Below are positions 1-64,000 of a stretch of DNA of 64,000 nucleotides, one piece after another. Position numbers and translations under genes: made by a program. The DNA lies in contig JAJEKV010000056.1 of NCBI GenBank assembly GCA_021234155.1, forward strand, positions 9,349,488 to 9,413,487, read 5' to 3'. Source of the DNA: Isoetes taiwanensis. Its lineage: Eukaryota > Streptophyta > Lycopodiopsida > Isoetales > Isoetaceae. The number at the start of each line of letters is the position of its first letter. The first letter of the stretch is position 1. The notes below the pieces were generated by a model. That model did no database searches and had not been told where the DNA came from. It was given only the letters and a program-made list of their open reading frames with translations.

Positions 1-275
1 TGGTTTGGGTGCATATTCACACAAGAGGTGACTCCAGGCATTGAGAGCTGTTGGATAAGCATATCTGCCCTTTATTCCTTGATCTAGACCGTACATAGAG
101 ATCCTTGTTTAAGGGGTATGCCTTTACAAGTTTTGATATACTGTATAATACAATTTGCAAAATACTATAAGATTTGAGGCAATGTATTATATGGTGTTGA
201 TTTTGTACATGTATAATATAATTTAGGGGCTCTCGCTGCCCTACGTCACCCCCCGTGTGAATAGCACCCAAACCA
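1..275. mobile_element. MITE-like element with ~30 bp terminal inverted repeats
   Basis: Bases 1-31 and 246-275 are imperfect inverted repeats (outer part TGGTTTGGGTGC...TTCACAC on both ends). Similarity continues inward at reduced level (GGCATTGAGAGC against GGCAGCGAGAGC). No coding potential is visible. The left end coincides with the window edge, so the target duplication and superfamily cannot be judged. Confidence 0.6.
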
Positions 276-1034
276 AAGGGGGTTTAAGGGGGAATTTAAG
301 TTTAAAGTGTTAAATGTAATGGTTTGTGTTAAACCTAATTTTTTTTTGCCCTTTCGGGGCCTCGAGAATTGTAGCAAAGGTTATCTACAATTGGGCCTAC
401 ACCTTGTTCATGGTAAACCATTCAAATCTCCGAATCAAATATACAATCTTAATACATAAAAGAAAGTAGAGAACATAGTTAATATAAAAGGTTCTGTGAC
501 CTTACAAGGTGCTTTCACATGTGCATGCAATGCTTTGCTGTTAAGCATAGCCAAACGAAATAATATGGTCTTTGATGAAAATCATTATAAAAGCTGGCAG
601 GAGTTGCACAATATGCATCATTTGAACAATGGCAAGCTCTTTCATGTGGAAACAAATGGCATTGTTCTTATAAGTAGTACGTCATAGAGTTTCATTTATG
701 TCAGAATGAAAATCGTTATGGACATAAGGATCCATCTCAAATAGCCATAGCATAGCCATAGCACCTTCTACTTGTTGCATATATGTAATTATATGAGGTG
801 CAACAGTACAATTGGAGAGTTAAATTTGTGCAGAACCAGAATCGTTATGGAGATAAAGATCCATCTCAAATACCCAGTGTGATACCTTCTACTTGCATGC
901 ATGTATAAGTATCCGAGGTGCTTGTTTGCCATTTGCATAGTATAATACCTACATATAAGCAAAGCTGCACAAAAGCCTAATGTTGGTCAAATATGTACAG
1001 TCAGATTATACAAGCTGAATATTAATAAAAGAAT
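276..1034. other. Non-coding stretch with an imperfect ~95 bp duplication
   Basis: No credible gene. Bases 702-802 and 831-921 are diverged copies of one segment (shared: AATCGTTATGGA, GATCCATCTCAAATA, CCTTCTACTTG, GAGGTGC). A short 63-codon open frame at 496-687 has no recognisable content. Confidence 0.6.
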
Positions 1035-1210
1035 AAACGAAACGGAAGAAAGTATTCCCTATGTTGGAACAAACAGAAAAAAAACAAGGAAACAAGCAAC
1101 AAAGTAAGGAAAGCTTCTATTTAAACGAAACGGAAGAAAGTATTCCTATGTTGGAACAAACAGAAAGAAAACAAGGAAACAAGCAACAAAGTAAGAAAAG
1201 CTTCTATTTA
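1035..1210. repeat. 88 bp tandem repeat, two copies
   Basis: Copy 1 is 1035-1122 and copy 2 is 1123-1210. They differ by a few substitutions and one C deletion. Because the second copy is 87 bp long it happens to keep a short frame open (1061-1294, repeated MLEQTE..KQGNKQQSK); I read this as a by-product of the duplication, not a gene. A 23 bp tandem repeat follows at 1261-1303 (AATCTCCCTGATATGGATTG twice). Confidence 0.8.
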
Positions 1211-2261
1211 TGCAGCTCCTCTTATTTACAACGCCTCTTATCTGCTCCCTGCACGCTAACAATCTCCCTGATATGGATTGGCCAATCTCCCTGATATGGA
1301 TTGAGCCAAGGTAGACTTGCTAATATGATATGCATAACTGTTAATAGCTAACAATCTCTTGTGAATCGAATTTTATCAGATAAATAAATGTGTCTTCCTA
1401 AACCACTCCAGTTCAGTACATTGGACCAATCCATGACTTCTCCAACCATCTAATCAATTAGAGGCTTCAAATTTGTTCTGAGCCACCGGAATACAAAGGA
1501 CTTCAATTTGGCGGGTAGACCAGTCACGCATCTTCCAAATGGAATTGATCATTCAAAAGACTTAAGGAAAATTGGTGCATGAACATTGTCTAATCTCATA
1601 TAGAGGTCTTCCAGGTAGACGCTTTCAAAAGGGTAACTTAGATGGTGCTTACCCAAAGAGCTCTGCAAAATTCAACTCAATGAGATCCAATGCAATGCAT
1701 GACTGCAGGTCTGTTACTACGTTTTTAAAAGATAGATGGCCATTCTTGGAGGATGAATGATTGCTCTGAGAAGAAACTATGTACCTTCTTATACTACCGA
1801 TTTGGAAGCTTCAGGCCACTGCATAAGAGCGTCACTACAACCAGGAAAAATCACTTGTGAAACTTTTGAACCAAAGCCTGCTGTTCATACAATTTAACTA
1901 GCCCTTAAACAGATGCCAAATTCGTAGTCTTGCCCAGATAGAGAAAATATACATTGAAATGCCATCGGAATCTGTTTGTGATGCATCTTTTCAGCAAATT
2001 TGGAGACCTAGAATTTGGATGAAATACTGAAATGTGACAAAAAGGACTTCTGAGTTTCATAAGCCTAGATGCCGTCTTAGGATGAATGAAGAATTCCCAG
2101 CTCCATGAAAATCGATCCCAGAACTTATGCAACCTAATTCTTTCTTCTGCAAGCCGTCCAATCCCTCCATGGTTCTGCCATTGCGAAACTGCTATGGAGC
2201 TCCTGGAAGCCAAAATATATTTCCTGAACTCCCAAAGGAGCCGCGTCGCTTGATCTTCCCA

Positions 2262-2480
2262 TCAATACAAGATGGAATCCGAAGCATCGCTAGGGTCAGG
2301 CTGGAGGGCAACGGGTGTGACCTCTGAAGGAACTGCCGAAACAGGGATTTGACGAAACTGTTGGAACTGCCTCTGAAGGGTTCGACTGAAAAAGCAGGCC
2401 AATTGGGTAAAGGGCGGCATAATGTGGGCAATATTTTGGGGCAAAGTTAAAAGGGGAGGCCAGCTATACCTCATACCCAA
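2262..2480 (-). other. Possible 5' exon of an unrecognised gene (weak)
   Basis: On the minus strand an ATG frame of 72 codons follows a GC-richer, leader-like stretch (2480-2600) containing AGGGTT telo-box-like motifs typical of plant 5' UTRs. The peptide begins MGMRYSWPPLLTLPQ, is rich in R, S and Q (FFSRTLQRQFQQFRQIPVSA) and poor in acidic residues over its first 50 residues, as in mitochondrial presequences. No downstream exon was identified, and I recognise no family. It could equally be a relic of a gene fragment or chance. Confidence 0.2.
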
Positions 2481-2600
2481 ATCGAAAAAATTCTACTGCA
2501 GATTGAAGAATAGCAGACGATTTGGGAGGGCACCACGTCGAATGATAGGGTCGGGAAGGCACGATTTACCCTAATCATTCTAGGAGAACCCTAAAGTAAC

Positions 2601-3570
2601 AGCTCCCGAGCCTTGCATGCCATATTTTTTTTTTTTTTTTCAAGGGGTTAAACCATTGTCTAAGTGCCATAAAAATAATGAAAGCGTATAAGCAAGACTC
2701 TAGATGTACGCATTAGTACATCAATTGAAATACACCACAAAATCATAGCAAAACCTTAATGAAAAGCGTACAAAAATACAAAATTAACTCCCAGTTATAG
2801 TGCTATATATTGTAATCATTTATCAATGTGACACTATGATTCCAAAACATTAGATATGTAGAGAAATGGAAAAAACAATTGTACATAATCTAAAGTGTTA
2901 AAAATTAGTTCTAATAAAAGTAGTAAGGTCATACTTATGTGAATATTTATAAGTGCAAAGAAATGAGCAATCGTACTTCGTGTCTAATATTGGTACGTAC
3001 AAGGAATAGTAGAACAAGCAAGGTTCGGTTTGATCTTAAAAATAGTTTCTTGCATTTATAACTGAGGTTGCTAGTGAAGACATGTTTGGAAATTTATTTA
3101 AGTTCATGGCTTTGAAAGTTGACGAGATTTCTAACGTGACCTTGGTTAAATTGACCAATTTAAATGGATACTTTAAAAAATTATTATGTTAAATGGTTTA
3201 CTTGAAAGTTTTTTAGATTGCATCTTCAACAATTAGTGTATAGCCTAGAAATTGGTGTGTAAGAAGGTATATCCTTTAATTAATGATAAGGAGGCATATT
3301 CTTGAGTAAATGGTTGTGCTAAAACTATTCATCTTGTTATTATAAGAATGTAAGAAATATGGGCTCCAATCCTCCCCTCGAACATGGTCCAATATCCCTA
3401 TCAAACCAATTCTAAATAACTTGAATTTTGGAGCATTTCTCAATTCAATTCACTTCTATCTGCTTCTCTTTACATGACTATACAAAAAATTCCTCTGACA
3501 ACTTTTCTTCGATTTCCATCCCCATCCCCATCTACATCAATATGACTACAAGCACCAAAAAAATATTTTA
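2601..3570. other. AT-rich stretch, nothing recognised
   Basis: Apart from a T run at about 2626-2640 I see no gene, terminal repeat or element signature in this AT-rich interval. Confidence 0.5.
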
Positions 3571-3740
3571 GAAAACCACTATTTTTTCCTTCACACCCGA
3601 ATTTTCTCACTTGTTGATCACCCTAAGTGCTTTGAAAGTCATGACTACCCTCTTGGAAAACCACTATTTTTTACTACACACACGAATTTTCTCACTTGCT
3701 GATCATCTTAAGTGATTTGGAGGTTATGATTACTCTTACA
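3571..3740. repeat. 85 bp tandem duplication
   Basis: Units 3571-3655 and 3656-3740 both begin GAAAACCACTATTTTTT and share CGAATTTTCTCACTTG and TGATCA. They are ~80% identical by eye. Confidence 0.75.
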
Positions 3741-3883
3741 GTTGGTTGGGCATTCAAAAGGTTGCTGAGAGTGTGATTTCATAGTCAATATACAAGGTTT
3801 TGTAGTCAACTTACAAGGTTTCATAGTCAACATACAAGGTGGCCATTTTGACAAATTTATAGGTTGTTCCCTAATCTGATTCC
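3726..3883. repeat. Left copy of ~160 bp direct repeat abutting the copia element
   Basis: This segment (ATGATTACTCTTACAG ... CTGATTCC) directly precedes the 5' LTR. It recurs at 9390-9550, directly after the 3' LTR. The copies are near-identical except for a cluster of changes around 3760-3775 (GGTTGCTGAGAG against GCTTCTTTGAAAAG). Confidence 0.85.
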
Positions 3884-4514
3884 TGAAAGGAAGTTGTTCA
3901 TATTATAATCATGAAGTATTAGCAATGACAGAGATGTATATGCAGAAGTTGATTGATCAGACAACATGTGAAGATGCAGAGGTGTAAAGGTCTCGAGGCA
4001 AATCAAAGGTTGCTAATAGTCTAAAGCCAATGGAGAAAAGGGAAGCTAAAGGTTCACCTTAAGACGATACACTCACAATGGTTATATTGAATAAATAAGG
4101 GTCTAAGGTTAACCATTGGAAAACTGGCGGTCAAATGCTGTTTAAACAACTATTTTGGACCAAGTTGGAAATGGAGGAAACTAGGCGAATTTGGTGCCGA
4201 TTTGTGATGAATCGGTGCCGATTAACTGAATTATAAGTAGTATGAGAGATGCAGGTAGAGCAGACTGAGTTTCGGTGTGCCGGATCTATAAATGCATGGG
4301 TGCTTGGGCTGTCGGAGGTTCTCAATGTTTATATTGAAAAGTTTCGATGTTTAATAGCCTAACAATTGCTATAGTAAAGCAATAGAATATTAAAACCATT
4401 GGTACATTGAAATTTCAATAGTTTATAGTTGTTCAATGGTGTAATGTGGGATAAGACTTGTATTTGCTAAGTAAAATAGACATCTGGAGATCTTGATCTA
4501 ACCAAATCCTTACA
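3884..4514 (+). repeat. Copia 5' LTR
   Basis: 631 bp, TG...CA ends with short inverted termini (TGAAAGG / CCTTACA). It holds a TATA-like CTATAAATGC at about 4286 in a position suitable for the U3 promoter. The matching 3' LTR starts at 8749. Confidence 0.93.
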
Positions 4515-4515
4515 G

Positions 4516-4527
4516 TGGTATCAGAGC
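4516..4527 (+). other. Primer binding site, initiator tRNA-Met
   Basis: TGGTATCAGAGC lies one base after the 5' LTR. It is complementary to the 3' end of plant initiator tRNA-Met, the usual primer of copia elements. Confidence 0.93.
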
Positions 4528-4552
4528 ACAGGGATCAAAGTGACAAGTCGTT

Positions 4553-5161
4553 TTGGAGCATCACTCTTTAAGTGGCATCAAAATATATGAAGGAGGACCT
4601 GGATTCCAAATCTGGAAAGAGCAGATGAAGAATGTGCTGGAAAATGAAAATTTGTGGGAATTGTTGGATGAATCTAATGGTTCATCAAGTGTTGTTGCAG
4701 GTAGAAGAGAAAGCAGCTCTTCTGACAGTGGTGCAACTGAAGGAGCAAGTATAGGAAGCAGGGAACTGGCCAAAGTTAAGGAAGCTTATGCTATATTAAC
4801 TAGCAAGGTAGGAGCTTCAATCTTGTTGAAGGTAAGGGGCAAATCCCCAGGAGAAATATGGAAATATTTGCTTAAGCATTTTGAGGAAAAATCATCCTCC
4901 CAGATTGATATACTTGACAAAGAACTTAGGAAGTTAAAACTTAAGGAGGATGATGATCTCACCAATTTTTTCTCAAAGTTTGACAATATAGTGGCAGATT
5001 TGGAAGGGGCAGGAGTCTTTTTGACTGAACAACAAAAGTTGTTACATGTGGCTAGAGCTGTAGCAGGGAACAAGCAGTTGGCCACATTAATTAGAAATGT
5101 GGCTAAAACAAGGGAGGCAGCAGAAGAAATGATCGGAAACGAAATTCGAAAGCAAAGATAA
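4553..5161 (+). pseudogene. gag: Copia gag (N-terminal part, broken)
   Basis: Encodes a copia-type Gag: the region after GGPGFQIWKEQMKNVL matches the UBN2/retrotran_gag fold (W...M...L, LRKLKLKEDDDLTNFFSKF, LLHVARAV). The frame has no ATG upstream of an in-frame TGA at 4541; the first in-frame Met is internal, so the original start codon seems lost. The frame ends at TAA 5159-5161 and the zinc-knuckle part continues in a different frame, so a frameshift separates the two halves of Gag. In an intact element this protein forms the cytoplasmic virus-like particle. Confidence 0.85.
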
Positions 5162-5164
5162 GGT

Positions 5165-6356
5165 ATTATCTGAGTCTGATGATGAAAATGTAGAAGTGCT
5201 TTTTACAGGGAAAGGAAAATATAGAGCAAATGAACCAAAAGCAAAGGGACAAATTGATCCTTGTTACCATTGTAAAGCACATGGTCATCTAAAGGCAGAC
5301 TGCCCTAAATTAAAAGAAGTGGAATGCTATAACTGTGGAGGCAAGGGGCATTTTGCTAATAAATGTGCCAGCAGCAAGAGAGGGAGAGGCAATAAAGGAA
5401 AAAGCTCATACAGGGGTCGAGGGAAGGAGATCAAAAGACAAAGTTCTGCAGTAAACTTAACTCAAGAGGTGGAGGAAGAAACAAGTGAAGAAGACGAGGA
5501 GGCTGAGGTAAATAATTCTGAAACTTTTACTTTGTCTGGTAAAAGAACTGACATCTCAAATGATCTATTAATCTTAGATAGTGGAGCAGAGAAAAGTGGG
5601 ACAGGCTCAGCCAAGTTTCTGAAAAATAAAGATGAAGGAAGAAAGGGATATGTCAAGCTTGGGAATGGCAAACTTCAAAAAGTACAATGTGCTGGTATTC
5701 TGGAGATTTTCGACTTGGAAGGGAAAGTTGTAGAATTAAAGGATGTTTTGTGTGTGCCAAGTTTAGTTAGAAACTTGATTTCAATAAGTCAACTAGTTGA
5801 CATGGGTTACACTGTCAATTTTGACAAACAGCAATGTACTATTCTCTTTGATAATGAAATTAAGTTTTATGGAAGAAGATTTGGAAATCTATTTGGCATA
5901 GATAACAATTGTGTACCTGCAATTAATGCTGTTGTAGCACCCGATCTAAATTTGTGGCATCAAAGGCTATGTCATGCAAGCAATAAGTATATTGAGCAGA
6001 TGATTAAACAAGGATTGATTGAAGTAAGAGAATGCAAGGAAAATGTCAGGAGTTGTTATGGATGCATGATGGGAAAACACACAAGATTACCCTTTAAGAA
6101 ATCACAGAAAAGAGCAAAGGACATTCTAGAAATCGTGCATACAGACCTATGTGGTCCACTTAATGTGAGAAGTATTGGAGGCAAAAGGTATTTCATTACT
6201 TTTATTGATGACTTTAGTCGAAAAACTAAAATTGCATGCTTAAAAACAAAAGATGAGGCTTTTGAAGCATTTAAGGAATTTCTGGCAAAAATAGAACTTG
6301 AGACTGGCAAAAGAATCAAATGTTTGAGATCCGGACGGGGAATTTATTTCTGCTGA
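5165..6356 (+). pseudogene. pol: Copia zinc knuckles, protease and first half of integrase
   Basis: In order: two CCHC knuckles (CYHCKAHGHLKADC at about 5263 and CYNCGGKGHFANKC at about 5323), an acidic spacer, the aspartic protease active site (LILDSGAEKS, about 5573), the GAG-pre-integrase zinc module (LWHQRLCHASN ... CYGCMMGKH, 5950-6080) and the integrase core start (VHTDLCGP, FIDDFSRK). The frame breaks at about 6335-6350, within the segment that should carry the second catalytic Asp, and ends at TGA 6354-6356. The frame is open without ATG from about 5165. Confidence 0.88.
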
Positions 6357-6361
6357 GTTCA

Positions 6362-6666
6362 AAAAATATTGCAAGATCAAAGGTATTAAAAGGCAATTGA
6401 CCTGTAGATTCTCTCCACAACAGAATGGTGTGGCAGAAAGGAAAAACAGAACAATCCTAAATGCTGTAAGAGCTATGCTCAAGCATACTGGTTTGCCAAA
6501 TTACCTTTGGGAAGAGGCAGCCAAAACTGCTGTGGAAATCCAAAATATGTTGCCATCCTCAAGCATAAATGGTGCCTTACCACAGAAACTTTGGTGTGAA
6601 ACAACACCCAATTTTGAGAAACTGAAAGTATATGGCTGTCTTGGTTTTGTTCATATCCCTAAATAG
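6362..6666 (+). pseudogene. pol: Copia integrase, middle part
   Basis: Continues the integrase core in a third frame with the catalytic Glu region (FSPQQNGVAERKNRTI, about 6409-6456) and LPNYLWEEAAKTA. The frame ends at TAG 6664-6666 in a segment that otherwise reads straight into the downstream frame, so this is a point nonsense change. Integrase inserts the double-stranded cDNA into the host genome. Confidence 0.85.
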
Positions 6667-8751
6667 CAGAGGAAAAAACTTGATGACAGGGAAAAAATTG
6701 GATATCTAGTGGGGTATGATGAAGAGTCAAAGGCATATAGGATGTTTGATCCAATAAAGAGGAAAATAATGATAAGCAGGGATATAACCTTTGATGAATA
6801 TCAGATCTACAAGGATCACAAAACAGCAGTCACCACAACAAAACATGAAGAAGGAAAGCTGGAAAATATTACATCAAAGGGAAATGCAGACACTATTGAT
6901 GATGACAATAGTGATACTAATTCTGTGGACCTGCAGGTACATGAGGCAGCCAATGAACAGACAAACGAAGATATTAGTAACCGAAGTGAAAACAAAGAAG
7001 ACATGCAGGTTGTAAATGAAGATGTGCAACCTAGAAGAAGAAGAGACGTTCAAATTTTGCAAGATGAAGCAAAGGTAAATTCTGATTTATATGGGAGAGA
7101 TGCATCTGGTAGAAGTAAGAGATTAAAACAAAACCCTGCTGAAATAAATTTAACAGAAATACTAGCCATGATAGATTTTGAAGTGCCAAAGACTTTTGAG
7201 GAGGCAATGAATGGAAGTGATTCTAAAAATTGGAAAACTGCCATGGAAGAAGAATTAAATGCATTCAAAGGGACTGAAACTTTTGAACTGGTTGATTTGC
7301 CTGAGGGAAGAAAGGCAGTAGGTTGCAAATGGATATATAAAATTAAGCAGGGAACAAAGGAGCATTCTATAAAATATAAAGCCAGATTGGTTGCACAGGG
7401 TTTTACTCAGAAGAAAGGAATTGATTATGAGGACACTTTTTCTCCAATAGTGAAAATGGCAAGTATAAGAATATTATTAGCAATGGCAAACTCCAAGGAT
7501 TTAGAAGTACATCATATGGATGTCTCCACTGCTTTTCTAAATGCAAAATTAGAAGAAGAAGTGTACATGAAACAACCCCCTGGCTTTGAGCAAGGGAGAG
7601 ATAAAGTTTGGAAGTTGAAGAGAGCTGTATATGGGTTGAAACAATCACCCAGACAATGGTATTTGTGCATGGATAATTACTTGAAAGAACAAGGATTCCT
7701 TAAGCTCAAAGATGATGGAAATTTATATATGTTTAAAGAAGGTCCAGATTATTGTTATATAGCCTTGTATGTTGATGATAACATAATGGTCAGTAACAAT
7801 CTTATCATTATGCAGAAGTGCAAAAATATTTTGAAAAGCAGGTTCAAAATGACAGACTTAGGAGAGTTCTGTAAATTCTTAGGCATAGAAGTGAGCAGGG
7901 ATACGAGCAGAAAAATTTTGACACTATCTCAGGGAGCAAACATAGCTGGAGTCTTGAAAAGATTTAACATGGAAGAATGCAAAGTTGTAAAGACACCAAT
8001 GGTACCAGGAAATAGGTTGTCAAATGAAGATTGTCCAAAAACAGCAAAGGAAAAGTTGGAAACAGAAAATTTGCCTTATCGAGAATTAATAGGTTGCTTA
8101 CTTTACTTGGCAAATTGCACCAGGCCAGACATAGCATATGCTGTCAACATTCTAAGCAGGTATTGTCATAATTATGGAAGAATGCATTGGCAAGCTGCAA
8201 AAAGGGTGATTAGATATCTAAAAGGAACCACTGGTGTTGGCATTAGGTTTGATTCAGAAAATTTAGAATTACAAAGTTACTGTGATTCTGACTGGGGTGG
8301 TGATCTTGATGAAAGAAAATCCACTTCTGGCTTTATTCTCATGTTGGGAGGTGGACCAATCTCATGGAAATGCAAAAAGCAGCATGCTATAGCTTTATCC
8401 TCAGCTGAAGCAGAGTACTCAACCACTACATTAGCAGCAAAGGAAATTGTTTGGAGCAGAAGGCTGTTGAATGAGCTGGGAATAAATCAGAATGATCCTT
8501 TGATCTTGAACTCAGATATTACAAGCTGTGTGGCAATGATAAAGAATCCTATCATGCATGAAAGAACTAAACATATTGAGTTAGAAATGCATTTCATTAG
8601 GGATATGGTGAACAAAGGGATCATCAGTTCAATATATACCAAACAGCCAGCCAGGTTGGTAGATATTTTGACAAAGCCCTTAACAGAATTCAAATTCTGC
8701 CAGTTAAGAGAAATGATTAGCTGCAAGGATTATAATATGAAGGGAGAGTGA
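6667..8751 (+). CDS. pol: Copia integrase C-terminus, reverse transcriptase and RNase H
   Basis: A long open frame (about 690 codons after the TAG) with the integrase tail (VGYDEESKAYRMFDP), a variable acidic linker, and a full copia reverse transcriptase: TFEEAMNGSDSKNWKTAMEEE, CKWIYKIKQG, ARLVAQGFTQKKGIDYEDTFSP, HHMDVSTAFLNA, YGLKQSPRQWY and catalytic ALYVDDNIMV (about 7765-7795). RNase H follows: TRPDIAYAVNILSRY, SDWGGDLDERKSTSGF and ALSSAEAEY. The stop TGA (8749-8751) overlaps the first bases of the 3' LTR, the usual compact copia arrangement. This is the best preserved piece of the element; it has no start of its own because it is the 3' part of a polyprotein. Confidence 0.93.
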   Translation, partial: QRKKLDDREKIGYLVGYDEESKAYRMFDPIKRKIMISRDITFDEYQIYKDHKTAVTTTKHEEGKLENITSKGNADTIDDDNSDTNSVDLQVHEAANEQTNEDISNRSENKEDMQVVNEDVQPRRRRDVQILQDEAKVNSDLYGRDASGRSKRLKQNPAEINLTEILAMIDFEVPKTFEEAMNGSDSKNWKTAMEEELNAFKGTETFELVDLPEGRKAVGCKWIYKIKQGTKEHSIKYKARLVAQGFTQKKGIDYEDTFSPIVKMASIRILLAMANSKDLEVHHMDVSTAFLNAKLEEEVYMKQPPGFEQGRDKVWKLKRAVYGLKQSPRQWYLCMDNYLKEQGFLKLKDDGNLYMFKEGPDYCYIALYVDDNIMVSNNLIIMQKCKNILKSRFKMTDLGEFCKFLGIEVSRDTSRKILTLSQGANIAGVLKRFNMEECKVVKTPMVPGNRLSNEDCPKTAKEKLETENLPYRELIGCLLYLANCTRPDIAYAVNILSRYCHNYGRMHWQAAKRVIRYLKGTTGVGIRFDSENLELQSYCDSDWGGDLDERKSTSGFILMLGGGPISWKCKKQHAIALSSAEAEYSTTTLAAKEIVWSRRLLNELGINQNDPLILNSDITSCVAMIKNPIMHERTKHIELEMHFIRDMVNKGIISSIYTKQPARLVDILTKPLTEFKFCQLREMISCKDYNMKGE
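8739..8748 (+). other. Copia polypurine tract
   Basis: GAAGGGAGAG sits immediately before the 3' LTR and would prime plus-strand synthesis. Confidence 0.85.
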
Positions 8752-9389
8752 AAGGAAGTTGTTCATATTATAATCATGAAGTATTAGCAATGACAGAGAT
8801 GTATATGCAGAAGTTGATTGATCAGACAACATGTGAAGATGCAGAGGTGTAAAGGTCTCGAGGCAAATCAATGTTGAATCTAAGGTTGCTAATAGTCTAA
8901 AACCAATGGAGAAAAAGGAAGTTAAAGGTTCACCTTAAGACGATGCACTTACAACGGTTATATTGAATAAATAAGGGTCTAAGGTTAACCATTGGAAAAC
9001 TGGCGGTCAAATGCTGTTTAAACAACTATTTTGGACCAAGTTGGAAATGGAGGAAACTAGGCGAATTTGGTGCCGATTTGTGATGAATCGGTGCCGATTA
9101 ACTGAATTATAAGTAGTATGAGAGAGACAGGTACAACAGACTGAGTTTCGGTGTGCCGGATCTATAAGTGCATAGGTGCTTGGGCTGTCGGAGGTCCTCA
9201 ATGTTTATATTGAAAAATTTCGATGTTTAATAGCCTAACTATTGCTACAGTAAAGCAATAGAATATTAAAACCATTGGTACATTGAAATTTCAATAGTTT
9301 ATAGTTGTTTAATGGGTAATGTGGGATAAGACTTGTATTTGCTAAGTAAAATAGACATCTGAAGATCTTGATCTAACCAAATCCTTACA
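8749..9389 (+). repeat. Copia 3' LTR
   Basis: 641 bp, the partner of 3884-4514, carrying a ~10 bp insertion (about 8871-8880) relative to the 5' LTR. It ends CCTTACA; the next base starts the right copy of the flanking ~160 bp repeat. Confidence 0.93.
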
Positions 9390-9550
9390 ATGATTACTCT
9401 TACAGGTTGGTTGGGCATTCAAAAGCTTCTTTGAAAAGCGTGATTTCATAGTCAATATACAAGGTTTTGTAGTCAACTTACAAGGTTTCATAGTCAACAT
9501 ACAAGGTGGCCATTTTGACAAATTTATAGGTTGTTCCCTAATCTGATTCC
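9390..9550. repeat. Right copy of ~160 bp direct repeat flanking the copia element
   Basis: Begins at the first base after the 3' LTR (ATGATTACTCTTACAGG) and ends CTGATTCC, matching 3726-3883. Unlike the left copy it runs on into other genomic sequence (TGGGACATACAAGGTGG), which partly repeats an internal motif. Confidence 0.85.
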
Positions 9551-9779
9551 TGGGACATACAAGGTGGTGGTTTAGGTTGTTTCATACTCTGATTAGGTTA
9601 CTTCCTTCTACCAGGCTCTTCTAGAATGCTCTAAATAAACCCACAAGCATGTACATCCTCCATCTATAATCTCCAAAGACATATCTCTAAAGACATGCCC
9701 AAGCTTTACTCCGATGAACCTAAACTATTCTCTTGCTTGCCTTCATCTCCTTCCAGTAAAAAATCATTCGAAGACTTTC

Positions 9780-10456
9780 AGTAATGACATTGTTTCTACA
9801 CAAACTTTTAAAAACTGGTGGGATCAACACAATTGTAATGTCTCAGAACAATTAGGACTAGGATTAATGGCTATAGCCTGAGAGGAACAAAAGAACCTAT
9901 TGAGATTGTTCTACTTGTCAGAATTCAGACTCATGAACAATGTACCCTGCAGATAATGATGGCCTATGAGATAACTAGTGGAAGTAAGGACATGGAAAAG
10001 TATATTAAAGAAGACAATGATGGCCTATGAGATAACTAGTGGAAGTAAGGACATGGAAAAGTATAATAAAGTAGACGATAAGAGATACTAACCACCAGGA
10101 GATTAACAAGCTATCTTTCATTGAAATATTGGATTCTGCAAAGCTGCATGTGCAAGAACACTCGAGATGGTTCCAAGACAAAATTCAATGGATGAAAGAA
10201 ATGAGGTTGACTTTGAAAGATATCATAACAGCAGGGATATGTAATATAAAATAGAGCTGTCAGCTGTTAGAAAATGGCTAGAGAGACACATCAGAGTCAA
10301 GGCAAGGCAACTATCAAAAATCTTCAATCCATGAAATAAGGAATATGACATAAATTACATGAAACGACTGGATAAAAGCTAGAAAAACACACTAGCTAGA
10401 CTTACAATGGGAAATTATGATCTCAGAATAGAAAGAGATAAATGGCTGCAAATTAA
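9780..10456 (+). pseudogene. LINE-like coding relic, left part
   Basis: Short open pieces in several frames (TFKNWWDQHNCNV near 9810; LARLTMGNYDLRIERDKWLQ at about 10395-10452) separated by many stops. The last piece resembles the LTRLR..NYDL.IE..RW motif that precedes the C-terminal zinc finger of LINE reverse transcriptases. The zinc-finger continuation lies beyond the inserted DNA transposon, at 13106. A 61 bp tandem duplication (units from 9960 and 10021) lies inside. Confidence 0.5.
10453..10456. other. Target site duplication TTAA (left)
   Basis: TTAA immediately before the left terminal repeat; identical TTAA follows the right one at 13106-13109. Confidence 0.7.
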
Positions 10457-13105
10457 CACTAGAGTTGTCCCGGGCGCCATTTCTGGTCCATGGACCAGAA
10501 ATGGTCCACCATACCCCCTGCTACTTAAACCGATATATCTCGCAAGAGAAATTTTAATTTTAAAATATACCACCACTATTTGAGTCTTCACTTGATTCTT
10601 AACGATCTGTGAGAATTTCATGACCACTGGATTTACCTTTATATTGGTATGATTGTTCAAACTTTGGAGAATTTGACAATTTTTACAGCACTCTAGAACT
10701 GCATTCTTCAATTTTCTAGCATAAAAGTGTCTAAACCTTGCTAAATTTGAAATTAATTAATATATATTATGATAAAACATGTCAATTTGCATGTTTCCAC
10801 GTTTTGGCGCTATCATTTGATATCAATTAAAGTCGCCAAACCCTATTTTGCTTAAAAATGCTACATGAGGTTCAAGAATTATTTCTCTCTTATTATTACA
10901 AGTTTTGACTTAATTTTTGTGACAATGAGTCCTAAACTAGACAAGCTATAGTCCAAGGAATTTTTTTTATATTTATATGTTTTATTAGTATCATTATTAA
11001 CTAAAGAAATTATTGTACAGAATTCAAAATAAAAATATGGGTTAAAGTGCTTCAATAAACCCCATCTATAAGTCTCATAATAGTAAATGATGCATTCTAA
11101 TTAACTCTATATGTAAACTTACTTTATCAACATAAATATAGTGTAACTAGGGTATGACCATGCATTATCTAGATCTAAACAAAATCTAATATAACAGGAT
11201 GAACACAAAGAAAGGTTACAAAGTGCATTGATTATACCCTTATAGGTCTAAAACTCAACAATAATGTAGGTAATGATGGTTATTGATGAATAGAGGACAA
11301 TATCACGAAGTTTAGCCATGACTATAAATAAATAGATCAAAAGACTTTCCGTACCTGTTTTTCTAGTTCATCTAAACTATTAACTTATTGCACTAAATTT
11401 CTCCCATAAGCCTTTTAAATGGCTCAATATATGATAAAAAGGGATATTGAGGTCCTTGGTGTGGTCTTACAAGAAAAAAAATGAAGAAACCTACTTACTT
11501 TCCAGTATTATAAAGTTAGACAATGTGTGGCTGCTCCAAAGTGTTGTAGTCTAAGTAGAACCATAGTACATGTAGATAAACTTTTATGATAAGCTATAAT
11601 TTTTGTAAATTTGAACCTTTGTTGACAATATATATCTCAAATTTCATGTTAAAATAATATATTATATACAAGATTTGAATATAAATAAGCATGGACTATT
11701 TATAGGTCCAGGATTAAACTAACTGGATTGAGAAAATTTCTCTATTTATTTGCATTGGCTCTATTCATTTTGTCCCCTATAACGATATTATGATTTCTCA
11801 TCGTCTATAAGATAATCTTTGAAAGGTGTAAGTGGACTTTCTCATACATTCAAAGTAACCTTTAACTACTTAATTTTTGTGCTTCGATATCACCTTTTAG
11901 ATAGACAATCCTCCCTAATCAACTAATGTTATCATATATAATGTGATATAAACTATATTCTAAAGAATTGATTAAGATGATGATGTTCTTGACTTTTAAA
12001 TGAGAGGTCATGTGGACCAATAATTGGCATCGGCATAGCAGTCTATCTTGATTTTCTTTAGTCATACCTTTTCATATTTTTCCTTGATTCATCTTGCATT
12101 GCTATCTTAACTTTGAGAAGCTTTGAAATATGGTGTTTGAAGTTCATTTTCAAGGCACAAATCTAGAGATCAAATATGGAAAACATTTGATGATAACTTG
12201 GAAATAATACTAAAAGTTTTAGCCCAAACCTAGTAATAGATATTTTTTATTGATAGAGGATCTCATGAAATACTAATATCCTAAAATTCAGCTTGAGATT
12301 GAATAAGGTAAATAAAGTTATTAATTTAAAATGAACCTGTGGACCAGTAATGGTCTTAGGTACAGAAACCTTTATTGATTTATCACGATCGTGTCTTTTG
12401 CTCTTTTTCTTTACTTGTTTTTTCATTGGTTTCATATCCATACAAGCATTTATATATGATTTTTTCAATGACATACTATTTCAATAAATTTCCTTCAAAT
12501 ATAACAAAATAAACATCAATTAGAAGTCACTTAAAATTGTTACTATAAGTCAAAGCTGAAGCTTCAAATTACAGCCCAACAAATATTTTTTATGCATGAA
12601 GCAATTAGTCAACTACTTATATACCAAATTTGAACTAAAAAATCATTTTCATGCAAAAGTTATAGAATTTTAATTGAAACAGCCTTCTGGGAACCATTAT
12701 TGGTCCATGTAAGATTTAAAACTGCTTTTGACCCCTGTCATGTTTGACTGACTATATCTTCCTTTCTAGACTTCAGATTGGAACAAGGTTTTTTGTATAT
12801 TCATCCTTATCTCGTATAGAAAAATACCATTATAATGAAAAAAATCACAAAAAACTTTTTATTGAAACAGTTTTACATTATGTAAACATGAAGCAAACTG
12901 GACTTGACCCCTCTTGATTCACCTAAACATAACTTTCAATTTTAGGGGTATATGCATTTTTAACTATTTTTCCTATGCAACATAACTGCCATATATTAAC
13001 ATGTAGAAAGGGTTTAACTGAATTTTAAGTCATTGATTTTATATGAATTTTAAAGCGAACTGTACAAATGAACCATTTATGGTCCATCAAGGGACAACTC
13101 TAGTG
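10457..13105. mobile_element. 2.65 kb DNA transposon, CACTAG ends and TTAA target duplication
   Basis: Perfect 15 bp terminal inverted repeats CACTAGAGTTGTCCC at 10457-10471 and 13091-13105, flanked by TTAA on both sides. Beyond the perfect ends, motifs such as TGGTCCAT and ACCATTTATGG recur near both termini and internally (10480-10510, 12340-12355, 12695-12710, 13070-13085) in both orientations, as transposase-binding subterminal repeats do. The interior is AT-rich with no open frame above ~100 codons, so it is non-autonomous. The CACTA start suggests En/Spm (3 bp target duplication), but the TTAA target duplication is the piggyBac signature; I favour a piggyBac-like or unclassified element. 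Confidence 0.8.
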
Positions 13106-13470
13106 TTAAAAGGGCCGGAAAAATTGCAGATTATGTGAGGAACACCTCATAAGAAAGTTTCCATATACAATAGGATAAAGAAGAAATACAACACAGTCAA
13201 CTAGAAATACACCATCACTGAATCCATCATGAATAATGGTCATGATACATTTGAGATCATGGCCAATGCACTAGAAGAGATGTTGAGCATCCATCAACGC
13301 CTCTACAAACTTGAAAAAAAAAAAACCAGAAAAAGAACCTCGAGGAAGCTTGAAAGCTACAGATCAAATCTATCCCAAGTGATATGAACTAAACAGATCT
13401 AGACGCCTAACCATAATCGGATGTGGATAAAGAAAAAAGATAAGCTAGGCTCTACACGATAGTCAATGTG
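13106..13470 (+). pseudogene. LINE-like coding relic, right part
   Basis: Directly after the right TTAA the plus strand reads KNCRLCEEHLIRKFPY, a decayed C-x2-C...H zinc-finger motif of the type found at LINE C-termini, completing the motif left at 10452. The remainder is full of stops. Confidence 0.45.
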
Positions 13471-13649
13471 CATTAATCGCTTGTTATTAGTACCCCTAAG
13501 CGCTTATGCAAGCCAGATAGTCCTATGCCTATTTTATGTCAGACGGATGGAAAATGTATCCTAATATTTTCTATTCTATTCTATTGTGTTCAACCTGACG
13601 TCCTCTTGTTTTTTGATTTAATTCATGAGGCTTTTCCTTGTTATTGTGC

Positions 13650-14490
13650 TACATATTCTAAAAGAGGTGCACCCTGGACTACAACAGTCGTCGGATCCGT
13701 CGATCCTATGGCTTAGATCATATGTTGGTTGAACTCGTATGAAATACGAGTTTGTCTAAATCATATGTTGGTTGAACTCGTATGAAATACGAGTTTGTCT
13801 AAGATTTCGGGGGAATATCGAACCTTCATACGGCTTTGCCTAAGATTTTAAAATATGAAATACAGAGACTCGAACCTCTACCAAAATAGCTCAACGTCCC
13901 AATAAGACTACTTTAACCAATATACCCAATAAGCTAATGTGATTATTTTTTATCTTGAATCTATGTTTTTTTTAATAACAATCCAGTCAATTATTTTAGG
14001 GATATATGGCCTATGGTTTAAGGAATTATCATTTTTATATCCATATCAAATCCCCCTGGAACCTCCTATTATTATAATACATATTCTAAAGGAGGTGCAC
14101 CCTGGACTACCACAGTCGTCGGATCCGTCGATCCTATGGCCCAGATCGTATATTGGGGCCTCTGGGCACCTCTCGTTTCGCTTATGGTCATTTATGATTG
14201 GAGGCACCTATGATTTTGAAATATGAAATACGAGTCCGCCTAAGGTTTTGAGGGAATATCGAACCTTCATATGGCTTTGCCTAAGATTACAAAGGCTCGA
14301 ACCTCTACCAAAATAGCTCAATGTCCTAATAAGACTACTTTAACTAATATATCCAATGAGCTAATATGATTATTTTTTTATCTTGAAACAATCCAGTCAA
14401 TTATTTTAGGGATATACGGTCTATGGTTTAAGGAATTATCATTTTTATATCCATATCAAATCCCCCTGGAACCCCCTGTTGTTGTCCAGT
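13650..14490. repeat. ~0.42 kb tandem duplication with a tRNA-like segment
   Basis: Blocks around 13655-14080 and 14075-14490 match through GGTGCACCCTGGACTAC, CGTCGGATCCGTCGATCC, GGGAATATCGAACCTTCATA, CTCGAACCTCTACC and TATCATTTTTATATCCATAT. The 43 bp tandem copy exists only in the first block. On the minus strand each block contains GGTAGAGGTTCGAGTCTC or a variant, resembling a polymerase III B box, with an A-box-like TAGTCTTATTGG upstream; a tRNA-derived SINE is possible but unproven. Confidence 0.75.
13717..13802. repeat. 43 bp perfect tandem duplication
   Basis: Units 13717-13759 and 13760-13802 (start ATCATATGTTGGTTGAACTC) are identical. Each contains the palindrome CTCGTATGAAATACGAG. 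Confidence 0.9.
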
Positions 14491-14879
14491 ATTCGAGTCC
14501 CATAGTAGTTGTATAATTGCAGACTTTGTTAATTCATTTGAAAATTCAGCCATTTGGCAATCAAACGCATTTTTTCAAAAGGTCCAAAAATCATGTTTTA
14601 GACTTCTCTATTCCAAAACACCCTGCATCTTCTGTGGAGTTTCGATGAGTTTGTCCATAGAGGCAAGTATGTTGTAAGGAAATTATTATGCCCTCCCAGT
14701 GTCAGATGGATGCAGCTACAAATCTTCAAGAGAAGTGGCATTGTACATGGCATTAGACTTGAGATAAATTGCTCCATCCAAAGGTCTCTGTACTTTGGTG
14801 GAAAATTATCCATATGCATTTGGTATTAATGCGTTCCACTATAGCCATGATTTACGGGTCTCTGATTTATACCCACTTT

Positions 14880-16655
14880 TGCCTTTAGAGCGCAGACGGA
14901 GAGGCCACAATCTGGTAGTCCGGGGCATGCCAGAAGAGGAGGGGGAGAGTCTCGCCCACAACATCCGAACACACATTCTCGATCGGATGACATTCCTTGG
15001 GCCATTCACATTTCCCGAGCAGCCGCCATGGGGCTCGGGCCACCGGTCATAACCGCATTGTCATATTCGGGCGGTTGCGGATGCTTGAGTGCGTGATGCC
15101 ATATTGCGCCGGGGCAAGATTTGAAGGGGCGCCCCCATCGTGGACCAGGACCTCACACCCGCACAACAGGAGGCACCCAGACATGAGCTTGTCAGGGTCA
15201 GAGGCATCCGCCACCAAGGGGGTGCCGCAGATTGGTTTGGGGCGGGATGCACATTTTCCGCCCCACTGCTCGCTCGCTGCCGGACTTCGCACCCCAATCG
15301 CGGTTAAGCGTGGCCTCGCCGCTTCTCCTACCACAGCCCCCCCTTCTCCTGCTCCTACTCCACGCTCCCTTACGACCCCGCCCTCGCGACCACATCTTTG
15401 CCTCCGCTCCATCCACTTCTCACTCGACCTCTTCCCCGCGGCTTCGGTGCGCATATTCACTGCTGGCGACAAATAGGAATTGTGCCCTCGGGTGGTCTCA
15501 TGGAATTGTCGAGGCTTCCCTTGGCGAGAAGGGGGCGATCTCAACTTTCCGTGGCGTAGATATGGATCTCATTTCTCATGGAGACATGGGAGCATGTTGA
15601 GCCTGAGCTACGATCTGTAGGGTTATTAACATTTCGGTCTTCAATACATGCAGGACCCGGATGGGTCATGGTGGGGTTGCTTGCTACTACTGGGACAACC
15701 TTGGCACATTGGTTACCCTCGGAAGACAGACGGAAGACACAACCCGGTACTTGTGGGTTCGTGTGTATAATACGGTGGCAACCCTCTTTTTTTTTGCTTT
15801 GTTATTTCCCTCCGTGAGAGAGCACCTTCTATCGCAACCACTCCGATGCGAGATAGGATGGACCCTTATGTCGATCTATATGATGACATACGGCAAAGAC
15901 AAGCGATTGGGTAGGGTCATCCTTCTTGGGGATTTCAATGCACGCATGTGAGTAGAGCAGCCCATGAGACTTGACCCCTCACGACGATGTCCCCGCGGCT
16001 ACGCCCCCGCAGAGGCAACCTCGCCACGAGGATCGGATGACGCCTGCAAAGTCACTTTCGCTTTGGCGATCAGTTGCTCTGCTATGTGGTATTTTTGACT
16101 TGATAATTTGCAATGACCTGTCACAGTGGCCCGCTTCTCGCAAGTGCACCTGCAGACAGGACAATCAGGGGGGAGGGTCTAGCGTAGTGGACTATGTGCT
16201 CGTAGTTGCGCAAGATATGCATCTCATCAGTCATTTCCGGGTGGGCACCGACAGTCGGGATGAGGAGGTCGACTCAGATCACCTCCCACTTTATTTGGAC
16301 ATGGTTTGGCAAGCCACCAGAACCCCCACTATGCCAGCCCCTCGCCATCCTCGATTCCATGACCGGATTATGAGCGTGCGAGAGGACTACGCCGGAGATG
16401 CTCATGGACGCCCCGGCAATTCTGGAGACCCCACACTAGAGCAGCAGGCGCACCGGTTGATCGAGCTATTGCGGGATGCGTGGATGAGTGCTTTGGCAGA
16501 CCCCCCCCCCGCATCACCGCTCAGGGACAACAACATTTCCGCATAACCGGTGGTTTAATGCGGAGTGTAAAGAATGCAAGCGCCAGCTCCGTCACATTCT
16601 GGATCTAGATACCCGCTTTGCGAGGCCACCACACGATCGCGCCCATCGGAAGGAT
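14880..16655 (+). pseudogene. LINE, 5' part: ORF1 end and endonuclease
   Basis: GC-rich block against AT-rich flanks. It encodes, in broken frames, an ORF1-like start (NLVVRGMPEEEGES, RTHILDRM), then an APE-type endonuclease: GHGGVACYYWDNL, VILLGDFNARM (15,919-15,951), GGGSSVVDYVL and the SDHLPLYL box (about 16,276-16,300), followed by FPHNRWFNAECKECK. The endonuclease would nick target DNA for target-primed reverse transcription. Frames change near 15,955 and 16,510 (next to a C run at about 16,501). The reading breaks off at HRKD, exactly where the gypsy complex starts, and resumes at 34,284. Relative to LINE2 (45.5-48.5 kb) it is the same family. Confidence 0.85.
16651..16655. other. Target site duplication of the gypsy complex (left)
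   Basis: AGGAT here against AGGAC at 34,284-34,288. The LINE reading frame joins across the insertion at these bases. Confidence 0.65.
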
Positions 16656-18705
16656 CGGTGGACGTTCAAGCATCACGATATCGGTCCCAAGGCGTATACC
16701 GTATTGCAGACCGCCACGCTGCATTACCGGCCCAATCGGCGGTAATGCGCCGGCGTACCAAGCAAGGATGCCCTAGGGGGCAACTTGCAATGGTGCGCAC
16801 ACTTAGCAATGCGCGCACTTTTAGACCTTTAACCCATTAAAGGAAGACCAAGGGTCATGGAAACCCTAAACCTAACTGATAGCCTACATAAGGCACCAAA
16901 CCCTAACATTCCCTTTTTCGCCCACAGACCTCCCGAGCTCCGATTCGCGCGCCTGAGGAGTCAATTCCAACTCCCACGATCTGCCCGTGCACCCCAGCTT
17001 GTCAGATCATCCCTCCGACCGCATCCCGAAGCAGAACAGAGACATGGACGCCTTCAGATCAAGAGTAGTGAACCAGGGATCAGGTATTTGGTCGATTGAA
17101 TAGCCTAAACCTTATTCCAGCCTTCGAACCAGTAGGTTTAGCCTATTAAATCGCCCTTAGTAGCCAAGCAGGTCCTGAGATTGACTCTAACTAAAGAACC
17201 TAACTCTATGTATTAGATTAGTTCTTATTACTTATGTTCATATGATGGACGGATGTATTCTGTGGACTCATTTTATTGGGAAGGGGGGTAGAGACTTAAA
17301 GCTTAGTAGATGATGCTCCTAGCTAGTCCCTCTTAGTGCATTACTAGAATTCGGCCTGTGTACAGGAGCCCACCTGGTTGTGGGTGAAGGGGCCAGACTG
17401 GCTTAGAATGAGGTTCGTGTTCTGACCCTTGACCGATCCCTCTGGTGTGTAAGGCCTACCGGGGATCAGAGTGACTAGGTCTAATGGCTTGCCACTGAGT
17501 GTGGGTAAGGCATGGGCTCGACACCCGTGGGGTGGAGTTCACCTTCCAGTGGGTTAAGTCGAATAAGGGCAGTGGCCCTCTAGTCACCTTGGGTCAGCAT
17601 GTAGATCTCTAGAGGGAGTGATCCCTATCTGCCCCATCGGGACTGGGGAGATGCAACCCAGGCATTAGGATTTTTTTTATATTAAAAAAGGGCCTTCAAA
17701 ACATGCCAACTAAGCCAAATGAAGATAAATGAACTACCAATCAGAAATCAGAGCCTGACGGGTCCAGTCAGCAAAACTGTTATAACTAACTTACTGGATC
17801 ACATTTTCTAGCATAACTGTTGATAGAAAAGTCCAAATGAGCTCTTGTTTAGTGCAATAGATAGATCTCGTTGAGATCTTTCCAACCTTAGGTGCTTTGC
17901 ACATATTTTAACCTTATTATTGTCAAAACTCCAAAAAATATGGTTTTTACCATTTTTTACTATCCTATAGGGCTAAAAGATATACAAACGACCCAAGGTT
18001 GGAAAGATCTCAATGAGATCTATCTATTGCACTAAACAAGAGCTCATTTGGACTTTTCTATCAACACTTATGCTAGAAAATGTGATCCAGTGAGTTGTCC
18101 GACCGCTTTTGGCCGATCGGATTGTCCGATTCTTTTTTTCGATTGGTAGTTCATATAGCTTAGTCAGCACTTCTTAGAAGGCCCTTTTATGATCTCAAAA
18201 AATCCCTAATGAATAGCCCCTTTGGCTATGCACCCGGCGGGCTACAATTAGGTCCCAACACTTTTCAACCTACTCTGCAAAGTGTGCACAGGAGGGGCGG
18301 ATGGAGTGGACAACCCTAAGCCATGTTCTTATGCCAGCCCAATCCATTGTCATGATTCTGTCTGCATTGAACTCTGGAGACCCAAGCTTGTCAGTCATCC
18401 CCCTGGAGTTTGAACCTTGGGTAGGACTTCCTTGTATTGTGCTGATCTTTGTCTATGCAGATGTTGATGTGCCACCCTTCGAGGTGGATATATGATGTTA
18501 TGTTACTGACGTGTATGTTTACGCTTCCGCAGCTAGGTAGGCCCTGAGGGAGACGGGGTAAAATGACCCCTTCACTCTTCCCACTGTGGACTCTAGGCGG
18601 TCACAGTGATATGTGGAGGGCCCTGTATCAGTGTGGAGCTGGTGCGGGGGATGAACTCCTGTTTGTATACGGTGCGGGCATCGTATACGAGTAGGGGACA
18701 TCACA
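16656..18705 (+). repeat. Gypsy LTR1 (5' LTR)
   Basis: About 2.05 kb. Its partners begin TGTGACGTTCC; this copy is altered at the very start (TGGACGTTC at 16,659). It ends GGGGACATCACA, inverted to the start. It contains AAACCCTAA telo-box-like motifs at about 16,862-16,906 and an inserted foldback element (17,663-18,211). No reading frame of note. Confidence 0.9.
17663..18211. mobile_element. Foldback/MITE element inserted in LTR1
   Basis: A 549 bp insert made of two ~220 bp inverted arms (about 17,663-17,889 and 17,995-18,211) around a ~105 bp spacer. Termini are CATTAGGATTTTTT / AAAAAATCCCTAATG, with GGGCCTTC/GAAGGCCC further in. LTR3 (33,811) and the LTR fragment at 56,910 lack it, reading straight from CCCAGG into AATAGCCCC or its equivalent, so they show the empty site. 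No clear target duplication is seen. Confidence 0.85.
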
Positions 18706-18706
18706 G

Positions 18707-18718
18707 TGGTATCAGAGC
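18707..18718 (+). other. Gypsy primer binding site, initiator tRNA-Met
   Basis: TGGTATCAGAGC one base after LTR1. Confidence 0.93.
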
Positions 18719-18910
18719 AATGTTCTTGGAGACCAAGAGCAAAGCACTGACCATGCTCCCAGTAGTACTAACTTGATAGGATCCTCAAACCTCGAAAAGT
18801 GGGAAAATTTTTTCTCATTTTTTTTAGTTTATGCTAAGCTAGTAACAGTTAAGTGAATTGGAACATAATAAGACTAAAAAGAATGAGCCAAAACCTCCTC
18901 AGGCAAGGTG

Positions 18911-18977
18911 GTCTCACACGTCGCGCCTGGTCAAAGAACTGAACTTTAATTTTTGAGCAGGGCGCTACCTGTGAGAC
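18911..18977. promoter_or_regulatory. Palindrome 1 upstream of the H3-like gene
   Basis: Left arm GTCTCACACGTCGCGCCTGG, right arm ending GGGCGCTACCTGTGAGAC; the arms pair over ~20 bp with two or three mismatches. The centre (AAAG...CTTT) is also partly self-complementary. First member of a pair upstream of the TATA box at 19,271. Confidence 0.85.
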
Positions 18978-19100
18978 ATCGAGCCAAGAACACAATAAAC
19001 TTGATGAATTTGAGGAAAGTAATATTGTAAGGCCAGTTCCAAGGTAAGAATTAGTTAGAATAGTATGTTTAAATCACTTAAATTACTTAACAATGTGTAA

Positions 19101-19168
19101 GATCTCACACGTAGCGCCTGGTCTAAAAACTAAACTCTAGTTTTTGAGCAGGGCGCTACCTGTGAGAC
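19101..19168. promoter_or_regulatory. Palindrome 2 upstream of the H3-like gene
   Basis: Same design as palindrome 1, with TCTCACACGTAGCGCC / GGGCGCTACCTGTGAGA arms and a perfect inner stem AAAAACTA/TAGTTTTT. Its end is ~100 bp upstream of the TATA box. Confidence 0.85.
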
Positions 19169-19270
19169 CAATAATTAGAAAAAGTCTGAAATAAGTGTAG
19201 GTTATAAGTAAATAGGTGTCTTGGCATGTTAAATAGAGCAACTTGCACTTTGACCTAAAATTTGCCCAAG

Positions 19271-19280
19271 CTATAAATAG
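19271..19280 (+). promoter_or_regulatory. Putative internal TATA box for the H3-like gene
   Basis: CTATAAATAG, 110 bp before the ATG at 19,381, followed by CCCCCCTCATTTG. The same CTATAAATAG stands before the other copies of the gene (31,218; 57,896) and before the second accessory gene (21,298). Confidence 0.65.
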
Positions 19281-19380
19281 AAGTAGACCCCCCTCATTTG
19301 TACGTTCCCGCCTTAGAAATCTGCTCCTGCTCCCTAAGGCGATCTTTGGCGCCCGATATCCGATTGTCGAACCGTCAAAT

Positions 19381-20696
19381 ATGGCCCGAACAAAACAGAT
19401 CGCCAGAAAGCCCGGCCCGTGCTAAACCCCCAAGCTGGCCGGGACGACGCCAATCTCATTCAGCCAGATGCTTCGAGAGGCTCGCCGCGCGGGGAGGTCG
19501 ACTATCTTCGAAAGCGCAGGAGAGCATCGCAGAGGAGCGAACGAGGAGATAGGGCCAGACCGACCGTGGGGAAGAAGATGTGCACTCTGGATGTGGGACA
19601 GAGCCGCCGACTAAGAAGAGGAAGAGGAGGCAAAGAAACCGAGAAAGGAGAACCAAGGCTCGAGAGGAGCACGTGATGCCAACCCAGAGCCGACCATTGA
19701 AGAGCAACTCAAGCCCGGATCCGCGGAGAAAGAGGCCGAGGAGCGTAGAGAGGAACAAAGGAGCCAAGGCTCGAGCCAAGTGAAGAGGAGGATCTTGCGG
19801 CCTGGATTGCAAAACATGAGGCGAAACAACGGCGCCGGGAAAGCAGGAAGAGGAAAAGGGAAGAGGAGGAGGCGAAAGCAGCAGAGGAACTCAAGCAGAA
19901 GAAAGGGAAATTTGTGGGGAGCCCAAGGAAACTCAAGGAGGTCCCACAAGTAAAGAAGCCCAACCCCAAGATTGTGATAACTGAACGGCCCCCTGACCAG
20001 CCACCGAACTCCTCCGGCGACTCCTCTGATGAGGACTACATCCCCAACACCGAGGGTGGAAGCTCTTCCAAACCCCCGGATGCTGAGCAGGTGACAACCG
20101 AGCAGGTAGCGGCCGAACAGGAGCAGCAGGACCAAGTGCAGAAGCCCCCTCCTTATCCGAAGTGGGACAGGAAAAAACAACCACGACCTGCCCGAGAGTC
20201 TTATGTCACGAACCCCGTCAAGATCTATGAGAGAAAGATGAGGGAGCACGAGGCATACATGAAGGAGTGGGAGGCTTACAACTCCTACTACCAGGAGAAC
20301 AGGGTCAGGACCATCGAGGGTGGACATCCAACAAAGCAGCAGACATTAAGGCCGCCACCACCAAAGCCCAAGGTCCCGAAAAAGCCAGCCAAGAAGAAGC
20401 TCACCAGGAAGGAGACCGAGCAAAGAGCACTACGGGAGATTCGGCACTTCCAGCGCAGTTACGGCCTCCTGATTCCCCGTGCCCCCTTTGCCCGTCTAGT
20501 CAGAGAAGTCATGCAGGACTTCAACACTGGCATGAGGGTCACAGACGAGATGCTGCTGGCACTGCAGGAAGCGGTTGAGCAGAAGATAGTGCAACATTTT
20601 GAAGACTCGACAGCTTGCACTGTTCACGCAAAGCGAGTAACCCTTATGAGGCAAGACATGTATCTTGCTAGTCGCATTAAGGGAGAACGTCCTTAA
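19381..20696 (+). pseudogene. Histone H3-like retroelement protein, N-terminal half frameshifted
   Basis: Starts MARTKQIARKPG, the H3 tail with one change at residue 6, then stops after 14 codons because of small indels at about 19,400-19,750 relative to the sister copy at 31,328. From about 19,755 the frame is open to TAA 20,694-20,696. It encodes an R/K/E-rich linker (RESRKRKREEE), SSDEDYIPNTEG, a Pro/Lys-rich region, and at the C-terminus a complete H3 fold: RALREIRHFQRS (alpha-N), PFARLVREV (alpha-1), MLLALQEAVEQK (alpha-2), FEDSTACTVHAKRVTLM (alpha-2/3) and a last helix ending IKGERP, almost the IRGERA end of H3. Loop 1 has the canonical H3 length, unlike typical CENH3. The indels cluster at CTG/CAG sites and may be consensus errors. 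Confidence 0.88.
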
Positions 20697-20839
20697 ACCT
20701 TTTGTAAATAACCAAAAATTTTGTAATATAAATCAATTTTGAGTACTTTATGTGTCCGAACTTGTTTAATTAGGACAAGTTAGCAGGTAGTAGTTTTTGT
20801 TTTAGTAAAATAGGACATTTTCAGACCAAAAAGTGTGAT

Positions 20840-20906
20840 GTCTCACACGTCGCGCCTGGTCAAGAAACTAAAGTTTAGTTTTTGGACGAGGCGCTAGCTG
20901 TGAGAC
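20840..20906. promoter_or_regulatory. Palindrome 3, upstream of the second accessory gene
   Basis: GTCTCACACGTCGCGCC ... GGCGCTAGCTGTGAGAC with a perfect inner AAACTAAA/TTTAGTTT stem. It lies ~145 bp after the H3-like stop. Confidence 0.85.
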
Positions 20907-21039
20907 CTTGCCCAAATTTGCCCAAAACAACTCCAAATTGACCAAGTAAGGGGTCAATTCTGCCTAATTTGATGAGTCTGTCATCCTTACACCCTTATTT
21001 TACCCAAATTGGACATGTTTTGATCAAAATGGGACTGAT

Positions 21040-21106
21040 GTCTTACACGTCGCGCCTGGTCAAGAAACTAAAGTGTAGCTTTTGAACGAGGCGCTACCTG
21101 TGAGAC
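21040..21106. promoter_or_regulatory. Palindrome 4, upstream of the second accessory gene
   Basis: GTCTTACACGTCGCGCC ... GGCGCTACCTGTGAGAC. Second of the pair; its end is ~190 bp before the TATA box at 21,298. Confidence 0.85.
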
Positions 21107-21297
21107 CTCCTACCCTTTTCTTCACCATAACTTGTCCAGATGATCTTCAACCTATTGTGTTAGCATCTTTAGGTAAACCAGTCATGCTCAAACCCTTAAA
21201 TTAGTCTTCCAATTCCCATTTTGACCTCAATATAGGCTAGAATTGCCAAACCCCAAGAATTTTCCAAGTCACTCAAAAATTAGGGTTTTCCCCTTTT

Positions 21298-21307
21298 CTA
21301 TAAATAG
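21298..21307 (+). promoter_or_regulatory. Putative internal TATA box of the second accessory gene
   Basis: CTATAAATAG, then GGTCCCTCATTTC and a leader (GCTCCCTGAGGCGCTCTT) similar to the H3-like leader (GCTCCCTAAGGCGATCTT). The promoter module therefore looks duplicated. Confidence 0.65.
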
Positions 21308-21421
21308 GTCCCTCATTTCATACGTGGCACCCTACGAGTTTGCTTCTGCCCCCCTTAGCCGATTTCCCAGCTCCCTGAGGCGCTCTTGCATCCGTTTGCT
21401 AGTCTCTTCCTCGCTAAACTC

Positions 21422-22948
21422 ATGGCAACCTCTGATTTCAGGCGATGGTACAGCGCCAGCGCTCATGCTGCCGAGGCTGACATCGATGAGATTTTCCGGG
21501 TCTTCCGGAAAGAAATAGATGTCCAAGCAACCTTGCATGCAACCCCAGCATATAGCAGAGTCCTGTCTGAATTTCAAGCTAGGGTAGAGCCATCATTAGT
21601 GCAGCTTCCACCTTGTATAGGCTACTTTGTTCCTAGGCAATCCCTTCAAGCAGCCTTAGGTGATGTTCCAAACATTGCCAAGTATATCACAAACAAGGCC
21701 CAGCGCATGCCCGAGCCAATGGTCCTGACTGTCAACAGGACCAAGTACTTCTCTTTCAACGCTGTCTTAGCAATTTTTCTTACCCACCGTGCCGAGAACC
21801 CCATGGGAGAAACCTCCATTCCCCCCATGGACGTGGACCCAATAGCCACAGCAGCAGCGCAACAACTCCTTTCGCAGTACGAACAGGAGCAAGAAGGAAA
21901 AGAAGAAGACGAGGAGTCAGCGGAAGAGGATGAGGACTACGTCGAGCTCGACCCAGCGAAAGAGCAGCGGCTAGCAGAACAAGAGTTGCAAGAATTCGAG
22001 AGAAGCCGATAAACTCTTAGGATAGCGCCACCCCTTGGGCTAGGTATCACAAGCCTAGCCCCCATCATCCTCGAGGGCGAAGAGTATTTGCTCCTAAGCG
22101 ACATCCAGAACCTCCCGGAGTGCAGGGAAAGGGAGTATCGACCTGACGAGTTGCTGCACCAACTCCGGAGAACAGACCTGGACGACTTCATCGTCCGAGG
22201 AACCTCCGACTTCCCACTCCAAGTAAGGGAAGCAGACACTTACACGGGAGAGTCGACCTCCGATATCCAAGCCTACAGCAACATCAGGCAGATTATGGAG
22301 GCGCGGGAACTACTGACGGAGGAAGAGTTCCTTGTTCTACAGGAACAGATGGGGATCCGCCACAAGACCTCCAACATCTTAATGGCAAGTTCTTCGACAA
22401 CACCTCCCCGAGAGAGAAGAGGCGAGTTCGACCTCAGGAGAGCTTCAGCAACAGTCAGAGACTACAGGGAGCTCACCACGGTGGAGGTCGATGACTATGC
22501 CGGCAGACACAGAGCTGGAGGCCGCGGAGGCGAGGACCCGTCACACAACGACAGGTCGTTGCGGTATTACCTTCCCCTACTGATGGATGGAAGAATAGCG
22601 GTAATTCACCGCAAATTCACCCCCAGGGGCGAGGAAGGAGTATCGATGCTAATTGCACTCTCAGGCTTTGGCCGGCATGCTCGGCTAGCTCCCAACACCG
22701 AGTATGCCATCCTGGTGAAGAGAGCGGTAGCACTTGATATTTTTGACTTCGCCATACCTTACAGACGGCAAGGAAGACTGGCAGTGACCGCAGCCTATAC
22801 CTCCGAGCGCAGGGTAGAAGATTTGGCGAGAGCTTTGCAGGGTGGATCTTCAGTCAACGTCCTTAGGAACTTGGGTCATTCAGTGGGAACAGCCCAAGTG
22901 AGGAAGTTCCTAGAGGATAATCCATCCTACCGGCGTTATCAAGAATAG
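21422..22948 (+). CDS. Unrecognised second accessory protein of the gypsy element (one in-frame stop)
   Basis: ATG at 21,422 follows a leader similar to that of the H3-like gene. The frame runs 196 codons to TAA 22,010-22,012 and then stays open in the same frame to TAG at 22,946-22,948, so I read one protein of ~508 residues with a single nonsense codon. The first part (MATSDFRRWYSASAHAAEADI) is followed by a dense acidic stretch (EQEGKEEDEESAEEDEDYVELD). After the stop: SLAPIILEGEEYLLLSDIQNLPE, a basic region rich in R and G, and a more globular C-terminal part (RSLRYYLPLLMDGRIAVIHRKF, ALDIFDFAIPYRR). I recognise no domain. Acidic stretches occur in histone chaperones, but that is only a hint from context. 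Confidence 0.75.
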
Positions 22949-23118
22949 TTAGGAATCTTGATCCCGGAAGCCTTTTTGTATTAACATATTATATAATATG
23001 AATATAACTTCTTTTGCACTTTAAATGTTTTGTTGATGTATTTTTGTTCCGCAACTATACCAACATCACATATAATGCAAGAGAACAAATAAAACTAACC
23101 GTACAGCCATGACCAACT
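22949..23118. other. Spacer between accessory gene and gag
   Basis: 170 bp, AT-rich, ending in CTGTGTATGCAG just before the open gag frame, which resembles a splice acceptor. No palindrome or TATA box like those before the accessory genes. Confidence 0.4.
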
Positions 23119-24450
23119 GTGTATGCAGATAGAGAACAACGAACGGTCGAGCAAAACAGGAGGCCCAACAGAGATGAAGAGACTCCGGACAGGCAACCCC
23201 TTCAAAGGAACCTCTTCGAAGGATATGGTCCCATGACCCCAGAAGCGGAGATGTCGCAGATGCGAACAGAGCTGGACCAGATAAAGGCCCTACTAGCAGC
23301 CCAAGCATCATCCGGGCCACAAACGACACCCCGAAAGTCGGGGAAAGACAAGAGGAGGAGTAAGAGAAGGAGGTCCCCTAGCACAGAGACCTCCGACTCA
23401 AGCTCGACCTCGGATTCTGAGTCCGAGAAAGAGGCCGAGCAGGCGCCGGACCGTAGAGACAGCAGACAGAAGGACACTAAGGCCCTGGATTACTAGAAGA
23501 AGGTGGACTCAGCACTGGGCAATGTATGGAAAGCCCGGAAACTCGAGCAGTTCTCGGGCGAGAACAGATCCGGCTTAGAAGCAGAGGCATGGCTCGACGA
23601 AATGAGCGAGTATGGCAATGCCTACGGCATGAAGGATAAGGATAAAGGCAGGGTGGCAACAGCCAACCTGAAAGGGGCCGCACGAATATGGTGGAAGGGC
23701 TATGCCAAGGCCCATGGCTTGAGCAGAGATGGGTGCCGATTTAAGAAGTTCTCAAAAGCTTTCAAGCGCCACTATGTCCCTCGGGAACACAAGTCCAATA
23801 TGATGCAGCAGTTCTACAGATTGCAGCAAGGTTACAAGACGGTGCAGAAGTACACCGAAGAATTCATGAGGCTAAGACTGTATGTGCCTAAGCTGAGCGA
23901 GAAACACGCAGTGGAAAGCTACATAGAAGGACTGAACGAGGAAATTCGGAAGCTCGTAAGGGCAATAGACCCTAAAACAGTATCTGAAGCAGAATCCAAG
24001 GCAATTAGTTTGCAAGGATCCGGGCCCCAGAACAGCGCACAGAGGCAGCCTTACTATCAGGATAGAGGCAAAGCAACAGGGAGCTACAGTCCTAGGGCAG
24101 CCAGCCCAAGTCCAACAAAGTCCCCATACAATGGCAACCAGGGGAAACAGCAGGAAAGAAAGCAGGTGTCCTTCAAGGACAAACAGGAAGGTTCCAACTA
24201 CTCGAAAGCAGTACGGTCCTTCTTACAGGCGATGCCCAAGGAGAAAAGGCAAGAATGCATAGACAAGCAGCTCTGCTTTAGATGTTTCCAGCCGGGCCAC
24301 CGAACGGCGAACTGCCCATTTGTTATGAGCTCAGCGCTAGCGGAGTTGGGCGGATGGGACACTCCGTCAGATGAGGACGGCGAGGCAGCACGCGATTACA
24401 TTCAAGGTGAGTGCCACATCTTCGACAGAACAGGCAGAGACCCAGTATAA
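23119..24450 (+). pseudogene. gag: Gypsy Gag with zinc knuckle, one in-frame TAG
   Basis: Open frame without a clear ATG start (it opens at about 23,119). N-terminal part: coiled-coil-like AEMSQMRTELDQIKALLA, then an S/D/E/R-rich stretch. After TAG (23,494-23,496) the same frame continues with a Ty3-type retrotrans_gag domain (AEAWLDEMSEYGNAY, GAARIWWKGYAKAHG, FKRHYVPREH, YTEEFMRLRLYVP) and a CCHC knuckle CFRCFQPGHRTANC at about 24,272. It ends at TAA 24,448. The last 80 bp overlap the pol frame in a different register, implying a frameshift between Gag and Pol. Gag would form the particle and bind genomic RNA. Confidence 0.9.
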
Positions 24451-25870
24451 GGTAATCTCCACAGTAGGGAAGGCAAAGGCCAAGTCTTTCATAGTCTTGA
24501 TAGACTCCGGAAGTAGCCATAACTTCGCATCCCCGAGGATGGTTGAAATGTTGAAATTGAAACCCCTAAAGTCCAAACCAAGACCCGTAATCTTGGCAAG
24601 CGGAGCAGTAAGACATACAGCTGGAAAAAGGATCAACTTCGACATCGACTTGCCAGGGATTAATATCTAGATGGGGGCAGAAGTAATGGGCATTGGCAAG
24701 TATGACTTGATCATTGGAATGGAGTACCTTGGACCAGCAGGGGCCATCATTGATTGTGGAAAGCGGAAGGTGACCTTCCCAACGCCCGACGGCAAAGCCA
24801 TTGAGATCACAGGTAAAGAAGTCACTCCCATCATGCAGTGTATGTCTGTTAAGAAGCTGCTCAAGTCTATAAAGAGCGAGCAGGTAGCACACATCTTCAA
24901 ACTCGAGGTTGAGGAACCCGAGTCGGAGGGAAGCAAAGAAGACAAAGTGCTCAGCAAGTTGCCCAAGCAAATCGCCAACTTGATCACGGAGTTCCACGAT
25001 CTCTTTCCAGATGAGATCGAGAAGCTTCCTCCTTACAGGGGAGTAGAGTGTGAGATAGCACTCGAACCAGGTACCAAGCCGACGAGCAAGACCCCATATA
25101 GAATGACCACACATGAACTCACGGAGCTAAAGAAGCAGTTACAAGAATTGCTCGATCTAGGCTTCATCAGGCCTAGCGTCTCACCATTTGGGGCACCCAT
25201 CCTCTTTGTCAAGAAGAAGGATGGAAGCTTGAGGATGTGCATAGATTACAGACAATTGAACAAGCACACCATCAAGAACAAGTACGCACTCCCCAGATCA
25301 GACGACTTGATGGATCAGCTCCAAGGGGCAAAGGTCTTCTCCAAGATTGATCTAAGGTCAGGTTATCACCAGATCAGAATAAAGGAAGAGGACATCCACA
25401 AAACGGCTTTCAGAACCAGGTATGGGCATTACGAGTTCACCGTAATGCCATTTGGGCTATCCAACGCCCCAGCTACGTTCATGAGACTCATGAACGACAT
25501 CTTCAGAGAATACTTGGACACCTTTGTGATAGTATTCTTCGACGATATTCTGGTGTACAGCAAATCCGTTGAAGAGCATGTACAACATGTAAGAAAGGTG
25601 TTCGAGAAGTTTAGAAGGCATCAGTTGTACGCCAAGTTGTCGAAGTGCCACTTCGCAACAGAGAAGGTGGAATACCTCGGTCATGTGATTTCAGCAGAAG
25701 GAATCTCGACAGACCCCGCCAAGATTGAAGCAGTAATCCAATGGCCGGCACCAAAGAACGCCCATGAGGTCAGAAGTTTCCTTGGCCTAGCAGGGTATTA
25801 CAGAAAGTTCGTGAAGAACTTCGCAAAGACCGCCCCCCGTCTTAACCCTGCCAGACCCGGAAAAGGATAA
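24371..25870 (+). pseudogene. pol: Gypsy Pol part 1: protease and reverse transcriptase
   Basis: Protease active site FIVLIDSGSSHNFAS (about 24,487-24,531). An in-frame TAG at 24,668-24,670 is followed in the same frame by [20 protein letters not shown], the end of the protease, then a full Ty3 reverse transcriptase: [59 protein letters not shown], catalytic [10 protein letters not shown] (about 25,533-25,562), [11 protein letters not shown] and [18 protein letters not shown]. The frame is lost at about 25,840 by a deletion that removes the segment linking the reverse transcriptase thumb to RNase H. Confidence 0.93.
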
Positions 25871-27773
25871 GTTAGTGGCGACGGACGCAAGCAAGATAGC
25901 CACAGGTGCAGTGCTCATGCAAGAGGAGCGGGTAATAGCGTACGACTCAAGGAAGATGAACGACGCCGAGACGCGTTACCCGACGCACGACCAAGAGCTG
26001 CTAGTAGTTGTCAGGGCGTTGAGAATCTGGAGGCATTACCTCTTAGGGAGGAAGTTCCAGCTGGACACTGATCACCAGAGCCTCCAGTACGTATTCACGC
26101 AACCACATCTCAATCTGAGGCAGCGAAGGTGGATGGAGTTTCTCGAGGAGTACGACTTTGAGATAGTCTACAAGCCCGGGAAGCTTAATGTGGTAGCAGA
26201 TGCGCTTTCAAGGCATCCGCTGACAACCAGGGTGCACTGCAACGCAATCTCGACGCTCTTCAGCGATTTCGGGAAAAAGATAGAAGAAACCTTGCCAACG
26301 GATGTGGACTTCAAGGAAGCATGGGCAAGCTTGTGCAAGGAAGCGAGAACGGATAAGGAGAGGGAAACCTTCAAAAACTTTAAGAAGGAAGGTAACCTCC
26401 TATACCATAAGAACAAGTTGTGCGTGCCGGAATCATCTGGAGTAAGAAAGTTGATCCTCCACGACACCCACAACAGCCCAATAGCTGGCCACGCAGGATT
26501 CATGAAGACATACTTTAAAGTGCGTAGCAGCTACTATTGGCCGGGAATGAAGAAGCAGATAGCCCGCCACATCAAGGAGTGCCAGCTATGCCAGCAAACC
26601 AAGGCAGAACAACTTCGAATACCAGGGGCATTGGAACCATTAGCGGTGCCAAACGCTAAGTGGGAGGTCGTCAGCATGGACTTTATAACAGGACTGCCAA
26701 GGACAGTAAGAGGTAAGGATGCCTTGATGGTCGTGGTCGACAAGCTGTCGAAGATGGCCCATTTTGTGCCTTGCAGGACCACGGACACAGCTATGGATAC
26801 GGCAAAGCTCTTCACCAAAGAGATCTTCAGACTCCATGGCATGCCAAGGGAAATTATCTCCGACCGAGATCCCAAGTTCATCAGTGCCTTCTGGCAGGAC
26901 CTCTTCACAACGATTGGAACAAAGCTATCCATGAGCACGGCCTATCATCCACAAACGGATGGGCAAACGGAGCGTATCAACAGAATATTGGAAGACATGC
27001 TCCGAAACTATGTCTGGAACAAGCAAGGTATGTGGGAGGAATTTATTCACTTGGTGGAGTTTGCATACAATAGCACCAAGCAGGAATCATCCCAAATGTC
27101 GCCGTTCATGATCAACTACGGCTACCAATGCCTAACTCCAGACACTTGGCACAATCCCGTGTCAAAAGTGGAAGTTTCGCAGCAAATGTTGAGCGACATG
27201 CAGCAGCTTGTGGAAGAAGTTCGAGGGTACCTTCTAGCAGCAAGGAGTCGGCAGAAGAGCATTGCCGACAAACACCGGACAGTCAGAGAATTCCAAGTTG
27301 GAGATGATGTATGGCTCAAGATCAAGATAAAGCAGGCGAAGCTCCGCATCGGAAATTGCAAGAAGCTTGCTCCAAGGTGGGCTGGACCCTTCAGAATAAT
27401 CAAGAGAGTGGGTAACCAATCCTACAGATTAGACTTGCCAGCACACCTAAAGATCCACAAAGTCTTCCATGTGAGTTTGCTGAAGAAGCACACTCCCAAC
27501 CCAGATGAAGTCCTGGACACTCCAACGATGTTGGAAATGACAGAAGAGCAGTTAGAAATAGTTCCAGAGCTAATTCTTGATAAAGCATTCAAGAAAACAA
27601 GGAGATCGGAGTTTCTCCAATACTTGGTCAAGTGGAAACACTTGCCAGTAGAAGACGCGACATGGGTACTTAAAAGAGATCTGGAAAAACAATACCCACA
27701 GTTTATGGAGCAATGGGACGGCAAGGTCATCTCCGAAGAAATCGGCTCAGGCATGTCGATTTGTGTAGACTAA
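25846..27773 (+). CDS. pol: Gypsy Pol part 2: RNase H, integrase and chromodomain
   Basis: Open for ~640 codons. RNase [66 protein letters not shown]. Integrase: HHCC zinc module ([22 protein letters not shown]), then catalytic D (SMDFITGLP, about 26,678), D (SDRDPKF, about 26,862) and E ([10 protein letters not shown], about 26,962), plus a [15 protein letters not shown]-terminal segment. A chromodomain closes the protein ([20 protein letters not shown], about 27,609-27,668). Such chromodomains bind methylated H3 tails and steer integration, so it is notable that the same element encodes an H3-tail protein. Stop at 27,771-27,773. Confidence 0.94.
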
Positions 27774-27799
27774 TAGCTTGCCTAGTTAAGTATAATCTA

Positions 27800-27832
27800 C
27801 GCATGCAACCTATGAGGTAAGGGTTGCATGCG
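27800..27832. repeat. Stem-loop just after the pol stop
   Basis: CGCATGCAACC and GGTTGCATGCG form a perfect 11 bp stem with an 11 nt loop, 26 nt after the pol stop. The same stem-loop is kept after the fusion ORF in the deleted copy (about 32,008-32,040). Confidence 0.75.
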
Positions 27833-28607
27833 TTGTTACCGATGATGAGATTACTACGGTGATCTCTAGGACGTGGTGTAGTGCCAATGTAGGCATGACC
27901 GCGGTACCGCTTGGAAAGTCTACTTCTGTCCCACGGGGGTAGACGACCTCGAGAGATAAGAGGTCATTCAGGAAATGCATTGATAGGGAAAGCACCTCTA
28001 GCCAACGCCTACGGGGAGGACTCTATCCTTCACGCTCCATATACGAGAAGGACCCTATCCTCCACGTTTGGCCACTAAAGGTGTAGGCATGAGCGCCATA
28101 TAGGCATGATAGGGTGCTGTCTCCTCGGCCACGATGGAAGAAACATCATCTTCCTACGCCGGGAGATTAGCCATGCATTCATGTAGATAGGTGGGGTGGT
28201 TCCCTTATAACCAAATTTATAAATAATTAAAAATGGTACTAACGTAGTGTGACCTGCAGGCCAATAGAGCGCTCCGGAGGGCCAGGAGGTCGAACTACGA
28301 AGACTTGCAACACAATTTTGTTCTAATGTGTTGCAAGGAGTAAAGAGTACCTCGAAGAATAATTGTATATATAATGATAAACCAAAACATTACGAAGTTA
28401 TTATTGTCAGAATCTACATAAGTGATAACTAGTGGATTGAATAATAGTATAATAATGTTCTAAAAATATTACCTTGAGGTAATCCTATTAAAAGTATAAC
28501 TATAATAATAAGTATGTCGTATGCATGACGTTGATTGCAGGTTAAGAAGATTCCAAGGTGGGGAGACCCACGATGCTGCGGACAGCATCAATTCAAGGGG
28601 GGGAGAA
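27833..28607 (+). other. Gypsy 3' non-coding region and polypurine tract
   Basis: No gene in ~770 bp. It contains short repeats such as GACTCTATCCT/GGACCCTATCCTCCACG. The tract AAGGGGGGGAGAA (28,595-28,607) lies directly before LTR2 and would prime plus-strand synthesis. Confidence 0.75.
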
Positions 28608-30650
28608 TGTGACGTTCCAGTACGATATACGGTCCCAAGACGTATACCGTCTCAAGCGCATCGCGCATTACATCGCCGCCCAATCGGCGGTGTCCGACGT
28701 GTACCCAAGCAAGGATGCCCTAGGGGGCAACTTGCAATGGTGCGCACACTTAGCAATGCGCGCACTTTTAAACCTTTAACCCATTAAAGGAAGACCAAGG
28801 GTCATGGAAACCCTAAACCTAACTGATAGCCTACATAAGGCACCAAACCCTAACATTCCCTTTTTCGCCCACAGACCTCCCGAGCTCCGATTCGCGCGCC
28901 TGAGGAGTCAATTCCAACTCCCACGATCTGCCCATGCGCCCCAGCTTGTCGGATCATCCCTCCGACCGCATCCCGAAGCAGAACAGAGACATGGACGCCT
29001 TCGGATCAAGAGGAGTGAACCAGGGATCAGGTATTTGGTCGATTGAATAGCCTAAACCTTATTCCAGCCTTCGAACCAGTAGGTTTAGCCTATTAAATCG
29101 CCCTTAGTAGCCAAGCAGATCCTGAGATTGACTCTAACTAAAGAACCTAACTCTATGTATTAGATTAGTTCTTATTACTTATGTTCATATGATGGACGGA
29201 TGTATTCTGTGGACTCATTTTATTGGGAAGGGGGGTAGAGACTTAAAGCTTAGTAGATGATGCTCCTAGCTAGTCCCTCTTAGTGCATTACTAGAATTCG
29301 CCTTTGTGGCGAGGAGCCCACGGTTGTGGGTGAAGGGGCGGACGGGCTTAGAATGAGGTTCGTGTTACGACCCTTGGACCGAGTCCCTCCGGTGTGTAAG
29401 GCCTACCGGGGATCGAGTGACTAGGTCTAATGGCTTGCCACCGAGTGTGGGTAAGGCATGGGCTCGACACCGTGGGGTGGAGTTCACCTTCCAGTGGGTT
29501 AAGTCGAATAAGGGCAGTGGCCCTCTAGTCACCTTGGGTCAGCATGTAGATCTCTAGAGGGAGTGATCCCTATCTGCCCCATCGGGACTGGGGAGATGCA
29601 ACCCAGGCATTAGGATTTTTTTTATATTAAAAAAGGGCCTTCAAAACATGCCAACTAAGCCAAATGAAGATAAATGAACTACCAATCAGAAATCAGAGCC
29701 TGACGGGTCCAGTCAGCAAAACTGTTATAACTAACTTACTGGATCACATTTTCTAGCATAACTGTTGATAGAAAAGTCCAAATGAGCTCTTGTTTAGTGC
29801 AATAGATAGATCTCGTTGAGATCTTTCCAACCTTAGGTGCTTTGCACATATTTTAACCTTATTATTGTCAAAACTCCAAAAAATATGGTTTTTACCATTT
29901 TTTACTATCCTATAGGGCTAAAAGATATACAAACGACCCAAGGTTGGAAAGATCTCAATGAGATCTATCTATTGCACTAAACAAGAGCTCATTTGGACTT
30001 TTCTATCAACACTTATGCTAGAAAATGTGATCCAGTGAGTTGTCTGACTGTTTTGCTGACTGGATTGTCCAGTTCTGTTTTCTGATTGGTAGTTCATATA
30101 GCTTAGTCAGCACTTCTTAGAAGGCCCTTTTATGATCTCAAAAAATCCCTAATGAATAGCCCCTTTGGCTATGCACCCGGCGGGCTACAATTAGGTCCCA
30201 ACACTTTTCAACCTACTCTGCAAAGTGTGCACAGGAGGGGCGGATGGAGTGGACAACCCTAAGCCATGTTCTTATGCCAGCCCAATCCATTGTCATGATT
30301 CTGTCTGCATTGAACTCTGGAGACTCAAGCTTGTCAGTCATCCCCCTGGAGTTTGAACCTTGGGTAGGACTTCCTTGTATTGTGCTGATCTTTGTCTATG
30401 CAGATGTTGATGTGCCACCCTTCGAGGTGGATATATGATGTTATGTTACTGACGTGTATGTTTACGCGCCCGGCAGACTAGGTAGGCCCCGAGGGAGGCG
30501 GGGTAAAATGACCCCTTCACTCTTCCCACTGTGGACTCTAGGCGGTCCAAAGTGATATGTGGAGGGCCCCAGACGATTGTGGAGCTGGTGCGGGGATGAA
30601 CTCTGTTTGTATACGGTGCGGGCATCGATATCACGAGTAGGGGACGCCAC
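28608..30650 (+). repeat. Gypsy LTR2
   Basis: Starts TGTGACGTTCC, ends GGGGACGCCAC (the terminal CA is altered). It contains the same foldback element as LTR1 at 29,608-30,154. It is followed by a damaged primer site (TGGTATCGAGC at 30,653), showing that it also served as 5' LTR of the second internal region. Confidence 0.9.
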
Positions 30651-30857
30651 GGTGGTATCGAGCAATGTTCTTGGAGACCAAGAGCAAAGCACCGACCATG
30701 CTCCCAAAGAGTACTAACTTGATAGGATCCTCAAAACCTCGAAAAGTGGGAAAATTTTTTCTCATTTTTTTTAGTTTATGCTAAGCTAGTAACAGTTAAG
30801 TGAATTGGAACATAATAAGACTAAAAAGAATGAGCCAAAACCTCCTCAGGCAAGGTG

Positions 30858-30924
30858 GTCTCACACGTCGCCCCTGGTCAAAGAACTGAACTTTAATTTT
30901 TGAGCAGGGCGCTACCTGTGAGAC
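30858..30924. promoter_or_regulatory. Palindrome 1 of the deleted copy
   Basis: Equivalent of 18,911-18,977 with one change in the left arm (CGCCCC for CGCGCC). Confidence 0.85.
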
Positions 30925-31047
30925 ATCGAGCCAAGAACACAATAAACTTGATGAATTTGAGGAAAGTAATATTGTAAGGCCAGTTCCAAGGTAAGAATTA
31001 GTTAGAATAGTATGTTTAAATCACTTAAATTACTTAACAATGTGTAA

Positions 31048-31115
31048 GATCTCACACGTAGCGCCTGGTCTAAAAACTAAACTCTAGTTTTTGAGCAGGG
31101 CGCTACCTGTGAGAC
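31048..31115. promoter_or_regulatory. Palindrome 2 of the deleted copy
   Basis: Equivalent of 19,101-19,168, identical including the inner AAAAACTA/TAGTTTTT stem. Confidence 0.85.
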
Positions 31116-31217
31116 CAATAATTAGAAAAAGTCTGAAATAAGTGTAGGTTATAAGTAAATAGGTGTCTTGGCATGTTAAATAGAGCAACTTGCACTTTGA
31201 CCTAAAATTTGCCCAAG

Positions 31218-31227
31218 CTATAAATAG
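31218..31227 (+). promoter_or_regulatory. Putative TATA box of the fusion ORF
   Basis: CTATAAATAG, 110 bp before the ATG at 31,328, in the same context as 19,271. Confidence 0.6.
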
Positions 31228-31327
31228 AAGTAGACCCCCCTCATTTGTACGTTCCCGCCTTAGAAATCTGCTCCTGCTCCCTAAGGCGATCTTTGGCGCC
31301 CGATATCCGATTGTCGAACCGTCAAAT

Positions 31328-31981
31328 ATGGCCCGAACAAAACAGACTGCCAGGAAAGCCCGTCCAGGCGAAACCCCCAGCGCCAGCGACGCCAATCTCA
31401 TTCAGCAGATGCTTCGGGAGAGGCTCGTCGCGAGGGGAGGTCGACTATCTTCGAGCGAGGAGAGCATCGCAGAGGAGCAGAACGAGGAGATAGGCCAGCA
31501 GACCGACCGGGAAGAAGATGTGCACTCGGATGCAGGGACAGAGCTGCTCGACGAAGAAGAGGAAGAGGAGGCAGCAAACCGAGAAAGGAGAACCAAGGCT
31601 CGAGAGGAGCACAGGATGCCAACTCCAGAGCCGACCATTGAAGAGCAACTCGAAGCCTGGATCCGTGAGAAAGAGGCCGAGGAGCGAGAGGAACAGCGGG
31701 AGCCAAGGCTCGAGCCAAGTGAAGAGGAGGACCTTGCGGCCTGGATTGCAAAACATGAGGCGAAACAACGGCGCCGGGAAAGCAGGAAGAGGAAAAGGGA
31801 AGAGGAGGAGGCGAAAGCAGCAGAGGAACTCAAGCAGAAGAAAGGGAAATTTGTGGGGAGCCCAAGGAAACTCAAGGAGGTCCCACAAGTAAAGAAGCCC
31901 AACCCCAAGTTTATGGAGCAATGGGACGGCAAGGTCATCTCCGAAGAAATCGGCTCAGGCATGTCGATTTGTGTAGACTAA
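31328..31981 (+). CDS. H3-tail fusion protein (H3-like N-terminus joined to Pol C-terminus)
   Basis: An intact 217-codon frame. Residues 1-10 are MARTKQTARK, identical to the histone H3 tail including Lys4 and Lys9; canonical Ser10 is replaced by Ala. Then comes a charged region (NLIQQMLRERL, acidic LLDEEEEEEAA, EEQLEAWIREKEAEEREEQ, basic RRRESRKRKREEE, KLKEVPQVKKPNPK), predicted largely helical or coiled. From residue ~195 the frame switches without a break into the last 23 residues of Pol ([15 protein letters not shown]), downstream of the chromodomain core. The histone fold is missing. The ATG is chosen because it begins the H3 motif and matches the other copies; the frame is also open upstream. 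The basic cluster could act as a nuclear signal. Confidence 0.85.
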   Translation: MARTKQTARKARPGETPSASDANLIQQMLRERLVARGGRLSSSEESIAEEQNEEIGQQTDREEDVHSDAGTELLDEEEEEEAANRERRTKAREEHRMPTPEPTIEEQLEAWIREKEAEEREEQREPRLEPSEEEDLAAWIAKHEAKQRRRESRKRKREEEEAKAAEELKQKKGKFVGSPRKLKEVPQVKKPNPKFMEQWDGKVISEEIGSGMSICVD

Positions 31982-32810
31982 TAGCTTGCCTAGTTAAGTA
32001 TAATCTACGCATGCAACCTATGAGGTAAGGGTTGCATGCGTTGTTACCGATGATGAGATTACTACGGTGATCTCTAGGACGTGGTGTAGTGCCAATGTAG
32101 GCATGACCGCGGTACCGCTTGGAAAGTCTACTTCTGTCCCACGGGAGTAGACGACCTCGAGAGATAAGAGGTCATTCAAGAAATGCATTGATAGGGAAAG
32201 CATCTCTAGCCAACGCCTACGGGGAGGACTCTATCCTTCACGCTCCATATACGAGAAGGACTCTATCCTCCACGTTTGGCCACTAAAGGTGTAGGCATGA
32301 GCGCCATATAGGCATGATAGGGTGCTGTCTCCTCGGCCACGATGGAAGAAACATCATCTTCCTACGCCGGGAGATTAGCCATGCATTCATGTAGATAGGT
32401 GGGGTGGTTCCCTTATAACCAAATTTATAAATAATTAAAAATGGTACTAACGTAGTGTGACCTGCAGGCCAATAGAGCGCTCCGGAGGGCCAGGAGGTCG
32501 AACTACGAAGACTTGCAACACAATTTTGTTCTAATGTGTTGCAAGGAGTAAAGAGTACCTCGAAGAATAATTGTATATATAATGATAAACCAAAACATTA
32601 CGAGTTATTGCTGTAACGACATAAGTGATAACTAGTGGATTGAATAATAGTATAATAATGTTCTAAAAATATTACCTTGAGGTAATCCTATTAAAAGTAT
32701 AACTATAATAATAAGTATGTCGTATGCATGACGTTGATTGCAGGTTAAAAAGATTCCAAGGTGGGGAGACCCACGATGCTGCGGACAGCATCAATTCAAG
32801 GGGGGGAGAA
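31982..32810 (+). other. 3' non-coding region and polypurine tract of the deleted copy
   Basis: Near-identical to 27,774-28,607, including the stem-loop (about 32,008) and the G-rich tract ending at 32,810. A short difference at about 32,600-32,620 (TTGCTGTAACG) is again at a CTG-type site. Confidence 0.75.
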
Positions 32811-34283
32811 TGTGACGTTCCAGTACGATATACGGTCCCAAGACGTATACCGTACTGCACTGTCATGCGTACACGCCGTCCAATCGACGTGTACGCCGAC
32901 GTGTACCCAAGCAAGGACGCCCTAGGGGGCAACTTGCAATGGTGCGCACACTTAGCAATGCGCGCACTTTTAAACCTTTAACCCATTAAAGGAAGACCAA
33001 GGGTCATGGAAACCCTAAACCTAACTGATAGCCTACATAAGGCACCAAACCCTAACATTCCCTTTTTCGCCCACAGACCTCCCGAGCTCCGATTCGCGCG
33101 CCTGAGGAGTCAATTCCAACTCCCACGATCTGCCCATGCGCCCCAGCTTGTCGGATCATCCCTCCGACCGCATCCCGAAGCAGAACAGAGACATGGACGC
33201 CTTCGGATCAAGAGGAGTGAACCAGGGATCAGGTATTTGGTCGATTGAATAGCCTAAACCTTATTCCAGCCTTCGAACCAGTAGGTTTAGCCTATTAAAT
33301 CGCCCTTAGTAGCCAAGCAGATCCTGAGATTGACTCTAACTAAAGAACCTAACTCTATGTATTAGATTAGTTCTTATTACTTATGTTCATATGATGGACG
33401 GATGTATTCTGTGGACTCATTTTATTGGGAAGGGGGGTAGAGACTTAAAGCTTAGTAGATGATGCTCCTAGCTAGTCCCTCTTAGTGCATTACTAGAATT
33501 CGGCCTGTGTACAGGAGCCCACCTGGTTGTGGGTGAAGGGGGCGACCGGCTTAGAATGAGGTTCGTGTGTTCGACCCTTGACCGATCCCCCCGGTGTGTA
33601 AGGCCTACGGGGGATCGTGAGTGACTAGGTCTAATGGCTTGCCACTGAGTGTGGGTAAGGCATGGGCTCGACACCCGTGGGGTGGAGTTCACCTTCCAGT
33701 GGGTTAAGTCGAATAAGGGCAGTGGCCCTCTAGTCACCTTGGGTCAGCATGTAGATCTCTGGAGGGAGTGATCCCTACCTGCCCCATCGGGACTGGGGAG
33801 ATGCAACCCAGGAATAGCCCCTTTGGCTATGCACCTGGCGGGCTACAGTCAGGTCCCAACACTTTTCAACCTACTCTGCAAAGTGTGCACAGGAGGGGCG
33901 GATGGAGTGGACAACCCTAAGCCATGTTCTTATGCCAGCCCAATCCATTGTCTGGAGACCCAAGCTTGTCAGTCATCCCCCTGGAGTTTGAACCTTGGGT
34001 AGGACTTCCTTGTATTGTGCTGATCTTTGTCTATGCAGATGTTGATGTGCCACCCTTCGAGGTGGATATATGATGTTATGTTACTGACGTTTATGTTTAC
34101 GCTTCCGCAGCTAGGTAGGCCCTGAGGGAGACGGGGTAAAATGACCCCTTCACTCTTCCCACTGTGGACTCTAGGCGGTCACAGTGGTATGTGGAGGGCC
34201 CTGTATCAGTGTGGAGCTGGTGCGGGGGACGAACTCCTGTTTGTATATGGTGCAGGCATCGTATACGAGTAGGGGACATCACA
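32811..34283 (+). repeat. Gypsy LTR3, without the foldback insert
   Basis: 1,473 bp, TGTGACGTTCC ... GGGGACATCACA. It lacks the ~549 bp foldback element (empty site at about 33,811) and has a ~23 bp deletion at about 33,951. It is followed directly by AGGAC and the resumed LINE. Confidence 0.92.
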
Positions 34284-36632
34284 AGGACACAAAGGCGCGG
34301 TACCTTGCAAGGCATCAGGGGGAGATGTTCGGCCTGCTGGACACTCATCCTCGAACCTTTTGGCGCAGAGTGCTTCGAAGGCCAGCCCGACCCTCTGAGG
34401 GGGACATCACACCCAGTAGTGGGAGCGGTACTTGCGGCGACTCTATGACCCACCGAGGGGCCGCGTCACGCCCATACCCCCATAGGATGGCCCCCCATTG
34501 GTTCTCGCGGAGGAGGATGTTGTGGACGGCCTGCAATGGCTGGCTAATGGGAAGGCAGCTGACCTCGATGGTATGCAGGCGAAATGGGGCGGGGCGGCCG
34601 GTGCCGATCCTCACTACCCCTGTTCCTTGAGCATTGCGGGGAAGGTTTTCCCCAACAATGGACCACAAGCGGGGTTGTTCCCATTCACAAAGGCGGGCGA
34701 CCCACTTAATCCGACCAATGCATGGACGATCATGGTCGGGTTCGGTATTTTGCGAACTGTTATCGGCATTCTCGGCAGCTGATTGACCCCCGGGCGGCGC
34801 GAGATGTGCGAGCCACGACACAAGCGGGCTTTAGACCCCGCCACTCAACGATTGACCATATCTTTACTGCGGGCGATTGAAGACGGCCCGAAACCATCGG
34901 CGGGACTTGTATTGCTGCTTTGTGGACGCGAAGGCTTTTGATGTCGGCCCGGGGGAAAAGCTATGGGCTAGCTGCGTCAAATGGGGGCTGTCGCTGCCGT
35001 GCGTAATGCCATATCAGGCTGTATGAGAGTTGTTTTGGCAGGGGCACCGACGGGCCAAGCATTCACCCGGTAGTATCGGGTCGGGCAGGCTGCCCCCTCT
35101 CACCAACACTTTTGGCCTCTACATTGACCCGGTTAGAGCCCCGGGCTTACTCGAGCATGGAGGGGGAGGGGGGGATGGCATACGGCTTTTGCACCGGGTC
35201 ATCCGCCGGCTCATCTATGCGGACGATGTTGACCTTCGGCCCACACCCGGAAGCTATGCGATCTCATCCGGATGCCCTAGACACATTCTCCGCCAGCTCT
35301 GGACATGCGCGTGAAATCGCCAAGACCGGGGTGGTTCTCATATCCTCTTCCGCCACCCCACCTCCTGCACTCACATATCGGGGACATCCTGTGGAGGTCA
35401 CGCCCACCTACAAGTACCTAGGGGTGGAGTTCCCCTCCTCGCTCTGTTGGGAGGCGTCTATCCGCTTGCGGGTGACACCAGGCTGGAAAGCGCTTTATGC
35501 CATGAGAACAACGGGATCCACCGTGCAGAGCTCTATGATTGGGGCCATCGGTCACATCTGTTTTGGGCATTGGTCGAACTTTGCCCTTTTGTATGCGGGT
35601 CGAGGTTTGGGGCCCGGTCGTCTCTTTGGCGACACTGGAATGACTTGGAGCAGGTGCAGAAGGCATTTTGGGCACGGGCACTTGGGGTGAAGCCTTCAGC
35701 CCCCTATCGATTGCTGCAGAAGCTGGATTCTTGCCGCCCGGGCAGCCCTTGATAGGCACATCTTCTATTTTGTAAAGTGGTTAATATGGGTGATGCTCGG
35801 CTTACGCCTGTGGCAATGGGCCCATAGAATTTCAGGCCCTGTTGGAGGGGTAAGAGAGATCGGTGGTTCGCCGGATGGAACGATGGGGGAGCCTGCGGAT
35901 CGTCGCGGTGGACCTGAGGCCAATAGTGGCGGCTGCGGGAGTACTGGGACGCTTGCTTCCTTGGCAAGCTCGGGATCCCGGCTCTAGAGCAGGTCAAAGG
36001 CGCCCATTACAAGGAGCACATCAACCCGCGTTGGCACGGGGCCAGCAGGCTCTACTGCGTTCCCTACCGCCCCGAAAAGCGGGACTCATTGCCTCCATTC
36101 GCCTGGTACCCACCATCTTCGCGATCGAGGCAGGCGGGTGGATTGGGGAGCCCAGCCGAAACGTGCTCTGTCGTCTTTGTCGAGCCGACGGTGCCATTGA
36201 GGATGAGTCTCACACTTTCCGAGTTGCCCGGATTCGGTCGGATCCGGACGACATCGTTCCCTTAGTGCGGCGGACTTGCCCCTACATTTGCCGATGAACA
36301 CACCGTCGGTATATGTGCTCGGGGTTGTACATTCGGGGAGGTCTTGGATCTGCGAGCCCACCTTTGCCCCCGCCTGGCTGCCCGTTGATCAGGCACTACG
36401 GGTACGGTACATGAGTGTATATATTTGTGTGTTTTTGCATTTCGTATATTGGAACAGTTTGTCAGCAGGCTGATTGCTGTCACGGTTTTTCCCTCGAAAA
36501 CCCTTCGGGGCGGGGGTTTTTTAATCCGGGCAGTAATCCGCTTGCTGCGCTTTTGTATTGGGTCCCATAGACCGATTGGTCTCCGTGGACGATAAAAATA
36601 CCTTCCTTCCTTCCTTCCTTCCTTCCTTTTAG
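34284..36632 (+). pseudogene. LINE, 3' part: reverse transcriptase and C-terminal zinc finger
   Basis: Resumes the LINE at KDTKARYLARHQ (34,284), continuous with the reading lost at 16,655. In broken frames: FGLLDTHPRTFWRRVLRRP, FRPRHSTI, DLYCCFVD, catalytic LIYADDVDL (about 35,210-35,234), TYKYLGVEF, and a C-terminal CRLCRADGAIEDESHTF zinc finger (about 36,165-36,220). The 3' UTR shares CCCTCGAAAACCCTTC and GACGATAAAAA with LINE2 and ends in a (CTTC)n tail at 36,600-36,630 instead of poly(A). Many frameshifts; inactive. Confidence 0.85.
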
Positions 36633-37920
36633 ATATAGACTCTTGAGTATTTTCCTTTTTATTATATAGAGTTCAACCAGCATAGCTCTAGTTAAACATG
36701 TTGCTTGTTCAATAGTGCATTGGAAAACCTATGTATTGTTTTGGCAATCTACCCAAAAAAATGCATGGCCCTCTGTTAAGCTAAAAACCTTTCATCTTGG
36801 ATTTGGCTGACTATTGTGGTCGATTTAGGAATGCCATAGACTCGACATCTTTTATAGAATCTATTCTTCTGCTCATGACATTTTTTTATTTCCCAAGCTA
36901 AAATATTGAAGGCCAATTGAGCCATACCAAAGGGACATATTTGGGTCCAATCTCCAAGTTGGTTCTTATCGTTAGACTTCTCTCATTATGTAAGTCCATT
37001 TTCTCGTACTTGCATCATAAGATGAAGCATGTAACTTTATATTTTAAATAATAGATTTTAATATCTTGCATCTTCATGAACTAGTCGGTGGCATTAGTTC
37101 TATTCATTTTTTTCTTCTTAAATTCAATTGTAGTTACTTTAATGTATTGCTACTCTTAGCAACATTGCTCTTATAACTGCCATCTCCTAAGCTCTCTCTA
37201 GTGCTTTTCAATTCTCCTGCTCTAGTACCATAATAGGATTTGCAGAAGCAGAAAAAGAACAACCTACTCATACGTGTAACATTGTGAATTTAAAAAAGTG
37301 GGATAACAATTGTACGTAATTATGAAAGAGTATAGTAAAAAAGATATTAGATGAGCATCCCAAACATACTATATGGTTGAACTTATGTCTAGTTGTCTTT
37401 TAGGGCTTGTTCTTTTGTATCATTAGCATGACGTCAATCTGCAATAAAAAAATTGACCCTTTTTCACTTTTCACGCAAATAATAGAACATGACGTTAGAG
37501 TATAAACAAACATTACCATAAATAACTAGAGTGGCAATCACATGAAATGTACTTCTCCCTATTACTTTGGCATGAAATCCTCCATACATATTTTACTTTT
37601 TGGCAAACTCTAGGTTAAAGAAGATTTCTTCGATTAGATATTGAAATTTTTCGATTGAATTAGTGCATAGCAAGAATTAAGGAGATAACATTCTCAATGT
37701 TTGTGTTTACCGTATTTTATTGTGGAAAGCAAGATTGTCTTCATTTCGTGATCATCAGGATGATGTTCTTGCTGAAGAATAGACAAAGGTTCCAACCAAA
37801 CCCTATAGAATGTAGAATTAGTGTAAATGACCATGACCACATGGAATCCACATTGGCCCGATCCTAGATTGTCTTTGTGATGAAGAAATCCACAAATGTC
37901 GTTCCGAATGTCCATTCTAT
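36633..37920. other. AT-rich stretch without recognised features
   Basis: No credible gene or element ends. Short frames (for example minus strand 37,694-37,930) show no recognisable content. Confidence 0.5.
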
Positions 37921-38366
37921 GTAATGTCAAGGTAAGGGGGCTTGCGTTTCAGCAACAGATCATTCTTATTCAAAATGGCAAATGCCTCCAAAAACCTATA
38001 GAATCTAGTAAAGCTTACCTTGACATCGTGAACGGAAAGGGGGAAGGCATTCTTGCCAGACCCCTTGATCTGTATAATCTGCCACAGCACGTCAAGGTAA
38101 GTCGGTGTGGGTTCTGACACTTTCTTCGATCATTCCAATACAGAATAGCAACTGGCCGTCAAAAACTTGTAGAATCTAGTCGTGAAGCTTACCTTGACGT
38201 ACTGCAATGGAAAGGGGTCAGGCATTCTTGCCAGCCCCTTGACTTGCAGAATATAGGTTGCAGGTCAGGAGCTGGCAAGAATGTGTCTCAGCGCTCTCAG
38301 ATTCTGCAGGTCAGGGGGCTGGCAAGAATCTCTTCCCTCTTTCCATTCCACATCACGTCATATATG
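37921..38366. repeat. Cluster of direct and inverted ~60-125 bp repeats
   Basis: Two direct copies (about 37,966-38,090 and 38,134-38,260) share TAGAATCTAGT, AAGCTTACCTTGAC, GGAAAGGGG and GGCATTCTTGCCAG. A third, inverted copy of the second half lies at about 38,301-38,362 (ATTCTGCAGGTCAGGGGGCTGGCAAGAAT ... CATCACGTCA), giving a potential ~60 bp stem with the second copy. CAAGGTAAG and its complement CTTACCTTG recur. No coding frame explains it. Confidence 0.75.
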
Positions 38367-38459
38367 TTCGCAAGGGATTCTTGCAGGCAGATTAGCCATT
38401 TTGGCATTCTCGAAATGAACTGGCAAACCATTCTTTAAAAATTTATATCTTATTTCTAT

Positions 38460-39860
38460 TTTCGTATTTGACCTGCTACAAACGGTAGCTGCTGGTCTCA
38501 CCATTCCTCCATACTGCACAGGTTGCTAGGCAGTTAGGCACATGTTAGTTCTACCCTGAACTCCATGACGACTTTTAGCACCCTTATAGGGATTTTGAAG
38601 CTATTTTCTGCATCTTGCCCCAAATCGGTTGGTTCCACTATTAATATGGTCGCAATGGGCAGGGCTAGCTAATCCAGTAGCACCTACCCAAAAATCATTT
38701 GGAGTGCCCTTAAATTGAGACATGCACCATCACTGTAATAATCAGGGACAACATACTATCACATATTACAGGCACAGATTACAAGGCGTAATACCCTGTG
38801 TAGTATCATGTGCCAGTTGTTCCTGCTTTTTGCCTCTATGTTTGAATCTGTTGAGACGGAGACTGTGCCTGTGACCTTTGATGATATTATCACTGATAAT
38901 ATGCTATCCCCACTTATTATGGAGGGAAAATCGCCCTCCACAGGCTATTCTGTGGGGTTCCGGCATTGAGCTTGCCAGGCCCTTAGGGTGCATCCCCATT
39001 AAGACTCGAAATTGATTTTCCTACTTTGCCACATCAGTAAATCAAAGGCGCCGAAAGTGCAGAGACAACTTGATTGAATGTTTAGGATAGAAGGGGAACG
39101 TCCCATCTTGAATAAAATACCACTCTCTTGTCTAAGGGGTCCAACTGATCAAGGACCCCGCATGGTGGGTGGTTATCTTTCTCTATCTAGAACCCCGTAT
39201 TCCTATAATAATAGGAGAGTAAGGGAAGAGAGGATTTCTTTTTTTTTTTTCTTCCTTCCTTCTCAGAGAACCATATATGATACTCTCGCATCATATCGCT
39301 CCACTGCATAGGTAGGAGAGGCTGGTACAGAAAAACCTTCTGTTACGTTTAAAATGATGAATTGAGATGGGGTGGACATCCGCTGATCTAGTCTTGTTGG
39401 ATGGAATTCTCTCTTCGAACCTTATGCAATGGTTTGCCATCATGGGCTCTCTATCTATGGATTAAACTATTCTTAATTACTGTAAGCGTTCCGTCATGAA
39501 TGTCCCTGCATGAATCCGCCCGCCTACTAGACTAACCAAATGTACCTATTGGGATTTGTCTTGATTGGCGCGCTATTTCTCATTGAGTGGATGTGGTAGC
39601 GGGCAGCCCAACAAAGAAGGTAAGGTTGTTTCCATGGTCATTGCTAATTTTAGCCTCAAAATCGGTTTCCTGCTGCTCCTAAAGGCTATCCTCTCTCGCA
39701 CTAACTGGCTGGTAAAAGGACTTTATATCCTGCCTGAAGAGTCCTTTGCATTGTATTGTGTCATTTAGCGGATAAGATGGTTGCGCTTCTGCGAGATCCT
39801 CTCAACTCCACATTATAGTTGGTTGGAATCCCGATGCACTAACCACTACGAATGCGATCT
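38460..39860. other. Mixed-composition stretch, possibly organelle-derived in part
   Basis: More GC-rich than its flanks, without intact genes. Its right end joins the mitochondrial-type LSU rRNA piece, and its texture (for example 39,060-39,320) would suit plant mitochondrial intergenic DNA. I could not match it to a specific mitochondrial gene, so the extent of the transfer is unknown. Confidence 0.35.
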
Positions 39861-39864
39861 GCCT

Positions 39865-40027
39865 GTTACTCATGTCAGCATTCCCACTTCTGTGATCTTC
39901 AATTGTTGTTACCAACTGCGTTCGGTGATTTACGGAGTGTTCCACTACTGACTCAAATAGTCTCTTCGCTTCAGTGGATCACTTAAGCTTCGATCGGTGC
40001 TATTAAGCTAGACCAGTGAGCTATTAT
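39865..40027 (-). rRNA. Fragment of mitochondrial-type large-subunit rRNA
   Basis: The minus strand matches the bacterial-type 23S region around E. coli positions 1080-1220: TAATAGCTCACTGGTCTAG, GCTTAAGTGATCCACTGAAG, AGAAGTGGGAATGCTGACAT and GAGTAAC. Plastid 23S differs clearly at the middle motif, so a mitochondrial source is preferred. At about 40,027 the match ends abruptly. This is a nuclear insertion, not a functional rRNA. Confidence 0.75.
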
Positions 40028-41240
40028 ACGAGATGCATCTTATCATTTTTTGCCAAAGCCTTAAATAAGAAGGCGATTTGCTACAAAAACAAAAGCTTGT
40101 TCACTACATGACAAAAGATTATTACTAAAAGACAAATCCAAGTTTGCATCTCCACAATTCGGAAGTCCTTTGCTACTTTCGAAGATTTTGAAGGAAACCC
40201 TGCCATCTCCGCAAAAACTAGTTTCGAAGAGGCAATTTTTTTAACTAGGATTGCCACATGATAAAGTCAGGTCGTGTAACGACATAGATGGGGAACACCC
40301 GTACCTCATGCAACAGCTTCTACCGTAAAAAACAGTTAAAAAGCATTCCGCCCTCTCCGCTAGCGCCAAGCCATGTGGCACGTTTTAATCCAAGAATGTA
40401 AGTAAAAAAAATTGTTCTGCGACAAACTGCAAGGCGGGCTGTTCCGGCGTTTCTACCAAGCATCCTCAGGATTTACCCATCATTCCGTCGATTTTACCAA
40501 GTATTCCAAGAATCTACCAAGTATTCTGGAATTTTTACTTGCCACAAAATGCTTCTTTATTGTCTTCCACGTTATAAGAAAGGCAATCTACATGCCTTTC
40601 CTGGCATGTTAACGCGTCACCATGTTTCCATGCCAGGATAGATTGCCTTTCATGTGTACAAAAGAAAAAAGATGCTACTGCATCAATGGGTTGCCTGTTA
40701 AAAGACCCATTGACGCTCTGCAACACACTATTGTGATTCCCATGTAAGTGATAAGAATCGATATTCTATATTTATTATATCTTTACAGCTTCTGAGTTGC
40801 TACCAAAGAACCACAAATTGTGAAAATCTGACCAGAATAGTGTTTTTGGAACATGTTGATAAAAGTGGGAATTGAATGTAATGAATATTGTAATGAACTT
40901 CCCAATTGCATATAAATGTGTAATTTCCTTAATTTTTTGTGATGTTGGCGTATCATATCGACTTTCTCTGTAAGCCATTTGACAATAAGATCCCTAGGGA
41001 TCAATCTAAAGGAATGACCACAAGATAAAAGTTTTATAGAGATGGCTGAAAAAGCATCGGGCATTCTCTTCAATGGAACAACAATGGTTCTAGAAAAAGT
41101 GGGAATTGTATGAGATCCATTATAATCAAATCGTTCTACTTTCTAGTTCTGGTGCTACATGTTAAGAGAATTATTACAATAAGGCAATCGAATTTGCTAG
41201 GCAATCTTTATTAACAATGCACTTGATTCTAAAAAACAAC
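40028..41240. other. Non-coding stretch with small inverted repeats
   Basis: No gene. GAAAGGCAATCTA...TCCTGGCATG at about 40,577-40,608 is inverted at 40,632-40,655, and TCAATGGGT/ACCCATTGA lies at about 40,683-40,713. Confidence 0.5.
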
Positions 41241-41671
41241 CAATCATAATCATATTGAATCATTGAATATACTCAAGTGAAACAATATTCATATTGACTC
41301 CGAAAAAAAACATTGTTCACATTAGAATTAAACACTGTAGCACATATATACCTCGATAGCCCAAGCAGCTTTCCGATTACCTCAAACCGTCTTCAGCTCT
41401 ACAACAATATCGGATTACCTCTAGATGTATACAAAGTTCGGCCAGATACTATTTTGTTTTGATAAGCTTGGATCCGGTGATTCGACCAAGTTCCCTTCTA
41501 TGCCACCGCTATCCAACATCGTAGCTTTCTTCCTTTGGACCTTGGACTAAAATAAGCCATATAACATTTCAATGACTTGACCAAGCCTTTCTAACCATGC
41601 AACTTTTTACTTAGCAATCAACTTGTTCCTTCTACAATATGGCATGACCAATTAACTGTACAATTGCTTCA
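41241..41671 (-). repeat. Probable 3' LTR of copia element 2 (left boundary unknown)
   Basis: On the minus strand RNase H is followed by a purine tract (TTAAGGAGGAA) and then TGAAGCAATTGTACAG, a plausible LTR start at 41,671. No second LTR is present in the window to fix the other end. Confidence 0.45.
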
Positions 41672-41701
41672 TTCCTCCTTAACGCAATATTGATTACCTG
41701 T

Positions 41702-42910
41702 AGAAATTCCGAGCAGCTGTCTAAATTTGTCAAACTTATATCCAGGTACTGCCTTAGTAACAATATATGCTGGCTAATCATGTGTACTGATATATTGAAG
41801 TTTGATATATCCCTTACTGACCATATCTCTTATGAAATGCATGCATAGCTCAATATGTTTAGTCCTTTGTTGTAACACTGGGTTCTTAGTCATAGCAATA
41901 CAGCTTTGGCTATCACATAATAACAATGTTGCTTCACTTCTAGTTCTGATAGCAATTGCCTTATCCAAACAATCTCTTTGGCAACCAAAGTTGCTGCTCC
42001 ATACTCAACTTCAGCTGATGACATTGCAACACATGTTTGCTTCTTGCTTTTCCAAATAATTGATGCTCCTCCTAAAATCAAAGAGAAGCCAGATGTACTC
42101 TTTCTAGTGTCAATATCACTGGCCCAATCAGCATCTGCACATGTTATTAGAATCATATTTGCATTGTTAAATTCAAGACCATCATTCATAGTCCTCTTTA
42201 GAAATCTAAGAATCCTTCTCACTGCTACCAATGGGCTTTTCCTGGATTATTGTAATGCCTACTCAGAATGCTAACTGCAAAGGATATATCAGGCCTAGTT
42301 GAGTTTGACACATATAGCAGGTAGCCTATAAGCTCACGATATGGAATGCGCTGCATTTTCGTTATCTCTTCCATGTTATGAGGTGCCATGCCGCTTGAAA
42401 CCTTCTGACCGATAACTAGTGGTGTAGCTATTGGTTTACATTCTTTCATGCCAAATTTACGCAACATATCTTGAATGTTCTTTGTTTGTGTAAGCTTCAA
42501 TCTCTTATTCTCCCTATTTCTGCACACTTCAATGCCTAAAACACATCTCAGTTCTCCAAGATCACTCATGTTAAATCTGTCTGCAAGGATCTTCTTATAT
42601 TTTTCCAAACAATTTATTCCTTTTGCTGCCATTATGCAATCATCCACGTACACAGCCATAATGCAATAGTCATCACCATCATTGAACATGTATAAATTGC
42701 CATCACTTTTCAGTTTTCTAAATTCATTCTCCCTCAGAAATGCATCAATGCACATATACCATTGGCGTGGTGATTGTTTTAAGCCGTACATTGCCCTCTT
42801 CAACCTCCAGGATTTGTTCTCGCCCACTTCAAATCCAGAAGCCTATTCCATAAAAATTTCCTCTTCTAATGGTGCATTTAAAAATGTCGTTTTTACATCC
42901 ATGTGATGTA
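41702..42910 (-). pseudogene. pol: Copia 2 reverse transcriptase and RNase H
   Basis: Minus-strand frames: HHMDVKTTFLNAPLEEEIFM (about 42,880), RLKRAMYGLKQSPRQWYMCI, VYVDDCIMAAK catalytic box (about 42,650), LRCVLGIEVCRN, MQRIPYRELIGYLLYVSN, SVDASRPDISFAV-type STRPDISFAVSILSRHYN; then RNase H with CADADWASDIDTRKSTSGF, KKQTCVAMSSAEVEYGA and TKHIELCMHFIRDMV. Frames change near 42,230 and 41,950, and a stop interrupts the N-terminal reverse transcriptase (42,850). Confidence 0.88.
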
Positions 42911-43330
42911 ATTCTAAATCATAAGCATTTGCCATTGCAAGAAGAACTCTAATGATATTTAGTGCAACTAACGGAGAGAAAGTTTCTTCATAATCCAAAC
43001 CTTTTTTCTACGAGAACCCTTGCGCAACCAACCGAGCCTTGTACCTTTTTTTATCATCTGGTCCTTGCTTCAATTTGTACAACTATTTATTTCCCACAAT
43101 ATTTTTGTTTGTGGGCATATCAACAACTTCAAATGTTTGAGTCTTCTCAAACGAGCTCATCTCCTCCCTCATTGCCTCCTTCCACTCATTGTTGTTTGTT
43201 GCTTTAATAGCTTCTCCATAACTGATTGGCAAATGTGGTTCTAAGGCTGCCATGATGAAGTTTATTTCTTCCTCCTCAAATCTTTTGCTTTTTCCTTCTA
43301 TAGTTTTCCCATATTCATTTGCATCAAATT

Positions 43331-44080
43331 TTACATTTTTCTGTAACCTCTGAGCTTCAGTTTTTTTTTTCTCTTTATGATTTGTGGATCAACAAGTTGA
43401 CGCTCGTGAATACTTGCAGGCTCCAGTTGTTCACTTTCTGCTATATTAGATTTGTCGTCGTCCCCTAAACTATTCATATTCAACTCATTGTCCTCTATGA
43501 TTTCACTTAACCTTGTTTCTTGTCCTTTATTCTTGTTGTTATCTTTTTCCAGTCCAAGTTTTCCGCTATCATTTTCCAGTCCCAATTTTCTGTCTTTATA
43601 CAAGGATAATTCATCAAATACTACTTCTCAGCTTATGATTACAGCTCGTCTATTTGGATCATATAATTCTGTATCCTTTTGCCTCATTGTCATATCCAAC
43701 TAACATTGCACAACCCTGTCATCTAGTTTAGTTCTAGTTTCCTTTGGCACATGAGCAAACACTGTGCAACCATACACTCTGAGTCTGTCATAACAACAGT
43801 TGAGGCACTGCTCCTTAATACTCCTTGTTGGCAGCTTGTTTTGTATATATACTGTTGTCCTAACCGCGTCCCGCCACAGATAGTTAGGAAGTCATGTGTG
43901 TTTAATCATGGCATGTACAATATTTAGTATTGTTTTATTCTTCCGTTCTGTCATTCCATTCTGCTGTGGTGTGTGACTACAGGTAAGTTATCTTCTGATT
44001 CCTTTTATTGCACAATATTGCTTGAACTTGCCTGATACAAATTCTCCTCCTCTGTCAGTTTTAAGGCATTTAACCTTTCT
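43331..44080 (-). pseudogene. pol: Copia 2 integrase C-terminal part and linker
   Basis: Minus strand: KCLKTDRGGEFVSGKFKQYC (second catalytic Asp region, about 44,010-44,070), then TPQQNGMTERKN, LPNYLWRDAV, RVYGCTVFAHVPKE and a linker with YKDRKLGLENDSGKLGLEKD. Several stops. Confidence 0.8.
44068..44080. other. 13 bp target site duplication (left)
   Basis: ATTTAACCTTTCT, repeated exactly at 48,658-48,670. Between the two lies a retro-inserted sequence; removing it rejoins the copia integrase reading. Confidence 0.88.
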
Positions 44081-47000
44081 ATGACGGTTCTTGGCACACA
44101 CAACTGTGCCTGCGACTAGGGCGGCAAGGGAGGAAGCGAACCGCCCTATCCTCCCAGTCTGGCACTGCTTCAATAACAACCTTTCTACATCATAGATTTG
44201 GATGCTAGCAGGGAATTGGCATTTTATGGAGAATTTGTTTCCTTAAAATTCAAGAACCCGAAGCAGCATCAAGGCGGTTCTTTCTTGTTCTTTTGCTGGT
44301 AAGCCACTAACTTGGCATTTTCTGCTCTTTAGCTTCAGATGAAGCTTTATATTTTTGCTGAAATCTAGGATGGGCAGGCAAATCTCTAGTAACAGGCAAA
44401 TCTCTAGCTAGTTTTTGTCTTTCTTTCTGGCTAATACACATTGAAATGGCGTAGATGCCTATAAGATGGAGCAGAAATTGGGGCAAAGCACACGTAAGTG
44501 ATGAAGTTTTAGATTTTTGGATTAAACATTCTACCCAGGTTCTCTATCAGTTTGTTTCTTTCCCTTCTTTCTTCTCTTTCTTTCTAGCAGAAAGGTCTTG
44601 ATGATGTTTTGGATGATGCTTCTTGGACAACGGATTCTTTTAGATTAGTACAGAAATATTGAAATTTGAATGGAAAGAGTAGAGGCAACAGGTTATCTGT
44701 CAGTTTTGCAAATAGAATGATTAATTCAACCACTCGGTTCTTTGGTACTGCTATGCCAACAACCTCATAACCAAAACAAGTACTGATGCGTGATTGGTTA
44801 TGCTCAAATACTGATATGTTTGAGTGAGAGCTTGCTCAGATACTGATGCTTGAGCTTCATTTTATTTTGCTTCTCTCATATATTTATGGAGCTGCCAGAT
44901 ATTTCCATTCTATTTGTCAATATCTCGGGAAGATCCATCTGAATTTTCTACATGAGTACCATCATTCGGCAGCCTACTGGGCTTGTTTATATATCATCAA
45001 ACATCTTCTAGTTACCAGGTAGGAAGATTATTTGAGCTTCTCAAGTGTTGGAGTTGAATTCTTGAAAAAGAATAAAGTGCTTTGATCTATAATCTATAGG
45101 TTCATTGATAATATATGGGACCGTTTGAGATGCCGAGCTAGGGAATTTCTGAGCAGGATGAAGCTTATACATCTTGAGTCGGACTTTAAGGAGTCTGGTG
45201 GCTGGATTTTTTGGTCTAGCCAATTACAGGCCAACTACTTTATATCCCGACAATGCAGTATTTCTTATAGTTATATGCATCAGTTTATCAAGTTTATTGG
45301 TTGATGAATCTGCAGGTTTGATCAAATTTGGAAGCAGGTGCAGCTTCTTTGAGCAGCGTGGCAGGCTACTCATCTTACTCTTCATTTCTTTCTCTCTTTT
45401 TCTCTACTCTTGCAAGAGATTTATTTTTAAATAATCAAGACTTATCTGCAGTTTCTGGAAAGTTTGTGCGAAGCTCCTATGGTAATTTATCTAAATAGGA
45501 AGATTGATTTTAATCATGTAGTACTGGATGGATAGAATAGAATAGAATAGAATTGTTTTTATCGTCAATACAAAAGCCAGATAGTCACATTCTTGCCGGA
45601 TAAAAACCCCCCGGAAGGGTTTTCGAGGGAAACCGCGGGTGGCGACAATAAGGCGGCCGACAACGATTAAATGGTTATTTGGGGGCATATCCGAGCCCTC
45701 AAGTCCAGTACTTCCCTGAATGTATGATCCGTGGTGAGCGCAAGTCGTGCCCGATTATCATGTGCGCCGCTCATCAGGTCTAATCAATCGAGCATAAGCG
45801 TGTCACGAATCGATCATATGTCGGGCAGCTCTGGAAAGTGTGACACTCATCCTCAACAACTCTCGTCTGGCAGCACTGACAAACCCTATCCTGACGTGGC
45901 TCCCCAATCCATCGACCTGTCTCAATTCAGAGATTGTGGGCACCTGTGCGAATGGAGGCGATATGCCTGCGCTTTTTCATGGGCAGATGTGAACGTAGGT
46001 AGCGCTGTGGGCCTCGTTCTAATGTGGGATTTATGTCTTTGCTTGTAATGTCTTTGTTTTGACTTGCTCCGGGGCCTTGGAATCCCAAAGCTTCTTTGGA
46101 GAAACAAGCATCAAGGTAACACATCTCAGCCGTCGCGACCGCCTCTGTTTCTACCGGATGCACATGTGCTCCTGGACATTCCATCTAGTTAGCCACTGCA
46201 CTCTTTTATCCTTCCAACAATTCTTGAGTCGTTGTGGTCCCATTGCCACTGCATAAGCCAAGTGCGGTAGACGATCATCATCCATATTTACCACCTTCCG
46301 GAAATAGATGATGTGTCTATCAAGGGGTATTCGCTGAAGTGGCGAGGAAACCTTGTCTCTGCAATAAAATTTGATATGGGACCGTGGATTTCACTCACGA
46401 GTGCCCGTCTTTGAAAAGGCCTTACGCACCGCGATCGCTCCAAGTAGCAAGGGACACCCGGGCCCCAAACTTCAACCCCCGTACAAAGAGCGGGCTCTAC
46501 CAATACCCACGAACGGATGTGCGATGTCCCCAATCATACAATTACGCTCTGTGTTTATTGTTACGCATTGCATAAAGTGCTTTCCGGCCCTGGGCCGCTA
46601 CACGCAATCTTATGGAAGTGTTCAAAGCATAGTGTAGAAGGAAACTCCACTCCCGGATACTTGTAGGTGGGTGTCACCTCCACTTGTTGCCCTCGATAAG
46701 TGAATGAAGGGGCCTTGGATGGGCGAGGATGAGATTAGGACCACCTTAGTCTTGGCCAGATTGGCGTTCATGTGCGCGGGCTGGCGGGAATGTATCCAGA
46801 GCATCTAGGTGATACTGCATATCCTCTGGAGTGTGAGCTACGAGGTCAACATCATCTGCATAGATGAGTTGCCTGATGACCTGATGCAAAAGTTGGATCC
46901 CGCCACCCCCATTGTCCATGAGCCAGTGTTCCAACTGGTCAATGTACAGACCAAACAATGTTGGGGAAAGAGGACATCCCTGGCGGACCCCAATACTGCT

Positions 47001-48657
47001 AGTGAATGGTTGTCCCGTCATCCGCATCTGACCTGAACAACTCTCGTACAACCTGTATACTGCATTTTGGATATCCACAGGAACCTCCAGTTGCCCCAAT
47101 CTTTCCCATAACGTTTCCCGAGGCACAGTGTCAAAAGCCTTTGCAAAGTCAACAAAGCAACAATATAGGTCCCACCTACGGTTTCTGCTATCCTCAACCA
47201 AAGTCCTCAATGTGAAGATATGATCAATGGTTGAATGTCGGGGCCTGAATCCTGCTTGCGTGAGAGCTCGCACACCTGTTGCTTCTGCCCACCTAGTCAA
47301 CTGTTGCTCAATAATGCCAGCTAGCAGTTTGGCAAACACCGAACTGGCCATGATTGTTCGGTAATTGGTTGGACTATTTGGATCTCCTGCCTTGTAAATG
47401 GGGACAACTCTGCTTGTGGTCCACTGCTGGGGAAATCCTTCCTGTAGTGCTCAGTTGAACATAGTAGTTAGGACTGGTACCATATAGGCTCCCCTGCCCA
47501 CTTGAGCAACTCTGCCTGCATACCATCCAGGTCCATTGCTTTCCCATTGGCCAAACGCTGCAGACCCTGGGTAACATCATCCTCTGTGATTTCTAATGTT
47601 GGACCATTCTGTGGGGGTATGAGTGCTCGTGTCCCTTGAGGATCATAGAGTTGCTGCAAGTATTGTTCCCACTGCTCATTAGTGATGTTCCCCGTAGGTT
47701 GGGCTGGCTTTCGAAGAACCTTGCGCCAAAAGGTTCTAGGATGGCTTTCCAACATGTAAAACATTTCCCTTTGATGACGTGCAATGTACTGAGATTTCTT
47801 TGCCTTCAAGAAAGCACGATACTGTGTGGTGGCATGTGGGCGCATTGCAGGATCTGTGATCCGGCGGAGCCGGCATTTGTATTCCTTACACTCAGCATCA
47901 AACCACCGATTGCGCGGGAATGTTGCAGTCCCTGTGATACTTCTCGGGCATGCTATACCAAAACATCTTTCTGCGACAGTACCAAATAGCTCAATCAGCT
48001 GACCCGTTTGCTGCTCTAGCGTGGGGGCCTGTAAAATTCCTGAAAGGTCATCTATGAGCATATCAGCATAATCCTTTGCCTGCTCATAATCCAATCGCAA
48101 GTGAGGTATACGAGGAGCTGCCGTAGAAAGGGTTCTAGCAGCCTCCCAAGCCAACTGCAGGTAGAGTGGAAGGTGATCTGAGTCGGTCTCCTCATACTGT
48201 CTGTGCCTACCCGAAAGTGGTTGATCAAATTCACATCCTGCTCAGCGACTAATAGATAGTCCACCACACTAGATCCTCCACCCTGATTCTCTTGTCTGCA
48301 GGTGCACTTACAGGAGGAAGGCCAATATGCCAGGCCATTACAAATTACCAAGTCAAAGACACCATATAGTAGAAGCAACTGCCTGCCAAAGCGCGTGACC
48401 TGACTATCATCTGATGTTCGTGGCCAAGCTGCCTCCGCGGGGCGCAGCTGTAACACATCCTGAGCCAAAGGATCAAGTCTCAAGAAGAAGATGTTGAAAA
48501 GGCAGATTAGTACAAAAGCTATGGATATGAAATCTGATCCATATGAGATCTTTGTGCTTAAAGTTTATCTGGTCTATGAGAGGCCATATGCTTTAATTCT
48601 TCCCATCTTTTAATATAAAATTTCTTTCCTTCAAAACAAAAAAATAAATAAATAAAA
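44081..48657 (+). mobile_element. Retro-inserted sequence with A-rich tail, itself split by LINE2
   Basis: Bounded by a 13 bp target duplication and ending on the plus strand in AAAAAAATAAATAAATAAAA (about 48,638-48,657), the hallmark of target-primed insertion. Excluding LINE2 (45,530-48,484) the cargo is ~1.6 kb with no recognised coding sequence. A 7 bp hairpin AGGGCGG/CCGCCCT lies near its left end (about 44,119-44,148). It may be a LINE 3' fragment or a retrocopy of a host transcript. Confidence 0.75.
45530..48484 (-). pseudogene. LINE2: 5'-truncated LINE, minus strand
   Basis: Same family as the LINE split by the gypsy complex. Minus-strand order: rest of the endonuclease (GGGSSVVDYLLVAEQD, 48,240-48,300), FPRNRWFDAECKEYKCR, KAKKSQYIARHQREMF, RTFWRKVLRKP, reverse transcriptase FRPRHSTIDHIFTLR, DLYCCFVDFAKAFDTVPRE, GVRQGCPLSPTLFGLYID and LIYADDVDLVA (about 46,845-46,880), then a decayed C-terminus and a 3' UTR with CCCTCGAAAACCCTTCC. 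The 3' tail is (ATTCT)n, seen as GAATAGAATAGAATAG at 45,533-45,552. It begins inside the endonuclease, so the 5' third is missing. Confidence 0.88.
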
Positions 48658-48670
48658 ATTTAACCTTTCT
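48658..48670. other. 13 bp target site duplication (right)
   Basis: ATTTAACCTTTCT, matching 44,068-44,080. Confidence 0.88.
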
Positions 48671-49190
48671 TCCCGTTTCTCGTTCAGCTTCAACCTCAAA
48701 TAGTTTATAAGCATCAAATGCTTGATCTCTGGTTCTCAAGAAGAAGCATCTGCATTTTCTAGAAAAGTCGTCAATAAATGTTATAAAGTACCTTTTGCCA
48801 GTCATGCTTGTAATATTCAATGGCCCGCATAAGCCACTGTGAATTAAATCCAACATATGTCCTGCCCTTTTAGCATTTTTGGGGAATGGAAGTCTGCACT
48901 GTTTTCCCAGTATGTAACCCTTGCATAACAGCTGTTTTTCTATTTTTGTTTCAGCAGAAAGTAATCCCTTCTTTATCAAATATTCAATGTTATTCACATG
49001 CGTGTGGCGTAACCTCTGCCACATCTTATTGTAGGTACAACTATAGCATTTACGGAATCAATACATTTATTTTCAAGTCCAAAATAATTGCCAATACGCT
49101 TTGCCAAAACTTCAACTCTCTATTAAGAAAGATTTTACATGAGTTTGTCAAAACAAACTTTATAGCCAAGATCTACTAATTGCGCAAAAT
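48671..49190 (-). pseudogene. pol: Copia 2 integrase N-terminal part
   Basis: Minus strand: WQRLRHTHVNNIEYLIKKGLL, CKGYILGKQCRLPFPK, LDLIHSGLCGPLNI, RYFITFIDDFSRKCRCF (first catalytic Asp region) and ERETGRKVK, where the insertion interrupts it. A frame change separates it from the protease piece near 49,190. Confidence 0.87.
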
Positions 49191-50060
49191 AATATTTCTA
49201 ACAATGGACAGAACACACAGTACATCTCCAAGATTTACTGGTTCGCCATTTAGATCAAACAACTCCAAAGTTCCAGCTTCTTCCACTTTTTGTAATTCTC
49301 CATTTCCTAATTGGATGAATCTAGAATTCTTTGCTAATTTTTCTTTATGCTCCTCAGATGATTTAATCACCAATCTCTCAGCTCCACTATCTAGCACAAA
49401 TGAAGAATGATGATTCTTTAGTTCACCTTCATAAATAGACAAGGTTTTTGAGACGTTTACCTCTGCTTGTTCATCTATATCACCTTCAACTTCAGTTGGA
49501 ACTTCTCTTGCAGTATTTACTGAGTTTGATCTCTGACCACCCCTTCCTCGTCCAGATCTTTCCCTTCCTCTATTGTTTCCACCTCGGTTAAATCCTCCTC
49601 TGCCTTCTCCATTTCTGAACCTGTTCTTTGCACTGGAGTTGCAACAATGTGCCCACATCCCTCACAACTAAAGCATTTAACTTCTTTCCCTAACTTAGGA
49701 CAATCTGATTCGAGATGTCCATAAGAATTGCAATTGAAACATGGACCTAACTTACCCTTGTTAGATCCTTCTCCTCGTTTTTATCCCACAAATATGACTT
49801 CAGTCTCTGCTCTTCATCACCTATCACCTTCTTTTGCTCAAGTTTCGTGTGTATCATACGCTCTGCCTCATCTCTGTCCTTTGCCACATTTCTAACAAGG
49901 GTTGACATATATTTATAATTAGAGAAGGCCCTACACATAGATAGAACTTAAAAGTCAAATGTCATAAGCATTCCTGCGCCCTGCAAGTCTGCAATAATGT
50001 TATCAAATGAAGAAACTTGGTTAGGTTATCCTTATCGAGCTTCTATACGACTTTGTCTAA
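49176..50060 (-). pseudogene. gag: Copia 2 gag C-terminus, zinc knuckle and protease
   Basis: Minus strand from 50,060: a diverged gag segment, FSNYKYMSTLVRNVAKDRDEAE (about 49,860-49,925), the knuckle CFNCNSYGHLESDCP (about 49,700-49,745), an RG-rich stretch (GRGGFNRGGNNRGRER) and protease SSFVLDSGAERLVI (about 49,360-49,400). Several frame changes. Confidence 0.83.
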
Positions 50061-51290
50061 GGGTTCAGAGGTCGTTGCCACCATGGTGGATATCCTGCAT
50101 CATATCTTTAGCAATTGCAGGCTAAGCAGGACTCCATGGATATCCTGAGGTTTAGGAGTGCAGGTCAATCTTTGAGCGCTTTGGGGCCCCTAAGGTGCAG
50201 ATCAGTCATGAGGGTCAATGTCGTCATGTGGAGCAATTAGTTGCATGCTCTATTGTTTGTTACTTCACTGGCCCCTTTTTGGATTTGAAGCGCGTGGAAT
50301 CATGGTTATCTGGGGATATACACAAATTAGGGCTTTCCACATATCAATTTATCAAGCTCATGGCCAAAGATCAACGTCGTTTTCTCTTGATATTTGAGTC
50401 TCCTGAACAGGTGGCTCAACTCATAGAATGAGGTGTTGATCCTCCGTGGAAACATTTCTTGTTGTACCAGGCTCTTTTTTAGGTAAGACAGATGCCTTAC
50501 GTGCCCCATTTTGGATTGCCATTGAAGACTTTCCTCCAGAGTTTCGGGATTCTGAGTTCATTTCTGCTATTGCTAATGAGATTGGACTTCACTTGCAACA
50601 TGCTATAACTAATGGCATTACTAAGATTTGTGTAGCACGACCCATTCATCGTGATCTACCTCAGACAATTGTTGTTCAGAGTGGGCCCATGTTCTTTTCT
50701 TTCAAGCTACGATTGTTAAATGGCCCAGAGCTGGCTCTCATGTTCCATGAGGCCCCTCTTTTTTCTCAATATCGTAAGTCTAACCAGCAGGCTCTTCCAG
50801 TTGCCTCTGTTGTAAATCCTGCTCCTAGCTCTGCTCCTTCTTCAATGGATGCCTCTCATCCCCCTATAACTTCCTCTACATCTATTCCAGCCGCTGGTCC
50901 TATGCCTCTGCTGCTGGATCAATAGAGGCAAAGGTTGGATGAGATTTAGAGGTCATAAGAGCAAGTCGAAGAGGCCTGTGGGCAGTACATGGACATTGAT
51001 CATCGTGGTGTCCACCCTCTACCTAAACATCCACCTGCTCTTCATCAACCTCGAAAGTCAGCTAAGGGTTTCAACACTTCTGCTTCTCAGCTCTCCTCAG
51101 CACTTGTACTATGTGATTCTGCTCCTTCTGTTGCATATAGTCGCTTTGCTCCACTTCAGTGGGCTGATTTGGTTGAAGATAATACTGCCTTGTCACAGGC
51201 CCAGAATATATCTTCAAACTCTCCTGAGATTCCAGTAGTCACATATGATTTGACACCATTACAAGTCCAATGCGGTTAAACCCTTAAGCA
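50061..51290 (+). pseudogene. LINE ORF1 (DUF4283-like) fragment
   Basis: Plus-strand pieces in two or three frames: VACSIVCYFTGPFLDLKRVE, STYQFIKLMAKDQRRFLLIF (about 50,330-50,400), then after a stop/frameshift at about 50,430 GKTDALRAPFWIAIEDFPPE, FISAIANEIGLHLQ and CVARPIHRDLPQTIVV, followed by a Pro/Ser-rich tail and YSRFAPLQWADLVEDN. The pattern (small RRM-like domain, then a W-containing segment ending in a 'glP' motif) fits plant L1 ORF1/Gag-like proteins that bind element RNA. The zinc knuckle expected downstream is not seen, and no endonuclease or reverse transcriptase follows. Confidence 0.65.
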
Positions 51291-51605
51291 GAGCCATATC
51301 TCCTTTTACTTATCTAGTATGGAGTAAGTACATTGTGTCACAGGCTCATGTTCCAGCAGCACCCTCTTGTGCTTATACAACTAGACGAGAAATACTCATT
51401 TTGTATATATTCTTGTTGATTAACAAACTTTTTGTTAGTCCTTCCAAAAAAATGTCATATGCAACAGAAGAAAAGGTGATGTCCCAAGTTTTTAGCTAAT
51501 GTTAAAATTGTTAGTTTTGTGGGGCAGCTTAGACCATTATGTATTCTTCATTCTTTTATTAATTTTGCACTATTTGTATAGCATCCATATTATCATTTTA
51601 GAATG

Positions 51606-51779
51606 TGAGAGGTAATGCCTGGAATCTTGTAGAATATTCTCAATCTCAATGGCCGTGATTTACCCATAAAGCATTTGCTTTACTATTAATGATGTAGGAT
51701 TGTTATTTGTGAGAGGTGATGCCTGGCATCTTATGGCATATTCTCGATCCAATGGTCGAGATTTACCCATAAAGCAATT
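51606..51779. repeat. ~71 bp direct repeat at 104 bp spacing
   Basis: 51,606-51,676 and 51,710-51,779 share GTGAGAGGT, ATGCCTGG, ATATTCTC, and GATTTACCCATAAAGCA, with scattered substitutions. Confidence 0.75.
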
Positions 51780-52661
51780 CACCAATACATTATTATTAGA
51801 AAGAGAAGTAACATTTTGTCCTATAGACGATCTACATGGTCTCTAGGGCCAAGAAACTTTTAAAACTATTTGTGGCCATGTATTTCTTGGGGTTCCTGTG
51901 GACTCAACATCGTAGATAAACTTGCCCCTAATGATTGTCACAATAACTACCTCCGTTATAATTTGAAGCTCACTAATTTCTCCAAACAAAGTGTTCTAGA
52001 GTTCCCATATCCAGCTTTCACGTTCTTTGCCTTGATTCATGTGGGTTGAACAACGACGATCCCCTGTAGTGATTTTGAGTTCTCAAGTTGTGGATGGTAG
52101 ATTTTTCCTAACACAGAAGCGATATCAGAGTGCAATGAATTCCAGTTAGTCATAATAGCTTCATCAACCTGACAAGACAAAAGATCATCTCTGCCATACA
52201 GAATACGCTTACATCCATGTGGTATTGGATCGTTTCCAGTCTGAGATGAAGGTTAAGGTTTGCATCCCAAGTTCTCAATAAATTTATCGTGCCCCTCAAA
52301 ATCAACCCTATGATCCTCAATTGCACAGTTTCTGATCCCTTCTGTTGCAAGACGCCCCTACCACTGCCTTCGCCCATGCCACTGACATCGCCAAAGGGGA
52401 TTGAATAGCTATCCACCTTTCTCATTCCAAAGAAATCCTAAACAATCTCTACAGTCAAAGACATCCCAAACAATCTCTGCCGTCTAAGTATCACACAGTG
52501 TCACAAAAACCTTAACTAATCCCAGACAATCACAACCGCGTATTTAAAATATTTTATAAGATATTATATTCAAATCAAATCAAATCAAAGCCTTCTATAT
52601 GTCACTCCACCCTCAACGAGAGGGTTGCCCGTAGGTTACCCCCTACAGACAACCAAGGGTT
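51780..52661. other. Non-coding stretch before the Mutator-like element
   Basis: No recognised gene. A 91-codon minus-strand frame (52,150-52,425) has no family I know. A short (CAAAT)n run lies at about 52,562-52,588. Confidence 0.45.
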
Positions 52662-52670
52662 GGTTGCTCG

Positions 52671-53119
52671 GGCAGGATAGTCTTACCCTGGATTGGGGGA
52701 TCCCGGAGGTGTGATCCCAGAGGACGGGATCCCCAGAGGGCGTGTGATCCCGGAGGGCGGGATCCCCTTACTGCGTAGTAACTGCGAAGAAAAAAGCCCC
52801 TTATAGCGAAAATCAGCCAAGTTTTCTTATGCTTTTTTCTTGGCCGATCCTCCACAGAATCGGCTGGGGTTTGTGCGAGGTTGGTCGGAATGGGCTTGAG
52901 AAGAGTTGTAGTTTGATGCCAAGGAGGAAGAGAGGGCAGCGCCGCTGCTATCAGCAAGCAAAAATCCGGCCAAAAAATGGTCCTAAACTGCGCAGTCACC
53001 TTTTAACTGCGCAGTTAACAGTGGGATCCTGTCCTCCGAGATCACACGTCCTCCGGGATCCCGTCCTCCGGGATCACACCTCCGGGATCCCCCAATCCAG
53101 GGTAAGACTATCCTACGCC
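52671..53119. mobile_element. Mutator-like MITE, 449 bp
   Basis: Long inverted arms (about 52,671-52,775 and 53,018-53,119) start GGCAGGATAGTCTTACC / GGCGTAGGATAGTCTTACC and contain reiterated GGGATCCCGGAGG and GGTGTGATCCC units. The flanks carry a 9 bp direct repeat GGTTGCTCG (52,662-52,670 and 53,120-53,128). Long TIRs plus a 9 bp target duplication are the Mutator signature. The core has no transposase. Confidence 0.85.
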
Positions 53120-53128
53120 GGTTGCTCG

Positions 53129-53407
53129 TAGGTTGCCCCCTAAAGGCAACCCAAAAAAATACCTGGCAACCCAATTAAGGGCGCATGTTACCGTGGGATA
53201 GGGAGCCCAACCCCGGGATCGCACTTAGGAATGGTCACTTCCACCTAATGTTGGCCGGGCCCGGGACCCTGCTCTTACATGCTAAGAGAAATTGATGGAC
53301 GTATTCTCGCCCCGATGATGAGAGAAGATCCTAGCCGTTATCAAGAGGCAAGTTCTTAACGGAATTAAAGCTCCGAAATAACATAATCATGTCTTAAAAA
53401 AAAAGGG
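53129..53407 (+). promoter_or_regulatory. Upstream region of the L2HGDH gene
   Basis: About 280 bp between the Mutator-like element and the ATG. It is moderately GC-rich, with no clear TATA box. It presumably contains the 5' UTR and proximal promoter. Confidence 0.4.
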
Positions 53408-55698
53408 ATGAGAAGAATGCCTCTGCGCCGTGCACTACACCAGCATCCATCAATTCCCAAAGAACGGGTTGACTGTGTTGTAATCGGAGCTGGAGTGATC
53501 GGACTTGCCATTGCTCGAACTTTGGCTATGGCGGGGCGGGATGTTATTGTTCTGGAGTCAGAATCATGCATTGGAATGGGAACAAGCTCTCGAAATAGCG
53601 AAGTTATTCATGGCGGCATTTACTACCCACCAGGTTCTCTCAAGGTTCTTGAATCATTAAGTATGATGATTTGTCTTAATCTCAACTCTTTGCATCTCTG
53701 TTGATCTGCGTCAGTGCCCGTTGACAGGCAAGGCTATGTGTGAAGGGAAGGCAAGCATTGTATGCTTACTGCAAAGATCATGAAATACCTCACAGGCAGG
53801 TTGGAAAGTTTGTTGTTGCCACCGCAAGTCACCACATTATGGAACTTGAAAAGCTTGAAAAACGTGGACGGAGCAATGGGGTGGAGGATTTGAGGCTACT
53901 AGATGGGAAGGAAGCTATGAAAGTTGAACCTCAGCTTCAATGTCTAAAGGCACTCTGGTCTCCTTCAACTGGAATTCTAAATAGTCATTATCTCATGCTT
54001 TCACTTCAAGTAAGTTTATTTAACTAATCATAAAATGGTTGATGTTGGAGTCCAAAATAAGAACATTGTAGATGTAATGATCCATGCCAAGTCATGGTTG
54101 AGACATTTCTTACTACTATATTGAGTTTTTGCAGTCATCCTAGATGTTATATATCTCACTATTACTTGGCGCAGGCAGATGCAGAGAGATTTGGAACAAC
54201 ATTTGCTTTTAGGACCACAGCACTGGGAGCTGAAATTGCAGAACCTGAGATCCATGTTCCTGTTTGCGAGACAGTCTCGCTTAGAGAGTGCTCTATGACT
54301 CCAGATATGCTTTTAGTAGCTAACAAAGTAGTGAATGCTGCTGGTTTGAGTAGCCAGGCTGTTGCCAAGCGGATAAAAGGTTTAACTCCAGAACAGATTC
54401 CTCCTGCACATTTTGCAAAAGGCTGTTACTTCAAGTGTTCAAATTCTCCATTTAGCCACCTTATATATCCAGTTCCAGAGGAAGGTGGCCTTGGTGTTCA
54501 TTCAACATTGGATCTTGGTGGCCAGGTCCGATTTGGTCCAGATGTAGAGTGGATTAATCTGGAAGATAGGGCACTTTTAATGCATGAGTAGGTTATTATT
54601 ACGTGGTTGTGATTTTCCAAACATCTAGATATTTTATGCTTATGTTGCCAATGTTTTAACACACTCATTACTCTTGTCTACTCTTCAGGATAGATTATAA
54701 AGTGGATGCAAACAGAGCAGAAACGTTTTATTCAGAGATACGAAAATACTATCCCGCATTGCCTGAGTCCTGTCTAGAGCCTGATTATGCTGGTATACGG
54801 CCTAAGATCACTGGTCCTGGAGAAAAACCTGCTGACTTTCTAATTCAGGTTTGATGCACATTTTCTGCTTTCTAGTACATTGTAAATTCTTAATGGATGT
54901 TGTTTCGGGAGAGGGAGGGAGTTCTTATGAATTAGGTCAAAGGTAGCAGATTCATCAGCAATTCAATTTTAACGGATCCGAAAATGAAGTATTTAAGGCA
55001 ATCCTAACCAAAGTGTTATACATTCACTTCATAGAAAACAGGCCTTTATCTCAAGTAAGTTTACAGCGCCAATTAAGTTATGGTCCTTGCAGTGTTGAAA
55101 CCTTATGAAAGGTTTCTATCAGAATAAGTTTTGGGCCCCTCTTCCTTCACCAGTTATTCATATGCTGACCAACATGGGGTTTGATGAACCATGTGGCTAT
55201 GCATAAAAAGTCTGGGTTGCTTGTCCTACGTTCATGATTGGGAATATGGTTTATTGATGAGTTCAAAGAGATAATTTTTTGTTTGAAAAATGTTTTGTCC
55301 AAAACATTCATAAATTCTCTGGATAATTAGCAAGTTCTGGACTGGTTTGCATGGATGTGGAAGGATTGTGGCCTCGTGCAGACAATATAATGATTGTACC
55401 ATGAGCTTTGGCATTCATAGCTGATACTATAAGTATAGTTCTATGGACCTTGTCACCCCTTTTACTATAGGAAATCAACAAATTAAGTTTTGAGATACAA
55501 CGTGCTGTATAGGTTCCACGTAGGATGTGTATATATAGTGATTAGTCGGTTGTCTAACATAAGATTATGGAACTGTTTTAACAGGATAAGGAGCATCATG
55601 GCATAGGAGGGCTTGTAAATTTGTTTGGAATAGAATCGCCAGGGCTCACAGCATGCTTGGCAATTGCAGAGATGGTAAAAGAAAAACTATTATTATAG
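53408..55698 (+). CDS. L2HGDH: L-2-hydroxyglutarate dehydrogenase, five exons
   Basis: FAD-dependent oxidation of L-2-hydroxyglutarate to 2-oxoglutarate, a mitochondrial metabolite-repair step. Exons that join in frame: 53,408-53,644, 53,728-54,009, 54,175-54,587, 54,689-54,848, 55,585-55,698; all introns are GT-AG. They give 401 residues, close to the usual length. A short Arg-rich N-terminus ([13 protein letters not shown]) suits a mitochondrial signal. Then the dinucleotide-binding motif [14 protein letters not shown], the family motif [18 protein letters not shown] spanning the first exon end, [53 protein letters not shown], and C-terminal [14 protein letters not shown]. No break is seen, so it looks functional. 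Intron 4 is the longest (~736 bp). The start is the first ATG, just upstream of the motif-bearing region. Confidence 0.93.
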
Positions 55699-56800
55699 TC
55701 AGGAGCTGGACGTGTTTGCCATTTATTGATTCGTAAACAGCATCATTCCAACCGTCCAAGTCTGAGATGGATTGGGTCTGAAGGTCATAAGTGACTTTGG
55801 TAAGGGTCACAAGTTCACATCAAATTTGCATGAGGTGAAAAAGGTATTAAAAAACGTTGTAATAACTGTGGTTGTCTTATTACAGTCACTTCATTCTCAG
55901 CTGCAGCATATCACTTGCTAGTAAGCTGGTTATAACTTGTAGCTGATCTATTAGTGATAACCTTGTGACATTTGACACGTAAGGCCTCGGCCTGACCTTC
56001 GGCTCTAGAGGGCCTTGGTCTTACGTGGCAAATCTTTGGCCTCGGGCGTACAGTCCCGGTCAAGCATTTTTGGTTATCGGCCTCGACCAGACCAATAATC
56101 TTGCCCAGCTGTGTATCTATCAACCAACGCAGTTGTCAGGACGTTAGATTACAAAATCATGCTTTGTGGAACATATCATGTAGTAAACAAGGTGCGAGAA
56201 ATTGCCACAAAGATCCTAGCATACTTGTTATGGAACAGCTAGTCATCTGGGATCTAGTCATCTGGGATCTGTCCAACAACTTCTTAGCCAATAACTTAGA
56301 TCTATGAACTTAGTCTCGATCAGGTCGCTAGAAATAGACTCAAGCGATTGTTCAAGCTTATTAGGGTTCATTCGCACTCGTGTTAAGTTCAATCAAGTAA
56401 CTTTTATCGTTGAGTTAAATTAAACATTAATTGGGTGATTGCCTTTACACCAAAGATAGTTAAAAATTTAGTTAGGCTAACTTAATAGAAAGTTAAGGTT
56501 AAGAATAAATAGGTTAAAAGTTTAGGTTAAGAATAACTTAACTAGCTTAAATAAATTCCTTCGCTCAAAAGTAGTTAAGCTAGCCAAGGGCATAAAAAAT
56601 AATGAGCACATTTAACTAACCTTAAAGTGACCTCTATGAGGTGGCTTTAACTTTTAGTGTTATTTCTAGGGAAAGTTACCGTAATACCCTTATTGTTTGC
56701 TAAAATTAACAAAATGCCTCTCTACTAGGGGCATTTCGGTAAAAATCGTAATAAGTTTTCTATGAAATTTCGAATGCAAATACGCCCTTTAAATGAATTT
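55699..56800. other. Intergenic stretch downstream of L2HGDH
   Basis: Holds the gene's 3' flank and then AT-rich DNA. A GC-rich patch at about 55,980-56,090 has repeated GGCCTCGG/GGCCTTGG motifs. No further gene seen. Confidence 0.45.
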
Positions 56801-57409
56801 GGGTTCAAGTCGAATAAGGGCAGTGGCCCTCTAGTCTCCTTGAGTCAGCATGTAGATCTCTGAAGGGAGAGATCCCTACCTGCCCCATCGGAACTGGGGA
56901 GATGCAACCCAGGAGTAGCCCCTTTGGCTATGCATCCGGCGGGCTACAGTCAGGCCCCAACACTTTTCAGCCTACTCTGCAAAGTGTGCACAGGAGGGGC
57001 GGATGGAGTGGACAACCCTAAGCCATGTTCTTATGCCAGCCAAATCCATTGCCATGAATTCTGTCTGCAATGAACTCTGGAGACCCGAGCCGTCAGTCAT
57101 CCCCTCGAGTCTGAGCCTTGGGTAGGATCTCCCATATGTATTGTGCTGATCTTTGTCTATGCAGATGTTGATGGGCCACCCTTCGAGGTGGAGATGTGAT
57201 GTTATTGTATACTGACATGTATGTTTACGCTTCCGCAGCTAGGTAGGCCCTGAGGGAGACGGGGTAAATGACCCCTTCACTCTTCCCACTGGAACCCGTC
57301 ACGGTTGCAGTGTCATGTGGAGGGCCCTGTATCGGCATGGAGCTGGTATGGGGGATGAACTCCTGTTTGTATACGGTGAGTGCACCGTATACGAGTAGGG
57401 GACGTCACA
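56801..57409 (+). repeat. Truncated LTR of the second gypsy lineage
   Basis: Matches the 3' third of LTR1 from about 17,553 onward (AAGTCGAATAAGGGCAGTGG ...) and lacks the foldback insert at about 56,911. Ends GGGGACGTCACA. Confidence 0.9.
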
Positions 57410-57410
57410 G

Positions 57411-57422
57411 TGGTATCAGAGC
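57411..57422 (+). other. Primer binding site, initiator tRNA-Met
   Basis: TGGTATCAGAGC one base after the LTR fragment. Confidence 0.9.
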
Positions 57423-57617
57423 AATGTTCTTGGTGACCAAGAGCAAAGCACTGACCATACTCCCAGTAGTACTAACTTGATAGGATCCTCAAACCTCGAA
57501 AAATGGGAAATTTTTTTTCTCATTTTTGTAGTAGATGCTAAGCTAGTAACAGTTAAAAATGAATAAAAACATAAAAAGACTAAAAATTAGTAAGCCAAAC
57601 CTTGAAAAAGTAGGATG

Positions 57618-57684
57618 GTCTCACACGTCACGCCCGGACAGATAATGAGAATCTCATTTTCGGGCTGGGCGCAACGTGTGAGAC
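57618..57684. promoter_or_regulatory. Palindrome upstream of the intact H3-like gene
   Basis: GTCTCACACGTCACGCCCGG ... GGGCGCAACGTGTGAGAC. The inner stem AATGAGA/TCTCATT differs in sequence from the other family but is again self-complementary. A half copy (GTCTCGCACGTCGCGCC, about 57,829-57,845) stands where the second palindrome of the pair would be. Confidence 0.85.
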
Positions 57685-57895
57685 ATTCAGCTTGAAACTC
57701 CCTAAAAAGTCATGAATTTCAGGAAAATAACTTGATAATTCTAATTGTAAGGTAGGAATTGAATTGGTACATTACATTTCTAAAAGCATGCTTAAAAAGT
57801 ATAAAATTTAGCATCAGAAAATTCCATGTCTCGCACGTCGCGCCAGGACAGGTGACCCAAAAAGATAGTTTGAAATTTGACCTAAAATCGGCCGC

Positions 57896-57905
57896 CTATA
57901 AATAG
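57896..57905 (+). promoter_or_regulatory. Putative TATA box of the intact H3-like gene
   Basis: CTATAAATAG, 109 bp before the ATG, followed by a leader AGAAATCGCTCTCCCTC shared with the other copies. Confidence 0.65.
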
Positions 57906-58004
57906 ACCTAGGCCCCCCCATTTCCGCGTCCCTTCCTTAGAAATCGCTCTCCCTCTGCTAAGGCGATTTTCCGGCGCTGACATCGGATTGACGAGCCGTC
58001 GAAT

Positions 58005-59252
58005 ATGGCGAGGACCAAACAGACTGTTAGGAAGCCCCGCCCAGGCGAATCCTTCAGCGCCCATGATCCTGCCCTCATAGAGAGGATACTGCAAGAACGC
58101 CTTTTCAGGCAAGGCGAATCTTCATCGAGTGAGGAGGCAGACTCGGACCAAAGCGACGGGACAGAGGTCCTAGGCGACGAGCGCCCAGACATCATGCACC
58201 AGATCCTCGAAGAAGTCGCCGAGGAGGAAAGGAGGAGGAAAGAGGAACGGGAACAGCAGAGACAGCCGACCATCGAGGAGCAACTCGAAGCTTGGGCTCG
58301 TCTGAAGGAGGCTGAGGAGAGAGAGGAGCAGCGGCAGCCGAGGCTTGACCCTGCTGAAGAAGAAGACCTCGCGGCGTTCATCAGGAAGTACGAAGCCAAA
58401 GAGCGCCGCCGAGAGAGGAAGAGAAAGAGGCAGGAGGAGGAGCCTAGCACAGCCGGCGAGCCGAAGAAGAAGAAGGCCAAGGGCATAAAGGCGGGCAAAA
58501 GAACAGTTGTGAAGGTCAAGCGAGTGAAGGGTCTCGTCATCAACGAACCATCAGGCGACCAGACCCCGCCCTCCACCGACGACTCGGACGAAGATTACGT
58601 CCCCAACACTGAGGGGGCAAGCTCTTCAAAACCCCCGGTCGTGGAGAAGGAAGTACCTGAGCAGGTGGCACCTGAGCAGGAGCAGCCCGGGCAGGCGCCG
58701 AAGCCCCCACGTTACCCGACGTGGGATAGGGTCAAAGCTCCGCGGCCACAACGGGAGGCGTACGTGATAGACCCCGTCAAGGTCTATCAAAAGAAGATGA
58801 GGGCGCACAACGCCTACATGGCGAAGTGGGAGGCATACAACGCGTACTATCAGGAGCACAGGGTGAGAACCATCGAAGGCGGACACCCAACAAAGAGCCG
58901 GACTCTAAAGCCGCCACCACCCAAGCCCAAGCCTCCCAGAGCACCAGGAAAGAAGCGGACCGGCAGGAAGGAGACGGAGAGGAGAGCCCTCAAGGAGATC
59001 CGGCACTTCCAGCGAAGTTACGGATTCTTGATTCCCCGAGCACCGTTCGCCCGCCTGGTCCGAGAGGTCATCCAGGAGTACAACACAGACATGAGGGTGA
59101 CCGATGAGATGTTGCTGGCCCTGCAAGAAGCAACAAAGCAGAAACTGGTGCAGCACTTCGAAGATTCGACGGCCTGCACAGTTCATGCGAAAAGGGTCAC
59201 GCTTATGAGGCAAGACATGCATCTTGCTAGTCACATCAAGAACAAAGTTTAA
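58005..59252 (+). CDS. Histone H3-like retroelement protein, intact
   Basis: 415 residues from ATG to TAA without interruption. Residues 1-10 (MARTKQTVRK) are the H3 tail except Val for Ala7; Lys4 and Lys9 are kept, Ser10 is Pro. Residues ~30-300 are a charged linker: Ser/Glu/Asp-rich SSSSEEADSDQSD, helical EEQLEAWARLKEAEEREEQ, basic ERRRERKRKRQEEE and PKKKKAKGIKAGKR (likely nuclear signals), SDEDYVPNTEG, and proline-rich PPRYPTWDRVKAPRP. Residues ~320-415 are an H3 fold: ALKEIRHFQRS, PFARLVREVIQEYNTDMR, MLLALQEATKQK, FEDSTACTVHAKRVTLM and DMHLASHI, about half identical to canonical H3 and with H3-length loop 1. The absence of gag or pol downstream and the intact frame raise the question of host use or expression in trans. 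Canonical H3 is 135 residues, so the linker is a ~280-residue expansion. Confidence 0.9.
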   Translation: MARTKQTVRKPRPGESFSAHDPALIERILQERLFRQGESSSSEEADSDQSDGTEVLGDERPDIMHQILEEVAEEERRRKEEREQQRQPTIEEQLEAWARLKEAEEREEQRQPRLDPAEEEDLAAFIRKYEAKERRRERKRKRQEEEPSTAGEPKKKKAKGIKAGKRTVVKVKRVKGLVINEPSGDQTPPSTDDSDEDYVPNTEGASSSKPPVVEKEVPEQVAPEQEQPGQAPKPPRYPTWDRVKAPRPQREAYVIDPVKVYQKKMRAHNAYMAKWEAYNAYYQEHRVRTIEGGHPTKSRTLKPPPPKPKPPRAPGKKRTGRKETERRALKEIRHFQRSYGFLIPRAPFARLVREVIQEYNTDMRVTDEMLLALQEATKQKLVQHFEDSTACTVHAKRVTLMRQDMHLASHIKNKV

Positions 59253-59666
59253 AATGAAACGCACTTATTTGCTGCAAACGCACTTCAAAAGGAATCTTTG
59301 AAAGATTCCCTAAAATTCCCTTAAAAAAGTCCATTTTTAAGATTTTTTTGTGACAGGTGTGACAATTTAAGTAATTTAAGTACCATTTTTGAGGGGTTGA
59401 TTGAACATAACTTTCATGCAAAAATTTTAAATAGCAATTTTCATCCTCCTAAACTAGAACAAAAAATAGTTACCTTTATAAAGTGCACCAAAAAAGGGGC
59501 AAAAAAAAAAATAGCAAGGGTAGTAGAGTGACAAAGAAGTGATATATTCAAGATTGTGAAAATTGTACAAAATTATGAACAAAATTGTCAAAAATATAGG
59601 ACATTTTGACAAACACTCATCACCGCACTTTTCGTTTCTTTACATGTTCGAAGTCATCGGACAAAC
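59253..59666. other. AT-rich stretch, nothing recognised
   Basis: Downstream flank of the H3-like gene with A-runs (about 59,500-59,512). No palindrome pair or second promoter as found after the gene in the 16-34 kb element. Confidence 0.45.
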
Positions 59667-62235
59667 TTATATTTTGCAAACAAGATCAGGATGCATCTCA
59701 TCCTCCGACTCATTTAATCCCTGATCACTTGAGCCTTCATCCTCAGCTTCACTCTCAAAACTGGATGTACTCGAACGATCTTCTTCCTCACTGTCTACAA
59801 GTGAGTCTTCATCATCATCTTTTTTTGCCACCTTTCTAGGTTGTTTGTCTAATCCACATGCCGACCTTATTAAAGTTTGAGTGACCATACATTGCACTTA
59901 TTAGCGGCAATCGTAACAAAGTCATATGCAAGAACCTTTACTTCAGCTAGATCTCTCAAAGAAGTTGCTTGCTTTGGACTTTGCTCTCTTTCCCACTCCT
60001 GTTTTTACCATCTCCAAAGTATAACTCCCACTGAAAGCATTGGCAGCATTCGTTCTCATCCAGTGCACTTTTAGTTGAGTGGGAATTCCATCCTCTCTTG
60101 TTACCTCTAGTACTTTAGCTAGCCAGAATGGCTTCCCAGATTCATCATTATCAGCTGGGACAGCTATGAGCATTCCAAAGGTTGGTGCGTGGGGGGCGGT
60201 GTACATGACTGTCATCTTCATCCGAGCTAGCCAATATCTCTACTTGTTCCTCTTGATTCTCAACTTGCATGGGGAGAGTTTGCCTAGATGGCCAGTTGAA
60301 TGTAACTGTTCTTCGACCTTGTAATGAAGCTTGCAACATGTCACGTTGTCGAGAAAAAAAACTCGAGGCCACCATAAAGCATCCGCCTCCCCAAAGTGGT
60401 TAGAGCACGATGAATACTTGTCTCAATATAATCCAATGATTTGTTTGAGTCAAATGCTCTTCCCTCCTTTTTTACTCTTTGTGATTTCTTTCAAGCTTTT
60501 AGAGGCATTTTTGCGCTGCAGAGAGCATGGAACTAGTATTGGGGATGGTGCTAATGAATTGAATACACTGGCCGCTGGCCGCCAATCGCAAGGATGTGGC
60601 ATATTTCTTTTCCTTGTAAGATGGCCTTGCCATCTACAAGTGAAATTTTGATCTCGATCTTTGAAATGTAATGTTTCTCAAGGGCTCAATAGCACAGTGA
60701 CCCAGTTGATCTCTCCGAAAAATCCATTCTTTGAAATCATAAGTTTCTTCCAATAACTCGATGTCTGGACGAGGATTGTAGGAATCTTGGATAACCTCAA
60801 TCATTGCTGGTAGGCTGAGAGCTTTTTTTCCAAAGAAGACGTTTAGAGAACCCCCATGAACATCTGATCAATTTGATCGTGTGTATGACCAACAAGCAGG
60901 AAACCAATCTTCACCTTCTTGAAGATTTGTTTCTCTACTAGCATAGCACAATAAGCAAACAACGCCTGATTCTTATTTTCCCTTGTCGTGTTGTCTAGTT
61001 GAAGATACAGAACCGGTGGTATATGTTCTAGATTGGAAAGAAGCTTATTCAATATTGTGATAGTGAGATTTGGATCAGCATGAATATTTGGATAATTCAA
61101 AAATGCCTTGCAAGATAGTTTTCCATTAAATACCATAACACCAACAACATGCAGATGTATGAAATCTTCTTCAGCAACATCCTTAGGCACATTGACAAAA
61201 TGTGGTAGGGTGGTCTTCTTCTGGTCCATTTCATCAATAACAACCGATATGTAGTTGAGTAGTTGTTCCAGTGCTTTCTTCCTATGTTTTGTCAATTTTC
61301 TCCTTTCCAAAGATTGTTGTTCTCTGTGCTTGTTCAGTTTCTCCTTCAATGCATCTGAAATGAAAATATGTTTAGGAAAGAACCTACTTTTAAGTAGAAC
61401 TAGGCAAGAACACGTTCTGGAAGCTTACTTTTAGTGTGAAATGTCCTTGCATTTTGTCTCTGAGCTTTTAATTCAGAGCATGTAGCACAAACAGACATCC
61501 GGTGCTTTCTAGGAATGGACACGCGAGAAAACTCTTTTTTTCCAGAGCACAGTGAAGTAAGAGTAGCAGACATGGCGTTCTCCAGCCTCAACACACATGT
61601 CCTTATAATTATCGTAGACTTCACGTTTCGTGAAGTTGTCACTCAAGTGGTACATGGGGTCAGGGGAGTTTCTCGCAAGACTCCTTAAAGAAACCTTCCA
61701 TCCAGGAAACACATTGAAGGGCATGAATTCTGGATATACCTCCTGAATGGCAGTAGTCATTAATGCCTGGATTCTTGTCAAGCCTTTTCTTCAGGCGGTC
61801 AAGTCGTCTGCTGCCTAAAGCATGAATCAATTTGAAGGCCGTTTCACAGACGGTGTGGCCACCAGCTGTGTAAGTAAACTTCTCACCACAATCTGGCCTA
61901 ATATTGAAGGCTAAGTAGCCCCTTTGGTCTAGCAGAGTCATTGAACTATAACTATCACGAATCAACCTCAATTCCTTTAGTCCAATCTTAAGCAAACAAT
62001 GTTGAGAACAACAATGCACAGGGTATTTTTTAACCTCCCTATATATTTGATGGGGCGTAATATATTGGCCACTACTTACCTTGGATAATTTGCTAAGTGT
62101 AGTTTGGCCTGGCCCTTTTTCGCATTGTTGCACCAAGAGGTTATAACTTAAATGGCGAAATCGAGGAACTATTTTTCTCTTTAGAAATTTGAATTGGCCA
62201 CATCCATACATCTGACACATAAAGATGCTAGCCAC
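59667..62235 (-). pseudogene. Transposase-like gene (DUF7869-type), decayed
   Basis: Minus strand, N to C: a Cys-rich region with YPVHCCSQHCLLKI and RGYLAFNIRPD...AGGHTVCETAFKLIH (62,235-61,680), IPRKHRMSVCATCSELKAQR (about 61,460-61,520), an intron at about 61,428-61,355 (GTAAGC ... TTTCAG), a coiled segment (KLNKHREQQSLERRKLTKHRKK), the conserved LYLQLDNTTRENKNQAL and FLLVGHTHDQIDQMF motifs (about 60,850-61,010), a small W.AKV..V....W Tudor-like stretch (59,943-60,221), and an acidic Ser-rich tail. The LQ.DN...NKN / VGHTH..ID motifs fit the family I know as DUF7869, common in plants and possibly transposon-derived. Frame changes near 61,700, 61,560, 60,700 and 59,950 indicate a pseudogene. 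Confidence 0.65.
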
Positions 62236-62850
62236 GTCAGTAAGACAATCTCTAGTTCCTATGATGCTCTATGCAGTTCATTAACAAATACATGCTACTA
62301 TGCTTCTCCAACTAAGATATCTATAAGATCTGTATTAAACATGCAGAATGTAGGCAGAAGCACACATGGATTTGGTAGATGGATCTCATCGAAATCCATA
62401 TTGCAAGTACTTGGTAAATGGAAACTAACCTTGATTTTAATTGGGAAGATGAAGTGGAGATTTAGGCTAGATGATGAAGAACAAATTTGGGATGCAAAAT
62501 GCAAATCGAATGAAGACAAACTTGAACATAAGAAAAAAATCCTATATCATTAGAAATGCCTTTAGAATTTTATGGCTAAACTCAAAAAGACTTTACCTCC
62601 CTACAAGTGGCGAAATTCTGTCCCTACAACTGGCCAATATAGAGTCTGGCCATAATCCTAGAATTATAAAATTATTTCGTGGTTTAAATGGCCACCACAA
62701 CAAGTCGCTATCTTATATTATAAAGTTTTAGCGTATGTCTTGCATCAAACCCTAATTTAGATAGTTGAGATCGTCTGATTGCATTTGAAGGCCGAGATTT
62801 ATCGCACAACTTCCCACCACCATGATTGGCCATGCTCTGATCTCTTAAGA
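62236..62850. other. Non-coding stretch, nothing recognised
   Basis: No gene or repeat structure identified before the purine-rich block. Confidence 0.45.
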
Positions 62851-64000
62851 GGAAAGGGAAAATGGCAGAGAAAAGGGCAAAGTGAGAGGCAAAAAGGCAC
62901 GGGTAAAAGGGAAAGACGGAGAAGGAAAAAGGAAAGGGAAAAGAGCATGAAAAAGGGAAAGAAAAAGAAAGGGAGAAAAAGGAAGGAAAAAAAGACACTA
63001 TGAAAAGGAAAAGGGGGAAAGGGTGAGGACAGAATAAGGGAAAAGAAAAGGGGAAGGGAGGAAAAGGAAGAAAAAAGGGGCAGCGGAAAAAATGTGAAGA
63101 CGAAAAGGGTGACGGAAGGGAAAAAGGGGAAGATAAGAATGGTGGAGAGGGAAAAAAGGGCATGGAAAAATAGAAAGGGAAGGAAAAAGGAGGCGAAAAA
63201 GGGAAAAGGGCATGAGGAAAAGGGAGAGGGAAATGAGAGAGGAAGGAGAAAGTGGCACGAGAAGAGGAAAAGGGTGAGAAAAGGAAAAAAAGAAAGGGAA
63301 AAAGAGATGGAAAAAGGGAAAAGGGAAAAGCGAAAAGCAAAAAGAGAACAGAAAACATGGAATAGGAAAAGAGGAAAAGGGAAAAGGGGAAGAGGGTGGG
63401 AAAAGGAGGAAAAAGGGCATGTGAAAAAGGTGGAAAAAATGGAATGGAAAAAGGTGTGGGAAAATGGAAAGGAAAAGAGAGAAGGAAAAAAAGGATGGAA
63501 AGGAAAGCGGAAAAGGGCATGGAAAAGGATGAAAAAAAGAAGGAAAAGGAAAAAGGAAATGGAAGGCGAAAAGGGAAAGGGGAAAGAAAAAAGAACACGA
63601 GGAATAAGGAGGGAAAATGGAAAAGAGGAAGGGAAAAAGGGCACGGAAAAAACTGGAAGAGGGAAAGGGTGAGGAAAGGGTAAAAATAAAGGGAAAAAGA
63701 ACATGGGGAAAGGGAAAAGAAAAAGAAAAAAGGGGAATAGGGACGGGGAAAAGGGGAAGAGGGTAAGGAAAGGCGGAAGAAAGGGAAAGGGAAAGGGAAA
63801 GGGAAAGGGAAAAGGAAAGGGGGAAGGAAAGAGGAAAAAGGCACGGGAAAAATAGAAAGGGTGGGGAAATGATGAAAAAAGAAGGAAAGGGAAAAGGAAA
63901 AAGGGAGGCGGAAAGGGGGGAAGGAAAGGAAAAAAGGCATGAGAAAAAAGAAAGAAGAAAATGGGAAAAAAGAGACATGAGATAAAGAAGAAGAGGGTGA
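62850..64000. repeat. Purine-rich minisatellite, runs off the right edge
   Basis: Over 1.1 kb of almost pure A/G on the plus strand, mainly GGGAAAA and GGAAAAAGG strings. It is punctuated by GGCATG, GGCACG or related CAYG motifs at about 62,899, 62,946, 63,158, 63,208, 63,254, 63,417, 63,515, 63,593, 63,638, 63,700, 63,840 and 63,935, often 45-50 bp or twice that apart. A perfect (GGGAAA)n run lies at about 63,785-63,812. Long F/S/P-rich minus-strand frames here are artefacts of composition. Confidence 0.85.

Follow-up and report, generated by a model that had tools for sequence, protein, structure and literature searches.

Our results identify a histone H3-type gene as a component of an LTR retrotransposon lineage in the quillwort Isoetes taiwanensis. 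Within the window, a 64,000-nucleotide stretch of contig JAJEKV010000056.1, the plus-strand frame 58005-59252 is almost certainly the H3-type ORF of the element (ORF1, here of type A), and the H3 ORF belongs to the element and not to the host. The carrier lineage is ordered LTR, primer binding site (PBS), ORF1 (H3), ORF2, ORF3, gag-pol with chromodomain, LTR. From the sequence features described below we favour, with a probability of roughly 45%, a model in which the element-encoded H3 variant partners host H4 to form chromatin beyond the normal marking by host silencing. Were H3 to be a regular gene in a lineage of LTR retrotransposons, retroelements might contribute a nucleosome component of their own.

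The frame 58005-59252 is intact over 415 codons and joins an H3 tail at its start to an H3 fold at its end, as the initial annotation had claimed. Its N-terminus reads MARTKQTVRK (codons 58005-58034, plus strand), where constraint across the family is highest, and the H3 fold forms the C-terminal end (residues 321-413; 58965-59243, plus strand). The protein matches Pfam Histone (PF00125) with E=4.4e-25 over residues 301-411, which settles the proviso of the initial annotation that residues ~320-415 might lack a histone profile match, and it matches PDB H3.1 at 4.1e-23 over residues 291-413 (phmmer). Structure prediction of the fold, which the same annotation had proposed as a check, returns an H3 fold with pLDDT 81; the full-length prediction reached a pLDDT of 58.9 and was set aside. 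Both an H3-type histone fold and an H3 N-terminal tail tip are present in ORF1 type A. Approximately 300 residues part the tail tip from the fold, compared with the ~40-residue tail of canonical H3 that is continuous with its fold, and ORF1 is therefore an H3 variant rather than a canonical H3. No near-identical relative of the 415-residue protein was returned by database searches.

The surroundings of the 58-kb copy agree with the initial annotation, which had placed an LTR end, a primer site and a leader in front of the frame. LTR comparison identifies the 3' part of an LTR with its 5' side cut off (56800-57410, plus strand), followed by the PBS TGGTATCAGAGC (57411-57422, plus strand), which we take to be of tRNA-iMet type, and by a leader that includes a palindrome (57616-57690, no strand assigned) and TATAAATA (57897-57904, plus strand) 108 bp upstream of the ORF1 start. 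Homology with seven other copies spans only 56800, inside the LTR, to 59240, and since it stops about four codons before the stop codon the last residues of the frame are flanking sequence. The copy is thus a fragment, and the intact frame lies outside any intact element, though the family has such elements. Further downstream, 62850-64000 is a degenerate A/G-rich repeat with long minus-strand frames that have no Pfam match.

A fuller chromovirus is found in the same window. Its 5' LTR (16661-18706) is followed by a PBS (18707-18718), two palindromes upstream of ORF1 (18908-19172), a copy of ORF1 with a broken frame (19381-20696), two palindromes upstream of ORF2 (20838-21110) and a two-piece ORF2 that is related to its counterparts in the other copies (21386-22948). 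Pfam matches then place gag (PF03732; 23503-24450), reverse transcriptase (RT; PF00078; 24671-25870) and RNase H, integrase (INT) and chromodomain (25875-27773) ahead of a second LTR (28611-30653) that is 96% identical to the first; all these features lie on the plus strand save the palindromes, which have no strand assigned. Features of a chromovirus LTR retrotransposon found here are an LTR pair, a PBS and the expected succession of gag, RT, RNase H, integrase and chromodomain. The initial annotation had described 19381-20696 as a related copy inside a full chromovirus, and its membership of the family stands. It is not a single open frame: the copy reads MARTKQIARKPGPC, then a stop, and the fold sits in a different frame (19914-20696) with a Pfam Histone match of 7.7e-28. 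A third copy of ORF1, absent from that annotation, lies at 31328-31909 (plus strand); it starts MARTKQTARKARPGE and ends before the fold, retaining tail and linker with the fold deleted, and a third LTR follows at 32814-34283 (plus strand). Three LTRs in a recombined tandem make up the window element, and the flanks read show no clear target-site duplication. Inside the 5' LTR there is an insertion of ~550 bp (17662-18211) with 130-bp inverted repeats, which is MITE-like and missing in two LTR copies. Other elements in the window include a copia element (3884-9389; LTRs 95% identical; gag, integrase and RT domains) and two inverted copies (34300-35626 and 46449-47789; 70%) with an RVT_1 domain, perhaps a LINE.

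Across the Isoetes taiwanensis genome (1,658,258,908 bases in 1110 contigs) the ORF1 family is extensive. With the type A protein as query, the best 101 of 23,902 first-look candidates have 68-100% identity, the window copy included; 65 of these 101 places lack an internal stop and 36 contain stops, 67 align from residue 1 and 62 span residue 1 to at least 399. A frame matched at 101 or more places in the genome is no chance product. A Pfam Histone search of the genome gave 150 scored places, the best of 8705 first-look candidates and all above the cut-off, many of them within open frames of 200-494 codons; eight loci returned by this search are canonical host H3 genes. Twenty further rows of the Histone search, selected for long frames, all contain an ORF with a C-terminal H3 fold. 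By their N-termini these loci divide into type B (MPRFKLT..., 12 loci), type C (MET or MEE...KQV, seven loci) and type D (MANTK..., one locus). Over residues 44-131 their folds are 84-89% identical to host H3, as against 50-52% for type A. The genome is thus not limited to type A, and ORF1s whose H3 folds are near-canonical occur abundantly as well.

The initial annotation had allowed that the frame might be missing from other members of the LTR family, leaving a host gene beside an LTR remnant. An ORF2 match instead lies downstream of the H3 ORF in all 20 selected loci, and within the 10 kb fetched gag is found in 17, RT in 17 and INT in 15, any of the three being present in 18/20; the other two loci (L012 and L019) have no gag, RT or INT match inside those 10 kb. 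Downstream slices of the 10 next-ranked rows contain an element ORF in 10/10 and gag, RT or INT, with queries from the window, in 8/10. Approached from the opposite end, at least 14 of the 70 listed integrase places are preceded on the same strand by a type A H3 place, at a distance of 6.4-7.7 kb, and among the matches listed none of the 70 has one on the opposite strand within 10 kb; the remaining 56 of 70 are no evidence of absence, the H3 and integrase lists both comprising listed matches only.

Purifying selection acts on ORF1 types A, B and C. Type A was found by whole-protein similarity, and 16 copies were fetched, eight being the best matches and the other half picked as stop-free across the range. 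In the 12 with intact frames residues 1-12 have a pooled pN/pS of 0.08 and the fold one of 0.14, compared with 0.28 and 0.26 for the two main stretches of the linker and 0.16 for its last part. With saturated pairs excluded, the fold, N-terminal half and linker of type B have median dN/dS values of 0.04, 0.09 and 0.18 (10 of 12 copies, two shortened frames dropped), and those of type C 0.02, 0.09 and 0.15 (five of seven, two damaged N-terminal parts dropped); the B and C copies had been selected as high-scoring histone matches in long frames, a choice that biases these values towards conserved folds. As yardsticks, dN/dS is 0.07-0.10 for ORF2 (three copies per type), 0.05 for RT from one pair and 0.28 for gag from two pairs, the latter two resting on too few stop-free copies. 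The branch leading to the 58-kb copy carries 18 synonymous and 12 nonsynonymous changes, where 3.5 nonsynonymous changes per synonymous one are expected under neutrality, and its nearest relative, which bears stops, has 16 synonymous changes, 15 nonsynonymous changes and two stops. These values bear on whether ORF1 is a fragment of a host H3 gene that was caught by the element and is decaying without a role. Stops in 36 of the 101 listed type A places and the broken state of both other window copies fit such decay, which is nevertheless hardly credible given purifying selection in three ORF1 types and on the 58-kb branch, and a position before ORF2 conserved in 20/20 loci. The protein therefore matters to the element, from which it does not follow how it matters, and the roles suggested in the initial annotation (to form or disturb nucleosomes, package cDNA or recruit chromatin factors) keep the standing of hypotheses.

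The regions upstream of ORF1 and ORF2 share a common arrangement. A TATAAAT motif is present ~110 bp upstream of the ORF1 start in all eight type A copies with flanks, and a second TATA is present upstream of ORF2 in all seven type A copies that extend past ORF1. Palindromes of ~67 bp, paired upstream of ORF1 and again upstream of ORF2, are common to most copies; a motif search found all four in five of eight copies and fewer in L045, L046 and the window fragment. Five palindrome units in the window fold better than their shuffles (z -4.1 to -8.0). The palindrome and TATA unit looks like a duplicated promoter module, of which one would serve the H3 gene and one the rest of the element. ORF2 itself (~440-465 residues) is conserved, for example at L021:5006-6334 and L025:4779-6173 (both minus strand) and window 21386-22948. 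Four ORF2 and two ORF3 pieces from other copies gave no Pfam match at E up to 10, the sole Pfam match of the window ORF2 piece in the same range was PSF1_C at E 0.21, below the cut-off, and a profile of 11 ORF2 pieces matched nothing in the PDB at E up to 10. A resemblance of the ORF2 C-terminus to H2A had been seen by eye, and the idea of ORF2 as a second histone was dropped for want of a Pfam or PDB sequence relative. ORF3 (~140-160 residues, before gag) is likewise conserved among copies and lacks a Pfam match (L010:5852-6337 and L020:5714-6127).

Type A retains ARTKQTARK save for single changes, with K4 in 11, R8 in 12 and K9 in 12 of the 12 intact copies and Ser10 replaced by proline in all 12, while in types B-D the tail is degenerate. 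In the fold, all 22 element sequences compared match host H3 at six positions of the H3-H3' four-helix bundle, while the share of DNA-contact positions retained is 53% in type A, 89% in type B, 94% in type C and 100% in the one type D copy. ORF1 may assemble with H4 into nucleosomes, a question on which the kept interface residues bear indirectly. DNA wrapping is less sure for type A than for types B and C because only about half of its DNA-contact positions are kept. A candidate H3.3-like chaperone site was also considered: L90 is found in types B-D, joined in type C by H87, yet both host H3s compared share L90, which was therefore not counted as H3.3-like evidence.

In the model that we favour, ORF1 would be made as a separate protein from its own TATA and promoter-like module, would enter the nucleus and would pair with host H4 via its retained H3 surfaces. 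Host chaperones may help to load it onto element DNA, either incoming or newly inserted. The hybrid nucleosomes so formed would carry an altered tail, with K4 and K9 kept, Ser10 lost and the remaining tail replaced, and in other subfamilies a degenerate tail. Host H3K9/H3K27 silencing could then neither mark nor read them normally, so that the element would stay expressible. Several traits agree with a role of the protein in chromatin: in each type a fold under tighter constraint than the linker, an intact tetramer interface, a tail tip kept in type A and decayed in the others, and a putative promoter for ORF1 itself.

The retention of K4 and K9 in type A fits the recruiting or decoying of tail readers equally well. 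ORF1 might accordingly be a histone mimic, in which the tail tip on a long flexible arm captures H3K4/H3K9 readers or writers and the fold merely anchors or stabilises the protein. The peak of constraint at the type A tail tip is consistent with this, as is the loss of Ser10 with K4 and K9 kept; of 100 stretched database proteins, 99 likewise have K9. In types B, C and D, however, little of the tail sequence is left, and there the fold is under the strongest constraint and can be no mere anchor. We regard a decoy function as unlikely.

The element also encodes an integrase with a chromodomain, and the H3-like surfaces of ORF1 are kept, which together could suit an integration tether: ORF1 would join host chromatin as an H3 variant and provide a landing place for the integrase. 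The window chromodomain, compared by eye with HP1, has only one of the three aromatic residues that form the cage, which makes a simple K9-methyl handshake unlikely and weakens the related idea that the chromodomain binds the methylated K9 of ORF1 itself. In the available text of PMC6317226, type II chromodomains likewise lack cage aromatics, and a tether of this kind is distinctly unlikely. The basic stretches in the linker, and the presence of both gag and ORF1 in one element, suggest another role, the condensation of element RNA or cDNA in particles in the manner of a basic nucleocapsid. As gag of the window chromovirus has a weak CCHC match of its own, and the conservation of the exact H3-H3' interface and of the tail tip exceeds the needs of a basic packaging protein, such a nucleoprotein role is very unlikely. 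If ORF1 does provide a nucleosome component, the element would be using the H3 tail, the same molecule through which hosts silence retroelements. The ORF1 family lets one test whether transposons build chromatin that escapes silencing, and represents a set of natural H3 variants in which tail and fold are set apart.

The origin of ORF1 was addressed with a fold tree of 95 columns, in which type A forms one clade on a long branch and types B-D form another (100/98) near canonical H3. Holding A together with B-D is mildly rejected (p-AU 0.033), which leaves room either for two captures or for very fast evolution of type A; holding A with four proteins from Logan gives p-AU 0.253. Types A and B-D may derive from separate captures. 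APFxRLVRE occurs in many CENH3s, and type A ORF1 also has it. As in CENH3/CENP-A, the H3 fold of ORF1 is divergent and a long N-terminal region precedes it; unlike them, ORF1 has an H3-type tail tip, no loop-1 insertion (types A-D) and many dispersed retroelement copies. The longer loop 1 of CENH3 was sought in 22 element folds of types A-D and no insertion was found, and a CENH3 origin of type A was set aside for this reason. An insertion of one residue in loop 1 is present in four Logan proteins.

We rate ORF1 as the meeting of two known kinds, histones acquired by capture and extra ORFs gained by LTR elements. The accessible sections of PMC9145170 describe histones carried by DNA viruses and by bracoviruses, among them single viral H3s, marseillevirus doublets and bracovirus H4, which are thought to join host nucleosomes. 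ORF1 resembles them as a captured eukaryotic histone with its fold kept and its tail altered or lengthened. Their carriers, however, are DNA viruses or polydnaviriforms rather than an LTR retroelement, and in the same sections their tails are 35-38 residues longer (121 in one H2B), whereas ORF1 has an insert of ~300 residues between tail tip and fold. The words 'retrotransposon' and 'retrovirus' do not occur in the available text of that review. Additional ORFs (aORFs) have been reported from most LTR retrotransposon lineages (PMC12786077), and an orchid gypsy element carries an AlkB-type demethylase (PMC9289625). As far as the accessible parts of these two papers extend, our element is similar to theirs in keeping an extra gene within an LTR element and differs in that the added gene is H3 and is located 5' of gag. 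The order gag-RT-RNase H-INT-chromodomain, the tRNA-type PBS and the type II-looking chromodomain are shared with the plant chromovirus clades in the available portion of PMC6317226, from which three ORFs (H3, ORF2 and ORF3) ahead of gag set the present lineage apart. No histone gene is named among the added domains or ORFs of plant LTR elements in the accessible text of PMC9289625, PMC12786077, PMC6317226 and PMC2864245, nor does the word 'histone' occur in that of the I. taiwanensis (PMC8566536) and I. sinensis (PMC10541799) genome papers. The initial annotation knew of no LTR retrotransposon described with an H3 gene; a literature search with subscription papers and preprints mostly outside its scope found no retroelement-encoded histone, in keeping with that statement. 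In genomes of this kind, a gene annotated as a histone can in fact belong to a transposon.

Proteins of similar layout are found in sequence databases. A MARTKQTARK start, a long linker and an H3 fold are common to the ENA and Logan proteins, and in 100 of 292 database proteins the H3 tail comes first and the fold lies far downstream (fold start 296-364). These 100 have K4 in 100, K9 in 99 and Ser10 in one, with position 10 otherwise occupied by N (52), D (27), T (16), A (3) or K (1); many are near relatives and they therefore represent few independent events. Among 13 shorter-spaced proteins Ser10 is present in 12, the exception (P0007) being of the linker type itself; 16 further tail-bearing proteins matched no fold pattern and were left out of the count. 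The P0236 and P0261 clusters are ENA families of more than 200 members each, in which a different linker joins an H3 tail to an H3 fold close to the canonical one. When the A, BCD, ENA and Logan groups were compared by hhalign, their N-terminal parts showed no homology past the first 18-37 residues, which speaks against a common linker. It is conceivable, if on balance doubtful, that retroelements repeatedly captured H3 and rebuilt it for their own chromatin as a stretched histone with K4 and K9 kept, Ser10 gone and an insert in the tail; the quillwort lineage would then be a genome-scale success, and the ENA and Logan families, with their unrelated linkers, putative independent cases in other eukaryotes. 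Viral contigs scanned with the integrase and P0236 contained no relatives. One IMG/VR contig has an H3-containing histone multiplet (L001:379-1449) beside an H4-like frame (L001:41-313), which by eye is of giant-virus type.
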